Shown here piece after piece: positions 1 to 64,000 of a stretch of DNA of 64,000 nt. A program made the translations under genes and the position numbers. How positions within the stretch are numbered: the stretch's first letter is position 1; the number at the start of each line of letters is the position of its first letter. Source of the stretch: Liolophura sinensis (Eukaryota; Mollusca; Polyplacophora; Chitonida; Chitonidae); assembly GCF_032854445.1 (NCBI RefSeq), contig NC_088306.1, positions 19,317,764-19,381,763 of the forward strand. Reading direction: 5' to 3'. The notes beneath the pieces were generated by a model. That model worked only from the letters and a program-made list of their open reading frames with translations, searched no databases and was not told the DNA's origin.

Positions 1-109
1 CACCCAGTCAGGAGTGAGTCTGGCCCGACATACAACCTTACAACCTCTCCACATACACATCAAGACAAGGGGGTGAGTACGGAAAGTGGAAATTCTTCAT
101 AGAGATAGT

Positions 110-480
110 GCACTTTAATATACTATTTTATATTGCATCTCGCAGTCGTCATCATTCATATTGCGCACCTGCAAAAATCCCAATTTGCATTTCAGGAGTC
201 TCAGATGCTTATGCAGATATTGGCGAGACAGGTGGGGGCTCTTGCAAACTACTACAGTTGAAAGACATGATTTTATGCTACTTGCTGACGGCTCTGTCGA
301 GTCGACAGGCAGATGTGTATTCAGTCTAGCAGCTAGCAAGTCTATGTTAGTTACTGAAAGCCGTAACCTGTCTCGCCGATGTCTGTGTGACCTTGCGAAA
401 CTCCTGAAACGCTTATCGGACTTATTGCAAGATGACGATCCTTTGACCTCATCTATTTTTCCGTGCTGAAATGCAAAAAT
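110..480. repeat. Imperfect inverted repeat, possible MITE remnant
   Basis: The left arm (about 180-232: TTTGCATTTCAGGAGT, then TTGGCGAGACAGG) is repeated in reverse complement on the right (about 366-475: CCTGTCTCGCCGATG, then ACTCCTGAAACG and GAAATGCAAAAATGG). The arms diverge and are offset by insertions. A foldback or MITE-type element is the simplest reading. The short open frames across it are by-products of the inverted repeat and resemble no protein I know. Confidence 0.4.
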
Positions 481-549
481 GGAACTAATCCACCTGAACC
501 GGTATTCATTCAGTACTCTATTTAATATTATACACCAACCCCTGCATGC

Positions 550-895
550 CATGATACATGCATCTTAGCACACACGATACACGATACATGCATCTTAGCA
601 CACACGATACACGATACATGCATCTTAGCACACACGATACATGCATCTTAGCACACACGATACATGCATCTTAGCACACACGATACATGATACATGCATC
701 TTAGCACACACAATACACGATACATGCATCTTAGCACACACGATACACGATACATGCATCTTAGCACACACGATACACGATACATGCATCTTAGCACACA
801 CAATACATCCATCTTAGCACACATGATACACAATACATGCATCTTAGCACACACGATACATGATACATGCATCTTAGCACACGCTGATGCTTTTT
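550..895. repeat. Minisatellite, GATACATGCATCTTAGCACACAC units
   Basis: About a dozen copies of a unit of roughly 22-30 bp built from GATACATGCATCTTAGCACA, with or without an added ACGATACAC. Units of two lengths are mixed. Degenerate copies (TCTCAGCACACT, ATACATTCGTCTTAGCAC) continue to about 1640 on the far side of a SINE insertion, so the original array was longer. Confidence 0.85.
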
Positions 896-951
896 TCTCA
901 GCACACTATGGTACCTCTCAGTACTGTATGATACATTCGTCTTAGCACACA

Positions 952-1137
952 GTTCAATTCCAGCTCATGCTGGTTTCCTCTCCAGCCATACGTGGGAAGG
1001 TCTGGCAACAACCTGCAGATCGGTGTGGTTTCTCCCTGAACTCTGCCAGGTTTCCTCCTACCATAATGCTGGCTGTTATCGTATGTGAAATATTCTTGGG
1101 TGCGGCGTAGAGTACGAATCAAATAAATAAATAAAAT
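952..1137 (+). mobile_element. 5'-truncated SINE with AAATAAATAAA tail
   Basis: Starts at the box-B-like GTTCAATTCCAGC and runs through the body motifs ACGTGGGAAGGTCTG, CCTACCATAATGCTGG and GAAATATTCTTGGG to AATCAAATAAATAAATAAAA. It lacks the tRNA-like 5' head. It is flanked by CTTAGCACACA at 941-951 and 1138-1148, which would fit a target-site duplication, but the same word is part of the surrounding tandem repeat and could match by chance. Confidence 0.8.
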
Positions 1138-1139
1138 CT

Positions 1140-1640
1140 TAGCACACACTGATGCTTTTTTCTCAGCACACTCCGATACATATGTCTCAACACTTTATAG
1201 TCCTCAACCTTTTCGCTATGAAATGATCAACTATGAGTGTAATTTATGCACAAATTTTAAATAGACTTTTTAGACGAAACTACGTTAGATGGAGTGGTCA
1301 GTTTGAGGGCTTGGTAAGAAATATTATATCAGTGAACTCAGAATAATGCCTTCAGAATATGCTTGGATAAACACTTTCCAAATATGGGAAAAGTTTGAAG
1401 AGTTACAGCATTATGGTTACCATCTCCACACACCATGATACATACGTGTACATCTGAGTACACTGGGATACATCTTAACGAACTAGGGATAAATATGTCT
1501 CTGCACACACCGTAATCCATACATTTTGGTATATTTTGATACAAATGTCTCCGCTCACAATGGTATGTGTATCTCAGCACACTGTCATTCATACATGTCA
1601 GTACACTATAGTGTACACGCACAGTGTATTCTAGCTGAGC
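1140..1640. repeat. Degenerate continuation of the 550-895 repeat family
   Basis: No gene is visible. Scattered words such as CTCAGCACACT, TCAGCACACTGTCATTCATAC and GATACATATGTCTCAACAC resemble decayed units of the minisatellite upstream. The 35-bp block at about 874-908 is nearly repeated at 1138-1172. Confidence 0.5.
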
Positions 1641-1644
1641 ATGA

Positions 1645-1835
1645 TTTATTTAGTTATTTATTTGATTGGTGTTTTACACCGTACTCAAGAATATTTCACT
1701 TAAACGGCAATGGCCAGCATTATGGTGGGAGGAAACTGGGAAACCCACAACCACCCGCAGGTTGCTGACAGACTTTCCCACATACGGCCAAAGAGGGAGC
1801 CAGCATGAGCTGGACTTGAAGTCACCTTGAGGAGA
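1645..1835 (-). mobile_element. SINE body, minus strand
   Basis: Reads on the + strand as TATTTATTTGATTGGTGTTTTACACCGTACTCAAGAATATTTC and onward through CCAGCATTATGGTGGGAGG and AGCCAGCATGAGCTGGACTT. This is the reverse complement of the common SINE body. Where its tRNA-like head should follow, the sequence passes into the 51-bp minisatellite. Confidence 0.85.
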
Positions 1836-2345
1836 GGATCCTTGGTCATTGTGCCGTGCTGGCGTGCTAAACCCCTCTGCCGGGGAGGCTCCTGGGTCAT
1901 TGTGCCGTGCTGGCATGCTAACCCCCTCTGCCGGGGAGGCTTCTGGGTCATTGTGCCGTGCTGGCGTGCTAACTCCCTCTGCTGGGGAGGCTCCTGGCTC
2001 ATTGTGCTGTGCTGGCATGCTAACTCCCTCTGCCGGGGAGGCTCCTGGGTCATTGTGCCGTGCTGGCATGCTAACCCCCCTCTGCCGGGGAGGCTCCTGG
2101 GTCATTGTGCCGTGCTGGCGTGCTAACTTCCTCTGCTGGGGAGGCTCCTGGCTCATTGTGCTGTGCTGGCATGCTAACTCTCTCTGCTGGGGAGGCTCCT
2201 GGGTCATTGTGCCGTGCTGGCGTGCTCACTCCCCCTGCCGGGGAGGCTCCTGGGTCATTGTGCCATGCTGGCATGCTAACCCCCTCTGCCGGGGAGGCTC
2301 CTTGGTCATTGTGCTGTGCTGGCATGCTAACTCCCTCTGCCAAGA
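1836..2345. repeat. 51-bp minisatellite derived from a SINE head
   Basis: About ten copies of a 51-bp unit containing GGGGAGGCTCCTGGGTCATT, GTGCCGTGCTGG and CATGCTAACTCCCTCTGC. The same words form the minus-strand SINE head in intact copies elsewhere (for example GAGACTCCTGGGTCATTACG near 18800), so the array grew by amplification of the inserted SINE's own sequence. Units differ at a few positions. 51 is a multiple of 3, which explains the open frames on both strands here. Confidence 0.9.
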
Positions 2346-2596
2346 AGGCTGCGCACCATGATCGATGTACGTGCACACATATGTCGCCCTAGCATGATTA
2401 TACAACTTTAAGCGTGGGTTTTTTTCAGGCACTTAAGTTTTCTCCACCCATTAATATGCCTACCATTGTAGTCAGTGTCAAATAATCTTGAGTACAGTGT
2501 TAAACCTGAATGGGATGAATGAAGAAAATGAAATTATACAAAAAGAACACAGAAATGAACACACACACACACACATAACACACTTATTGTTTACAG

Positions 2597-2773
2597 ACCC
2601 TGTCCATTAACATTGGGTACTTCAGAGAAGTACATGTGCATCAAGGGTGAATTTGGGGCTGTCAACGTTCTGAAGGAAAAGACCATCCTGGAGAACACTG
2701 GGAGTCGTATGACCAGGGCAGCTGTAGGAATCGGCAACTACATCGTGTTGATGGAACTCAACAAATCAGACAG
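2597..2773 (+). CDS. Internal exon of an unrecognised gene (exon a)
   Basis: Open exon with a good acceptor (TTGTTTACAG before 2597) and donor (CAGACAG then GTACCC). It is read in phase 2 and ends in phase 2. The translation includes PLTLGTSEKYMCIKGEFGAV, then KEKTILENTGSRMTRAAVGI, then NYIVLMELNKSDR. It joins in frame to the exon at 3610-3677. Codon use and the absence of stops over 177 bases support coding. I do not recognise the family. Upstream exons must lie before 2597, possibly outside the window. Confidence 0.7.
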
Positions 2774-2924
2774 GTACCCTATTTAATTCTTCAATGGTCT
2801 CAACCACTTCTGCAATCAGTATTTTGAAACATTATGAGAGAACTGTACGGTGCAGAGAAACAATTTGCACAGTCTTTATTGACACAGAAAAATCAGCATC
2901 ATTTTCATAGGCAGACAGGTGACT

Positions 2925-3082
2925 GAGGCAGACAGGTGACTGAGGCAGACAGGTGACTGAGACAGACAGGTGACTGAGGCATACAGGTGACAGAGGCAGA
3001 CAGGTGACTGAGGCACACAGGTGACAGAGGCAGACAGGTAACTGAGGCAGACAGGTGACTGAGGCAGACAGGTGACTGAGCA
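2925..3082. repeat. 17-bp tandem repeat GAGGCAGACAGGTGACT
   Basis: About nine copies of GAGGCAGACAGGTGACT with small changes (ACAGAGG, GTAACTG), in the intron after exon a. The unit contains CAGACAGGT, which is also the end of exon a plus its GT (2768-2775), so it may be another splice-junction-derived array. The shared stretch is only 9 bases and the array starts about 150 bp downstream. Confidence 0.85.
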
Positions 3083-3309
3083 CAGTGTAACTACGGAGAC
3101 ACTTAACTGAGGCAAGTTGTCATGCTGACGAACTCAGTGTTGGTCCGCATGTAATAGGGAAAATACATGTAAGAATTGTTTGTCCTATGTTGACCTGTTA
3201 CCTGAATGTGTCCAATGTGTTGGAACATGCAGGTAAAGACTGGTTTGGCTGGAGTCTTTTATCGGAAGGTTTGTCATGTACCGGCTGAGGTGTTTTGGTT
3301 TCTTTACAG

Positions 3310-3410
3310 CTAGGCTTTGTTGAATTCCTTTCACACATAAGGTGGGCCGCTCTTATTCAAGTGAAATATTGTTGAGTATGCCGTAAAATGTCAAGAAAAC
3401 AAATAACTGA
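3310..3410 (+). mobile_element. Degenerate SINE tail
   Basis: GTGAAATATTGTTGAGTATGCCGTAAAATG followed by AACAAATAAC matches the 3' end of the common SINE. The rest is too eroded to align by eye. Confidence 0.45.
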
Positions 3411-3609
3411 AATTAGAATGTTAGAAGAACCCATATCATGAAGTAGATCTAGATTACCTGCGACAGGCCAGTTAACAAGATTTGATCAAGCCAATGCATA
3501 AATTTGTGTATAAGTTTGCAGACTGATAGACAAACAAATAAACACAGGCTAAGACATGCATGACCTGCTCAGCAGTGGTAATAATACAATGACTACATTT
3601 TCTTGATAG

Positions 3610-3677
3610 TGTTGACGTCACTCTGGCTCTGGAACTACCTGGGAGACCTAAAGAAGTCCATTTCATGGGACAACAAG
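3610..3677 (+). CDS. Internal exon of the same unrecognised gene (exon b)
   Basis: The acceptor is TCTTGATAG before 3610. The donor is GGACAACAAG then GTGAGC. The 68 bases begin in phase 2 and end in phase 1, translating as S-VDVTLALELPGRPKEVHFM-GQQ. This donor is preferred over a second GT at 3698 (TTCAG then GTAAAA) because only phase 1 keeps the next exon open. The function is unknown. Confidence 0.65.
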
Positions 3678-4059
3678 GTGAGCTGGTTTACTTCAGGTAA
3701 AACTCCACCCACCTGTTTTTGTCCAGTACTCTTGTCTGATCTTACAAGTGAAAAGCCCTGTAAAGAATAATGTCATCATTAAACTTCCTATAGAGAATTC
3801 TGTCTGCACCTTAAAGAGCTTCAACAAGGAGAAGAATAGAATTCATACATCATTTTTTACTACAATCAGTCGTGGCAAATTGTCGTCATTTTATGAAAAT
3901 GTGCGGCACATGAAAAGGCTCACCTGCCCTTAAACTGCATACCCCTCCCTCCTTCTCACTGCACGGGCGTTAGCGACAGTAAGCAGTCAGTGAGCTAATG
4001 TGGCCATTTGCAGTGTCTAATCTTCACTTGTCTTCCCCCAATACTGTCTGAACATAAGT

Positions 4060-4195
4060 AAGTATGTCACACGTAGGAAAGTTTGTCTGTGACATGCCAA
4101 GGCTTTTCCCCCAGGCACTTCCTCCTCATAGAAAACCGAGTACATATAAAAATTCTCTAGCATGGTGTTAAAGTATAATCAAATAAATAAATAAA
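4060..4195 (+). mobile_element. Degenerate SINE tail
   Basis: GGCTTTTCCCCCAGGCACTT, CTAGCATGGTGTTAAAG and AATCAAATAAATAAATAAAA follow the order of the common SINE body and tail. Confidence 0.5.
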
Positions 4196-4335
4196 ATTGT
4201 AAATCTTTTTTGCAAGAAGATGAAGGAACCACATATTTAAACATTTATCGTAATTATGTACTACATACAGTGTATACTAGTGTATAAATTAGAAAACATA
4301 GCTCATAGTCTAGTAATATACTGTATTTTTTGCAG

Positions 4336-4604
4336 TGGGTTTTCTTGTTACTGCCGGCGTTCATTCCTCAAACTTCGCGTACTGCGAGAACCTGTATCAT
4401 GTTGATTATGACGGTAACGTCCGTGGTATTCTGCCGTGCTTGGGACTGGGGCCTCGTTCCTTCTTCTCGTTCCCCCATCAGGGAAGGGCAGTTACTTCTC
4501 CTGGGGGAGAAATGAACAGTGATCAAACACACCCCCTGGCTGGCTGGTACGTGTACATGAGAGATGGTCATGGAGGCCTGTGCTGTTTTAGAATAGGTTA
4601 CTGA
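4336..4604 (+). CDS. Probable last exon of the unrecognised gene (exon c)
   Basis: The acceptor is TTTTTTGCAG before 4336. Entered in phase 1 it is open to a TGA at 4602-4604 and translates as VGFLVTAGVHSSNFAYCENL, then YHVDYDGNVRGILPCLGLGP, then RSFFSFPHQGRAV and so on to GLCCFRIGY. It is rich in aromatic residues and Cys, suggesting a folded, possibly extracellular domain, but no family is recognised. An AATAAA lies 200 bases after the stop. A strong internal donor (GGCTG then GTACGTG at 4547) could allow an alternative form that skips this stop. Confidence 0.65.
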
Positions 4605-4806
4605 GCCTGGTCTTAACATGCAGAAGTTGGGGGCTGAATAGTGTACTGAGTCACCCTGAAGTCTTTAAAAAGTAATGACTTACACCATTCATCACCACTG
4701 TGCCTGGTTTTGGGTTTGAGGGAGGTATCAAGCTAGTACTGTTTTGATGGGTATCATGGGAAAATTTTCCACACATTTTTGGTGAGAACAAGTTTTTAAT
4801 TTGTAT

Positions 4807-4812
4807 AATAAA
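4807..4812 (+). terminator. Candidate poly(A) signal AATAAA
   Basis: AATAAA 200 bases after the TGA at 4602-4604, in an A/T-rich context. It fits the 3' end of the gene with exons at 2597-4604. AATAAA is frequent by chance here and in SINE tails. Confidence 0.4.
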
Positions 4813-5510
4813 TTGATAAAAAAAATGATTTAAAAAAAGATTAGCAACAATCGTATTGTCTCTTACATTTTTATCTGACCAATCAAATGCAGGATCGTGT
4901 AACTCGAGTGTATGAATAAGTCAGCATATGATATGACTCTTTCAGGAAACTGTTTCCATAAATCGTCAATGAATATTCAGTGCAATTTATACACCTTTTT
5001 AAATTTGATTTAGGGGACAAAACTACATTGGTGTGGTTGTACAATTTCAGGACTTCACAAAAAGTACAATTTTATCAATGTACTAAGAATAATGCCGTCA
5101 GAATATGCTTGAATAAACATCTTGCAAACATGCCAAAATGTTGATTTCTCTCATAAGGCGTGGCCTGGAAATGGAAGGAAAACTATCTCAGTAGGTTTAT
5201 AGGCTCGATCATTTCTACAACCAAAACTGTGAGTTAAAATTTTCACTGAGATGGCCACCAAAATAGCACTAGTCCTTTTTCAACAACTAGCACATGGGAC
5301 AAAACCAAACAAGGTGAACGAGAAAAGAAATAGAGAACTCAGATAAGGGAGATAAGCTGTTCAGAACCTCATGTGGTTTTAAGGACAGGCAGTTGTGGGT
5401 ATCGGCTACATTGAAGAGAGGGCACAGTGTAGCTTAGAGGTGCACGTCATGCATGTACCCTTAGTGTTAAATTGTGCTATAATACCTTGTACATGGTCTG
5501 GACTTGGTTA
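4813..5510. other. No gene seen
   Basis: A/T-rich sequence without convincing exons. The 64-codon frame at 5395 has no splice or start context. CTAAGAATAATGCCGTCAGAATATGCTTG (about 5083-5111) is nearly identical to a stretch at about 1338-1365, so a dispersed repeat is present in both places. Confidence 0.5.
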
Positions 5511-5735
5511 TATTTATTTGTTTGATTGGTGTTTTATGCAGTACTCAAGAATATTTCACTCATTCATCGGCCAGCATACATGGTATTAGGAAACCAGGCA
5601 GATCCGGGGGAAAAGCCACGACCATCCGCAGCTTACTGGCAGACCTTCCAATATACAGCTGGAGAGGAAGCCAGCATGAGCTGGACTTGAACTCACAGCG
5701 ACCATATTGGTGAGAGGCTCTTTGATCGACTGGAT
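5511..5735 (-). mobile_element. SINE, minus strand, nearly full length
   Basis: TATTTATTTGTTTGATTGGTG, GTACTCAAGAATATTTCACT, CCACGACCATCCGCAG, GAGGAAGCCAGCATGAGC and TTGAACTCACAGCGACC are in the order expected for a minus-strand copy. The distal part of the tRNA-like head is lost after GTGAGAGGCTC. Confidence 0.85.
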
Positions 5736-6415
5736 TATATAAAACAAATGTAGCTTTATAAGAATGTAGATGTATGTGCGATAGATTTCTAGCCAACAGA
5801 ACTCTGTGATACACAATATATCATTTTTAGGGGATGAATAAGCAAATGAAGTATTTAAGCAATGTTTAATAGCAGAGTGTAAGGCACTTCTTTAATCAGA
5901 AGAGTATTTGTTATATAGCTTATTTGTTTAATCATTATGTTTTTTTTTAATTATATATTTTTATGTATATATTTTTGGCAGTATTTATAGTGACACAGCT
6001 GTATATGTTTATTAAGCACTTCTCTGTGATACTTGTTAAGGTGAAGAGTAATATTTTATTACGCAAAATCTTGACGTGTTTAGTGGTGGGATTTGTTTGG
6101 AATTACCATAAAGTTCCTATTGATATAGTATATGTATTATTTCTGTTTTGTGAGTTTCTTCTGTACTGGCTTATTTTCTATTATAAGTGTTTTCACAGGA
6201 AAGTCACACAAATTAACCAAAATTTTATAACTGAATTTACAACTGTTGTCATCGAGTTCATTGTTGCTATTATTTCCAATGCTAAAATCAAGATAAAATT
6301 TGCTCTGTCTCTTGTTCCATCACTATCAGTGCCCTGTATTTAACGAGTAATAAAAATCCGGAAAGTAAAAACAACATGAATTGTAGCAATAATGGCATAC
6401 ATGCAGTTTAGGAAG
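5736..6415. other. A/T-rich sequence, no supported gene
   Basis: Contains an isolated 126-codon open frame (5963-6343) of very A/T-rich, hydrophobic composition. It lacks a recognisable domain and a good start context, and I take it as chance. No exon pair or RNA gene is visible. Confidence 0.45.
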
Positions 6416-6419
6416 TCTT

Positions 6420-6560
6420 GTCTCCGGCGGTACATGGAAAGCTCTGACAACAACTTGCGGATGGTCATGAGTGTCCTCCGGGCTCTGCCATGTTTCAGTT
6501 CACCATGATGCTGACCGCCGGCGTGTAAGTGAAATTTTCTTGAGTAAATCACCGATGGAA
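6420..6560 (+). mobile_element. Divergent SINE body
   Basis: GCGGATGGTCATGAGTGTCC, GGGCTCTGCCATGTTTC, CCATGATGCTGACCGCCG and GTGAAATTTTCTTGAGTA match the common SINE in order. The tail is lost and the head is absent. Confidence 0.65.
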
Positions 6561-6590
6561 TCAATAATCTTGTCCTTCGTGCTGATTCAG

Positions 6591-6711
6591 ATCTCATGCT
6601 GAGAACACCCATATCTACGGACCAGGTGTCCCGCTCTACACACAGGATATTATATCACCTCACTGCAATGGTTCACTGAGCTATGAAGCTGGCGTTGTTA
6701 AGTTCAGCACA
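6591..6711 (+). CDS. Orphan exon-like open block
   Basis: The acceptor is GTGCTGATTCAG before 6591. The donor GTAAGTAA starts at 6712. Entered in phase 2, the 121 bases are open: SHAENTHIYGPGVPLYTQDI, then ISPHCNGSLSYEAGVVKFST. The good splice sites and protein-like composition argue for a real exon. It could belong to an alternative transcript of the gene ending at 4604 or to a separate gene. Direct joining to the 4547 donor would create a TGA, so another exon would be needed. The function is unknown. Confidence 0.4.
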
Positions 6712-7109
6712 GTAAGTAATGGTGGTGGGAAGATAGGCCTATTACGCTCAATCGCTTGCCACAGGGCAGAATACGTATATGTATCTCGGGATTAACTCTG
6801 GTATGGCTTCACTCCGGTGTCTTGGACAGAGAATTTGTTTCACCGTTGGTGAAGCCTTGAGCAGTCGATGACGCTCGTGTGACGACGACTTGTCTTCCAT
6901 TGGTATGGAACGGTGTACGTCATTCGTGGGAAAATTCCTCCCTACCTCGCGCGAAATTATGCCCCAGACACTCACAGGGCACGTTGGACAAATCACACGT
7001 AACACTACGTGCACGCAACTTTCATGACAACCAGTACTGTACATGTGAGTACTACGTCACTCGTACCCATGGTGATATCTACATTTACACGTAGTGCTAT
7101 ATGCGCATT

Positions 7110-7212
7110 GTTAGACCGAAACCACGTTCCTCCACTAAGGAACTGGCTGCCGTCATGTAGGTGAAGAATTCTTGAATATGGTTTCAAAAACTAATCAAAT
7201 AAATAAAAAAGC
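7110..7212 (+). mobile_element. Degenerate SINE tail
   Basis: CTGGCTGCCGTCATGTAGGTG, GAATTCTTGAATATGG and AATCAAATAAATAAA keep the order of the SINE 3' half. Confidence 0.55.
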
Positions 7213-7739
7213 CATCATGACAATTGTATTATTATCGAAAAGCTTTAAATTTGTGCAAAATTTAAAAACAAACGATGAGCTTTCCCATTTATAGCAAGCA
7301 CAACATCAGGCAACGACACGTATTCTCATTTGCATAAAAACCGTGGTTACTTGCAAGAGGAACGTTTAAACAGACGTATGTCAGACATTGAACAAGGATT
7401 ATAAAGGAAAATTTTTGACAACAGGCGTCAAGTTTCGCCGATATCAGGTGGACGGGTTACAAAACCGCCGTGAAATGGTAAACGTGGTTTAAAGCGATGT
7501 TAAAACCGCAAACAAATATAACGAAGTTGACTGATGGAGTCAGGAAATTTTACAAAAGAGTTCTTCCCAGTTTTATGTAGGTATGAGTAAATTATGAGAA
7601 AGGTCATTCTTGAAATTGTAGCTTTAGTCCAATTGTGTCATGTCACTGCACGGTCAGATTGAAACCGTGATGGTAACGTTAAAAAATAACTTGATGGCCC
7701 ATATAGATGCTTCTCATTGTTACGCCCGTTTCATAGTAA

Positions 7740-7899
7740 TGTCATGTGACGTTACGCAGCAAGTCTGAAGAACGCTTACTGGTCAGTTTTCTCCACGTGA
7801 CGTAGACAATCAGATCACGTCAGGCGGGTTGACAAGAGGTCAGTTACCAATCGTGGAGTGAAGACGTATGCTTTTGCAAACTTTTGATGATGAGCCAAG
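7740..7899 (+). promoter_or_regulatory. Candidate proximal promoter of the stathmin-like gene
   Basis: Contains CACGTGACGTAG (about 7795-7806), which joins an E-box CACGTG to a CRE-like half site TGACGT, and TGTGACGTTACG at about 7745-7756. No TATA box is obvious. The assignment rests only on position (about 100 bases before the ATG) and these motifs. Confidence 0.3.
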
Positions 7900-8452
7900 A
7901 TGGGATGTGTGAATTCCAAAAGGAAGAGGAATCGTATTGCCCCGCTGGAGCAAGACAATGTGTCATCTGAAGGTGAAGTTACTGTAGTGGCGAAGATTTA
8001 CCTGCCACTCTTCCTCCAGCCGGCCCTTGAGGAGCCACGGAAGAGAGTCTGAGCAAGAAGTGCTGGAGAAACTCCAGCAAGATGGTGTCTTAAGATCCCA
8101 GACACTTAATATAAAAGACAATGGTAGTGTGGTGTTTTTCGTGTCACTGGACGGAAATCCCTACCCATCGGGAAAACCTCGGCTCTTAGAACCCATCGAG
8201 CTTAAACAAGAGCGGCAAAAGATAAAGGCTGATCTGGAGAAGCGGATGGCAAATGCTAGCCAGTTGAGGAAGGATACCTTTCGACGAGTGAAGAGGAAGG
8301 CCCGCATCACCTCCGCAAGGCAGAGGCAAGCCATGGCCAATAAGGAGAAGGCAGAAGAGGCTCTGCAAAGGATTTACAAGGAGAGGTTAGAAATGAAACA
8401 GGAAAGAGCTGCCAGAAACCGCCAGCAGTCCCGCCACGGGCACAGAAAATAA
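7900..8452 (+). CDS. STMND1: Stathmin domain-containing protein 1-like; frame changes between 5' and 3' parts
   Basis: The ATG at 7900 (context CCAAGATGG) starts MGCVNSKRKRNRIAPLEQDN. Gly2/Cys3 followed by basic residues is a typical N-myristoylation plus palmitoylation signal, as in membrane-anchored stathmins and STMND1. The downstream part lies one frame over and is open from 7988 to the TAA at 8450-8452. It includes EQEVLEKLQQDGVLRSQTLN, then the Lys/Arg/Glu-rich helical KQERQKIKADLEKRMANA and KEKAEEALQRIYKERLEMKQ, ending RQQSRHGHRK. The layout (lipidated N-terminus, short LEKL..DGVL segment, charged coiled coil) fits STMND1 from memory of the family. Stathmins bind tubulin. No in-frame splice fits well: the strong donor AAG-GTGAAG at 7973 is phase 1, whereas the best acceptor (CTCTTCCTCCAG, ending 8019) needs phase 2. 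Either a weaker acceptor near 8045 is used or one base is missing or added. The giant array starts about 130 bases after the stop. Confidence 0.6.
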
Positions 8453-8584
8453 ATGGCGGGAATGTAAGAGATCGGGAGGAATGCGGTGGTGAGCTTGTTC
8501 TGGTATGGGCAGATGACGAGTGAGTGTGTATGGGGAGATACATATGGCTACGTTGCATGGCGAATGTGGTGAAAAGGTGCATGG

Positions 8585-11500
8585 GAGAATGTGAATGTGG
8601 GGGAAGACGACTGGACGTGGGGTGTGGAGCGAAAACAGTGCATGCCTGTGAATATGTAGCGAGAAAGGTGGATGTGGAGGGAAGACAACTGGATGTGGGG
8701 TGTGGAGCGAAAACAGTGCATGCCTGTGAATATGTAGCGAGAAAGATGGATGTGGAGGGAAGACGACTGGATGTGGGGTGTGGAGCGAAAACAATGCATG
8801 CCTGTGAATATGTAGCGAGAAAAGTGGATGTGGAGGGAAGACGACTGGGCGTGGGGTGTGGAGCGAAAACAATGCATGCCTGTGAATATGTAGCGAGAAA
8901 AGTGGATGTGGAGGGAAGACGACTGGACGTGGGGTGTGGAGCGAAAGCAATGCATGCCCGTGAATATGTAGCGAGAAAAGTGGATGTGAGGGAAGACGAC
9001 TGGATGTGGGGTGTGGAGCGAAAACAATGCATGCCTGTGAATATGTAGCGAGAAAAGTGGATGTGGAGGGAAGACGACTGGACGTGGGGTGTGGAGCGAA
9101 AGCAATGCATGCCTGTGAATATGTAGCGAGAAAGGTGGATGTGGAGCGAGAAAAGTGGATGTGGAGGGAAGACGACTGGGCGTGGGGTGTGGAGCGAAAG
9201 CACTGCATGCCTGTGAATATGTAGCGAGAAAGGTGGATGTGAGGGAAGACGACTGGACGTGGGGTGTGGAGCGAAAGCACTGCATGCCTGTGAATATGTA
9301 GCGAGAAAAGTGGATGTGGAGGGAAGACGACTGGGCGTGGGGTGTGGAGCGAAAGCACTGCATGCCTGTGAATATGTAGCGAGAAAGGTGGATGTGAGGG
9401 AAGACGACTGGACGTGGGGTGTGGAGCGAAAGCAATGCATGCCTGTGAATATGTAGCGAGAAAGGTGGATGTGGAGCGAGAAAAGTGGATGTGGAGGGAA
9501 GACGACTGGGCGTGGAGTGTGGAGCGAAAACAATGCATGCCTGTGAATATGTAGCGAGAAAGGTAGATGGAGGGAAGACAACTGGACGTGGGGTGTGGAG
9601 CAAAAGCAATGCATGCCTGTGAATATGTAGCGAGAAAGGTGGATGTGAGGGAAGACGACTGGACGTGGGGTGTGGAGCGAAAGCACTGCATGCCTGTGAA
9701 TATGTAGCGAGAAAGGCGGATGTGAGGGAAGACGACTGGACGTGGGGTGTGGAGCGAAAGCACTGCATGCCTGTGAATATGTTGCGAGAAAAGTGGATGT
9801 GGAGGGAAGACGACTGGACGTGGGGTGTGGAGCGAAAGCAATTCATGCCTGTGAATATGTAGCGAGAAAGGTGGATGTAGAGGGAAGATAACTGGATGTG
9901 GGGTGTGGAGCGAAAGCAATGCATGCCTGTGAATATGTAGCGAGAAAGGTGGATGTGGAGCGAGAAAAGCGGATGTGGAGGGAAGACGACTGGGCGTGGG
10001 GTGTGGAGCGAAAGCACTGCATGCCTGTGAATATGTAGCGAGAAAGGTGGATGTGGAGGAAAGACGACTGGGCGTGGAGTGTGGAGCGAAAGCAATTCAT
10101 GCCTGTGAATATGTAGCGAGAAAGGTGGATGTGAGGGAAGACAACTGGACGTGGGGTGTGGAGCGAAAGCAATGCATGCCTGTGAATATGTAGCGAGAAA
10201 GGTGGATGTGGAGCGAGAAAAGTGGATGTGGAGGGAAGACGACTGGGCGTGGGGTGTGGAGCGAAAGCACTGCATGCCTGTGAATATGTAGCGAGAAAGG
10301 TGGATGTGAGGGAAGACGACTGGACGTGGGGTGTGGAGCGAAAGCACTGCATGCCTGTGAATATGTAGCGAGAAAGGTGGATGTGGAGGGAAGACGACTG
10401 GGCGTGGGGTGTGGAGCGAAAGCACTGCATGCCTGTGAATATGTAGCGAGAAAGGTGGATGTGAGGGAAGACGACTGGACGTGGGGTGTGGAGCGAAAGC
10501 AATGCATGCCTGTGAATATGTAGCGAGAAAGGTGGATGTGGAGCGAGAAAAGTGGATGTGGAGGGAAGACGACTGGGCGTGGGGTGTGGAGCGAAAGCAT
10601 TGCATGCCTGTGAATATGTAGCGAGAAAGGTGGATGTGAGGGAAGACGACTGGACGTGGGGTGTGGAGCGAAAGCACTGCATGCCTGTGAATATGTAGCG
10701 AGAAAGGTGGATGTGGAGGGAAGACGACTGGGCGTGGGGTGTGGAGCGAAAGCACTGCATGCCTGTGAATATGTAGCGAGAAAGGTGGATGTGAGGGAAG
10801 ACGACTGGACGTGGGGTGTGGAGCGAAAGCAATTCATGCCTGTGAATATGTAGCGAGAAAGGTGGATGTGGAGCGAGAAAAGTGGATGTGGAGGGAAGAC
10901 GACTGGGCGTGGGGTGTGGAGCGAAAACAATGCATGCCTGTGAATATGTAGCGAGAAAGGTAGATGGAGGGAAGACGACTGGTCGTGGGGTGTGGAGCGA
11001 AAGCAATGCATGCCTGTGAATATGTAGCGAGAAAGGTGGATGTGAGGGAAGACGACTGGACGTGGGGTGTGGAGCGAAAGCACTGCATGCCTGTGAATAT
11101 GTAGCGAGAAAGGCGGATGTGAGGGAAGACGACTGGACGTGGGGTGTGGAGCGAAAGCACTGCATGCCTGTGAATATGTTGCGAGAAAAGTGGATGTGGA
11201 GGGAAGACGACTGGGCGTGGGGTGTGGAGCGAAAACAATGCATGCCTGTGAATATGTAGCGAGAAAGGTAGATGGAGGGAAGACAACTGGACGTGGGGTG
11301 TGGAGCAAAAGCAATGCATGCCTGTGAATATGTAGCGAGAAAGGTGGATGTGAGGGAAGACGACTGGACGTGGGGTGTGGAGCGAAAGCACTGCATGCCT
11401 GTGAATATGTAGCGAGAAAGGCGGATGTGAGGGAAGACGACTGGACGTGGGGTGTGGAGCGAAAGCACTGCATGCCTGTGAATATGTTGCGAGAAAAGTG

Positions 11501-14500
11501 GATGTGGAGGGAAGACGACTGGACGTGGGGTGTGGAGCGAAAGCAATTCATGCCTGTGAATATGTAGCGAGAAAGGTGGATGTAGAGGGAAGATAACTGG
11601 ATGTGGGGTGTGGAGCGAAAGCAATGCATGCCTGTGAATATGTAGCGAGAAAGGTGGATGTGGAGCGAGAAAAGCGGATGTGGAGGGAAGACGACTGGGC
11701 GTGGGGTGTGGAGCGAAAGCACTGCATGCCTGTGAATATGTAGCGAGAAAGGTGGATGTGGAGGAAAGACGACTGGGCGTGGAGTGTGGAGCGAAAGCAA
11801 TTCATGCCTGTGAATATGTAGCGAGAAAGGTGGATGTGAGGGAAGACAACTGGACGTGGGGTGTGGAGCGAAAGCAATGCATGCCTGTGAATATGTAGCG
11901 AGAAAGGTGGATGTGGAGCGAGAAAAGTGGATGTGGAGGGAAGACGACTGGGCGTGGGGTGTGGAGCGAAAGCACTGCATGCCTGTGAATATGTAGCGAG
12001 ACAGGTGGATGTGAGGGAAGACGACTGGACGTGGGGTGTGGAGCGAAAGCACTGCATGCCTGTGAATATGTAGCGAGAAAGGTGGATGTGGAGGGAAGAC
12101 GACTGGGCGTGGGGTGTGGAGCGAAAGCACTGCATGCCTGTGAATATGTAGCGAGAAAGGTGGATGTGAGGGAAGACGACTGGACGTGGGGTGTGGAGCG
12201 AAAGCAATGCATGCCTGTGAATATGTAGCGAGAAAGGTGGATGTGGAGCGAGAAAAGTGGATGTGGAGGGAAGACGACTGGGCGTGGGGTGTGGAGCGAA
12301 AGCATTGCATGCCTGTGAATATGTAGCGAGAAAGGTGGATGTGAGGGAAGACGACTGGACGTGGGGTGTGGAGCGAAAGCACTGCATGCCTGTGAATATG
12401 TAGCGAGAAAGGTGGATGTGGAGGGAAGACGACTGGGCGTGGGGTGTGGAGCGAAAGCACTGCATGCCTGTGAATATGTAGCGAGAAAGGTGGATGTGAG
12501 GGAAGACGACTGGACGTGGGGTGTGGAGCGAAAGCAATTCATGCCTGTGAATATGTAGCGAGAAAGGTGGATGTGGAGCGAGAAAAGTGGATGTGGAGGG
12601 AAGACGACTGGGCGTGGGGTGTGGAGCGAAAACAATGCATGCCTGTGAATATGTAGCGAGAAAGGTAGATGGAGGGAAGACGACTGGTCGTGGGGTGTGG
12701 AGCGAAAGCAATGCATGCCTGTGAATATGTAGCGAAAAAGGTGGATGTGGAGCGAGAAAAGTGGATGTGGAGGGAAGACAACTGGGCGTGGGGTGTGGAG
12801 CGAAAGCACTGCATGCCTGTGAATATGTAGCGAGAAAGGTGGATGTGAGGGAAGACGACTGGACGTGGGGTGTGGAGCGAAAGCACTGCATGCCTGTGAA
12901 TATGTAGCGAGAAAGGTGGATGTGGAGCGAGAAAAGTGGATGTGGAGGGAAGACGACTGGGCGTGGAGTGTGGAGCGAAAACAATGCATGCCTGTGAATA
13001 TGTAGCGAGAAAGGTAGATGGAGGGAAGACGACTGGACGTGGGGTGTGGAGCGAAAACAATGCATGCCTGTGAATATGTAGCGAGAAGGTGGATGTGAGG
13101 GAAGACGACTGGACGTGGGGGTGTGGAGCGAAAGCACTGCATGCCTGTGAATATGTAGCGAGAAAGGTGGATGTGAGGGAAGACGACTGGACGTGGGGTG
13201 TGGAGCGAAAGCACTGCATGCCTGTGAATATGTAGCGAGAAAGGTAGATGGAGGGAAGACGACTGGACGTGGGGTGTGGAGCGAAAGCAATGCATGCCTG
13301 TGAATATGTAGCGAGAAAGGTGGATGTGAGGGAAGACGACTGGACGTGGGGTGTGGAGCGAAAGCACTGCATGCCTGTGAATATGTAGCGAGAAAGGTGG
13401 ATGTGAGGGAAGACGACTGGACGTGGGGTGTGGAGCGAAAGCACTGCATGCCTGTGAATATGTAGCGAGAAAAGTGGATGTGGAGGGAAGACGACTGGAC
13501 GTGGGGTGTGGAGCGAAAGCAATTCATGCCTGTGAATATGTAGCGAGAAAGGTGGATGTGGAGGGAAGATAACTGGATGTGGGGTGTGGAGCGAAAGCAA
13601 TGCATGCCTGTGAATATGTAGCGAGAAAGGTGGATGTGGAGCGAGAAAAGCGGATGTGGAGGGAAGACGACTGGGCGTGGGGTGTGGAGCGAAAGCACTG
13701 CATGCCTGTGACTGTAGCGAGAAAGGTGGATGTGGAGCGAGAAAAGTGGATGTGGAGGGAAGACGACTGGACGTGGGGTGTGGAGCGAAAGCAATGCATG
13801 CCTGTGAATATGTAGCGAGAAAGGTGGATGTGGAGCGAGAAAAGTGGATGTGGAGGGAAGACGACTGGGCGTGGGGTGTGGAGCGAAAGCACTGCATGCC
13901 TGTGAATATGTAGCGAGAAAGGTGGGTGTGAGGGAAGACGACTGGACGTGGGGTGTGGAGCAAAAGCACTGCATGCCTGTGAATATGTAGCGAGAAAGGT
14001 GGATGTGAGGGAAGACGACTGGACGTGGGGTGTGGAGCGAAAGCACTGCATGCCTGTGAATATGTAGCGAGAAAGGTGGATGTGGAGCGAGAAAAGTGGA
14101 TGTGGAGGGAAGACGACTGGACGTGGGGTGTGGAGCGAAAGCAATGCATGCCTGTGAATATGTAGCGAGAAAGGTGGATGTGGAGGGAAGACGACTGGGC
14201 GTGGGGTGTGGAGCGAAAACAATGCATGCCTGTGAATATGTAGCGAGAAAAGTGGATGTGGAGGGAAGACGACTGGGCGTGGGGTGTGGAGCGAAAGCAC
14301 TGCATGCCTGTGAATATGTAGCGAGAAAGGTGGATGTGAGGGAAGACGACTGGACGTGGGGTGTGGAGCGAAAGCAATGCATGCCTGTGAATATGTAGCG
14401 AGAAAGGTGGATGTGGAGCGAGAAAAGTGGATGTGGAGGGAAGACGACTGGGCGTGGAGTGTGGAGCGAAAACAATGCATGCCTGTGAATATGTAGCGAG

Positions 14501-16255
14501 AAAGGTAGATGGAGGGAAGACAACTGGACGTGGGGTGTGGAGCGAAAGCACTGCATGCCTGTGAATATGTAGCGAGAAAGGTGGATGTGAGGGAAGACGA
14601 CTGGATGTGGGGTGTGGAGCGAAAGCACTGCATGCCTGTGAATATGTAGCGAGAAAGGTGGATGTGAGGGAAGACGACTGGACGTGGGGTGTGGAGTGAA
14701 AGCACTGCATGCCTGTGAATATGTAGCGAGAAAAGTGGATGTGGAGGGAAGACGACTGGACGTGGGGTGTGGAGCGAAAGCAATTCATGCCTGTGAATAT
14801 GTAGCGAGAAAGGTGGATGTGGAGGGAAGATAACTGGATGTGGGGTGTGGAGCGAAAGCAATGCATGCCTGTGAATATGTAGCGAGAAAGGTGGATGTGG
14901 AGCGACAAAAGCGGATGTGGAGGGAAGACGACTGGGCGTGGGGTGTGGAGCGAAAGCACTGCATGCCTGTGAATATGTAGCGAGAAAGGTGGGTGTGAGG
15001 GAAGACGACTGGACGTGGGGTGTGGAGCAAAAGCACTGCATGCCTGTGAATATGTAGCGAGAAAGGTGGATGTGGAGGGAAGACGAGTGGGCGTGGAGTG
15101 TGGAGCGAAAGCAATTCATGCCTGTGAATATGTAGCGAGAAAGGTGGATGTGGAGCGAGAAAAGTGGATGTGGAGGGAAGACGACTGGACGTGGGGTGTG
15201 GAGCGAAAACAATGCATGCCTGTGAATATGTAGCGAGAAAAGTGGATGTGGAGCGAGAAAAGTGGATGTGGAGGGAAGACGACTGGGCGTGGGGTGTGGA
15301 GCGAAAGCACTGCATGCCTGTGCATATGTAGCGAGAAAGGTGGATGTGAGGGAAGACGACTGGACGTGGGGTGTGGAGCGAAAGCACTGCATGCCTGTGA
15401 ATACGTAGCGAGAAAGGTGGATGTGAGGGAAGACGACTGGACGTGGGGTGTGGAGCGAAAGCAATGCATGCCTGTGAATATGTAGCGAGAAAGGGGATGT
15501 GGAGCGAGAGAAAAGTGGATGTGGAGGGAAGACGACTGGGCGTGGGGTGTGGAGCGAGAGCGCTGCATACCTGTGAATATGTAGTGAGAAAGGTGGATGT
15601 GAGGGAAGACGACTGGACGTGGGGTGTGGAGCGAAAGCACTGCATGCCTGTGAATATGTAGCGAGAAAGGTGGATGTGGAGGGAAGACGACTGGGCGTGG
15701 AGTGTGGAGCGAAAACAATGCATGCCTGTGAATATGTAGCGAGAAAGGTGGATGTGAGGGAAGACAACTGGACGTGGGGTGTGGAGCGAAAGCACTGCAT
15801 GCCTGTGAATATGTAGCGAGAAAGGTAGATGGAGGGAAGACGACTGGACGTGGGGTGTGGAGCGAAAACAATGCATGCCTGTGAATATGTAGCGAGAAAT
15901 GTGGATGTGGAGCGAGAAAAGTGGATGTGGAGGGGCGGGTGGCGGGTGTGGGTGTGGAGCGAAAACAATGCATGTAGCGAGAAAGGTGGACGTGGAGCGA
16001 GAAAAGTGGATGTGGAGCGTGGATGGCGGGTGTGGGTGTGGAGTAAAAACAATGCTTGTGGATGAGGAGCGAAGACGGCCGGGTGTGCGGATTTGGAGCG
16101 CAAACAATGCATGCATGTGAATATGTAGCGAGAAAGGTGGATGTGGAGCGAGGCTGGCATGTATGAATGTGGAGCGATGACGGTCGAGTGTGCGAATATG
16201 GAGCGAAAACAATGCATGTATGTGGATATGCAGCAAGAAAGGTGGATATGGATGT
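8585..16255. repeat. Giant minisatellite, about 78-bp unit, roughly 100 copies
   Basis: Unit landmarks on the + strand are GGGAAGACGACTGGACGTGG, GGTGTGGAGCGAAAGCA, ATGCATGCCTGTGAATATG and TAGCGAGAAAGGTGGATGTG. The basic length is 78 bp. Recurrent variants are 77 bp (GGATGTGAGGGAAG), about 75 bp (GGTAGATGGAGGGAAG) and units with an extra GTGGATGTGGAGCGAGAAAA block. The + strand is rich in purines and G; the minus strand is pyrimidine-rich. All three minus-strand frames of the unit lack stops, so open frames of up to 1,026 codons (11548-14628) occur there without implying a gene. The last few units (from about 15925) are degenerate, with GCGGGTGTGGGTGTGGAG variants. Confidence 0.97.
9480..12735. 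repeat. 1,705-bp higher-order duplication inside the 78-bp array
   Basis: About 9480-11030 is repeated almost base for base at about 11185-12735, an offset of exactly 1,705 bp. Rare unit variants keep the same order in both copies, for example GAGCAAAAGCAATGC at about 9598 and 11303 and GGTCGTGGGGTG at about 10981 and 12686. Differences are few (GAGACAGG at 11998 against GAGAAAGG). This indicates recent amplification of a block of about 22 units. Confidence 0.85.
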
Positions 16256-16846
16256 GTAGCGACGTTGTGAGTTGATGTGAATTGGGCAAAGTTGGCAAGG
16301 GTATACGTCCCAGGAGGTGTCTGTGTGCTGCGTTTTATATATAATTCAGATATTAAGATGTGTAATTAGCGGTTAAAAACGGAAAAGAAGACGTAACGCA
16401 AAGGCTGTTTGTGTTTGAAACTCTGATACATTAGTAAGTAGATGGAATAATAATGATTTATGCCTTGCTGCAAGTTTTTATAAAACTGATTTTATTGTAG
16501 TCGTAATAGTCCAGACCATTTACGAGAAAGCTGTGCGATGGTATACAGATCACATGTATGTGCCACAGGAATGCGTTGGAGGAAGAATATGTTTTGTAAA
16601 CTGTGTGGTTTGTTGTTGTGTTTTATTTTTAGATATAAAATATATTCACATGCCTACATGGCGTTTTCCACGACATCATATGTAGTCCACCAGAAATAAA
16701 ATGCAACTGTTCTTTGTATAACATACCAATCAGAAAGCAGGATCGGCCATATCGCGAGCAAATCCTGATCTACCCGATATATAAAACATTACACCAAAAT
16801 TGACATCTGATTCACCGGAAGTGGCGGGGGGGGGGTTCTCTTCTAT
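16256..16846. other. No gene seen
   Basis: Unique, moderately A/T-rich sequence between the giant array and the next SINE. There are no paired splice sites around an open block and no RNA gene. A G-run (about 16825-16835) precedes the SINE head. Confidence 0.5.
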
Positions 16847-17103
16847 GGCCGAGGTGTCTTAGCGTGCCAGCGTGGCGCAAGGACGCAGGAGTTTCTCACC
16901 AATACGATGGCTGTGTGTAACAGTTCAGTCCAAACTGGCTTTCTCCACAGCCGTGCGTGGGAAGGTCTGCAATTAGCAGTCTATGGACGGTCGTGTGCTG
17001 TCCCTGCAGTCTTATTTCCTTCCACCACAATGCAGGCTGCCGTTGTATCAGTGAGTATTCTTGAATTTGGCGTAAAACACCAATCAAATAAATAAATATA
17101 TAA
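16847..17103 (+). mobile_element. Full-length tRNA-headed SINE, diverged
   Basis: The head GGCCGAGGTGTCTTAGCGTG is a decayed box A region. It is followed by GACGCAGGAGTTTCTCACCAA, GTGCGTGGGAAGGTCTG, CTTCCACCACAATGCAGG, ATTCTTGAATTTGGCG and AAAACACCAATCAAATAAAT. All parts of the family are present in order. Confidence 0.85.
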
Positions 17104-17950
17104 ACCACGCTGTAATGCAACTGTCTTTAGTAGCGTAATATTAATAAAGCGTCTGACGCCGTGTTTCGTTATGTTTGAGTTTAATAATATGTGAGGAAAC
17201 GTTTTGAAAAAAGTTCCGGCAAAATGATTCGCGAGGGACAGACGGATTGACAGACTGGCAGACGGGGTGTAAACCTATAGTTTACTCAATAACTACCCTG
17301 TAGAGACTAACAAAATAAGCAGACATGGGGTCTGTTACAAACGCAATGTTTGGTAAATATATTTAACATCACTGTATTGGATTAACCCCTACTTGGGCCC
17401 TCCAAAGAATGTTCAATTAATATCAGGATGATCAGTTTATACGGGTGGAGAGATGAACGCATTTTATAACTGAGCCAGCGCGACCTTGTGAGATATAGGT
17501 ATATACAATTAAGCTAGATGACTATCAGTCGGTTTCTGTCAACTCATACAGGTTAACTGAAGACGAATCACATCCTTAATATCCAGAATACTAAGTAATA
17601 AAATAATCCATGCAGCCTTGTAGCCGGCATTTTTTTTGGGGGGGGGGGGGTGCATACATTAATTAATGCTTCCTGTTGAGTGAGACGTAGTCTAGTCTTT
17701 TTAGAACTGCTTCGCTTTTCAATTGCTCTGGGACACACGAGGCGCAGGTTCAAACCCTGACTTTGACATGGAATTTAAGATTTCTGAGTCCTCACTGCTC
17801 GTGGGCCGCGGTGTGACAATAACCAGTCGCAACATACAGGTGGCACAGTGTCTCACGTTCGTTTACGACCACTAAATTGTCTCCACCAACATTTTATCTC
17901 AACATGATACAAGTGCATCATAATAAACAGTCATCATCATGTACCTGACC
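17104..17950. other. No gene seen; G-run
   Basis: Intergenic sequence with a run of 15 G (about 17637-17651). No exon, RNA gene or repeat family is recognised. Confidence 0.5.
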
Positions 17951-18270
17951 GGCCCCGATAGCTCAGTTGGTAGAGCTTCCGCTTCGGGAGCGGTAGATCC
18001 AGGGGTCAATCCTAGGTCAAGTCACACCTAAGCCCTTCCTCGCTTGGCGTCAGCATGAAGAGGATAGAGCAACGACTGATTGACCCGTATCAGTATAATG
18101 GCTGGAGCGGGCCGCTTACTTCGCCTTCGGTAAGGCGTCTCAGTGAAGCAGCACTAGATAAAAGAACGGGAAAATCCGTCCTGCAACAAGGAGGCATGTT
18201 AAACACACCTCTATGTCATATGACTGAAAATTTGTGAAAGATGACGTTAAACCCAAGCACTCACTCACTC
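17951..18270 (+). mobile_element. Second SINE family (CACTCACTCACTC type), copy 1
   Basis: tRNA-like head with box A TAGCTCAGTTGGTAGAGC and box B GGGGTCAATCCTAGG. It is followed by the family body (CCTCGCTTGGCGTCAGCATG, AACGACTGATTGACCCGTA, CAGTGAAGCAGCACTAGAT, CCGTCCTGCAACAAGGAGGC) and ends GACGTTAAACCCAAGCACTCACTCACTC. The head resembles a tRNA gene, but the long non-tRNA body and two sister copies (23751, 32497) show it is a SINE. The 60-codon frame inside is not a gene. Confidence 0.9.
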
Positions 18271-18589
18271 GTGGTAAACTAACCGACAATCGTCACTCAG
18301 AAGCATACAGGTCCGCGACACCTTTAGGCCTACTCTACAACCCACCAACTCTCTGACCGCCTCACGATTCGGCTGGGGATATCTTTAGATTCATCAATAT
18401 TCGCAAAAATCCTCTACGGCTTATCGTACGATTAGTCCAAGATTTACAATAATTACTTATGATTTTACGCTCGGAAGTTGTCTTAACTATAAGTGATGTG
18501 TTGACCATGTCACAGGTGAACTAGTATGAGAAATTCTTCAGCACGTCGACAAATACCAATCCATCAATCAGTCTAAAAAGAAAACATAT

Positions 18590-18856
18590 TATTTATTTAT
18601 TTATTTGATTGGTGTTTTACGCCGTACTCAAGAATATTTCACTTATACGATGGCGGCCAGCATTATGGTGGGAGGAAACCGGGCAGAGCCCAGGGGAAAC
18701 CCACGACCATCCGCAGGTTGCTGCAAGACCTTCCCACGTACAGCCGGAGAGGAAGCCAACATGAGTTGGACTTGAACTCACAGCGACCGCATTAGTGAGA
18801 GACTCCTGGGTCATTACGCTGCGCTAGCGCCCTAACCGACTGAGCCACGGAGGCCC
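18590..18856 (-). mobile_element. Full-length tRNA-headed SINE, minus strand
   Basis: One of the best preserved copies. On the + strand it runs from TTATTTATTTATTTGATTGG to CTAACCGACTGAGCCACGGAGGCCC, so on the minus strand it starts with the tRNA-like GGGCCTCCGTGGCTCAGTCGG and has box B GAGTTCAAGTCCAAC. It is useful as the reference copy for the family in this window. Confidence 0.95.
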
Positions 18857-19344
18857 AGAAAACATATGAAAAACATTTTATATGTTGTTATAAGATGTTA
18901 TAAGATGTCATATGTACATGCAATCGTGCTTGTTTACTTCACTCAGTTCTAGGTATATATACTACATGTAGGCCTATATACGTTTAAATGCACGTATTAC
19001 TCCTGCCATCTCGTAATATAGGCGTCCCTTCAGTTTTTGTTATATTATGCTATCACAGATGGCACTCGCTGAAGAGGCTATAAACAGGAGTAGTGTAACT
19101 CCAAAAAATGAAAGTCTCAGTGAGACTTTCGGCACTTTATTTTGCCATGATGAGGAGAATTCCGGCATGGTGATGGCAAGTGAATATCCCAGAGCTAAGC
19201 TGGATGTTCCTACCGTAACGCTCAGCTTTTGTCATATAGACTTCCACGCGGACAAATTCACTAAAAAAATCACCGACTCGAACCCTACCTTATTTTTGCT
19301 ATCCACCGATTCCCCAAAACGCCCGAAATGTAATATGTCAAAAC

Positions 19345-19695
19345 CAGTATTGGTACACCATCTCTTTAACCGTAATCCAGCTATTTAAACTTTCTAATCG
19401 GACAACTGAAATCAACGTCTGCCATGTATTTTTTATTTTTTATTTTTTTGATCTTCGGGCATTGTGAAGGGCCGCGAAAATTTTATCCCACCCAACATTC
19501 TGTTTATAAAGCATGCAATTGTTAAAGAGAATGTTGGGTAGGATAAAATTGTTGCGGCCCATACCTTGCCCAAGGTTAAAAACAAAAACTCCAAACATGG
19601 CAGACGTTGATTTGAGTTGTCCGATTCGAAGCTTTAGACGGCTGGATTGAAAGATTTTACTGTTGAAAGATGGTTTGAATGCTTGCTCCTAATAG
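19345..19695. mobile_element. Long imperfect palindrome, foldback or MITE-like
   Basis: The two halves are reverse complements over several blocks: ATCAACGTCTGCCATG (about 19411) against CATGGCAGACGTTGAT (about 19598); GGGCCGCGAAAATTTTATCC (about 19470) against GGATAAAATTGTTGCGGCCC (about 19541); CCCAACATTCT against AGAATGTTGGG; and CCAGCTATTTAAACTTTC against the region ending GCTTTAGACGGCTGG. The centre is near 19515. The 113-codon frame ending at 19388 overlaps the left arm. Confidence 0.75.
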
Positions 19696-20099
19696 CCCAT
19701 ACAAGGGAGATAACTACTGACATTACTAGCAATTAGTACATTAAGTACATCTTGTTTAATCTATTCTTTAATTGTTTAAGAAATTTTTTATTCATCAGTG
19801 TTGATAATGGATTCCTTCTATGTCATTACTGGTGAGACTGATCCAAAACAATTATCTAGTATGCCTGTCAAAAGGTCTAACTTGTCTAATAGTGGCAGTG
19901 ATGAATCGCTTCACTGTGAGGAGTATGCATTCAAACATGGCAGTTGGAGTTAGAATTTCTCCAGTTTCCACTAGTCTCATACTTGTGTGGATTTATTAGT
20001 GATGACACATGGGAACACCTTCCTGGAACTGATAGCTAAGACGACTATGACTAAGGGCAAACAAATTAGTTCTTGCTCAGCAATAGTACATTAAAGCCA

Positions 20100-21774
20100 G
20101 CACAGGAAGTACAGAGGTGTTCGAGGTAAACTTATGGAATAAGACAGGGCTATGACAGTATACGTAATCACAGCCCTATAGAGCTTGGCGTTACTATAGG
20201 GATGTTCATCTTAGCTTTTGGGCTAGCAAATGAAGTGCCAAAATATCGAGTCAAAATACGCCTTTTGTCAAAATAAGCCTTTTGTCAAGTATTGTTTAAA
20301 GAGCCTATATATATATATATATATATAAGAGATTTCGTATTTATTAATCAAATCAAACTTTCTGTATTAACCAAGAATAGCTTAAATTATTGTGATTTAG
20401 TAAATATCAAGCCCGTACTTCTAGGCCCAAATATTTATGGTGTTAAAATGATTGTAAAGTTTGAACAAGTTATATATAATGCACTTCGGCGGCTTTATAA
20501 ATTTTAAGAAATTTACTACCGATTTCGAAAAACAACACAAGCACCCTTACTTTTCCCATACTAAAAGAAAGAAACCAGAATTTGTTTGTTTATTTGTTGT
20601 TTTTTATTTATTCATTTACTTATTTTTTATGTTTAACTATTTAAACATTTTTTTTTCACGTAAGTTTAGTTACATAGAATGTCCCTTTTACACCTTTAAA
20701 AACGCTTTAAAAATTGTGAACAGGCGATCGAGGGCGTCAGTCAAATGTTTTGAAATCTCCACGTTTACGTGCCTGTGCTTCCGCGAGTAAGGGAGAGTGT
20801 CGAGGTCTAAGGTCAATTTGAAAACGTGGTCGAATGGTCGAATAGACGAAACATTGGGAGAAACTGTGTACATTTCTAAGCACACGTGATACACAGAAAG
20901 AGGTACGACGGTGTCATGAGTATTAGCAAATGACGGCTGATGTTTGACCGTTGATGAATTATATCTCGTTTTGAAGAGAGCTAACAACAACAACAACATA
21001 TGTAGCCTGAGACCTCGGTCTGAGGGTTGCTTATATATACTGAAACGCGGGGACCGCTGGTCTCGTGATGTACGCCTAACCTCATTTTAAAGGATCACAG
21101 CCGAGATCCTTGGCTACACTGCAAAGTGTCACTGTCAGTGTGGTAACTCTGTCCTTGGGTTCTACAAGGTTCTAGCAGTATAAGACAGGCAACAGCCTGA
21201 CTGTTTGCACTGCTGGTTGCCCCTTTCCTGGAGACAGAGAGCACCGTGTTCAAGACATCCTTGAATTTCTGTCCTTTCTGGCTATTAGCCCTGGACCAGT
21301 AAATGTGCACTTGTTATGTTTGGACGACACTTACATAGTCATAACTGAGGTTCCTAATATTAAAAAAAGCAAACAAACTCATCCAGGTCTATCTTGCAAT
21401 CATATTTAGAATTCAACGTTAATTTTTGTTTTTTGTTTTTAGAATTCTGTGAGTTATCTATTGTGTATTGACTTATCGTGCATTACAAATTAGGTATATT
21501 TTATCACTTTTCTCTGTTTTGAACATCAAGAAGTGTTCTACAGACTAATTAAAGAGCTTTGTCATTCAGCGGGACTCTTAGTTCCCCAAAATTCAAGTTG
21601 ATAAAATCAAGGGAATGAAGTAAAATTTTAAATTTTTGGGATTAAGTTTCATACAGGCCTATGAATTATATACTTAATGAAACACTGTGTTTAACATATT
21701 GCTGTCAGTCTTGAATACAGTTTGCTCTTTTTGTATGTAAATATGTTGAATGTTATTTTTTCCCCTTGTTGTAG
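20100..21774. other. Upstream region of GK5, no coding block supported
   Basis: A/T-rich with a (TA)n run at about 20308-20327 and T-rich low-complexity sequence at 20580-20660. The 103-109 codon open frames near 20461-20999 have no domain or splice context. GK5 promoter elements presumably lie here, but none can be pinpointed. Confidence 0.45.
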
Positions 21775-21882
21775 GTCACATTGTTGAAGCAGCCGGTTAA
21801 AGCTCATGTAAATTCTTGACCAGTGATGTGTGGTCCATTGATAAGACAACCTTTGGAACTGTGAGCTGACAAAAAAGAAAGA
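21775..21882 (+). other. GK5: Possible 5' UTR exon segment of GK5
   Basis: A good acceptor (TTTTTCCCCTTGTTGTAG, ending 21774) lies 108 bases before the GK5 ATG. This suggests that the first coding exon starts with non-coding bases after a 5' UTR intron. There is no in-frame upstream ATG that extends the kinase. Confidence 0.4.
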
Positions 21883-22041
21883 ATGTCATTCACAGAGGGC
21901 GGGGAGGGGCTCACCCGCAGACGTTCCACACGGCGATCTGTAGTAAAGAGGTATATCTTGGCAGTTGACATTGGATCCACCACCCTACGGAGCCACGTCT
22001 ATGATCAGAATGGCAGCATTAGAGGAACAAGCAGCAAAAAG
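21883..22041 (+). CDS. GK5: GK5 exon 1
   Basis: 53 codons from the ATG, ending in phase 0 at AAAAAG then GTGGGA. Carries [19 protein letters not shown], the N-terminal phosphate-binding strand-turn-strand of FGGY kinases. The first 22 residues are polar and Arg-rich, with no signal peptide. Confidence 0.93.
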
Positions 22042-24651
22042 GTGGGAAGAGTAGAAAAATGTTCTCAAAGATTGTATAACCATCCTTTAAAGCTTTCTGT
22101 TGGATGTAACCAGACAGTATCAGAAAAAAAAAGGGAAGGAATTTTTTTCTATGTTTTTTTTCATTCTGGCGAATGAAAATGATAGGAATTTTCCAGACAT
22201 CGACATGGAAGGAAATGTCATCAAAATTCCTTAAAAAATTCATTAAACCTTTTATAGGACTGTCTATCAAGTTACATCCAGTGAACAGATTTTTAGTGAT
22301 AGTCTAAAGTATAACATTTTAATATAGGCATTGAGTTTTCTTTGTGATATATTGGTTTTAAATGTTAACACTGTATTGTACATCTGGTTCACTAATTCAC
22401 TTAGATAGTAGGCTTACTATTGTCTCAGAACCTTTTTTTTTGATTTTATTGGATATTTCTTGAGATCCTCAAAGTTTTTTCACTTGTAAATGAGCCCGCC
22501 ACATTTACGGATCAAGAAAAACCAGAGCACCTGAAGTATAAATTATTCTCCAGTTGTCACATGACAGCAAGCAGTGAAGCTATTTAAAGAACTTAAATGC
22601 TTCAGTGTTTTCCAGCGTATTCACTTCTTTACAGCTATTTAATGTTCAAATGCTGGATACCCTAGGAAATTCAGTTATATAATGGTGAATATTGCCTGAT
22701 AAATATGATTTAAATGGTTGAAAAAATCCCAAGTAATTTTACACTATATTTTGGTATATAAGGAATTAATTCCGGTTTCTTAATATTGGGAAAATAATTT
22801 AGCCCAAATTAACTTACTTAAAGGTTGTCCAAATTAAAAACCTGTATTTGTCCCTGAAATGATGGACACAGTCATCTCTGACCTACTTCACAAACAGTTT
22901 TACAAAGAAACTCATTATTCTTCTATCATAAAAGAACATTTAAATATCCAAATAGTTGTATAAATACATTTATTTATTTATTTGTTTGTTTGGTGTTTTA
23001 CGCTGTACTCAAGAATATTTCATTTATATGACAGTGGAAAGCATTATTGTGGGAGAAAACATGGGAAAGATAGGGAAAATAGCAGAAAATTATAAATGAG
23101 ACGAGCTGCTTGAAAATCTGGCTAATCTTTGATCTGGATTATGTTATCTGGCTATGAAACATTTCCCTGAACCTTAATCATTTAAAGCGGGGGCTCCAAA
23201 AACATATTTTCAATACTGGGACTTAATTTGTATTCAAGATGGTGGTTATTCCCACTAAATCATTTTTTTGTGTTTCTTTTTAAAATTGATCAAAATTCAA
23301 ATTATCAAAATTTTATTGTTAATTTTCATCCCCTTTCTGGATTGTTAAGCTCACCCAGGCCTCTGTGAAAACCATTCCTGCAGAGGTAGGGCTTCCCTGG
23401 TTAAATAGAACAATTTTGATTTTAACTCACAAATTCACCATGTTACGGTTGTTTCAGGTGGAGGTGTTACACCCACAACCTGGGTGGTGTGAGGTGGACC
23501 CGGAAAAGCTGTTTGATGAGGTGGTGGATTGTGTCTGGCAGAGTATGACAGGTAACTGGCGGAAATAAAAGCATTTTGTTAACCTGAGAGATGGTTCATC
23601 AGAAGAGAACAATGTCACAACACCCTTTACTCTACACCCTCAGGAAAAAAATTTAGAGTACAGCTTACTTTGAAGGGTTGGTTGGTTTATTCCAAACAAA
23701 TATATTTCTGATAATGACCCAAGCTCCTCACCTTTTTTTTTTTTTTTAACCGGCCCGGATATCACAGTTGGTAGAGCGTCCGCTTCGGGACCGGTAGATC
23801 CAGGATCAATCCTTGATCGAGTCACACCTAAGACTTTAAAAGAGGAAGTTGTAACTTCCTCGCTTGGCGTTCAGCATGAAGGGGATAGTGCAACGACTGG
23901 TTGACCCGTATCAGTATAATGGCTCGGGCGGGACGGCTTACTTGCCTTTGGTAAGTCATCTCAGTGAAGCAGCACTAAATAAAAGAGCGGTTGGAAATCC
24001 GTCCTGCAACAAGCAAGCACACTACACGTACATGCACCCTAATGATTCCTTCGTCGTCATATGACTGAAAAAATTGTTGAGTACGACGTTAAACCCCAAG
24101 CACTCACTCACTCCTCACCTTTTTGACGATACATGGTGATACTGATTTCCTGGCATGGATTTGTCTAAAATATAGTTATCTCTGCGTAAGCTTTGTTCAG
24201 CATTCTCAAATATGGAGTGTTTGGATATATCCTGCTTCTAATGGGAAATGTGTAAAACTCCACCAATTGTTGTAAACCCTAATTGTTCTGTCCCTTATTA
24301 TGTCACAATTATTGATGTATGTGTGCTCATAAAATATATATGATGTACACACACATTGCTACATCACAGAAGAGAACAATATTCAGTTCTACTATCAGTC
24401 AGACCTACTGTGTAGCTTGTCGTTTAGTCCTCCCATTATCCTTGGGGGGTTTGGTGTCAAGAAGCAGTCAGTTGGAATCTTGCATAGTCTTACATAAAGT
24501 TGACTGAGACCGCTGGCCTTCCATTGTGTAATTGAAACATCATTGAGCATGGTGTTGAACAATGATCAAATAAATGAAATAAAAATTATATTTCTTCTTT
24601 TTTTCCCCCATATCTAAGTTTAACCTACAATCCTACACGTATCTACATGAA

Positions 24652-24719
<68 letters not shown>

Positions 24720-27700
24720 CCTATGTTTGACTAGCTGCTGGAGTAAGGGCGGATCAAATTACCTGTATGGGTTTAACGACTCAAAGGAACACCTTTGTTA
24801 CCTGGAATAGGTAAGTACAGTAGCCATGATGAAAGAGCAGTCTTTTTAAGCTGTAACATGACAAATATTTGGAATGAAAACTTGACAAGAATTTCATCAT
24901 CAGAAGTCATATGAAACACTACAGTAGTGGGAAGGTCTGTCAGCAGCCTGTAGATGGTCGTGGGTTTCCGCCAGGCTCCGCCGGGTTTCCTCCCACCATT
25001 ATGCTGGCCGCCGTTGTATAAGTGAAATATTCTTGAGTACGTCATAAAACACCATTCTTAAAAACACCAATCAAATAAATAAATAAATGAAGCCACTACA
25101 GCAAAACAGATGGGTAAGTGGAAAGTATCGAACTTGAACGATATATCCGCCATTGATTTCTAACAAACTGATTTGGCCTCGGGGAATTCATGTCACTCGG
25201 TTGCTTCTATCCATTGTGTTCTGACAGTCATTACCTGTTGTCGTATATTGCCTGTTTCCAGAGTGACGGGTGAGCCATATCACAAGATGATCACATGGCA
25301 GGACATGAGAGCTCGAGATTACGTTGAAGAGTGGAATCGCTCTTATACCATGAAGTAAAAATGCTCCTTGTTTGGAAAGTTTTCTTAGTATGCAGTGAGA
25401 TTGAATTAACTGTTTAAGTGGTGTTATCTTTTAATGATTATGCCTCTTCATTTATACATGTGTATCATTGATAACAAGGATTTCGATAATTTTTCTGAAT
25501 GTTTGTTTATTTATTTATTTTATTTTTATTTTGATTAACAGCTCTGAAAGGAAAAGCTCTTCTGAATAATTTGAAAAAAAGTAAAATGCAAATTAGAAAA
25601 GGAGTGGGCTTCGTCTCATTCATTTCTAAACTGAGTTTGTCTTGTTCTGATTGAACTAACAGCTAACTCACACGCTATGAATTTTCTTTAATGATACAAC
25701 AAGACAGTTTAAAAGATAAACTGTTTGGGTTTGATTTCAGATGTTCAATGGAGGTTCAAAACTGTTACATTTCCTGACAAGACGAAAGCGTTACTTAGCC
25801 GCCAGTGTTCTCAGGTTCTTATCTCCACAGGTAGCTGTACACTTTATCTTGCATCTCAGTGGACCCTCAAGGGCTTACATGCAAAGATACATCTCTGTAT
25901 ATATGCCCCTGGCCTACCCAAAGTCTTCCACAAATTTGAAAAACTAAATATCACAAATATAATTCACTGTAAATCTTTGACATGTTCATGCACTGAAACA
26001 CTCCTTTTCCATGGAATTTATTCATACAGTTATTATGAAAATGATTCTAAAAATGATTTGTTTATATCATTAAAGATGCAAGCTTCATAAAACTGTGCAA
26101 ATTATCTTTCTACACCCATAGTTTTTCTCAAAAATGTGTCAAAATATTGTATGCAGAGGTGGGTGAAAAGGTTGAAGAATTGGAGTAGTTTTTTTTTTTT
26201 TTAAATTTTTTGATTCAAATTACTGTTACTTTAGTAGTGAATTTAATCTTTAAAACATTGACAAATACGGCTTTTATAATAATATTCATCACAAGTTACA
26301 TGTGACTGAGCGCTTTACTTGCCTAATTCGTTGAGGATTTAGGAGGCATGTGTTGACTAAATCAGTGGGCCCTGTCACAGCTGTGACCCATTACACAGTG
26401 TAAAACGGAAACTGTTACTTGCTGTTTAAGGATAATTCAGGTGTTTTTATTTACACATTTTATAGATAACATAAAAGTGAAAACTTAAAATACATATGTG
26501 TTGGATATAACTCATCGTCTGTTCAATTTTGTATGAATTTCAGGTATCCATGAGACTGTTGTGGGTTTTGGATAACATTGATGGGGTGAGTTAGCAGTGT
26601 TTTTAAAATGGCTCTTCTTCCTGTGAAAGTGTGAAATTCTTGGTAGAATGCGTCTAGCTTGGATCATCTGAACTATACCTGTATTCTAACGTCCTGTACC
26701 ATGGTATAAGTTCTCACAAATCGACTTTAGGTGGCATCAAATTCATGTGGTATCATTTAATTTTCATAGTGTCTTTTATTCTCAAAAACAACAAATAAAC
26801 GCCATTCAATCTGTCCAGCAGAGGTTTTTTACTCTTTGTACAAAGTGAGGAGGTAACTGTGATAATGAGATGTATTAGTCAGTGGTAACCTCCCTTGTAA
26901 TAGGTGAAGCTTGCAGCCAACAAGGTCACATGGTATTCGGATGCATAGAGACTTGGCTGATTTGGAAACTGACTCGTGGGGCGACGTTTGCCACTGGACT
27001 ACTCGTGTGCCAGTGCCACTGGCTTGTTTGACCCCTTTCAGGTGAGAATTGTCAAGACAGTTTTGAGTGCCTGAGGTCACTGGTTCAAAACCCACAGTTG
27101 TCTCCTTTCCAGTTTTCTCTGCTATACCCAGAGAGTGAAGGTCTCAGATATCGATAATACTTGTACTTCAACTACTGTATGAATGACTTCTGCTAATCTG
27201 AAGTTAAATACTCTTGTATATAGCATAAAACTACCCTTGAAATAAGGAAATGAACTTCTGCTGGCCAAGCTGTATAATGGGTTCTCCCTGGAGAGGACTA
27301 ACCCTTTGAGCAATGAGATCATGTGAGCAAATCCATCTCCACTAGCTGGTACATGGGGAGCTTACGTCAGATGGTTTGGCAGTCACTTGGAGAGGTGTAG
27401 GCTCTTTATCCATCTCTCACTTGTACTTCTCTATGGGAACAAGATTCGGTTAAGTTAATGACAAAACACCAGTTAAATAAATAAGTAACTGAATAAACCA
27501 TGTATCTGTGGTCTATTTTCTGGGGATAGGCTCTGCCCAGTTCCTCCCACCGTAATGCTGGCCGCTGTTGTATAAGTGAAACATTCCTGAGTACGTCGTA
27601 AAACACGAATCAAATAAATAAAATAAATAAATCAGTGAATCAGTACAAAAGTGTCATTTCCTCTTACCATGAAGCTGGCTGTCATTGTATAGGTGAAATA

Positions 27701-30700
27701 TTCTTGAATACGGCATAAAACTCCCTATCAAGCAAACAACCAAAGGTGTCAAGTTCTGATCTTAGCAATAGTTTTTCTTATATGCAGAGCTGAGGACATT
27801 TAATATCAGGTGTTAAGAGGTGTATTACTGATACCTTACAAAACTTGTTATCTCAAAATCTCCATAAATGTTAATCACTGTTTAGGTAGAGTGGAGCTCA
27901 GCCGTATGCAACCTTCTTGACATCCCCATGTCCATTTTCCCCAAAGTCCTGGATACAAGGTAAGCTGAATTAAATTTCACTGGGTCTGACACTTTATAAA
28001 TTACATGAGGTGATATAAATTATTGATGATTATGAACAGGTGAGCTAAATTAATCCTGTACAGGTTAGCTGAATTAATCCTCACCAGTGAGCTGAATTAA
28101 TCCTGTCCAGGTTAGCTGAATTAATCCTCAACAAGTTAGTGGAATTAAGCCTTACCCAGTAGCTGAATAAATCATCACCAAGTTAGCTGAATTAATCTCA
28201 CCAAGTTAGCTGAATTAATCTCACCAGGTTAGCGGAATTAAGCCTCACCCAGTGAGCTGAATTAATCATCACCGAGTTAGCTGAATAATCCTCGCCAAGT
28301 TAGCGGAATTAAACCTCACCCAGTGAGTTGAATTAATCATCACCAAGTTAGCTGAATTAATCTCACCAGGTTAGCGAATTAAACCTCACCAGTGAGCCGA
28401 ATTAATCATCACCGACTTAGCTGAATTAATCCTCACCAAGTTAGCGGAATTAAACCTCACCCAGTGAGTTGAATTAATCATCACCAAGTTAGCTGAATTA
28501 ATCCTCACCAAGTTAGCTGAATTAATCTCACCAGGCTAGCAGTGAGTGGAATTAATCATCACCAAGTTATTTGAATTAATCATGACCAAGTGAGTTGAAT
28601 TAATCATCTTCAAGTGAGTTGAATTAATCATCTTCAAGTGAGTTGAATTAACCTTCACCAAATGAGTTGAAGTAGCAATCACCTCACCAAGTTAGCTGAA
28701 TTAATCATCACCAAGTGAGTTGAATTAATCATCTTCAAGTGAGTTGAATTATCATCTTCAAGTGAGTTGAATTAACCTTCACCAAATGAGTTGAAGTAGC
28801 CATCACCTCACCAAGTTAGCTGATTTAATCATCACCCAAGTGAGTTGAATTAATCATCTTCAAGTGAGTTGAATTATCATCTTCAAGTGAGTTGAATTAA
28901 CCTTCACCAAATGAGTTGAAGTAGCCATCACCTCACCAAGTTAGCTGATTTATCATCACCAAGTGAGTTGAATTAATCATCTTCAAGTGAGTTGAATTAT
29001 CATCTCCAGGTGAGTTGAATTAACCTTCACCAAATGAGTTGAAGTAGCCATCACCTCACCAAGTTAGCTGAATTAATCATCACCAGTGACTTGAATTTAT
29101 AGTCACCAAGTTACATATAGCCATCACCAAATGAGTTGAATAGAGGAGTTTTGAGTTTGACTTTTTTTATCACAAAAGTTTTTAAAAAGCCTGTACGTGA
29201 CCTGTAAAAAATGTAAAGAAACTATTTTTGATCATATTACTGCAATATGATGTCTGAAAAATGTTCAGTGATATAATAATAATTCATGTAGAGTGGACAA
29301 GAGATGGAGACAGTTGAGGAGCTGAATGTCTGTGGACATGAGATGATCCTAAACGAAAGAGGTGTCATTTGTGCCCCTGGAGCATGGTGAGGCAGTTGAT
29401 CGGAATTAAAAATAATGTCAAAACTGGTAGCCTAGTTTTTATTACAGAAATCACAGGGTACATGACACAATAGGACTGTTTTTGCTCAGCAACAAAGCAG
29501 TCAGAACTCGAAACTGTTTTTGTTTATTATCACTGGGGTGTTTGAATTTAGAATTGTTGAAATAAACTACCTATATGTTTTTGTGGGTTTACTGATACTT
29601 CCCTTTTCTCCTAGTGGACATTTTGGAGAATGTGACTGCGAGTTGTTTGGAGTTGGGATTCCCATTTCAGCCGTGGTAAGTGTGTAATTTAGTAAGCTTT
29701 CTGTAAAGACATTCCCATTTCAGCCGTGGTAAGTGTGTAATCCAGTAAGCTTTCTGTAAAGACATTCCCATTTCAGCCGTGGTAAGTGTGTAATCCAGTG
29801 AGCTTTCTGTAAAGACATTCCCATTTCAGCCGTGGTAAGTGTGTAATCCAGTGAGCTTTCTGTAAAGACATTCCCATTTCAGCCGTGGTAAGTGTGTAAT
29901 TTAGTAAGCTTTCTGTAAAGACATTCCCATTTCAGCCGTGTTAAGTGTGTAATCTAGTAAGCCTTCTGTAAAGACATTCCCATTGACAATGTAGAGGTTA
30001 CTTCATTGCTGCAGAAGACACCCAACATGTCAGCCTGCTCCATTAGTAATATATCACAGGTCAACCGGTATTTCCCCTTTTGCTGAGCAGTAAACCAGGG
30101 AATTTCCAAAATTGCATGTATTAAGTTTGACCTAACTTTGGACTTTGGACAAATCCAAGTTTCTCGTTTACGAGACAGGCACTTTATCAGTATTACATTT
30201 ATAAAGACTCATGTACTGCAGTGCGATTTAGATACTTATTTATTTATTTGATAGATGTTTTATGCTGTACTCAAGAATATTTCACTTATATGACGACGAC
30301 CACCATTATGGTTTGAGCCCAGGGTGGAGCCCAGGGGAAACCCACAACAATCCGCAGGATGCTGGAAGACCTTCCCACATATGGCCGAAGAGGAAGCCAG
30401 CATGATCTGGATGAACTCACAGGGACAGCGTTGGTGAGAGGCTTCTGGGTCATTGTGCCATGCTGGTACGCTTACCACCTATCAGTTCAGTACGGTTTTG
30501 TATTTGAAAGGCGGTGGGAGAAGGGGAGAGTAAAAGTAATGTTTTATGAAAATGATCATAAGCTTTAGAGTCATTGCCTTTAAATGACTTGCAGACTAAA
30601 CAAAAGCTTTGAAGAATATGTTAATTTTTTTTCCATACCCCATCTTTTAAGTTTGATCTTTTAAGTTTAAGTTACATAAGTAAATAAGAATAAATACAAA

Positions 30701-33700
30701 TTAAAGTAGCAATTTGATGGTTTTGTGACAAATCAAAACAACTCATTGACTGCACAGATAAGCGCTCTTCGCTGCAGTCTGCAGGTTTGAACATTTCCAA
30801 CTAGTGATAACGACATGACATGACCTACGTGTTGACAGTCCAGACCATTTTTGACCAGCAATCCTTACTGTGAAATAGCAATACATGTTGACAGTCCAGA
30901 CCATTTGACCAGTAGTCGTTACCGAAAAATAGTAGTACATGTTGACAAAGCAGACCATTTGACCAGTAGTCGTTACCGAAAAATAGCAATACATGTTGAC
31001 AGTGCAGACCATTTGACCAGCAGGCATTACTAAAAAATAGGAATACACGTTGACAGTCCAGACCATTTAACCAGGAGGCCTTACCGAAAAATAGGAATTA
31101 ATGTTGACAGTCCAGACCATTTGACCAGGAGGCTTTACCAAAAAATAGTAATACATGTTGACAGTCTATACCATTTGATCAGCAGACCTGACCAAAAAAT
31201 AGGAATACATGTTGACAGCATGGACGATTTGACCACCAGACCTTACCGAAAAATAGGAATTAATGTTGACGGTCCAGACCGTTTGACCAGGAAGCCTTAC
31301 CAAAAAATAGGAATACATGTTGACAGTCTATACCATTTGACCAGCAGACCTGACCAAAAAATAGGAATACATGTTGACAGCCCAGACGATTTGACCACCA
31401 GACCTTACCGAAAAATAGGAATTAATGTTGACAGTCCAGACCGTTTGACCAGGAGGCATTACCAAAAAATAGGAATACATGTTGACAGTCTATACCATTT
31501 GACCTGCAGACCTGACCAAAAAATAGGAATTCATGTTGACAGTCCAGACGATTTGACCAGCAGACCTTACCGAAAAATAGGAATACATGTTGACAGTCCA
31601 GACCGTTTGACCAGGAGGCCTTACCGAAAAATAGGAATACATGTTGACAGTCCAGACTGTTTGACCAGGAGTCCTTACCGAAAAATAGGAATACGTGTTG
31701 ACAGACTATACCATTTGACCTGCAGACCTGACCAAAAAATAGGAATACATGTTGACAGCTCAGACAATTTGACAGTACTGACAGTTGACCAGCAGACCTT
31801 ACCGAAAAAGAGGAATGTCAGTGTAACTAATGTTAATGATAAGACTTCACGGCAAACATGCATTACGATCTGATGTTAAGAAAAGACACTGAGTTTCAAG
31901 CCGAACATATCAGATTGGTTTAGGTGGCATTTAGAAAGTGGTTTCAATTTATACATTTGATTGGTGTTTTATGAAAAATATTTCACTTATACAACATCAG
32001 GCAGCATTACGGTGAGAGGAAACCGAGCAAAGCCCGTCTGAAACCTACATCTATCCTCATACAATTAGAGGGGAAGAATGTGGTTTTAAGTATGAAACAG
32101 TGGTGTAGATGGTTAGGATGGCACTTTGCCCTGTAGTGACACAATAATGCCCTAAATCAACATCACTTCATTATCGAAATGTTGATTTCCAATTGCAGGT
32201 GGCCGATCAGCAGGCAGCCATGTTTGGGGAATGTTGCTTCGATGCAGGAGATGTGAAGTGCACCATGGGTACGGGCACATTCATCGATCTCAACACAGGA
32301 AGTAAACCCCATGCCTCTATAGCAGGTAATCTTTGAAAATCCTCTGCATCAGTTGTCCATGTCAAGTGGTTATGCCGATCTTGTTGTTCATGTATAAGAC
32401 ATTTACAGCCATGATAAAGCCATCAGACATGATGTTCCAGTCACAAAAACAGAAACATCAGGCTGACAAGTATTTATATCTCCATATTCCTTACTATCCC
32501 CGATAGCATGGTTGGTAGAGCATCCGCTTTGGGAGCAGTAGATCCAGGGTCAATCCTGGGTCGTGTCACACCTAAGACATTAAAAGAGGAAGTTGTATTC
32601 AGCATGAAGGGGATAGTGGAACGACTGGTTGATGGCTCGGGCTGGTCGGCTGACTTGCCTTTGGTAGGTCATCTCATTGAAGCAGCACTAGATTAAAGAG
32701 GGGTGGAAATCCATCCTGCAACAAGGAGGCACATAACATGCACTCGTCGTCATATGACTGAAAAATTGTTAAGTACGTCGTTAAACCCCAACCACCCACT
32801 TGCTCTCTCCTTATTCCTGACACCAGACTATCGGCATAAGTTTGAAAAGAGATCAAAACTTCGTTTTCTCTACACTTGGTCAAAATGTGATAATTGCGTT
32901 GGTAGACCATATTTAGAAGAAAGAAACCGAAGGCCGATTTCACAAATTTTTTTCTGATTTAAGTAAAAGTTTATTACCTCTCCACAGGACATTGTAATTA
33001 TACACATCTTAAGATTTAAAATTTTAATATACATAAGCTCTGAACTTTTATTTGAAATTTAGTCTTAATTTAAAACTGGCTTTGTGGAATATACCCCAGG
33101 GGCTGTTTCTCAAAGGGGTCTTCAGGTTATGCGGGCCTATTTACCATGGCATCACATACCGACAGTATATGTTGCTTTGGTATTTGTGACCGGCGTAACA
33201 TTACGACCCCTTTGAGAAACAGCCCCCAGGTCCTGAATAATAAAGGAATAATCATGAATATAGTTTCATCCTGGAGAGAAAGTAGAAGAAGGAAATAAAG
33301 TCAAGATCATGAGACAGAGCACTGAAAATTGTATCTGAACCTGTATCCTCGTGTATTCTCTTGAAGAGAGGGCCTCAGTTGGTTAGCAGCGCGCTAGTGT
33401 AGCGTAATGACCCAGGAGCCTCTCACCAATGTGGTTGCTGTGAGTTCAAGCCCAGCTCATGCTGGCTTCCTCTTTGGCCGTACGTGGGAAGGTCTTTCAG
33501 CAACCTGCAGATGGTCGTGGGTTTCCCCCAGGCTCCCCCTGGTTTCCTCACACGATAATGCTGGCCGTAGTCATGTAAGTGAAATATTCCTCAGTACAGG
33601 GCAAAAAAACAAATAAAATAAATAATTCAATGCTTTGAAATACTTGAAGTTTAAGGTGTTCTTTAGGTATTCACACGAACAGTTAAAATAAAACGGTCAG

Positions 33701-36700
33701 CTGAGGCAAATTGACAAGAGGTTGTACTCAACAGGTTACATGCCATGTGACCACTTGCCCACTGTTACACTGTTGTTGTTGCTCTAGTTTTACACCCTAT
33801 ACTGTAGACTTTTTATGCCATATTCATAGCGTTGGGTGGCAATGCAATTGAAGGCAAATGTGGTCACTGTGAGTTCAAGTCTAACTCATGCTGTCTTCCT
33901 CTGCAGTCGTAAGTGGGAGTCTCTTTCAGCAACCTGCGGATGGTTGTAAGTTTCCTCCCACCATAATGCTGGCCGCCTTTTTATAAGTACAGCGTTAAAT
34001 ACCATTTAGATAAATAAGTGATCGCAGGTCGACATGATGTCACAATCGTTGCATTTTCATTTCTCATTATTTTAGGGCTTTATCCTCTCATCGGGTGGAA
34101 GATCCAGGACGAGCTGGTGTACCTTGCAGAGGGGGTGGCCTCAGACACAGGAGTAGCCATGGAGTGGGCAAAGAGCATAGGTAAACTATCGTATAGAAGG
34201 TTGTTTTGTCATACCTGGTTGTCAGTTTACATGTACTCTGAAGTGTGTTAAAAGGTTCTTTGTACGAGGGGATCAGCTAAGCACTCACTGTAGCAAATGT
34301 CAAGGGGGACTGGCGTCTTTGGTGGGTGTTTTGAGCTCAGTTTGAATACATGTAGAATATATCCACTAATTCCGTGTACGTGGGAAGGTCTGCAAGCAAT
34401 CTGCAGATGGTCATGATTTTTCCCATGCTCTGCTCAGTTTCCTCCCAACATAATGCTGGCCACCATCGTATAAGTGAAATATTCTTGAGTATGGCGTAAT
34501 TCACCAAACAAATAAATAAACAGATATCACAACTTCTTGTCAAGGGCATGTACTGTGATGTGTTATACAGTATATGATGCATCTTGCATCTTTGAGCTCA
34601 GTTCAACATCAAGAATGGGGGCCTTTATCGCCGGGGGAAGTGGGGCTGTGGTAACATGGAGCATGGACTCAGGAGCCTAAATAAAAGGCTGCTAAAATCT
34701 AGCAGTCTGTGTATTTTAGAAATTCTAAAAAGATAAATTGAACTATTTTTATAGACAGTGTTTACTTATCTTTCTTTTGACATATACTCCACTACCGTTA
34801 CGTGTATATTTTGATTTTGTTTTTAGATTAGATTATATGCTCTTGATCCTAGTACATGTATGTCTTCTGATGCAAATGTTATCAAACGAAAATGAATTTG
34901 TGTTCTCAATATGTCCTCCAAAAAAAAAATCTTCCTTTTTAACCAGGATTGTGTGAAGACGTATCAGAAATGGCCGCCCTGGCAGAATCTGTTGAAGGTA
35001 TGTTGAACGCAGGGATTTTAGACCCAAGTATTCGTTGGTAAAATTCAGTTAAAAACTCAAAATGGGGGTACCAAAAACTCCATTCTGTATTTTTCGGGTA
35101 TAGGTACTCAAGTTTTTGGCTAAAAACTCAGTTGCATTCAAAAATATATGCCTAGCAATGAGCGGTCGACTTCAATCGCCAACGGCTGCATCCGTGACAG
35201 GCAGAAGATTCATGTGGGTATTGGCTGCAATTAAATTAAAATTAGGCTTTTAAATATATGTGAACTATGGTGATAAGGTTTTGTGATTATAAATGAAAGT
35301 GGGAGTCCATTCGTATTTAGTTTGATCAATCTTGGGTGTGATAGTAGTAGATACAACACGAGCGGGTTTCCAATGAATGTCGTTCTGATACACGCTATCC
35401 CATTGGCTGAGGGCCTCCTGTGGACCAATGAGTGAACCTCTAATAAATTAGGAACTGTATACAACAGTGCAATGGCTGTTTGACAGCTATGGCAATGCTA
35501 GCGGTTTCTGACCGGGCTACAGAGGACGATTAAAACCGAAAACAATCTAAAACTAATCGTGTTGCTTGACCTCATGAATGACTGGCTCCGATAATGGTGA
35601 ATTAATTTATACGTTTTACGTTACACTGCTCAAAAGGTGACGCGTCACTTTGCCAGTTGATTAAAAATGGATGTATTTACTCGTCAGTCAAAGGCCTGTG
35701 CGATAACAAGTGACACCTCGTAGATTTTCGTGTACTGCTCATAGTAGGCACGAATGTCATCTCCTTGTATAGTGATAATAAATCCCCCATGGTTTTAATC
35801 TCTGATCCAGATCACGAGGATTGGCTAGACCACAGGAAACAATCAAGGATTAAAGCCACTCTTGATAATACCCGTTTGACGTGCTTGAGTCATTTCAGTC
35901 ATATTGAAAGATTTTTTTCAGTTTTTCCTGGATCTTGAAAATTTATTCTGGTGACCACATCTTTGAAGTAAATCCGCATACACTTGAGAGCAACACTTAA
36001 TATTTGGCTTTTGTCCAAGTCTGTAATATTGTAACATATTGTAACATATTGCTTTTGTTCATCCCACGTATGAACCGTTTTGCTCATGGACATTGATGCA
36101 CCAATTGAAACAGCTAGTTGGCTTACAACCCTGGCATGCCTTGAGCATCTGACCAATGCGATCGCAAGGAGTTCAGGTCAAGCTCATGTTAGCTTCCTTT
36201 CTATTCGTATGTGGGATGGTCTTAAAGCAACCTGCGGAAGGTTGTGGGTTTCCTCCCACCATAATGCTGGCTTATGTAAGTGAAATACTCCGGAGTACGG
36301 TGTAAAACACAAATCAGATAAATAAATATAAAAAAATATAAATATGAAATAAAAAATAAGTAAAAATAATTCCAGTTGTGTGTTTGTCACAAACAGGGGA
36401 TTGACCACAAGCAGAACCATATTCTGGAAAGAGCCTAATAAATCAATCCTTAACACTTCCATTTGTACATAAGAAAATAACTTGAGGATACTGGGCCTTC
36501 TTTCACAAAACTTCGTAATTCACTCTTTCATAACTTTTCTTGTAACTGATCTCACCTTATGACACTATGTAACAGTGGCAACGTCTTTTACAAAAAAAAA
36601 AAAAAAATCACGAGAAATCATGAGTGACAAAGTTTTGTGAAAGTGGCCCCTGGTTCTTTGAGTTTCATGTACACATGGGTGATAAATGTGTGACATCTTT

Positions 36701-39700
36701 CTGCCTTAAGACAATGGGTGTGTACTGTGTGATAAATGTGTGACATCTTTCTGTCTTTAGACATTGAGGGTGTACTGTGTGATAAATGTGTGACATCTTT
36801 TTGCCTTCAGACAATGGGGGTGTACTGTGTGATAAATGTGTGACATCTTTTTGCCTTCAGACATTGGGGGTGTAATGTGTGATAAATGTGTGACATCTTT
36901 CTGCCTTCAGACAATGGGGGTGTACTGTGTGATAAATGTGTGACATCTTTCTGCCTTCAGACATTGGGGGTGTAATGTGTGATAAATGTGTGACATCTTT
37001 CTGCCTTCAGACAATGGGGATGTACTGTGTGATAAATGTGTGACATCTTTCTGCCTTCAGACATTGGGGGTGTAATGTGTGATAAATGTGTGACATCTTT
37101 CTGCCTTCAGACAATGGGGGTGTACTGTGTGATAAATGTGTGACATCTTTTTGCCTTCAGACAATGGGGGTGTACTGTGTGATAAATGTGTGACATCTTT
37201 CTGCCTTCAGACATTGGGGGTGTAATGTGTGATAAATGTGTGACATCTTTCTGCCTTCAGACAATGGGGGTGTACTGTGTGATAAATGTGTGACATCTTT
37301 CTGCCTTCAGACATTGGGGGTGTAATGTGTGATAAATGTGTGACATCTTTCTGCCTTCAGACAATGGGGATGTACTGTGTGATAAATGTGTGACATCTTT
37401 CTTCAGACAATGGGGGTGTATTGTGTGATAGATGTGTGACGTCTTTCTGCCTTCAGACAATGGGGGTGTACTGTGTGATAGATGTGTGACATCTTTCTGC
37501 CTTCAGACAATGGGCGTGTACTGTGCAATAAATGTGTGACATCTTTCTGCCTTCAGACAATGGGGGTGTCTACTTTGTTCAAGCTTTCAGTGGTCTTCAG
37601 GTAAGAATCACTTTTGAACACTGTTATGTGGAGATATTCAAATAAATAAATATCACTTGTTTGGATAGATTTACCCATAATTAGAAATCAGGCCGTCTCA
37701 TTTTCATTTTCTCATTTTTTCCTATTTTTCCTATCTCTCCCGAGTTAATTTTGTCAGAAAAGGGTGTTTCAAAGACACTGTGTGTGAGTTTAAGTGTGTT
37801 TGATACATACATGTATCAGTAGACCTGTTTCACAGTCACAGAGATAATGAGGGAAAACCGTGATATTGTGGATGTGATGTTGGTCTACCATTGTGCTGTT
37901 GATTTTGTTTCAGGCTCCTATCAATGATGACACAGCTGTGACGACCTTGATTGGACTGACCCCAAACACAACAAAAGCTCACATTGTCAGAGCCTTACTG
38001 GAATCTGTGGCCTTCAGGTTCAAGCTTCTTTATGAGACTCTGCTCAGTGAAACCAGTATACCACTGTCCCATATAAGGTATGTTCTAACGTAGTCATGGT
38101 ATACCACTGTCCTTTGTAAGGTATGTTCTAATGTAGTCATTGTACACCACTGTCCTGTGTAATGTATGTTCTAACGTAGTCATGGTATACCACTGTCCTG
38201 TGTAAGGTATGTTCTAACGCAGTCATGGTGCACCACTGTCCTATGTAAGGTATGTTCTAACGTAGTCATGGTACACCACTGTCCTATACAAGGTGTGTTT
38301 TAAAGTATTCATGGCATTCCACTGTCCTATATAAGGTATGTTCTAACGTAGTCATGGTATACCACTGTCCTATTTAATGTATGTTCTAACATAGTCATGG
38401 TATACCACTGTTCTACACAAGGTATGTTCTAACGTAGTCATGGTACACCACTGTCCTGTGTAAGGTATGTTCTATCGTAGTCATGGTACACCACTGTCCT
38501 ATGTAAAGTATGTTCTAATGTAGTCATGGTACACCACTGTCCTATGTAAGGTATGTTCTAACGTAGTCATGGTACACCACTGTCCTATACAAGGTGTGTT
38601 TTAAAGTATTCTTGGCATTCCACTGTTCTATATAAGGTATGTTCTAACGTAGTCATGGTATACCACTGTCCTACACAAGGTATGTTCTAACGTAGTCATT
38701 GTACACCACTGTCCTGTGTAATGTATGTTCTAACCTTATCATGGTACACCACTGTCCTATATAAGGTATGTTCTAACGAAGTCATGGTATACCACTGTCC
38801 TACACAAGGTATGTTCTAATGTAGTCATGGTATACCACTGTCCTATACAAGGTATGTTCTAACATAGTCATGGTATACCACTGTCCTACACAAGGTATGT
38901 TCTAATGTAGTCATTGTACACCACTGTCCTGTGTAATGTATGTTCTAACGTAGTCATGGTACACCACTGTCCTATACAAGGTGTGTTTTAAAGTATTTAT
39001 GGCATTCCACTGTCCTATATAAGGTATGTTCTAACGTGGTCATGGTATACCACTGTCCTACACAAGGTATGTTCTAATGTAGTCATGGTATACTGTCCTG
39101 TGTAAGGTATGTTCTAACATAGTCATGGTATAGCACTGTTCTATACAAGGTATGTTCTAACGTAGTCATGCTATACCACTGTCCTGTTTAATGTATGTTC
39201 TAACGTAGTCATGGTACACCACTGTCCTATACAAGGTGTGTTTTAAAGTATTCATGGCATTCCACTGTCCTATATAAGGTATGTTCTAACGTAGTCATGG
39301 TATACCACTGTCCTACACAAGGTATGTTCTAACGTAGTCATGGTACACCACTGTCCTGTGTAAGGTATGTTCTAATGTAGTCATGGTGTACCATTGTCCT
39401 ATTTACGGTGTGTTCTAACATAGTCATGGTACACTACTGTCCTATACAAGGTGTGTTCTAACATAGTCATGGTATACCACTGTCCTATATAAGGTATGTT
39501 CTAATGTAGTCATGGTATACCCTTGTCCTATATAAGGTATGTTCTAATGTAGTCAGGGTATTCCACTGTCCTATACAAGGTATGTTCTAATGTAGTCATG
39601 GTATACCATTGTCCTATACAAGGTGTGTTCTAATGTAGTCATGGTATACCATTGTCCTATACAAGGTATGTTCTAACGTAGTCATGGTATACCCTTGTCC

Positions 39701-41925
39701 TATATAAGGTGTGTTCTAACGTAGTCAGGGTATTCCACTGTCCTATACAAGGTATGGTACAGCCAAATCCTAACCTTAACTCCTCCTCTCATCTTGGCCC
39801 TGTGGTCGGCGTGTGATACACAGACCATAAACGGACAATGGGCCGACAGTGAGCAAATCTGCTGTCATCACTGGTGTATCATCCATCCACCATACATGGA
39901 TGGTGGCTAGGTCATGGCGCCATGATCGGCGGAGGATTGTATGACATTTTGACCCGATCAGTACCCTAATTCTTCTAATTTTGGGGACAGATATTAGTAG
40001 AGTTGAAATTAGAATATTACATTTCTTTACCAGTCCTTTTGAAAAATATTAAAAGATATGAGTATGTTTTTCATTAGGTAGTCTACCCATGTGAGAAAAA
40101 CGAAATTCAGTATTCCTGCTAGAATTACATATATGTAGGGTGAAATGAGCAGACCAGGTGTGCCAAAAATTAGACGAAATTGGGTAGTTGTAGTTCCAGT
40201 TTAGACTTGCAGATTTATTTTTATTCCCTGTCCAGTGCCCTTCCACATTCAATAAACTGGCATACTATGTGGTAACCTTGAGTGCTGGACATAGAATTTA
40301 CATTTAGCAAGCTCCCTCTGGGCTTATCGTGACCGGGTCATGTATTAAAGTCGTCTGACGAAGAAGTCATCAATATAGCGAAAGCATTTACACGATTGAA
40401 GTCAGCATGTCCACAACTACATGGCAGTTGTTCCAGGAAACAATAATAAATCATGATCAGTATACGCCTTCCATGTATGATGGCCCCAGGATCGTGTCGC
40501 CAATTGTGTGGGGATCTGCGTATGGCCCGCGGACGGTCAAAGTATCGTACGCTGACTGTCCATGAGATGTTGGGCCACAGTGTGTAGAATTTAAGGTTAG
40601 AATCTGGCTGTACCGAATGTTATACTGTAGTCAGGGTATACCACTGTCTTGTACTAGGTATGTTCTCCTCTAATCATGGTATACCACTCTCATATATAAG
40701 ATATACATGTATATCATACTGTAAAATGGTATACCGCTTTTCTATATCAGGTAGTTTATGTGGTAAACATTGGTGTAACATAATTGTCATACATCAGATA
40801 TATACATATGTGCTAAATGGTAAGCCATGTTGTAATCACAGTATCTGATATGAGTTTATACACTGTTGCCTGAGGTGTCTTTCGCATGATTATATAGTGA
40901 GGCAGCACTATATAATGTGCCTGACAACTCTGAGGCATCCTGCCACAGAGAGGAAGTATCATATCATATCATATATCGAAACTAGGTGATGTTGAAAGTA
41001 ATGTCTAATTAACCTCGAGAACTCGGCCAACAGACGAAAATGTAGGTCTGCGGGACACCAGCACCATTTCTCTAAAGGTGTAGTTCGTGGTTTATCCTAC
41101 AGGGCAGACGGAGGCGTGTGCTCTAACAACTTTGTGATGCAGCTAGTGTCTGATCTCATTGACCAATCAGTGGACAGGGCTAAACAGGCTGATATGACAA
41201 GTCTAGGAGCGGCTTTCCTGGCGGGACTGGCAGCAGGTGAGCTATAGTTGGGGTTTAATTTGTAAATAATGAACACAGTTGAAATACATTATGCATGTAG
41301 TTTGGACAAGAAGGAAGTAATGCTGTGAGGTGGCATCATTTTTTACAGGTTTCTGTTTTAATCATCATTTAGCTGATCTTTAGAACAATGTATTTTTCTT
41401 CATATTTTTAAAATGCAGTTGCATGGGCTGTTAGCATTTATTTCTATGCCGTTGTTGAGGGCCTGTGGGAAGAGCAAATACTGTATCTTACCTGAAGTTT
41501 GGTGGAAAAAAAGGCATTTTCAGATGGACCTAAGGGCTTTAAAATTATACCCTAATTCTTCGAATTTTTGGCACAGATATTCGATGTCGTAGTGCCGAAA
41601 GCAGAATATTACATTTTACTTTTTGGAAAGTTAAAGATATGAATATGTTGTTCATTAGATGGTCTAACCACGTGAGAAAAAAGAAACTAAATATTCCTGT
41701 TACAATTACATGTACACTGGCTGAAAAGAGGAACATGCAAACATGTTGTCATTCAAAAGCGACTTCTTTTCTTCAGGTATTTGGCAGTCGAAAGACGAGT
41801 TGCGGGCCATCCGGAAATCAGATTGCGTTTTCAAGCCCCGGCCTACTTGGTCTACATACAAGGACGTCATCAATACCTGGGATAGAGCGGTGAATAGATC
41901 AAAACATTGGTACAAGCCCTCCTGA
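21883..41925 (+). CDS. GK5: Putative glycerol kinase 5 (FGGY carbohydrate kinase), 16 exons
   Basis: FGGY kinases transfer the gamma-phosphate of ATP to sugars or polyols in the cytoplasm; GK5 is the glycerol-kinase-like branch. I assemble 16 coding exons from 21883 to the TGA at 41923-41925, about 1,601 bases and 533 codons, close to the roughly 530 residues I recall for vertebrate GK5. Landmarks in order: [16 protein letters not shown] near residue 26 (first ATP phosphate loop); [13 protein letters not shown] near 97; [17 protein letters not shown] near 120; [12 protein letters not shown] near 200; [19 protein letters not shown] near 277 (second FGGY half begins); [33 protein letters not shown] near 380; [19 protein letters not shown] near 439; [12 protein letters not shown]. 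The C-terminus is SKHWYKPS. Exon phases match throughout except at exon 4/5, exon 6/7 and inside exon 7, where single-base conflicts occur. Four introns carry splice-site-derived minisatellites. The exact substrate cannot be told from sequence. Confidence 0.93.
22970..23075 (-). mobile_element. SINE tail, minus strand
   Basis: TTTATTTGTTTGTTTGGTG, CTGTACTCAAGAATATTTC and GCATTATTGTGGGAG, then loss of similarity. Lies in GK5 intron 1. Confidence 0.75.
23458..23551 (+). CDS. GK5: GK5 exon 2
   Basis: Acceptor GGTTGTTTCAG, donor ATGACAG then GTAACT; phase 0 to 1. Encodes [20 protein letters not shown] and [10 protein letters not shown], the conserved P.PGW.E.DP segment that follows the first beta-hairpin in FGGY kinases. 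Confidence 0.93.
23751..24113 (+). mobile_element. Second SINE family, copy 2, with target-site duplication
   Basis: Head CGGCCCGGATATCACAGTTGG with box B GGATCAATCCTTGATCG, body CCTCGCTTGGCGTTCAGCATG and AAATCCGTCCTGCAACAAG, end GTTAAACCCCAAGCACTCAC. CTCCTCACCTTTTT occurs at 23724-23737 and again at 24111-24124, a clear target-site duplication. This copy is therefore a defined retroposed insertion in GK5 intron 2. Confidence 0.92.
24440..24592 (+). mobile_element. Degenerate SINE tail
   Basis: CTTCCATTGTGTAATTGAAAC, CATTGAGCATGGTGTTGAAC and GATCAAATAAATGAAATAAAA follow the SINE tail pattern with many changes. Confidence 0.5.
24652..24712. repeat. (TA)n microsatellite
   Basis: About 28 TA dinucleotides in GK5 intron 2, followed by CACACATA. 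Confidence 0.95.
24735..24810 (+). CDS. GK5: GK5 exon 3
   Basis: Acceptor GTTTGACTAG, donor TGGAATAG then GTAAGT; phase 1 to 2. Encodes [20 protein letters not shown] and FVTWN. GL..QR.T...W is the FGGY segment just before the active-site cleft. Confidence 0.92.
24912..25090 (+). mobile_element. SINE body and tail, head missing
   Basis: GTGGGAAGGTCTGTCAGCAG, GATGGTCGTGGGTTTCCGCC, CTCCCACCATTATGCTGGCC, GTGAAATATTCTTGAGTACG, then ACACCAATCAAATAAATAAA. A short duplication (ACACCATTCTTAAAAACACCAATC) sits just before the tail. Confidence 0.9.
25262..25354 (+). CDS. GK5: GK5 exon 4
   Basis: Acceptor TTGCCTGTTTCCAG, entered in phase 2. Encodes [20 protein letters not shown] and [12 protein letters not shown]. 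The W-Q-D-M-R run aligns with the W-Q-D-x-R substrate-site motif of glycerol-kinase-like enzymes. The only GT donor is ATGAA then GTAAAA (phase 2), but exon 5 needs phase 0 entry, so one base is missing at this junction. A GG doublet (AAG then GTAAAA) would repair the phase. Confidence 0.88.
25741..25830 (+). CDS. GK5: GK5 exon 5
   Basis: Acceptor GGGTTTGATTTCAG, donor CTCCACAG then GTAGCT; 30 codons. Encodes [20 protein letters not shown] and [10 protein letters not shown], matching the K.....V.HF.TR.KR...AS segment of GK5. The internal ATG at 25741 is not a start. Confidence 0.9.
26544..26585 (+). CDS. GK5: GK5 exon 6
   Basis: 14 codons, [14 protein letters not shown]. Acceptor TGTATGAATTTCAG, donor GATGGG then GTGAGT. 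It fits the short L..VW.L.N segment before the central loop. It ends in phase 0, which does not match the most likely start of exon 7. Confidence 0.85.
26904..27041 (+). CDS. GK5: GK5 exon 7, with a one-base frameshift
   Basis: The 5' part reads [20 protein letters not shown] then [10 protein letters not shown], the conserved F-G-x-I-x-T-W-L segment. After 26997 the frame is lost (TAG near 27028), but one frame over the sequence continues correctly as [14 protein letters not shown] to the donor CTTTCAG then GTGAGA. An extra G in ACTGGACTAC (26996-26997) explains it. The start is uncertain: TAATAG before 26904 is a normal acceptor but needs phase 1 entry, while exon 6 ends in phase 0; an alternative acceptor TGTATTAG before 26879 gives phase 0 and nine extra residues. 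Confidence 0.85.
27345..27485 (+). mobile_element. Highly degenerate SINE copy
   Basis: TACATGGGGAGCTTACGTCAG, AAAACACCAGTTAAATAAATAAG and spacing consistent with the SINE. Much of the body is lost. Confidence 0.4.
27520..27636 (+). mobile_element. SINE 3' half
   Basis: GGGGATAGGCTCTGCCCAG, CTCCCACCGTAATGCTGGCC, GTGAAACATTCCTGAGTACG, then CACGAATCAAATAAATAAAA. Confidence 0.8.
27655..27740 (+). mobile_element. SINE 3' end fragment
   Basis: TTTCCTCTTACCATGAAGC, GTGAAATATTCTTGAATACG and GCATAAAACTCCCTATCAAG. It is the second SINE tail within 140 bp, so two insertions lie nearly head to tail. Confidence 0.7.
27886..27959 (+). CDS. GK5: GK5 exon 8
   Basis: Acceptor TCACTGTTTAG, donor GATACAAG then GTAAGC; phase 0 to 2. 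Encodes [20 protein letters not shown] then VLDT, the W......L.IP...FP.V.D motif of the family. Its donor is the apparent seed of the array that follows. Confidence 0.92.
27957..29125. repeat. Minisatellite in GK5 intron 8, built from the exon 8 donor
   Basis: About 45 units of 21-25 bp, such as CCAAGTTAGCTGAATTAATC and CAAGTGAGTTGAATTAATC. They begin directly at the exon 8 donor ACAAG-GTAAGCTGAATTAA and are related to it. Many units read CAA-GTGAGT or CAG-GTGAGC, which are good 5' splice-site hexamers in sense orientation. Later units form a larger repeat of roughly 120 bp containing AATGAGTTGAAGTAGCCATC. Confidence 0.9.
29615..29675 (+). CDS. GK5: GK5 exon 9
   Basis: Acceptor CCCTTTTCTCCTAG, donor CAGCCGTG then GTAAGT; phase 2 to 0. 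Encodes [21 protein letters not shown], the G.......G.PI...V segment leading into the second ATPase half. The donor is copied downstream. Confidence 0.92.
29656..29985. repeat. 53-bp tandem repeat copying the exon 9 donor
   Basis: Six full copies and a partial one of a 53-bp unit: the last bases of exon 9 (ATTCCCATTTCAGCCGTG) plus the intron start (GTAAGTGTGTAAT) and AAGCTTTCTGTAAAGAC. Donor-like GTG-GTAAGT occurs at 29675/76, 29728/29, 29781/82, 29834/35 and 29887/88. The sixth copy (29940/41) has TTAAGT and is dead. Using a later donor would add in-frame GTA AGT GTG TAA, a stop. Confidence 0.95.
30235..30482 (-). mobile_element. SINE, minus strand
   Basis: TTATTTATTTATTTGATAG, CTGTACTCAAGAATATTTC, GGAAACCCACAACAATCCG, GAAGAGGAAGCCAGCATG and GCTTCTGGGTCATTGTGCC. 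The head is truncated after GCTTACCACC. Confidence 0.85.
30835..31810. repeat. 54-bp minisatellite in GK5 intron 9
   Basis: About 18 units of 54 bp: GTTGACAGTCCAGACCATTT, GACCAGCAGACCTTACCG, AAAAATAGGAATACAT. The unit is a multiple of 3 and open in one + frame, giving a 250-codon frame (31121-31873). It lies inside the intron, with kinase exons on both sides, and is not annotated as coding. Unlike the neighbouring arrays it shows no match to a splice junction. Confidence 0.93.
31950..32060 (-). mobile_element. SINE tail, minus strand
   Basis: ATTTGATTGGTGTTTTATG, AAAATATTTCACTTATAC and GCAGCATTACGGTGAGAGG, then decay. In GK5 intron 9. Confidence 0.7.
32199..32325 (+). CDS. GK5: GK5 exon 10
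   Basis: Acceptor TCCAATTGCAG, donor ATAGCAG then GTAATC; phase 0 to 1. Encodes [20 protein letters not shown], then [23 protein letters not shown]-x-F-G and GTG-T/S-F are the hallmark motifs of the second FGGY half; the Asp of DQQ is the expected catalytic base. Confidence 0.95.
32497..32803 (+). mobile_element. Second SINE family, copy 3
   Basis: Head CCCCGATAGCATGGTTGGTA with GGGTCAATCCTGGGTCG, body AGCATGAAGGGGATAGTGG and AATCCATCCTGCAACAAGG, end AGTACGTCGTTAAACCCCAA. It lacks the CCTCGCTTGGCG stretch of the other two copies and is in GK5 intron 10. Confidence 0.88.
33099..33226. mobile_element. Short MITE with 22-bp terminal inverted repeats
   Basis: GGGGCTGTTTCTCAAAGGGG at the left end and CCCCTTTGAGAAACAGCCCC at the right end are perfect reverse complements (the full arm is 22 bases). 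The 128-bp element has no coding capacity. In GK5 intron 10. Confidence 0.85.
33370..33628 (+). mobile_element. Full-length tRNA-headed SINE
   Basis: Head GGGCCTCAGTTGGTTAGCAG with TAATGACCCAGGAGCCTC, box B GTGAGTTCAAGCCCAGC, body GTACGTGGGAAGGTCTTTC and CTCACACGATAATGCTGG, tail AACAAATAAAATAAAT. In GK5 intron 10. Confidence 0.9.
33845..34018 (+). mobile_element. SINE lacking part of the head
   Basis: GTCACTGTGAGTTCAAGTC, CTTTCAGCAACCTGCGGATG, CTCCCACCATAATGCTGGCC and a shortened tail TTTAGATAAATAAG. It ends only about 60 bases before GK5 exon 11. Confidence 0.85.
34076..34180 (+). CDS. GK5: GK5 exon 11
   Basis: Acceptor TCTCATTATTTTAG, donor AGCATAG then GTAAAC; phase 1 to 1. Encodes [20 protein letters not shown], then [21 protein letters not shown] and the small-residue-rich helix match GK5. 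Confidence 0.94.
34370..34525 (+). mobile_element. SINE body and tail
   Basis: CGTGTACGTGGGAAGGTCTG, CTCCCAACATAATGCTGGCC, GTGAAATATTCTTGAGTATG and CACCAAACAAATAAATAAAC. GK5 intron 11. Confidence 0.88.
34947..34997 (+). CDS. GK5: GK5 exon 12
   Basis: Acceptor TTCCTTTTTAACCAG, donor GTTGAAG then GTATGT; phase 1 to 1. Encodes [17 protein letters not shown], the linker helix before [11 protein letters not shown]. Confidence 0.9.
35030..36125. other. GK5 intron 12, unique part
   Basis: No exon, RNA gene or repeat family is seen. The 77- and 85-codon minus-strand frames have no supporting context. Confidence 0.5.
36130..36335 (+). mobile_element. SINE with eroded head
   Basis: GAGCATCTGACCAATGCGATC, GAGTTCAGGTCAAGCTCATG, GCAACCTGCGGAAGGTTGTG, CTCCCACCATAATGCTGG and AACACAAATCAGATAAATAA. 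Confidence 0.85.
36491..36652. mobile_element. Short MITE with imperfect inverted repeats
   Basis: GGGCCTTCTTTCACAAAACT on the left is mirrored by AGTTTTGTGAAAGTGGCCCC on the right. About 160 bp, A/T-rich, non-coding; a poly-A run (about 36594-36607) lies inside. GK5 intron 12. Confidence 0.7.
36675..37556. repeat. 50-bp tandem repeat copying the exon 13 acceptor
   Basis: About 17-18 units of exactly 50 bp (one of 46), each with CATCTTTCTGCCTTCAG followed by ACAATGGGGGTGTACTG and GATAAATGTGTGA. CTTTCTGCCTTCAG then ACAATGGGGGTGT is also the true intron 12/exon 13 junction at 37556/57, so each unit carries a decoy 3' splice site plus 13 bases of exon 13. ACAATGGGGGTGTACTG and ACATTGGGGGTGTAATG units alternate over much of the array, giving a 100-bp superunit. 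Confidence 0.96.
37557..37600 (+). CDS. GK5: GK5 exon 13
   Basis: Phase 1 to 0, [15 protein letters not shown], donor CTTCAG then GTAAGA. V.F..AFSGL.AP is a strongly conserved FGGY motif. It is the last of about 18 look-alike acceptors. Confidence 0.93.
37914..38077 (+). CDS. GK5: GK5 exon 14
   Basis: Acceptor TTGATTTTGTTTCAG, donor CATATAAG then GTATGT; phase 0 to 2. Encodes [20 protein letters not shown], then [20 protein letters not shown], then [15 protein letters not shown]. The RA.LE..AFR helix is the conserved interdomain part of FGGY kinases. The end of this exon seeds the next array. Confidence 0.95.
38057..39755. repeat. 43-bp tandem repeat copying the exon 14 donor
   Basis: About 39 units of about 43 bp: ATACCACTGTCCTATATAAG then GTATGTTCTAACGTAGTCATGG. 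The first half is the last 20 bases of exon 14 (ATACCACTGTCCCATATAAG, 38058-38077) and the second half the first 22 of the intron. Most units keep AAG-GTATGT in sense orientation. A variant with AAGGTGTGTTTTAAAGTATTCATGGCATTCC recurs at intervals and marks blocks of several units. Reading through the first donor meets TAG within 20 bases. Confidence 0.96.
39756..40614. mobile_element. Non-autonomous DNA transposon inside the 43-bp array
   Basis: The ends are inverted repeats: GGTACAGCCAAATCCTAACC on the left and GGTTAGAATCTGGCTGTACC on the right (about 25 bases with two mismatches). The 859-bp interior has no transposase frame. The array unit is broken at GGTAT and resumes beyond the element as ATGTTATACTGTAGTC. 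A subregion (about 39965-40155) is also found, diverged, at 41550-41735. Confidence 0.85.
40615..40860. repeat. Decayed outlier copies of the 43-bp repeat
   Basis: GTATACCACTGTCTTGTACTAG then GTATGTTCTCC and three weaker copies, separated from the main array by the transposon. They are much more diverged than the main array, so this edge is older or has escaped homogenisation. Confidence 0.75.
41103..41236 (+). CDS. GK5: GK5 exon 15
   Basis: Acceptor GTTTATCCTACAG, donor GCAGCAG then GTGAGC; phase 2 to 1. Encodes [19 protein letters not shown], then [19 protein letters not shown], then LAGLAA. (R)ADGG...N.F.MQ..sD is the ATP-binding motif; LGAA.LAG is the C-terminal FGGY signature region. 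Confidence 0.95.
41550..41735 (+). mobile_element. Fragment related to the interior of the 39.8-40.6 kb transposon
   Basis: ACCCTAATTCTTCGAATTTT, AGAATATTACATTTTACTTT, GATATGAATATGTTGTTCATT and CCTGTTACAATTACATGTAC match 39965-40155 at most positions. No terminal repeats are kept. It ends about 40 bases before exon 16. Confidence 0.7.
41777..41925 (+). CDS. GK5: GK5 exon 16, with stop
   Basis: Acceptor ACTTCTTTTCTTCAG, phase 1 entry, TGA at 41923-41925. Encodes [20 protein letters not shown], then [20 protein letters not shown], then RSKHWYKPS. Matches the C-terminal helices of GK5 (G.W....EL......VF.P...W..Y...W..AV.RS..WY). Confidence 0.95.
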
Positions 41926-42367
41926 CCTTCAACCTTTGGCCTTTAGGGGGCTTCACCACCAAGTTGACCTTGTGCCTTTATTGACAGCCAGCTGCCCATT
42001 GGCTGTGGATGTGCCAGATATCATTATGCAAATTTATTTTCAAACCTGACAGTTTTATTATCTTCACCAAATCACTGAACAGTACGGGTAAACCTTAAGT
42101 ACCGGGAATGAGCATTGTTTAATTTCAAAGAGGATTATTAGGTTAAAACTTATTTTTTTATGTTGATACAAGGAGCTGTGAGTCGATTGCATAAAATTTT
42201 GATGTTGTAAGATCGTTGCTTTCAGGATCCTCCATGATGTGATATTTTCCAGTGTACCTGTGCGGTAATTGAAAAACGATATTGCGGTGATCTATACAGT
42301 ACATAACTTGATTAATCAAGAGTTTTAGCTGCATATCAATCATAATGTTAATGTTTCTTATGATATC

Positions 42368-42412
42368 ATTGAATGAATGAATGAATGAATCAGTGAATGA
42401 ATGAATGATTAC
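42368..42412. repeat. (GAAT)n microsatellite
   Basis: GAATGAATGAATGAATGAAT with one CAGT interruption, in the presumed GK5 3' region. Confidence 0.9.
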
Positions 42413-42941
42413 ATCTTATTATTTATACATCAGTGAAATTCCAGTATTTCCTTCGCTGATAAAAATGATATCTTCACTAGGTTGATATCACTTTTGTTAT
42501 TACATTTTGCTATTACACTGCTGGAAACCTTGACTCATGACCCACAGTCGACTTTGCTGGAACTACTTTTGTACATGCCGTCTGCTGCATTCACGTCTGG
42601 ATTTCACGTCTGCCGTGAAATCTTCGTCGACTGCATCACAAGGCTGTGCATTTCCGCACAATATATATAGTTCTCCAAAAATAGAGGTAGAAAATAGGTA
42701 CATAAATACCTATATGCCATTAGCATTATACAAAGCACCTTTGTAGAATGTATAATTACTTACAGACAGCGTTTGAAACTGTAAAAAGGTTTTGTGAGTG
42801 CGGACGTGAACGAAATTGCAGCGTGTATGCATAGAATCAGAAACACGACGCAGATGGCACATTGCCTAGTTTTTTTCACGGATGCAACATTTAAAGTGAT
42901 ATGCATTTATATACATGTAGAGAAAATGTCTGGATATAAAT

Positions 42942-42947
42942 AATAAA
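42942..42947 (+). terminator. GK5: Candidate GK5 poly(A) signal
   Basis: AATAAA about 1 kb after the GK5 stop. Another AATAAA lies at 43324-43329. Which one is used, if either, cannot be decided. Confidence 0.25.
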
Positions 42948-43340
42948 TAGAATATTGCACAGTGAAGGTTGAATACCATAAATATTGTTCTCGTGAAAGG
43001 TAGAAATAATAATGGGTTATCATTTCTACCTCTCATTCCTCTTAGGGCCACTTATCAAAATGACTGAAGTACTGGCACCAAAATATCATTTTAAGGCCTT
43101 CAGTGCATTTTTACAGGCCAAACTTTGGGTGAAATGCATTCATTTTTGATCAACATAATTCTTTTGTGTACATATTATAGTATTTACATTTGTAGAGATG
43201 TAGGACTATTTTCATAGTTTTGCTTTCCACAACATTTTCAAAGTTATTTGGGGGAAAATATATAGGAACATGAATGCTTTCTAATTTACATAATGATACA
43301 TTGTGCGATACATTTTTTTTTTAAATAAATGTATTCTTCT

Positions 43341-43574
43341 GGCCCCAGGATCACGAAGCGATTTTATACTTCAATCAAAAGTCAAAACTTCAATCATTAA
43401 ATTTTGTATATTCCTTTGCCTTATTTTAGCTGAAATTTGTTCTACAATAACTTAACCAGAGTTTACGTTGTCAAGCAAAATTTTGAAATTGTAACAACAA
43501 GAAACAACAATTTTAACCTGATTTGAAATTTCGACTTTTGTAAGCCTAAGATTGCTTGATGATCCGAGAGTCGG
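43341..43574. mobile_element. MITE-like element with imperfect inverted repeats
   Basis: GGATCACGAAGCGATTTTA on the left corresponds to TAAGATTGCTTGATGATCC on the right, reverse complemented with few mismatches. The interior is rich in TCAAAACTTCAATC-type A/T sequence. Non-coding. Confidence 0.6.
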
Positions 43575-43916
43575 ATATTTAAATCATTGTTAAGATACAA
43601 AGATCATAGGTTCTTGAAGGTTTCTTGGGTCAATTCAAAGCCTTACAAACTTCAGAAATCTGGAAAATTTGTTGTCTTTGTACTGGTTTACAAAATTGAT
43701 GGTGTTGATGTACTGTGATATTGCTGTGAAAAGACAGTATGATCGTCAGACGAGTTTGTCAAACATATGGGTCTCTATTACTGACTTTATTACAGTTTGT
43801 TACTTTGATGTTATTTGTATACAGTGTGACAGTCACATGAATCAAGTGTGTGTTAAGCTTGATCTCAATGTTTACAGCAAGATACAAGAACTTATTTGTC
43901 TTCCAAAAAAAAATGT

Positions 43917-44075
43917 CTGAAAACTGCAAGTCCGGGAAAATTGCAAATCAAGGAAAACTGTGAGTCCAGGAAACTGAGTCAGGGAAAAACGTTGAGGGAG
44001 GAAAAGCTGTGGGTCTGAAAACTGAGTCAGTGAAAACTGAGTCAGGAAACTGTGAGTTTGGAAAAACTGGGTCCT
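43917..44075. repeat. Degenerate short tandem repeat GAAAACTGAGTCAGG
   Basis: Eight or so loose copies of GGAAAACTG(T)GAGTC(C/A)G(G), 14-22 bp apart. The open frames across it (43872-44087 minus, 44009-44359 plus) follow from the repeat. Confidence 0.7.
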
Positions 44076-44830
44076 GCAGAACAGCATTTATGGAGCTAAG
44101 CACATCCTTCTGTATCAAGGATGCACAAAATGTTTCTTATGTTAAATATCTTTGTTGTTTAGGAATTCCCTTTGAGACACATTGTCACATTGTCTGCAAG
44201 TGTCAACATTTCATCACTCACTCACTAGTACACATACGCAGTACATGTGCCTGTCATTGCACATGTGTAAAGGCTTTTGTGATTACACGAAAAAAAAAAA
44301 AAAAATTTTCGCAGTTTTTTAAAATCAAAACACCTTTTTCTTCCAGACACATAATTTGATTGCTACATGCCCTTAATTAGGCAACACCAGTTAAAGTTGT
44401 TGTTTTAAGGGCAGATTTTTTTTTGAATGTTTGAGGAGGGTATGAAAATAAAATGTAACTTAAAATTCACAAATTTTGTGGGAAATTTGGACTGTCTCCC
44501 CAATTTTCTTGTTGAAGACGTTTAGTTTACATGATAGAAAAGCTTTGGAAAACAGGAAAATCATAATATCAAGATTATACAAACTAAAAAGGTGGATTTT
44601 CGTTTAATTTTTGTTTTGTTTTTGGATGTTTTATTGTTTGTTTTCCCGTGAAACACAAAATAAAATTTGTTTCACTTTAATTCTCCATGAAATTGTACTT
44701 TTATGCATAAATACTTACATTTACATTTTTTTTTTGTATTTATCTATCGCGTAGATTTTGTATCATATTTCCACGTTTATTCCAAGTTTTGTTTTGTACA
44801 TACAAATCGAACTCTGCTGTATTGTTACAG

Positions 44831-44924
44831 AGTAGACAGATTTATCTCCCAGCAGCCTGATGAAGTAGAAGAGGTGTATGACTTGTTGTATGAGAAACAG
44901 TTACAAGAACTTCATGCTGCATGA
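44831..44924 (+). CDS. Terminal exon of an unrecognised gene
   Basis: Acceptor CTGCTGTATTGTTACAG, entered in phase 2: R-VDRFISQQPDEVEEVYDLLY then EKQLQELHAA and TGA at 44922-44924. AATAAA follows 140 bases later. The acidic, helical tail looks like a real C-terminus. It could be an alternative last exon of GK5 (exon 14 ends in the matching phase) or the last exon of another gene whose earlier exons I cannot see. I do not recognise the family. Confidence 0.45.
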
Positions 44925-45061
44925 CACGAAACCAAGTGAAGTTAGAAAAAATTTACACATCATGATCATGTAAATTCATTTTATGACTGAAAGGCTTCCA
45001 TTGTTTTGGTAAATTAATATTGTGAAGGATATTGTGTTGATGTATTAGGCTTACAGGCTTC

Positions 45062-45067
45062 AATAAA
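45062..45067 (+). terminator. Candidate poly(A) signal
   Basis: AATAAA 138 bases after the stop of the exon at 44831-44924, a normal spacing for a short 3' UTR. Confidence 0.4.
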
Positions 45068-45322
45068 TCCAGACAGCCTAGGTCGTAAACACGAAATTCA
45101 GTTTATCACGAAATTTGTTCATCATGCCCTCATTTGTTTTATGTATTTTGATTATGTTTAGTGCACTTTAGCACTATATACAAGAATGTATTCTGTTACA
45201 GTTTGCTATGCTATTATTTCCTGTAATGTTACTAGTATGCATAATTAGCATGTGCTGTGAAAGGGTTCATGTATGAGTTGTGAAACAGGATATCACAATA
45301 TACGTAATACATTCAGTAAGCT

Positions 45323-45597
45323 GGGGACCTCTGTGGCTCAGTTGGTTAGCGCGCTAGCACAGCGTAATGACCCAGGAGTCTTTCACCAATGCGGTCGCTG
45401 TGAGTTCAAGTCCAGCTCATGCTGGCTTCCTTTCCGGCCGTAAGTGGGAAGGTCTTTCAGCAACCTGCAGATGATCGTGGGTTTCCCCCAGGCTCTGCAT
45501 GGTTTCCTCCCACCATAATGCTAGCCGCGGTCACATAAGTGAAATATTCTTGAGTACGGCCTAAAACACCAATCAAATAAATAAATAAATAAATCAA
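45323..45597 (+). mobile_element. Full-length tRNA-headed SINE, well preserved
   Basis: Head GGGGACCTCTGTGGCTCAGT then TGGTTAGCGCGCTAGC (box A) and GTGAGTTCAAGTCCAGC (box B). The body contains AAGTGGGAAGGTCTTTCAG, CTCCCACCATAATGCTAGCC and GTGAAATATTCTTGAGTACG, with tail ACACCAATCAAATAAATAAA. Little divergence from the 18590 copy suggests relatively recent activity. It is not a functional tRNA gene: no acceptor stem can be closed across the head. Confidence 0.95.
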
Positions 45598-46111
45598 TAC
45601 GCTGTTACCAATATGCTAATTAATGATATCAGAGATATCTCATGATATACTTGTACCTGGCAAGTCTTGTGATATATGAACTCATTCATCCACATTTAGA
45701 CAATACAATTGTTGTAATCCGTGCAGTATGCATTCCCCTCAGAGGAGTTAATTGACAGGTATCAGAACATTCTATGCATAGTTGTTTCACCTTTTCCTTC
45801 AAAATTTGTGAGAATTTATATTTTTTTAGTAAAAATAAAATGTATATCAAGGTTTACTTTACTAACCTAAATGCCTATCTACATGTAGTGTGGAATAAAC
45901 TTCCATTTCTATTATGCTTGGATTGTTACGGTTTTCCTGATTTTTTATATAGCCTTCAAACCTGTTTTTAGTATTTATAAGGTATTTAGCGCACAAGGTA
46001 CATCTGTGTCCTATATTTCTTCACAAATTGTCTGTGTGTCCTACATTTTTGAAAACGGTTTCCTTTACTTGTGAAATAATGTTCCTGCTATGGGTGTCTA
46101 GGAGTTTTACT

Positions 46112-46757
46112 GTCATGTAGGTGAACGTTATTATTTTAGCCATTGTTCCAAAGGAGAAGAAAACATAAAAAAGATGCCAAAATCAGATGAAAGAGCATCA
46201 AAACTTATTTGCAAATTTGGTCTATAATATATTTTTTTTTTTTCAGGAAAAAATGGTATTTGAAAATATTTTTGTATGGTGGGTATTTGGGACCACCTTT
46301 TGGTATTTATCGTCTTTGCATAATAATATTCTAAATAAAGATGTCATGCTTGTTTCATAAATGTATTTGAATGTGAATTTGTTGTTTACATCCAGACATG
46401 TGTTTATTCTGAATTATGATGATATTTATGAATATATTAAAAATATAAATAAATTCAAAATCAAGGTTTAACACGGTTTTCAGCTGAAAAGACCAAATTC
46501 TGGAGTAAATATGTTAATTTAATAAGTTTTACATCCTCATTTATAACATTATTACACAGAGACCATATATACCAAATGGTGGTCCCAAATACCCACCATA
46601 CAAACATTATTTTCAAGTGCCTTTTTATTTTTTAACAGAAAAATAAAATAAAAATATTTATTAAAAGATTATTTTTACTAACTTTTCGGACTCTTTCATC
46701 TAAACTTTATGTAGTTTTTACATTTTCTTCACCTTTAAGATCGTTCACCTTACTGAC
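46112..46757. mobile_element. Large inverted-repeat (foldback) element
   Basis: Arms of about 210 bases face each other around a loop of about 210. The best block is TGTATGGTGGGTATTTGGGA (about 46274) against TCCCAAATACCCACCATACA (about 46582). Outer blocks include GTAGGTGAACG (46117) against CGTTCACCTTAC (46743) and AGATGAAAGAGCATC against the complement of GACTCTTTCATCT. No coding frame. Nothing else is seen between 45600 and 46110. Confidence 0.8.
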
Positions 46758-47034
46758 TGTCAAATGTCCACTAGACTAATGTCCACTAGACTAGATCGCC
46801 TTTACCTGGAACATGGGGAGCGGAAGACAAAGTTGCAAAATGTGTGCCACACACTGGTTACATATGTTTAACTTTTCTGTGACATCACAAAAGCTTCATC
46901 CAGGAGGGAATTAAAAGTACATCATGAGAAGACTTTGTTTCGGACATGTCATGTGGTATTGTACCCATTGATTTTTTCAAGAAAAATAATATCCTGTTTT
47001 AGGTTCAAATGCACCCTAGAATGTGTGTGTTCTC

Positions 47035-47130
47035 TGTCCGATTTCCTCCCACCATAATGCTGGCTGCCATATTATAAAGTGAGATATTCTTGAGAACGGA
47101 GTAAAACACCAATTACATAAATAAATTTGG
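47035..47130 (+). mobile_element. SINE 3' end
   Basis: GTCCGATTTCCTCCCACCAT, AATGCTGGCTGCCATATTAT, GAGATATTCTTGAGAACGG and ACACCAATTACATAAATAAA. Confidence 0.8.
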
Positions 47131-47858
47131 AGGAAACCACCCACTAGCAAAACGGTTGCTAGTTGAAGTATTTGTCCTGCGTTATTCCCTCTGGCGACCA
47201 GTGGAAGCAGAGTTTTAGTTTGACAATAATGATTTCAACAAAATGTCATTTTATATCTACAACACATGAGCTTGTATCTGTGACTAAGTACATGTACATC
47301 TTTGTATTTTAATAGCTATTGCCCTTACATGTATAAAGTAAATTTTAGAAAAAACAAGACACTAAAACAAGTTCTCTCATTAAGCTCCACTGCCCTATAG
47401 CAACCATCGGTAAATTTTTTGGCTACTAAAGCCTTGAGAACAGCTGAAACCTGGGAATGTCCGAAATTCCCTCTTTATGTCTGAGTGAAGGTCAAAGACA
47501 CCCATATGTACCTATATCCCTCCATAACTCGACTGATTGATTGTAACGTCATACTCACAAAGCTTTCACTTATGACTGCAGTTGATCAGGTTTGTAGGTG
47601 GAGGAAACCCGAGTGCCCAAACTAATGAAATGCATCCAGTGAATTATTTTTTTAATATTATCTGACTGCTTTGTATTGTCTGACACAAATTTGTATTTTT
47701 CATTTAAACGATGGTGATTAATAGACAGTTTTTTAGGTGGAGACCAGTGAGTGGTTAGAACCACTGACCTTAGACAAGTTACTAGGGACAGTTCCCACCA
47801 TGCCAATCTGAGGGATTGCTTGGATGGTGCCATGATTGCCAACAACTGCTAAGGATGA
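47131..47858. other. No gene seen
   Basis: Unique sequence leading into the 48-bp array. A 91-codon minus-strand frame ends at 47570 but has no domain, start context or splice partner. Confidence 0.45.
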
Positions 47859-47859
47859 T

Positions 47860-50800
47860 GGTTAACAAGGGAACTGCATCTGTGACATCACCACAGAATC
47901 ACCAGATTGTAAACTGGGGAACTGCATCTGTGCCATCACCACAGAATCACCAGAGTGTGAACAAGGGATCTGCATCGGTGCGATCACCACAGAATCACCA
48001 TAGTGTGAACTAGGGATCTGCATCGGTGCGATCACCACAGAATTACTAGAGTGTGAACTGGGGAACTGCATCGGTGCGATCACCACAGAATCACCAGAGT
48101 GTGAACTAGAGAACTGCATCAGTGCGATCACCACAGAATCACTAGAATGTGAACTGGGGTACTGCATCAGTGAGATCACCACAGAATCACCAGAGTGTGA
48201 GCTGGGGAATTGCATCGGTGCGATCACCACAGAATCACCAGAGTGTGGTGTGATCACCACAGAATCACCAGAGTGTGAACTAGGGTACGGCATTGGTGCG
48301 ATCACCACAGAATCACTAGAGTGTAAACTAGGGTACTGCATCAGTGAGATCACCACAGAATCACCAGAGTGTGAGCTGGGGAATTGCATCGGTGCGATCA
48401 CCACAGAATCACCAGAGTGTGAACTGGGGGACTGCATCGGTGCGATCAGCACAGAATCACCAGAGTGTGAGCTGGGGGACTGCATCGGTGCGCTCACCAC
48501 AGAATCACCAGAGTGTGAACTGGGGGACTGCATCGGTGCGATCAGCACAGAATCACCAGAGTGTGAGCTGGGGAACTGCATCGGTGCGATCACCACAGAA
48601 TCACCAGAGTGTGAACTGGGGGACTGCATCGGTGCGATCACCACAGAATCACCAGAGTGTGAACTGGGGGACTGCATCGGTGCGATCACCACAGAATCAC
48701 CAGATTGTGAACTAGGGAACTGCATCTATGCGATCACCACAGAATCACCAGAGTGCGAGCTGGGGAACTGCATCGGTGTGATCAGCACAGAATCACCAGA
48801 GTTTGAACTAGGATGCTGCATCAGTGCGATCACCACAGAATCACCAGAGCGTGAACTAGGGTACTGCATCAGTGCGATCACCACAGAATCACCAGATTGT
48901 GAACTAGGGAACTGCATCAGTGTGATCACCACAGAATCACCAGAGTGTGAACTGGGGGACTCAATCAGTGAGATCACCACAGAATCACCAGAGCGTGAAC
49001 TAGGGAATTGCTTCGGTGCGATCACCACAGAATCACCAGATTGTGAACTGGGGGACTGCATCAGTGCGATCACCACAGAATCACCAGAGTGTGAACTAGG
49101 GAACTGCATCGATGCGATCACCACAGAATCACAAGAGTGTGAGCTAGGGAATTGCATCGGTGCGATCACCCCAGAATCACCAGATTGTGAACTGGGGGAC
49201 AGCAGCAGTGCGATCACCACAGAATCACCAGAGTGTGAACTAGGGTACTGCATCGATGCGATCACCACAGAATCACCAGAGTGTGAACTGGGGAATTGCA
49301 TCAGTGCGATGACCACAGAATCACCAGAGTGTGAACTAGGGAACTACATCGGTGCGATCACCACAGAATTACCAGAGTGTGAACTGGGGAACTGCATCGG
49401 TGCGATCACCACAGAATCACCAGAGTGTGAACTAAAGTACTGCATCAGTGTGATCACCACAGAATCACTAGAGTGTGAACTGGGGTACTGCATCAGTGAG
49501 ATCACCACAGAATCACCAGAGTGTGGTGTGATCACCACAGAATCACCAGAGTGTGAACTAGGGTACTGCATTGGTGCAATCACCACAGAATCACAAGAGT
49601 GTGAACTGGGGGACTGCATCAGTGAGACCACCACAGAATCACCAGAGTGTGAGATGGGGAATTGCATTGGTGCGATCACCACAGAATCACCAGAGTGTGA
49701 ACTGGGAGACTGCATCGGCGCGATCACCACAGAATCACTAGAGTGTGAACTGGTGGACTGCATCGGTGCGATCACCACAGAATCACCAGAGTGTGAGCTG
49801 GGGAATTGCATTGGTGCGATCACCACAGAATCACCAGAGTGTGAACTGGTGGACTGCATCGGTGCGATCACCACAGAATCACCAGAGTGTGAACTGGGGA
49901 ATTGCATCGGTGCGATCACCACAGAATCACCAGAGTGTGAACTGGGGGACTGCATCGGTGCAATCACCACAGAATCACCAGAGTGTGAGCTGGGGAATTG
50001 CATCGGTGCGATCACCACAGAATTACCAGAGTGTGAAGTAGGGAACTGCATCTATGCGATCACCACAGAATCACCAGAGTGCAAGCTGGGGAACTGCATC
50101 GGTGTGATCAGCACAGAATCACCAGAGTTTGAACTAGGATGCTGCATCAGTGCGATCACCACAGAATCACCAGAGTGTGAGCTGGGGAATTGCATCGGTG
50201 CGATCACCACAGAATCACCAGAGTGTGAACTGGGAGACTGCATCGGTGCGATCACCACAGAATCACTAGAGTGTGAACTGGTGGACTGCATCAGTGCGAT
50301 CACCACAGAATCACCAGAGTGCGAGCTGGGGAATTGCATTGGTGCGATCACCACAGAATCACCAGAGTGTGAACTGGTGGACTGCATCGGTGCGATCACC
50401 ACAGAATCACAAGAGTGTGAACTGGGGAATTGCAACGGTGCGATCACCACAGAATCACCAGATTGTGAACTGGGGGACTGCATCAGTGCGATCACCACAG
50501 AATCACCAGAGTGTGAACTAGGGAACTGCATCGATGCGATCACCACAGAATCACAAGAGTGTGAGCTAGGGAATTGCATCGGTGCGATCACCCCAGAATC
50601 ACCAGATTGTGAACTGGGGGACAGCAGCAGTGCGATCACCACAGAATCACCAGAGTGTGAACTAGGGTACTGCATCGATGCGATCACCACAGAATCACCA
50701 GAGTGTGAACTGGGGAATTGCATCAGTGCGATCACCACAGAATCACCAGAGTGTGAACTAGGGTACTGCATCAGTGTGATCACCACAGAATCACTAGAGT

Positions 50801-53800
50801 GTGAACTGGGGTACTGCATCAGTGAGATCACCACAGAATCACCAGAGTGTGGTGTGATCACCACAGAATCACCAGAGTGTGAACTAGGGTACTGCATTGG
50901 TGAAATCACCACAGAATCACCAGAGTGTGAACTGGGGGACAGCATCGGTGCGATCACCACAGAATCACCAGAGTGTGAACTGGGGGACTGCATCAGTGAG
51001 ACCACCACAGAATCACCAGAGTGTGAGCTGGGGAATTGCATCGGTGCGATCACCACAGAATCACCAGAGTGTGAACTGGTGGACTGCATCGGTGCGATCA
51101 CCACAGAATCACCAGAGTGTGAACTGGTGGACTGCATCGGTGCGATCACCACAGAATCACCAGAGTGTGAACTGGGGAATTGCATCGGTGCGATCACCAC
51201 AGAATCACCAGAGTGTGAACTGGGGGACTGCATCGGTGCAATCACCACAGAATCACCAGAGTGTGAGCTGGGGAATTGCATCGGTGCGATCACCACAGAA
51301 TCACCAGAGCGTGAACTAGGGTACTGAATCAGTGCGATCACCCCAGAATCACCAGATTGTGAACTAGGGAACTGCATCAGTGCGATCACCACAGAATCAC
51401 CAGAGTGTGAACTGGGGGACTGCATCGGTGCGATCACCACAGAATCACCAGAGCGTGAACTAGGGAATTGCTTCGGTGCGATCACCACAGAATCACCAGA
51501 TTGTGAACTGGGGGACTGCATCAGTGAGATTACCACAGAATCACCAGATTGTGAACTGGGAGACAGCATCAGTGCGATCACCACAGAATCACTAGAGTGT
51601 GAACTGGGGTACTGCATCGGTGAGATCACCACAGAATCACCAGAGTGTGGTGTGGTCACCACAGAATCACCAGAGTGTGAACTAGGGTACTGCATTGGTG
51701 CAATCACCACAGAATCACTAGAGTGTGAACTAGGGTACTGCATCAGTGAGATCACCACAGAATCACCAGAGTGTGAACTGGGGGACTGCATCATTGAGAC
51801 CACCACAGAATCACCAGAGTGTGAGCTGGGGAATTGCATTGGTGCGATCACCACAGAATCACCAGAGTGTGAACTGGGGGACTGCATCGGTGCGATCACC
51901 ACAGAATCACCAGAGTGTGAACTGGGGAATTGCATCGGTGCGATCACCACAGAATCACCAGAGTGTGAACTGGGGAACTGCATCGGTGCGATCACCACAG
52001 AATCACCAGAGTGTGAACTGGGGAATTGCATCGGTGTGATCACCACAGAATCACCAGAGTGTGAACTGGGGGACTGCATCGGTGCGATCACCACAGAATC
52101 ACCAGAGTGTGAGCTGGGGAATTGCATCGGTGCGATCACCACAGAATAACCAGAGTGAGAGCTGGGGAACTGCATCGGTGTGATCAGCACAGAATCACCA
52201 GAGTTTGAACTGGGATGCTGCATCAGTGCGATCACCACAGAATCACCAGAGTGTGAACTGGGGAACTGCATCGGTGCGATCACCACAGAATCACCAGAGC
52301 GTGAACTAGGGTACTGCATCAGTGCGATCACCACAGAATCACCAGATTGTGAACTAGGGAACTGCATCAGTGTGATCACCACAGAATCACCAGAGTGTGA
52401 ACTGGGGGACTGCATCAGTGAGATCACCACAGAATCACCAGAGCGTGAACTAGGGAATTGCTTCGGTGTGATCACCACAGAATCACCAGATTGTGAACTG
52501 GGGGACTGCATGAGTGCAATCACCACAGAATCACCAGAGTGTGAACTAGGGAACTGCATCGACGCGATCACCACAGAATCAGAAGAGTGTGAGTTAGGGA
52601 ATTGCATCGGTGCGATCACCACAGAATCACCAGATTGTGAACTGGAGGACAGCATCGGTGCGATCACCACAGAATCACCAGAGTGAGAACTAGGGAACTG
52701 CATCGATGCGATCACCACAGAATCACCATAGTGTGAACTGGGGAATTGCATCAGTGCAATCACCACAGAATCACCATAGTGTGAACTAGGAATCTGCATC
52801 GGTGCGATCACCACAGAATTACTAGAGTGTGAACTGGGGAACTGCATCGGTGCGATCACCACAGAATTACTAGAGTGTGAACTGGGGAACTGCATCGGTG
52901 CGATCACCACAGAATCACCAGAGTGTGAACTAGGGAACTGCATCGGTGCGATCACCACAGAATCACCAGAGTGTGAACTAGGGAACTGCATCAGTGTGAT
53001 CACCACAGAATCACCAGTGCGTGAACTAGGGTACTGCATCAGTGCGATCACCACAGAATCACCAGATTGTGAACTAGGGAACTGCATCAGTGTGATCACC
53101 ACAGAATCACCAGAGTGTGAACTGGGGGACTGCATCGACGCGATCACCACAGAATCAGAAGAGTGTGAGTTAGGGAATTGCATCGGTGCGATCACCACAG
53201 AATCACCAGATTGTGAACTGGAGGACAGCATCGGTGCGATCACCACAGAATCACCAGAATGTGAACTAGGGAACTGCATCGATGCGATCACCACAGAATC
53301 ACCATAGTGTGAACTGGGGAATTGCATCAGTGCAATCACCACAGAATCACCATAGTGTGAACTAGGGATCTGCATCGGTGTGATCACCACAGAATTACTA
53401 GAGTGTGAACTGGGGAACTGCATCGGTGCGATCACCACAGAATCACCAGAGTGTGAACTAGGATGCTGCATCGGTGCGATCACCACAGAATCACCATAGT
53501 GTGAACTGGGGAACTGCATCGGTGCGATCACCACAGAATCACCAGAGTGTGAACTGGGGAATTGCATCGGTGCGATCACCACAGAATCACCAGATTGTGA
53601 ACTAGGGAACTGCATCAGTGTGATCACCACAGAATCACCAGAGCGTGAACTAGGGTACTGCATCAGTGCGATCACCACAGAATCACCAGATTGTGAACTA
53701 GGGAACTGCATCAGTGTGATCACCACAGAATCACCAGAGTGTGAACTGGGGGACTGCATCAGTGCGATCACCACAGAATCACCAGAGCGTGAACTAGGGT

Positions 53801-56800
53801 ATTGCTTCGGTGCGATCACCACAGAATCACCAGATTGTGAACTGGGGGACTGCATCAGTGCGATCACCACAGAATCACCAGAGTGCGAGCTGGGGAATTG
53901 CATTGGTGCGATCACCACAGAATCACCAGAGTGTGAACTGGTGGACTGCATCGGTGCGATCACCACAGAATCACAAGAGTGTGAACTGGGGAATTGCAAC
54001 GGTGCGATCACCACAGAATCACCAGATTGTGAACTGGGGGACTGCATCAGTGCGATCACCACAGAATCACCAGAGTGTGAACTAGGGAACTGCATCGATG
54101 CGATCACCACAGAATCACAAGAGTGTGAGCTAGGGAATTGCATCGGTGCGATCACCCCAGAATCACCAGATTGTGAACTGGGGGACAGCAGCAGTGCGAT
54201 CACCACAGAATCACCAGAGTGTGAACTAGGGTACTGCATCGATGCGATCACCACAGAATCACCAGAGTGTGAACTGGGGAATTGCATCAGTGCGATCACC
54301 ACAGAATCACCAGAGTGTGAACTAGGGAACTACATCGGTGCGATCACCACAGAATTACCAGAGTGTGAACTGGGGAACTGCATCGGTGCGATCACCACAG
54401 AATCACCAGAGTGTGAACTAGGGAACTGCATCGGTGCGATCACCACAGAATCACCAGAGTGTGAACTAGGGTACTGCATCAGTGTGATCACCACAGAATC
54501 ACTAGAGTGTGAACTGGGGTACTGCATCAGTGAGATCACCACAGAATCACCAGAGTGTGGTGTGATCACCACAGAATCACCAGAGTGTGAACTAGGGTAC
54601 TGCATTGGTGCAATCACCACAGAATCACCAGAGTGTGAACTGGGGGACAGCATCGGTGCGATCACCACAGAATCACCAGAGTGTGAACTGGGGGACTGCA
54701 TCAGTGAGACCACCACAGAATCACCAGAGTGTGAGCTGGGGAATTGCATCGGTGCGATCACCACAGAATCACCAGAGTGTAAACTGGGAGACTGCATCGG
54801 TGCGATCACCACAGAATCACCAGAGTGTGAACTGGGAGACTGCATCGGTGCGATCACCACAGAATCACTAGAGTGTGAACTGGTGGACTGCATCGGTGCG
54901 ATTACCACAGAATCACCAGAGTGTGAACTGGTGGACTGCATCGGTGCGATCACCACAGAATCACCAGAGTGTGAACTGGGGAATTGCATCGGTGCGATCA
55001 CCACAGAATCACAAGAGTGTGAACTGGGGGACTGCATCGGTGCAATCACCACAGAATCACCAGAGTGTGAGCTGGGGAATTGCATCGGTGCGATCACCAC
55101 AGAATCACCAGACTGTGAACTAGGGAACTGCATCTATGCGATCACCACAGAATCACCAGAGTGCGAGCTGGGGAACTGCATCGGTGTGATTAGCACAGAA
55201 TCACCAGAGTTTGAACTAGGATGCTGCATCAGTGCGATCACCACAGAATCACAAGAGTGTGAACTGGGGAACTGCATCGGTGCGATCACCACAGAATCAC
55301 CAGAGCGTGAACTAAGGTACTGAATCAGTGCGATCACCACAGAATCACCAGATTGTGAACTAGGGAACTGCATCAGTGCGATCACCACAGAATCACCAGA
55401 GTGTGAACTGGGGGACTGCATCAGTGCGATCACCACAGAATCACCAGAGCGTGAACTAGGGAATTGCTTCGGTGCGATCACCACAGAATCACCAGATTGT
55501 GAACTGGGGGACTGCATCAGTGAGATTACCACAGAATCACCAGATTGTGAACTGGGAGACAGCATCAGTGCGATCACCACAGAATCACTAGAGTGTGAAC
55601 TGGGGTACTGCATCAGTGAGATCACCACAGAATCACCAGAGTGTGGTGTGGTCACCACAGAATCACCAGAGTGTGAACTAGGGTACTGCATTGGTGCAAT
55701 CACCACAGAATCACCAGATTGTGAACTGGGGGACTGCATCAGTGAGATTACCACAGAATCACCAGAGTGTGAACTGGGGGACTGCATCGGTGTGATCACC
55801 ACAGAATCACCAGAGTGTGAACTGGGGAACTGCATCATTGAGACCACCACAGAATCACCAGATTGTGAACTGGGGGACTGCATCAGTGCGATCACCACAG
55901 AATCACCAGAGTGTGAACTAGGGAACTGCATCGATGCGATCACCACAGAATCACAAGAGTGTGAGCTAGGGAATTGCATCGGTGCGATCACCCCAGAATC
56001 ACCAGATTGTGAACTGGGGGACAGCAGCAGTGCGATCACCACAGAATCACCAGAGTGTGAACTAGGGTACTGCATCGATGCGATCACCACAGAATCACCA
56101 GAGTGTGAACTGGGGAATTGCATCAGTGCGATCACCACAGAATCACCAGAGTGTGAACTAGGGAACTACATCGGTGCGATCACCACAGAATTACCAGAGT
56201 GTGAACTGGGGAACTGCATCGGTGCGATCACCACAGAATCACCAGAGTGTGAACTAAAGTACTGCATCAGTGTGATCACCACAGAATCACTAGAGTGTGA
56301 ACTGGGGTACTGCATCAGTGAGATCACCACAGAATCACCAGAGTGTGGTGTGATCACCACAGAATCACCAGAGTGTGAACTAGGGTACTGCATTGGTGCA
56401 ATCACCACAGAATCACAAGAGTGTGAACTGGGGGACTGCATCAGTGAGACCACCACAGAATCACCAGAGTGTGAGATGGGGAATTGCATTGGTGCGATCA
56501 CCACAGAATCACCAGAGTGTGAACTGGGAGACTGCATCGGTGCGATCACCACAGAATCACTAGAGTGTGAACTGGTGGACTGCATCGGTGCGATCACCAC
56601 AGAATCACCAGAGTGTGAGCTGGGGAATTGCATTGGTGCGATCACCACAGAATCACCAGAGTGTGAACTGGTGGACTGCATCGGTGCGATCACCACAGAA
56701 TCACCAGAGTGTGAACTGGGGAATTGCATCGGTACGATCACCACAGAATCACCAGAGTGTGAACTGGGGGACTGCATCGGTGCAATCACCACAGAATCAC

Positions 56801-59800
56801 CAGAGTGTGAGCTGGGGAATTGCATCGGTGCGATCACCACAGAATTACCAGAGTGTGAAGTAGGGAACTGCATCTATGCGATCACCACAGAATCACCAGA
56901 GTGGAAGCTGGGGAACTGCATCGGTGTGATCAGCACAGAATCACCAGAGTTTGAACTAGGATGCTGCATCAGTGCGATCACCACAGAATCACCAGAGTGT
57001 GAGCTGGGGAATTGCATCGGTGCGATCACCACAGAATCACCAGAGTGTGAACTGGGAGACTGCATCGGTGCGATCACCACAGAATCACTAGAGTGTGAAC
57101 TGGTGGACTGCAGCAGTGCGATCACCACAGAATCACCAGAGTGCGAGCTGGGGAATTGCATTGGTGCGATCACCACAGAATCACCAGAGTGTGAAGTGGT
57201 GGACTGCATCGGTGCGATCACCACAGAATCACAAGAGTGTGAACTGGGGAATTGCAACGGTGCGATCACCACAGAATCACCAGATTGTGAACTGGGGGAC
57301 TGCATCAGTGCGATCACCACAGAATCACCAGAGTGTGAACTAGGGAACTGCATCGATGCGATCACCACAGAATCACAAGAGTGTGAGCTAGGGAATTGCA
57401 TCGGTGCGATCACCCCAGAATCACCAGATTGTGAACTGGGGGACAGCAGCAGTGCGATCACCACAGAATCACCAGAGTGTGAACTAGGGTACTGCATCGA
57501 TGCGATCACCACAGAATCACCAGAGTGTGAACTGGGGAATTGCATCAGTGCGATCACCACAGAATCACCAGAGTGTGAACTAGGGAACTACATCGGTGCG
57601 ATCACCACAGAATTACCAGAGTGTGAACTGGGGAACTGCATCGGTGCGATCACCACAGAATCACCAGAGTGTGAACTAGGGAACTGCATCGGTGCGATCA
57701 CCACAGAATCACCAGAGTGTGAACTAGGGTACTGCATCAGTGTGATCACCACAGAATCACTAGAGTGTGAACTGGGGTACTGCATCAGTGAGATCACCAC
57801 AGAATCACCAGAGTGTGGTGTGATCACCACAGAATCACCAGAGTGTGAACTAGGGTACTGCATTGGTGCAATCACCACAGAATCACCAGAGTGTGAACTG
57901 GGGGACAGCATCGGTGCGATCACCACAGAATCACCAGAGTGTGAACTGGGGGACTGCATCAGTGAGACCACCACAGAATCACCAGAGTGTGAGCTGGGGA
58001 ATTGCATCGGTGCGATCACCACAGAATCACCAGAGTGTGAACTGGGAGACTGCATCGGTGCGATCACCACAGAATCACCAGAGTGTGAACTGGGAGACTG
58101 CATCGGTGCGATCACCACAGAATCACTAGAGTGTGAACTGGTGGACTGCATCGGTGCGATCACCACAGAATCACCAGAGTGTGAACTGGTGGACTGCATC
58201 GGTGCGATCACCACAGAATCACCAGAGTGTGAACTGGGGAATTGCATCGGTGCGATCACCACAGAATCACCAGAGTGTGAACTGGGGGACTGCATCGGTG
58301 CAATCACCACAGAATCACCAGAGTGTGAGCTGGGGAATTGCATCGGTGCGATCACCACAGAATCACCAGACTGTGAACTAGGGAACTGCATCTATGCGAT
58401 CACCACAGAATCACCAGAGTGCGAGCTGGGGAACTGCATCGGTGTGATCAGCACAGAATCACCAGAGTGTGAACTAGGATGCTGCATCAGTGCGATCACC
58501 ACAGAATCACAAGAGTGTGAACTGGGGAACTGCATCGGTGCGATCACCACAGAATCACCAGAGCGTGAACTAGGGTACTGAATCAGTGCGATCACCACAG
58601 AATCACCAGATTGTGAACTAGGGAACTGCATCAGTGCGATCACCACAGAATCACCAGAGTGTGAACTGGGGGACTGCATCGGTGCGATCACCACAGAATC
58701 ACCAGAGCGTGAACTAGGGAATTGCTTCGGTGCGATCACCACAGAATCACCAGATTGTGAACTGGGGGACTGCATCAGTGAGATTACCACAGAATCACCA
58801 GATTGTGAACTGGGAGACAGCATCAGTGCGATCACCACAGAATCACTAGAGTGTGAACTGGGGTACTGCATCAGTGAGATCACCACAGAATCACCAGAGT
58901 GTGGTGTGGTCACCACAGAATCACCAGAGTGTGAACTAGGGTACTGCATTGGTGCAATCACCACAGAATCACTAGAGTGTGAACTAGGGTACTGCATCAG
59001 TGAGATCACCACAGAATCACCAGAGTGTGAACTGGGGGACTGCATCGGTGTGATCACCACAGAATCACCAGACTGTGAACTGGGGAACTGCATCATTGAG
59101 ACCACCACAGAATCACCAGAGTGTGAGCTGGGGAATTGCATTGGTGCGATCACCACAGAATCACCAGAGTGTGAACTGGGGAATTGCATCGGTGCGATCA
59201 CCACAGAATCACCAGAGTGTGAACTGGGGGACTGCATCGGTGCGATCACCACAGAATCACCAGAGTGTGAACTGGGGAATTGCATCGGTGTGATCACCAC
59301 AGAATCACCAGAGTGTGAACTGGGGGACTGCATCGGTGCGATCACCACAGAATCACCAGAGTGTGAGCTGGGGAATTGCATCAGTGCGATCACCACAGAA
59401 TCACCAGAGTGTGAACTAGGGAACTGCATCAGTGCGATCACCACAGAATAACCAGAGTGCGAGCTGGGGAACTGCATCGGTGTGATCAGCACAGAATCAC
59501 CAGAGTTTGAACTGGGATGCTGCATCAGTGCGATCACCACAGAATCACCAGAGTGTGAACTGGGGAACTGCATCGGTGCGATCACCACAGAATCACCAGA
59601 GCGTGAACTAGGGTACTGCATCAGTGCGATCACCACAGAATCACCAGATTGTGAACTAGGGAACTGCATCAGTGTGATCACCACAGAATCACCAGAGTGT
59701 GAACTGGGGGACTGCATCAGTGAGATCACCACAGAATCACCAGAGCGTGAACTAGGGAATTGCTTCGGTGTGATCACCACAGAATCACCAGATTGTGAAC

Positions 59801-62800
59801 TGGGGGACTGCATCAGTGCAATCACCACAGAATCACCAGAGTGTGAACTAGGGAACTGCATCGACGCGATCACCACAGAATCAGAAGAGTGTGAGTTAGG
59901 GAATTGCATCGGTGCGATCACCACAGAATCACCAGATTGTGAACTGGAGGACAGCATCGGTGCGATCACCACAGAATCACCAGAGTGAGAACTAGGGAAC
60001 TGCATCGATGCGATCACCACAGAATCACCATAGTGTGAACTGGGGAATTGCATCAGTGCAATCACCACAGAATCACCATAGTGTGAACTAGAAATCTGCA
60101 TCGGTGCGATCACCACAGAATTACTAGAGTGTGAACTGGGGAACTGCATCGGTGCGATCACCACAGAATTACTAGAGTGTGAACTGGGGAACTGCATCGG
60201 TGCGATCACCACAGAATCACCAGAGTGTGAACTAGGGAACTGCATCGGTGCGATCACCACAGAATCACCAGAGTGTGAACTAGGGAACTGCATCAGTGTG
60301 ATCACCACAGAATCACCAGAGCGTGAACTAGGGTACTGCATCAGTGCGATCACCACAGAATCACCAGATTGTGAACTAGGGAACTGCATCAGTGTGATCA
60401 CCACAGAATCACCAGAGTGTGAACTGGGGGACTGCATCGACGCGATCACCACAGAATCAGAAGAGTGTGAGTTAGGGAACTGCATCGGTGCGATCACCAC
60501 AGAATCACCAGATTGTGAACTGGAGGACAGCATCGGTGCGATCACCACAGAATCACCAGAGTGTGAACTAGGGAACTGCATCGATGCGATCACCACAGAA
60601 TCACCATAGTGTGAACTGGGGAATTGCATCAGTTCAATCACCACAGAATCACCATAGTGTGAACTAGGGATCTGCATCGGTGTGATCACCACAGAATTAC
60701 TAGAGTGTGAACTGGGGAACTGCATCGGTGCGATCACCACAGAATCACCAGAGTGTGAACTAGGAAACTGCATCGGTGCGATCACCACAGAATCACCATA
60801 GTGTGAACTGGGGAACTGCATCGGTGCGATCACCACAGAATCACCAGAGTGTGAACTGGGGAATTGCATCGGTGCGATCACCACAGAATCACCAGATTGT
60901 GAACTAGGGAACTGCATCAGTGTGATCACCACAGAATCACCAGAGCATGAACTAGGGTACTGCATCAGTGCGATCACCACAGAATCACCAGATTGTGAAC
61001 TAGGGAACTGCATCAGTGTGATCACCACAGAATCACCAGAGTGTGAACTGGGGGACTGCATCAGTGCGATCACCACAGAATCACCAGAGCGTGAACTAGG
61101 GAATTGCTTCGGTGCGATCACCACAGAATCACCAGATTGTGAACTGGGGGACTGCATCAGTGCGATCACCACAGAATCACCAGAGTGCGAGCTGGGGTTG
61201 CATTGGTGCGATCACCACAGAATCACCAGAGTGTGAACTGGTGGACTGCATCGGTGCGATCACCACAGAATCACAAGAGTGTGAACTGGGGAATTGCAAC
61301 GGTGCGATCACCACAGAATCACCAGATTGTGAACTGGGGGACTGCATCAGTGCGATCACCACAGAATCACCAGAGTGTGAACTAGGGAACTGCATCGATG
61401 CGATCACCACAGAATCACAAGAGTGTGAGCTAGGGAATTGCATCGGTGCGATCACCCCAGAATCACCAGATTGTGAACTGGGGGACAGCAGCAGTGCGAT
61501 CACCACAGAATCACCAGAGTGTGAACTAGGGTACTGCATCGATGCGATCACCACAGAATCACCAGAGTGTGAACTGGGGAATTGCATCAGTGCGATCACC
61601 AGAGAATCACCAGAGTGTGAACTAGGGAACTACATCGGTGCGATCACCACAGAATTACCAGAGTGTGAACTGGGGAACTGCATCGGTGCGATCACCACAG
61701 AATCACCAGAGTGTGAACTGGGGAATTGCATCAGTGCGATCACCACAGAATCACCAGAGTGTGAACTAGGGTACTGCATCAGTGTGATCACCACAGAATC
61801 ACTAGAGTGTGAACTGGGGTACTGCATCAGTGAGATCACCACAGAATCACCAGAGTGTGGTGTGATCACCACAGAATCACCAGAGTGTGAACTAGGGTAC
61901 TGCATTGCTGCAATCACCACAGAATCACCAGAGTGTGAACTGGGGGACAGCATCGGTGCGATCACCACAGAATCACCAGAGTGTGAACTGGGGGACTGCA
62001 TCAGTGAGACCACCACAGAATCACCAGAGTGTGAGCTGGGGAATTGCATCGGTGCGATCACCACAGAATCACCAGAGTGTGAACTGGGAGACTGCATCGG
62101 TGCGATCACCACAGAATCACCAGAGTGTAAACTGGGAGACTGCATCGGTGCGATCACCACAGAATCACTAGAGTGTGAACTGGTGGACTGCATCGGTGCG
62201 ATCACCACAGAATCACCAGAGTGTGAACTGGTGGACTGCATCGGTGCGATCACCACAGAATCACCAGAGTGTGAACTGGGGAATTGCATCGGTGCGATCA
62301 CCACAGAATCACCAGAGTGTGAACTGGGGGACTGCATCGGTGCAATCACCACAGAATCTCCAGAGTGTGAGCTGGGGAATTGCATCGGTGCGATCACCAC
62401 AGAATCACCAGACTGTGAACTAGGGAACTGCATCTATGCGATCACCACAGAATCACCAGAGTGCGAGCTGGGGAACTGCATCGGTGTGATTAGCACAGAA
62501 TCACCAGAGTTTGAACTAGGATGCTGCATCAGTGCGATCACCACAGAATCACAAGAGTGTGAACTGGGGAACTGCATCGGTGCGATCACCACAGAATCAC
62601 CAGAGCGTGAACTAAGGTACTGAATCAGTGCGATCACCACAGAATCACCAGATTGTGAACTAGGGAACTGCATCAGTGCGATCACCACAGAATCACCAGA
62701 GTGTGAACTGGGGGACTGCATCAGTGCGATCACCACAGAATCACCAGAGCGTGAACTAGGGAATTGCTTCGGTGCGATCACCACAGAATCACCAGATTGT

Positions 62801-64000
62801 GAACTGGGGGACTGCATCAGTGAGATTACCACAGAATCACCAGATTGTGAACTGGGAGACAGCATCAGTGCGATCACCACAGAATCACTAGAGTGTGAAC
62901 TGGGGTACTGCATCAGTGAGATCACCACAGAATCACCAGAGTGTGGTGTGGTCACCACAGAATCACCAGAGTGTGAACTAGGGTACTGCATTGGTGCAAT
63001 CACCACAGAATCACCAGATTGTGAACTGGGGGACTGCATCAGTGAGATTACCACAGAATCACCAGAGTGTGAACTGGGGGACTGCATCGGTGTGATCACC
63101 ACAGAATCACCAAAGTGTGAACTGGGGAACTGCATCATTGAGACCACCACAGAATCACCAGAGTGTGAGCTGGGGAATTGCATTGGTGCGATCACCACAG
63201 AATCACCAGAGTGTGAACTGGGGGACTGCATCGGTGCGATCACCACAGAATCACCAGAGTGTGAGCTGGGGAATTGCATCGGTGCGATCACCACAGAATC
63301 ACCAGAGTGTGAACTGGGGGACTGCATCGGTGCGATCACCACAGAATCACCAGAGTGTGAACTGGGGAATTGCATCGGTGTGATCACCACAGAATCACCA
63401 GAGTGTGAACTGGGGGACTGCATCGGTGCGATCACCACAGAATCACCAGAGTGTGAGCTGGGGAATTGCATCGGTGCGATCACCACAGAATCACCAGAGT
63501 GTGAACTAGGGAACTGCATCAGTGCGATCACCACAGAATAACCAGAGTGCGAGCTGGGGAACTGCATCGGTGTGATCAGCACAGAATCACCAGAGTTTGA
63601 ACTGGGATGCTGCATCAGTGCGATCACCACAGAATCACCAGAGTGTGAACTGGGGAACTGCATTGGTGCGATCACCACAGAATCACCAGAGCGTGAACTA
63701 GGGTACTGCATCAGTGCGATCACCACAGAATCACCAGATTGTGAACTAGGGAACTGCATCAGTGTGATCACCACAGAATCACCAGAGTGTGAACTGGGGG
63801 ACTGCATCAGTGAGATCACCACAGAATCACCAGAGCGTGAACTAGGAATTGCTTCGGTGTGATCACCACAGAATCACCAGATTGTGAACTGGGGGACTGC
63901 ATCAGTGCAATCACCACAGAATCACCAGAGTGTGAACTAGGGAACTGCATCGACGCGATCACCACAGAATCAGAAGAGTGTGAGTTAGGGAATTGCATCG
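47860..64000. repeat. Giant 48-bp minisatellite, over 330 copies, runs off the window
   Basis: Unit: ATCACCACAGAATCACCAGA, GTGTGAACTGGGGGACTG, CATCGGTGCG. Length is nearly always 48. Recurrent variants are a 30-bp short unit (GAGTGTGGTGTGATCACC), CCAGATTGTGAAC, CCAGAGCGTGAAC, GAATTACCAGAG and AGCAGCAGTGCG. Two + frames and one minus frame of the unit are free of stops, giving open frames of 1,025 (48250-51327), 977 (55648-58581) and, on the minus strand, 1,416 codons (50052-54302). The + frame repeats ITTESPECELGNCIGA, broken by stops in some units (CCATAGTG, GTACTGAATC, GAATAACC). The minus frame repeats MQFPSSHSGDSVVIAP. There is no promoter, splice site or unique flanking domain, so a protein is not claimed. 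Confidence 0.97.
49033..63155. repeat. Higher-order tandem duplication of about 7 kb within the 48-bp array
   Basis: Block A (about 49033-55855) is followed directly by block B (about 55855-63155). Matching marker units lie 6,822 bp apart near the left of the blocks (49344 and 56166; 50273 and 57095), 7,254 bp apart after nine extra units in B (51327 and 58581) and about 7,302 bp apart further right (52180 and 59482; 53620 and 60922). A smaller segment is shared at 54330, 57588 and 61630 (offsets 3,258 and 4,042). B carries a 2-base deletion near 61198. Confidence 0.88.

Follow-up and report, generated by a model that had tools for sequence, protein, structure and literature searches.

The window analysed here, a stretch of 64,000 nucleotides, holds at positions 21883 to 41925 a gene of 16 exons that, judged by its sequence, is a GK5-type carbohydrate kinase. 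Matches to the FGGY_C profile fall on exons 14 and 15 of this gene. The designation GK5 and the number of exons are assumed from the human protein, and for exons 3 and 8 the start is approximate; a perfect (TA)29 tract is located at 24653-24710, just upstream of exon 3. When exons 8 to 16 are joined at the junctions given below, they form a single frame with zero internal stops, and this open frame fixes the exon edges at the array junctions. The relevant junctions are the exon 8 donor at 27959/27960, the exon 9 donor at 29675/29676, the exon 13 acceptor at 37556/37557 and the exon 14 donor at 38077/38078. Exon 7 (26904-27041) contains an internal 1-bp frame offset that could reflect an error in the assembly, an allele or decay. 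Since relaxed constraint on this copy of GK5 is thereby possible, the offset is counted against the explanation that we favour. The features that matter for the present analysis are the following:

27887-27959, plus strand: GK5 exon 8, in frame with exons 9-16; start approximate, with no AG directly before 27887
27960-29111, plus strand: start of intron 8 and array with a donor-like unit (TRF for 28040-29111: 24 bp x 44.1)
29615-29675, plus strand: GK5 exon 9, in frame within exons 8-16
29658-29984, plus strand: exon 9 donor array (TRF: 53 bp x 6.2, 96% match; 18 exon bases per unit)
30826-31773, plus strand: fifth GK5 array, in intron 9 and not at a junction (TRF: 54 bp x 17.5)
36679-37569, plus strand: exon 13 acceptor array (TRF: 50 bp x 17.9, 93% match; 13 exon bases per unit)
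37557-37600, plus strand: GK5 exon 13, in frame within exons 8-16
37914-38077, plus strand: GK5 exon 14, in frame within exons 8-16, with FGGY_C match
38056-39756, plus strand: exon 14 donor array (TRF: 43 bp x 39.6, 85% match; 22 exon bases per unit)
40617-40704, plus strand: diverged additional repeats of the exon 14 unit, lying 860 bp beyond the main array

The initial annotation had described four arrays in the introns of this gene, each made from a splice boundary, and all four are indeed recovered by TRF. Three of them, at exons 9, 13 and 14, consist of head-to-tail units that span the exon-intron boundary and carry 13-22 coding bases each, close to the 13-20 bases proposed at the outset. 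The description needs correction for the intron 8 array, which starts 80 bp after the exon 8 donor and whose unit has no clear exon part. Its unit does resemble the first bases of the intron, with an alignment score of 28 that was reached by none of 300 control 42-mers from GK5 (maximum 23). Each of the four junction-side arrays occupies one end of its intron, and the opposite splice site lies outside the array. Together with the array in intron 9, they make up 4,886 of the 18,442 intronic bases of GK5. A 279-codon open frame (31034-31870) covers most of the intron 9 array; no coding evidence was found for this frame, and it can arise because the unit amounts to 18 codons without a stop. The window corresponds to G000:C12:19317764-19381763 of an assembly that comprises 609,464,459 bases in 632 contigs. 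This assembly was first published as Liolophura japonica (PMC11068029), was later renamed by its authors to L. sinensis (PMC12441733), and was built with HiFi reads of 8,347 bp on average at 14x (PMC11068029), so that single reads are long enough to span the GK5 arrays.

We compared the five GK5 units in all ten pairs, and no clear relation between them was found in these comparisons with shuffled controls, as the closest pair was matched or beaten by 6 of 60 shuffles. When parts of the arrays at exons 13 and 14 were searched against the genome, with very common words skipped, matches were returned in GK5 only. The view that the arrays are independent events is upheld by the lack of a clear relation between the units together with these GK5-only matches. 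For the arrays at exons 13 and 14, a dispersed, introner-like element that carries splice sites was rejected as the source, because these searches returned no copies elsewhere in the genome.

The copies within the arrays largely retain their splice motifs, which were scored with a simple matrix. In the exon 14 array, GT is present in all 39 full copies, and 24 of the 38 copies other than the real donor score as high as that donor (6.0). The exon 9 array had been described as five intact copies and one dead copy; GT is accordingly kept in 5 of its 6 full copies, and four of the five decoys score as the real donor does (5.8). AG is found in 18 of 18 copies of the exon 13 array, with 14 of 17 decoys scoring at least as high as the real acceptor (5.1). 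In the intron 8 array, GT occurs in 39 of the 44 full copies, and the donor scores mostly remain below the 7.2 of the real exon 8 donor, with one copy at 8.0. Since so many copies score like the real sites, the sequence by itself bears no mark of the true site. This retention of GT or AG in most copies at exons 9, 13 and 14 would be expected if the copies were preserved as decoy or backup sites with a role in regulating splicing; retained decoy splice sites had been named in the initial annotation. However, the number of offsets that are conserved at least as well as the splice-motif columns is 7 of 43 in the exon 14 unit, 39 of 53 in the exon 9 unit, 32 of 50 in the exon 13 unit and 19 of 24 in the intron 8 unit. 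The motif columns thus do not exceed the remainder of the unit in conservation, which gives no sign of selected decoys, and equal conservation of motif and other offsets is what concerted evolution without selection predicts. In addition, the unit lengths show no bias towards multiples of 3. We therefore regard a regulatory role of the copies as very improbable.

Arrays of this kind are not new. In amphioxus, minisatellite-like repeats termed 'mirages', with a unit that spans an exon-intron boundary, are described in the relevant passages of two papers for Adh3, globins, troponin C and PGBD5; they occur at donors as well as acceptors, many copies retain AG or GT, and normal mRNA was reported or inferred for Adh3, the globins and troponin C (PMC3087553, PMC3902484). 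As far as these passages go, the arrays at GK5 exons 9, 13 and 14 resemble mirages in their boundary-spanning units with exon sequence and in their mostly conserved AG or GT, whereas the intron 8 array differs from mirages in that its unit lacks boundary-spanning exon sequence. Compared with the amphioxus cases described there, the GK5 arrays belong to a different phylum, combine three boundary arrays and a donor-derived one within one gene, and reach up to 39.6 copies. The present study also adds a frequency in a genome sample, and the chiton arrays are known here from the assembled sequence of a single haplotype. No mollusc case and no genome-wide rate was apparent from titles and abstract openings among the matches listed for open-licence PMC papers, a collection outside which most of the subscription literature lies. 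The passages of a paper on earthworm metallothionein describe intronic minisatellites, none of them at a junction (PMC12783039), and none of four junction terms was found in the searched text of a paper on Daphnia tandem repeats (PMC3152781). We conclude that boundary-spanning minisatellites are a known but little-studied kind of sequence, and that their surplus at junctions, which is considered below, is suggestive only.

Two further systems bear a partial likeness to GK5. Human internal tandem repeats in segmental duplications, as described in part of PMC2812944, also include minisatellites that cross exon-intron boundaries. These human repeats vary between paralogs and have been linked there to new introns, whereas the GK5 exon is intact and no second locus appeared when the exon 13 or the exon 14 array was used as query. 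Intron gain by tandem duplication (Hellsten 2011; potato RdRp; PMC4974935, as far as the sections consulted describe it) likewise involves a duplication that carries splice signals, but in GK5 no new intron has been formed and the array does not include the second splice site. The model of Rogers, in which introns arise when exon segments that bear AGGT are duplicated in tandem, shares with GK5 the duplication of exon sequence together with a splice site. It requires both splice sites to come from the duplicated exon segment, and this is the case in none of the four GK5 introns, where each array sits at one end. It was therefore rejected, and we consider it barely conceivable for this gene.

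Taken together, it is quite probable that the GK5 arrays are mirage minisatellites, that is, tandem duplications straddling a junction that were tolerated by splicing and then grew. We infer that a short segment that happens to straddle or adjoin an exon edge would first be duplicated in tandem (the units here measure 24-92 bp). Such a duplication would leave the exon intact with one functional splice site, and the extra copies would go into the intron, which would render it nearly harmless. Slippage or unequal exchange would then lengthen and homogenise the array, as in any minisatellite, and splicing would presumably use the copy on the exon side.

To place GK5 in the context of its genome, arrays were counted around conserved exons, since the initial annotation had raised the question whether such arrays are commoner at junctions than expected. 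Sample 1 was composed of dynein AAA_6 matches (all 90 of the 90 listed), kinesin matches (71 of 132) and myosin matches (39 of 81), which were fetched with flanks and gave 200 exons, 183,237 bases and 48 arrays. Sample 2, the replicate, contained 42 of 109 SNF and 34 of 49 ABC-membrane matches, with 76 exons, 58,695 bases and 17 arrays. The non-dynein matches were picked mainly for having no internal stop and a short open frame, with the arrays not inspected; a few matches with a stop or a longer frame were included as neighbours, and one kinesin match at the edge of a stretch and one close duplicate of an SNF exon were left out. After removal of domain-terminal sides (25 of 400 in sample 1 and 17 of 152 in sample 2), the joint sample covered 276 conserved exons with 510 exon sides from five conserved families. 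An array was defined as a TRF call with a period of at least 10 and a score of at least 60, and a spanning array as one that overlaps the matched coding sequence by 6 bp or more; this criterion was fixed when sample 1 was already known and sample 2 was still to be analysed. As junction calls by a splice matrix are noisy, the final count was based on the distance from the ends of the domain matches. The null expectation was the density of nearest array edges at 60-300 bp (35 in 112,067 bp) multiplied by the unit length minus 12.

By this rule, 13 spanning arrays were found on the 510 exon sides. The expected number depends on the unit length assumed, with P-values from 0.0018 to 0.12, and this dependence is counted against the favoured explanation. 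With the shortest TRF periods (mean 43), 4.9 arrays are expected, which corresponds to a ratio of 2.64 (Poisson P 0.0018; range of 1.21-5.02 when loci are bootstrapped). If the unit is set to the mean of the curated cases described below (53.7), 6.6 are expected (1.96-fold, P 0.019), and with the best-scoring periods, whose mean of 68 includes higher-order repeats, 9.0 are expected (1.45-fold, P 0.12). In our opinion, the middle null is the fairest. Under the shortest-period null, sample 1 alone gave 9 spanning arrays against 3.55 expected (P 0.011), and sample 2 alone gave 4 against 1.38; its P-value of 0.052, obtained under this most favourable null, is counted against the favoured explanation. 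In the joint sample, junction-spanning arrays are commoner than expected, but to an extent that depends on the unit length assumed. Boundary-spanning arrays are common in this chiton genome and perhaps somewhat concentrated at exon edges, but the junction bias is suggestive rather than secure.

The simplest reading of these counts would be pure recurrence in a repeat-prone genome, with no bias towards junctions and with GK5 noticed as an extreme. Arrays occupy 22,357 of the 241,932 sampled bases, the best-scoring periods do not yield a significant surplus (13 against 9.0, P 0.12), and the replicate sample alone is not significant. GK5 has 30 exon sides, for which the sample predicts 0.76 spanning arrays, and the probability of three or more is 0.04 before allowing for the fact that the gene was picked as odd-looking, so that many of the 28,010 genes should resemble GK5 in this respect. 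GK5 is therefore better seen as an upper-tail gene of a genome-wide habit than as a singular event. Nevertheless, both samples deviate in the same direction, by 2.5-fold and 2.9-fold under the shortest-period null, and the joint P-value with the mean curated unit is 0.019. Recurrence without any bias is for this reason a real but minor possibility.

If the surplus is real, it may reflect either biased birth or biased survival of arrays. Biased birth would result from a junction-seeking mutational process, such as transcription- or R-loop-associated breaks, nucleosome edges or repair slippage, that seeds arrays several-fold more often at junctions. Consistent with such a process, 32 array edges lie less than 60 bp from or inside the matched exons against 14.5 expected with the shortest periods (P 5e-5), or against about 16-19 when longer units are assumed; in sample 2, the corresponding numbers are 7 and 4.0 (P 0.11). 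GC content can be rejected as the cause, because at the junction windows it predicts 1.00-fold seeding. The spanning arrays by themselves, however, are only 1.5- to 2.6-fold in excess, and the unit ends lie at no fixed distance from the junction. In view of these observations and of the 9-mer test reported below, we regard a junction-seeking process as unlikely. Biased survival would come about if interior arrays were lost by deletion while deletions that remove a junction were lethal, so that junction arrays persist longer. Differential survival of this type would produce a modest surplus at both edges with no targeted mutation, and the size of the surplus in the sample fits. Yet a deletion down to one junction copy would be harmless, and the effect expected is accordingly small, for which reason we hold this alternative to be slightly less plausible still. 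The reading of the GK5 arrays as tolerated and enlarged junction duplications goes together with a chiton genome that makes many minisatellites around exons and in which a 1.5- to 2.6-fold surplus may lie on exon edges.

Inspection of the sampled loci yielded 14 exon sides, 10 donors and 4 acceptors (P 0.18), at which coding sequence and splice site are clearly contained in an array. In sample 1, these are the donors of L004, L006, L011, L021, L042, L067 and L072 and the acceptors of L004, L023 and L076; in sample 2, they are the acceptor of L123 and the donors of L129, L142 and L144. Compared with the 13 cases obtained by rule, L079 proved to be false and L072 and L076 had been missed, a discrepancy that is counted against the favoured explanation. 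L065 was doubtful and was left out of the count. The curated units measure 26-92 bp and include from 6 to about 80 bp of exon, which implies that there is no fixed offset of the unit from the junction. Only 4 of the 14 unit lengths are divisible by 3, and there is thus no sign of translation or of frame preservation.

Of the arrays located within 60 bp of an exon, 23 had the better-scoring donor motif on the sense strand and 8 on the antisense strand (P 0.011), and arrays farther away showed no such bias (19 against 14). The confinement of this bias to near-exon arrays is counted for the favoured explanation and also for a junction-seeking process. Strong donor motifs, with a score of at least 5, were present near exons in 6 of 32 units on the sense strand, 1 of 32 on the antisense strand and 4 of 32 reversed-sequence controls, the last of which is counted against the favoured explanation. 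In a genome-wide search, the 9-mer CAGGTAAGT occurred three times at a spacing of 20-50 in 301 matches as compared to 158 for the reversed word, with the matches piling up in few arrays. On contigs C1 and C2, 14 distinct arrays were counted by eye, against 6 for the reversed word. Outside clusters, CAGGTAAGT is 1.7-1.85 times denser than the reversed word (first 100 sites of each listing, judged by eye), and after correction for this density the P-value is about 0.36-0.41, or 0.32 at a ratio of 1.65. The 9-mer thus shows no clear donor surplus in arrays, and this is counted against the favoured explanation as well as against a junction-seeking process. As a separate observation, 60 of the first 100 listed CAGGTAAGT sites, in the first 3.8 Mb of G000:C1, fall by eye into 6 same-strand clusters, and the larger clusters on this contig have repeated spacings, as in arrays. 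Similar 36-bp donor-like units were also seen near both ends of one intron of an ABC gene (L147, 12-197; L148, 645-856), and these are probably one array seen from its two intron ends.

A broader proposition would be that in chitons, and perhaps in other minisatellite-rich animals, minisatellites arise preferentially at junctions through mutation tied to splicing, transcription or chromatin, with a few per cent of splice sites lying in self-made arrays of competing copies. We consider this proposition rather unlikely. If about 2.5% of exon sides indeed carry arrays of near-identical splice sites, these would constitute a natural experiment on how the spliceosome chooses among tens of equals. 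At such a rate, the arrays would also be a source of intron lengthening and possibly of new exons, as well as a trap for gene prediction. The junction surplus, if confirmed, would suggest that exon edges, by way of mutation or of survival, play a part in how minisatellites arise.

Lastly, several features that do not belong to the GK5 junctions were observed. A 7.7-kb array of 78-bp units with a higher-order structure (TRF rows of 155, 175 and 253 bp) extends from 8591 to 16252 of the window, and an array of about 340 copies of a 48-bp unit, also called by TRF, runs from 47869 to the window end at 64000. The strongest FGGY_C match of the assembly is located at G000:C536:5-271, at the very start of contig C536, and possibly stems from a contaminant.
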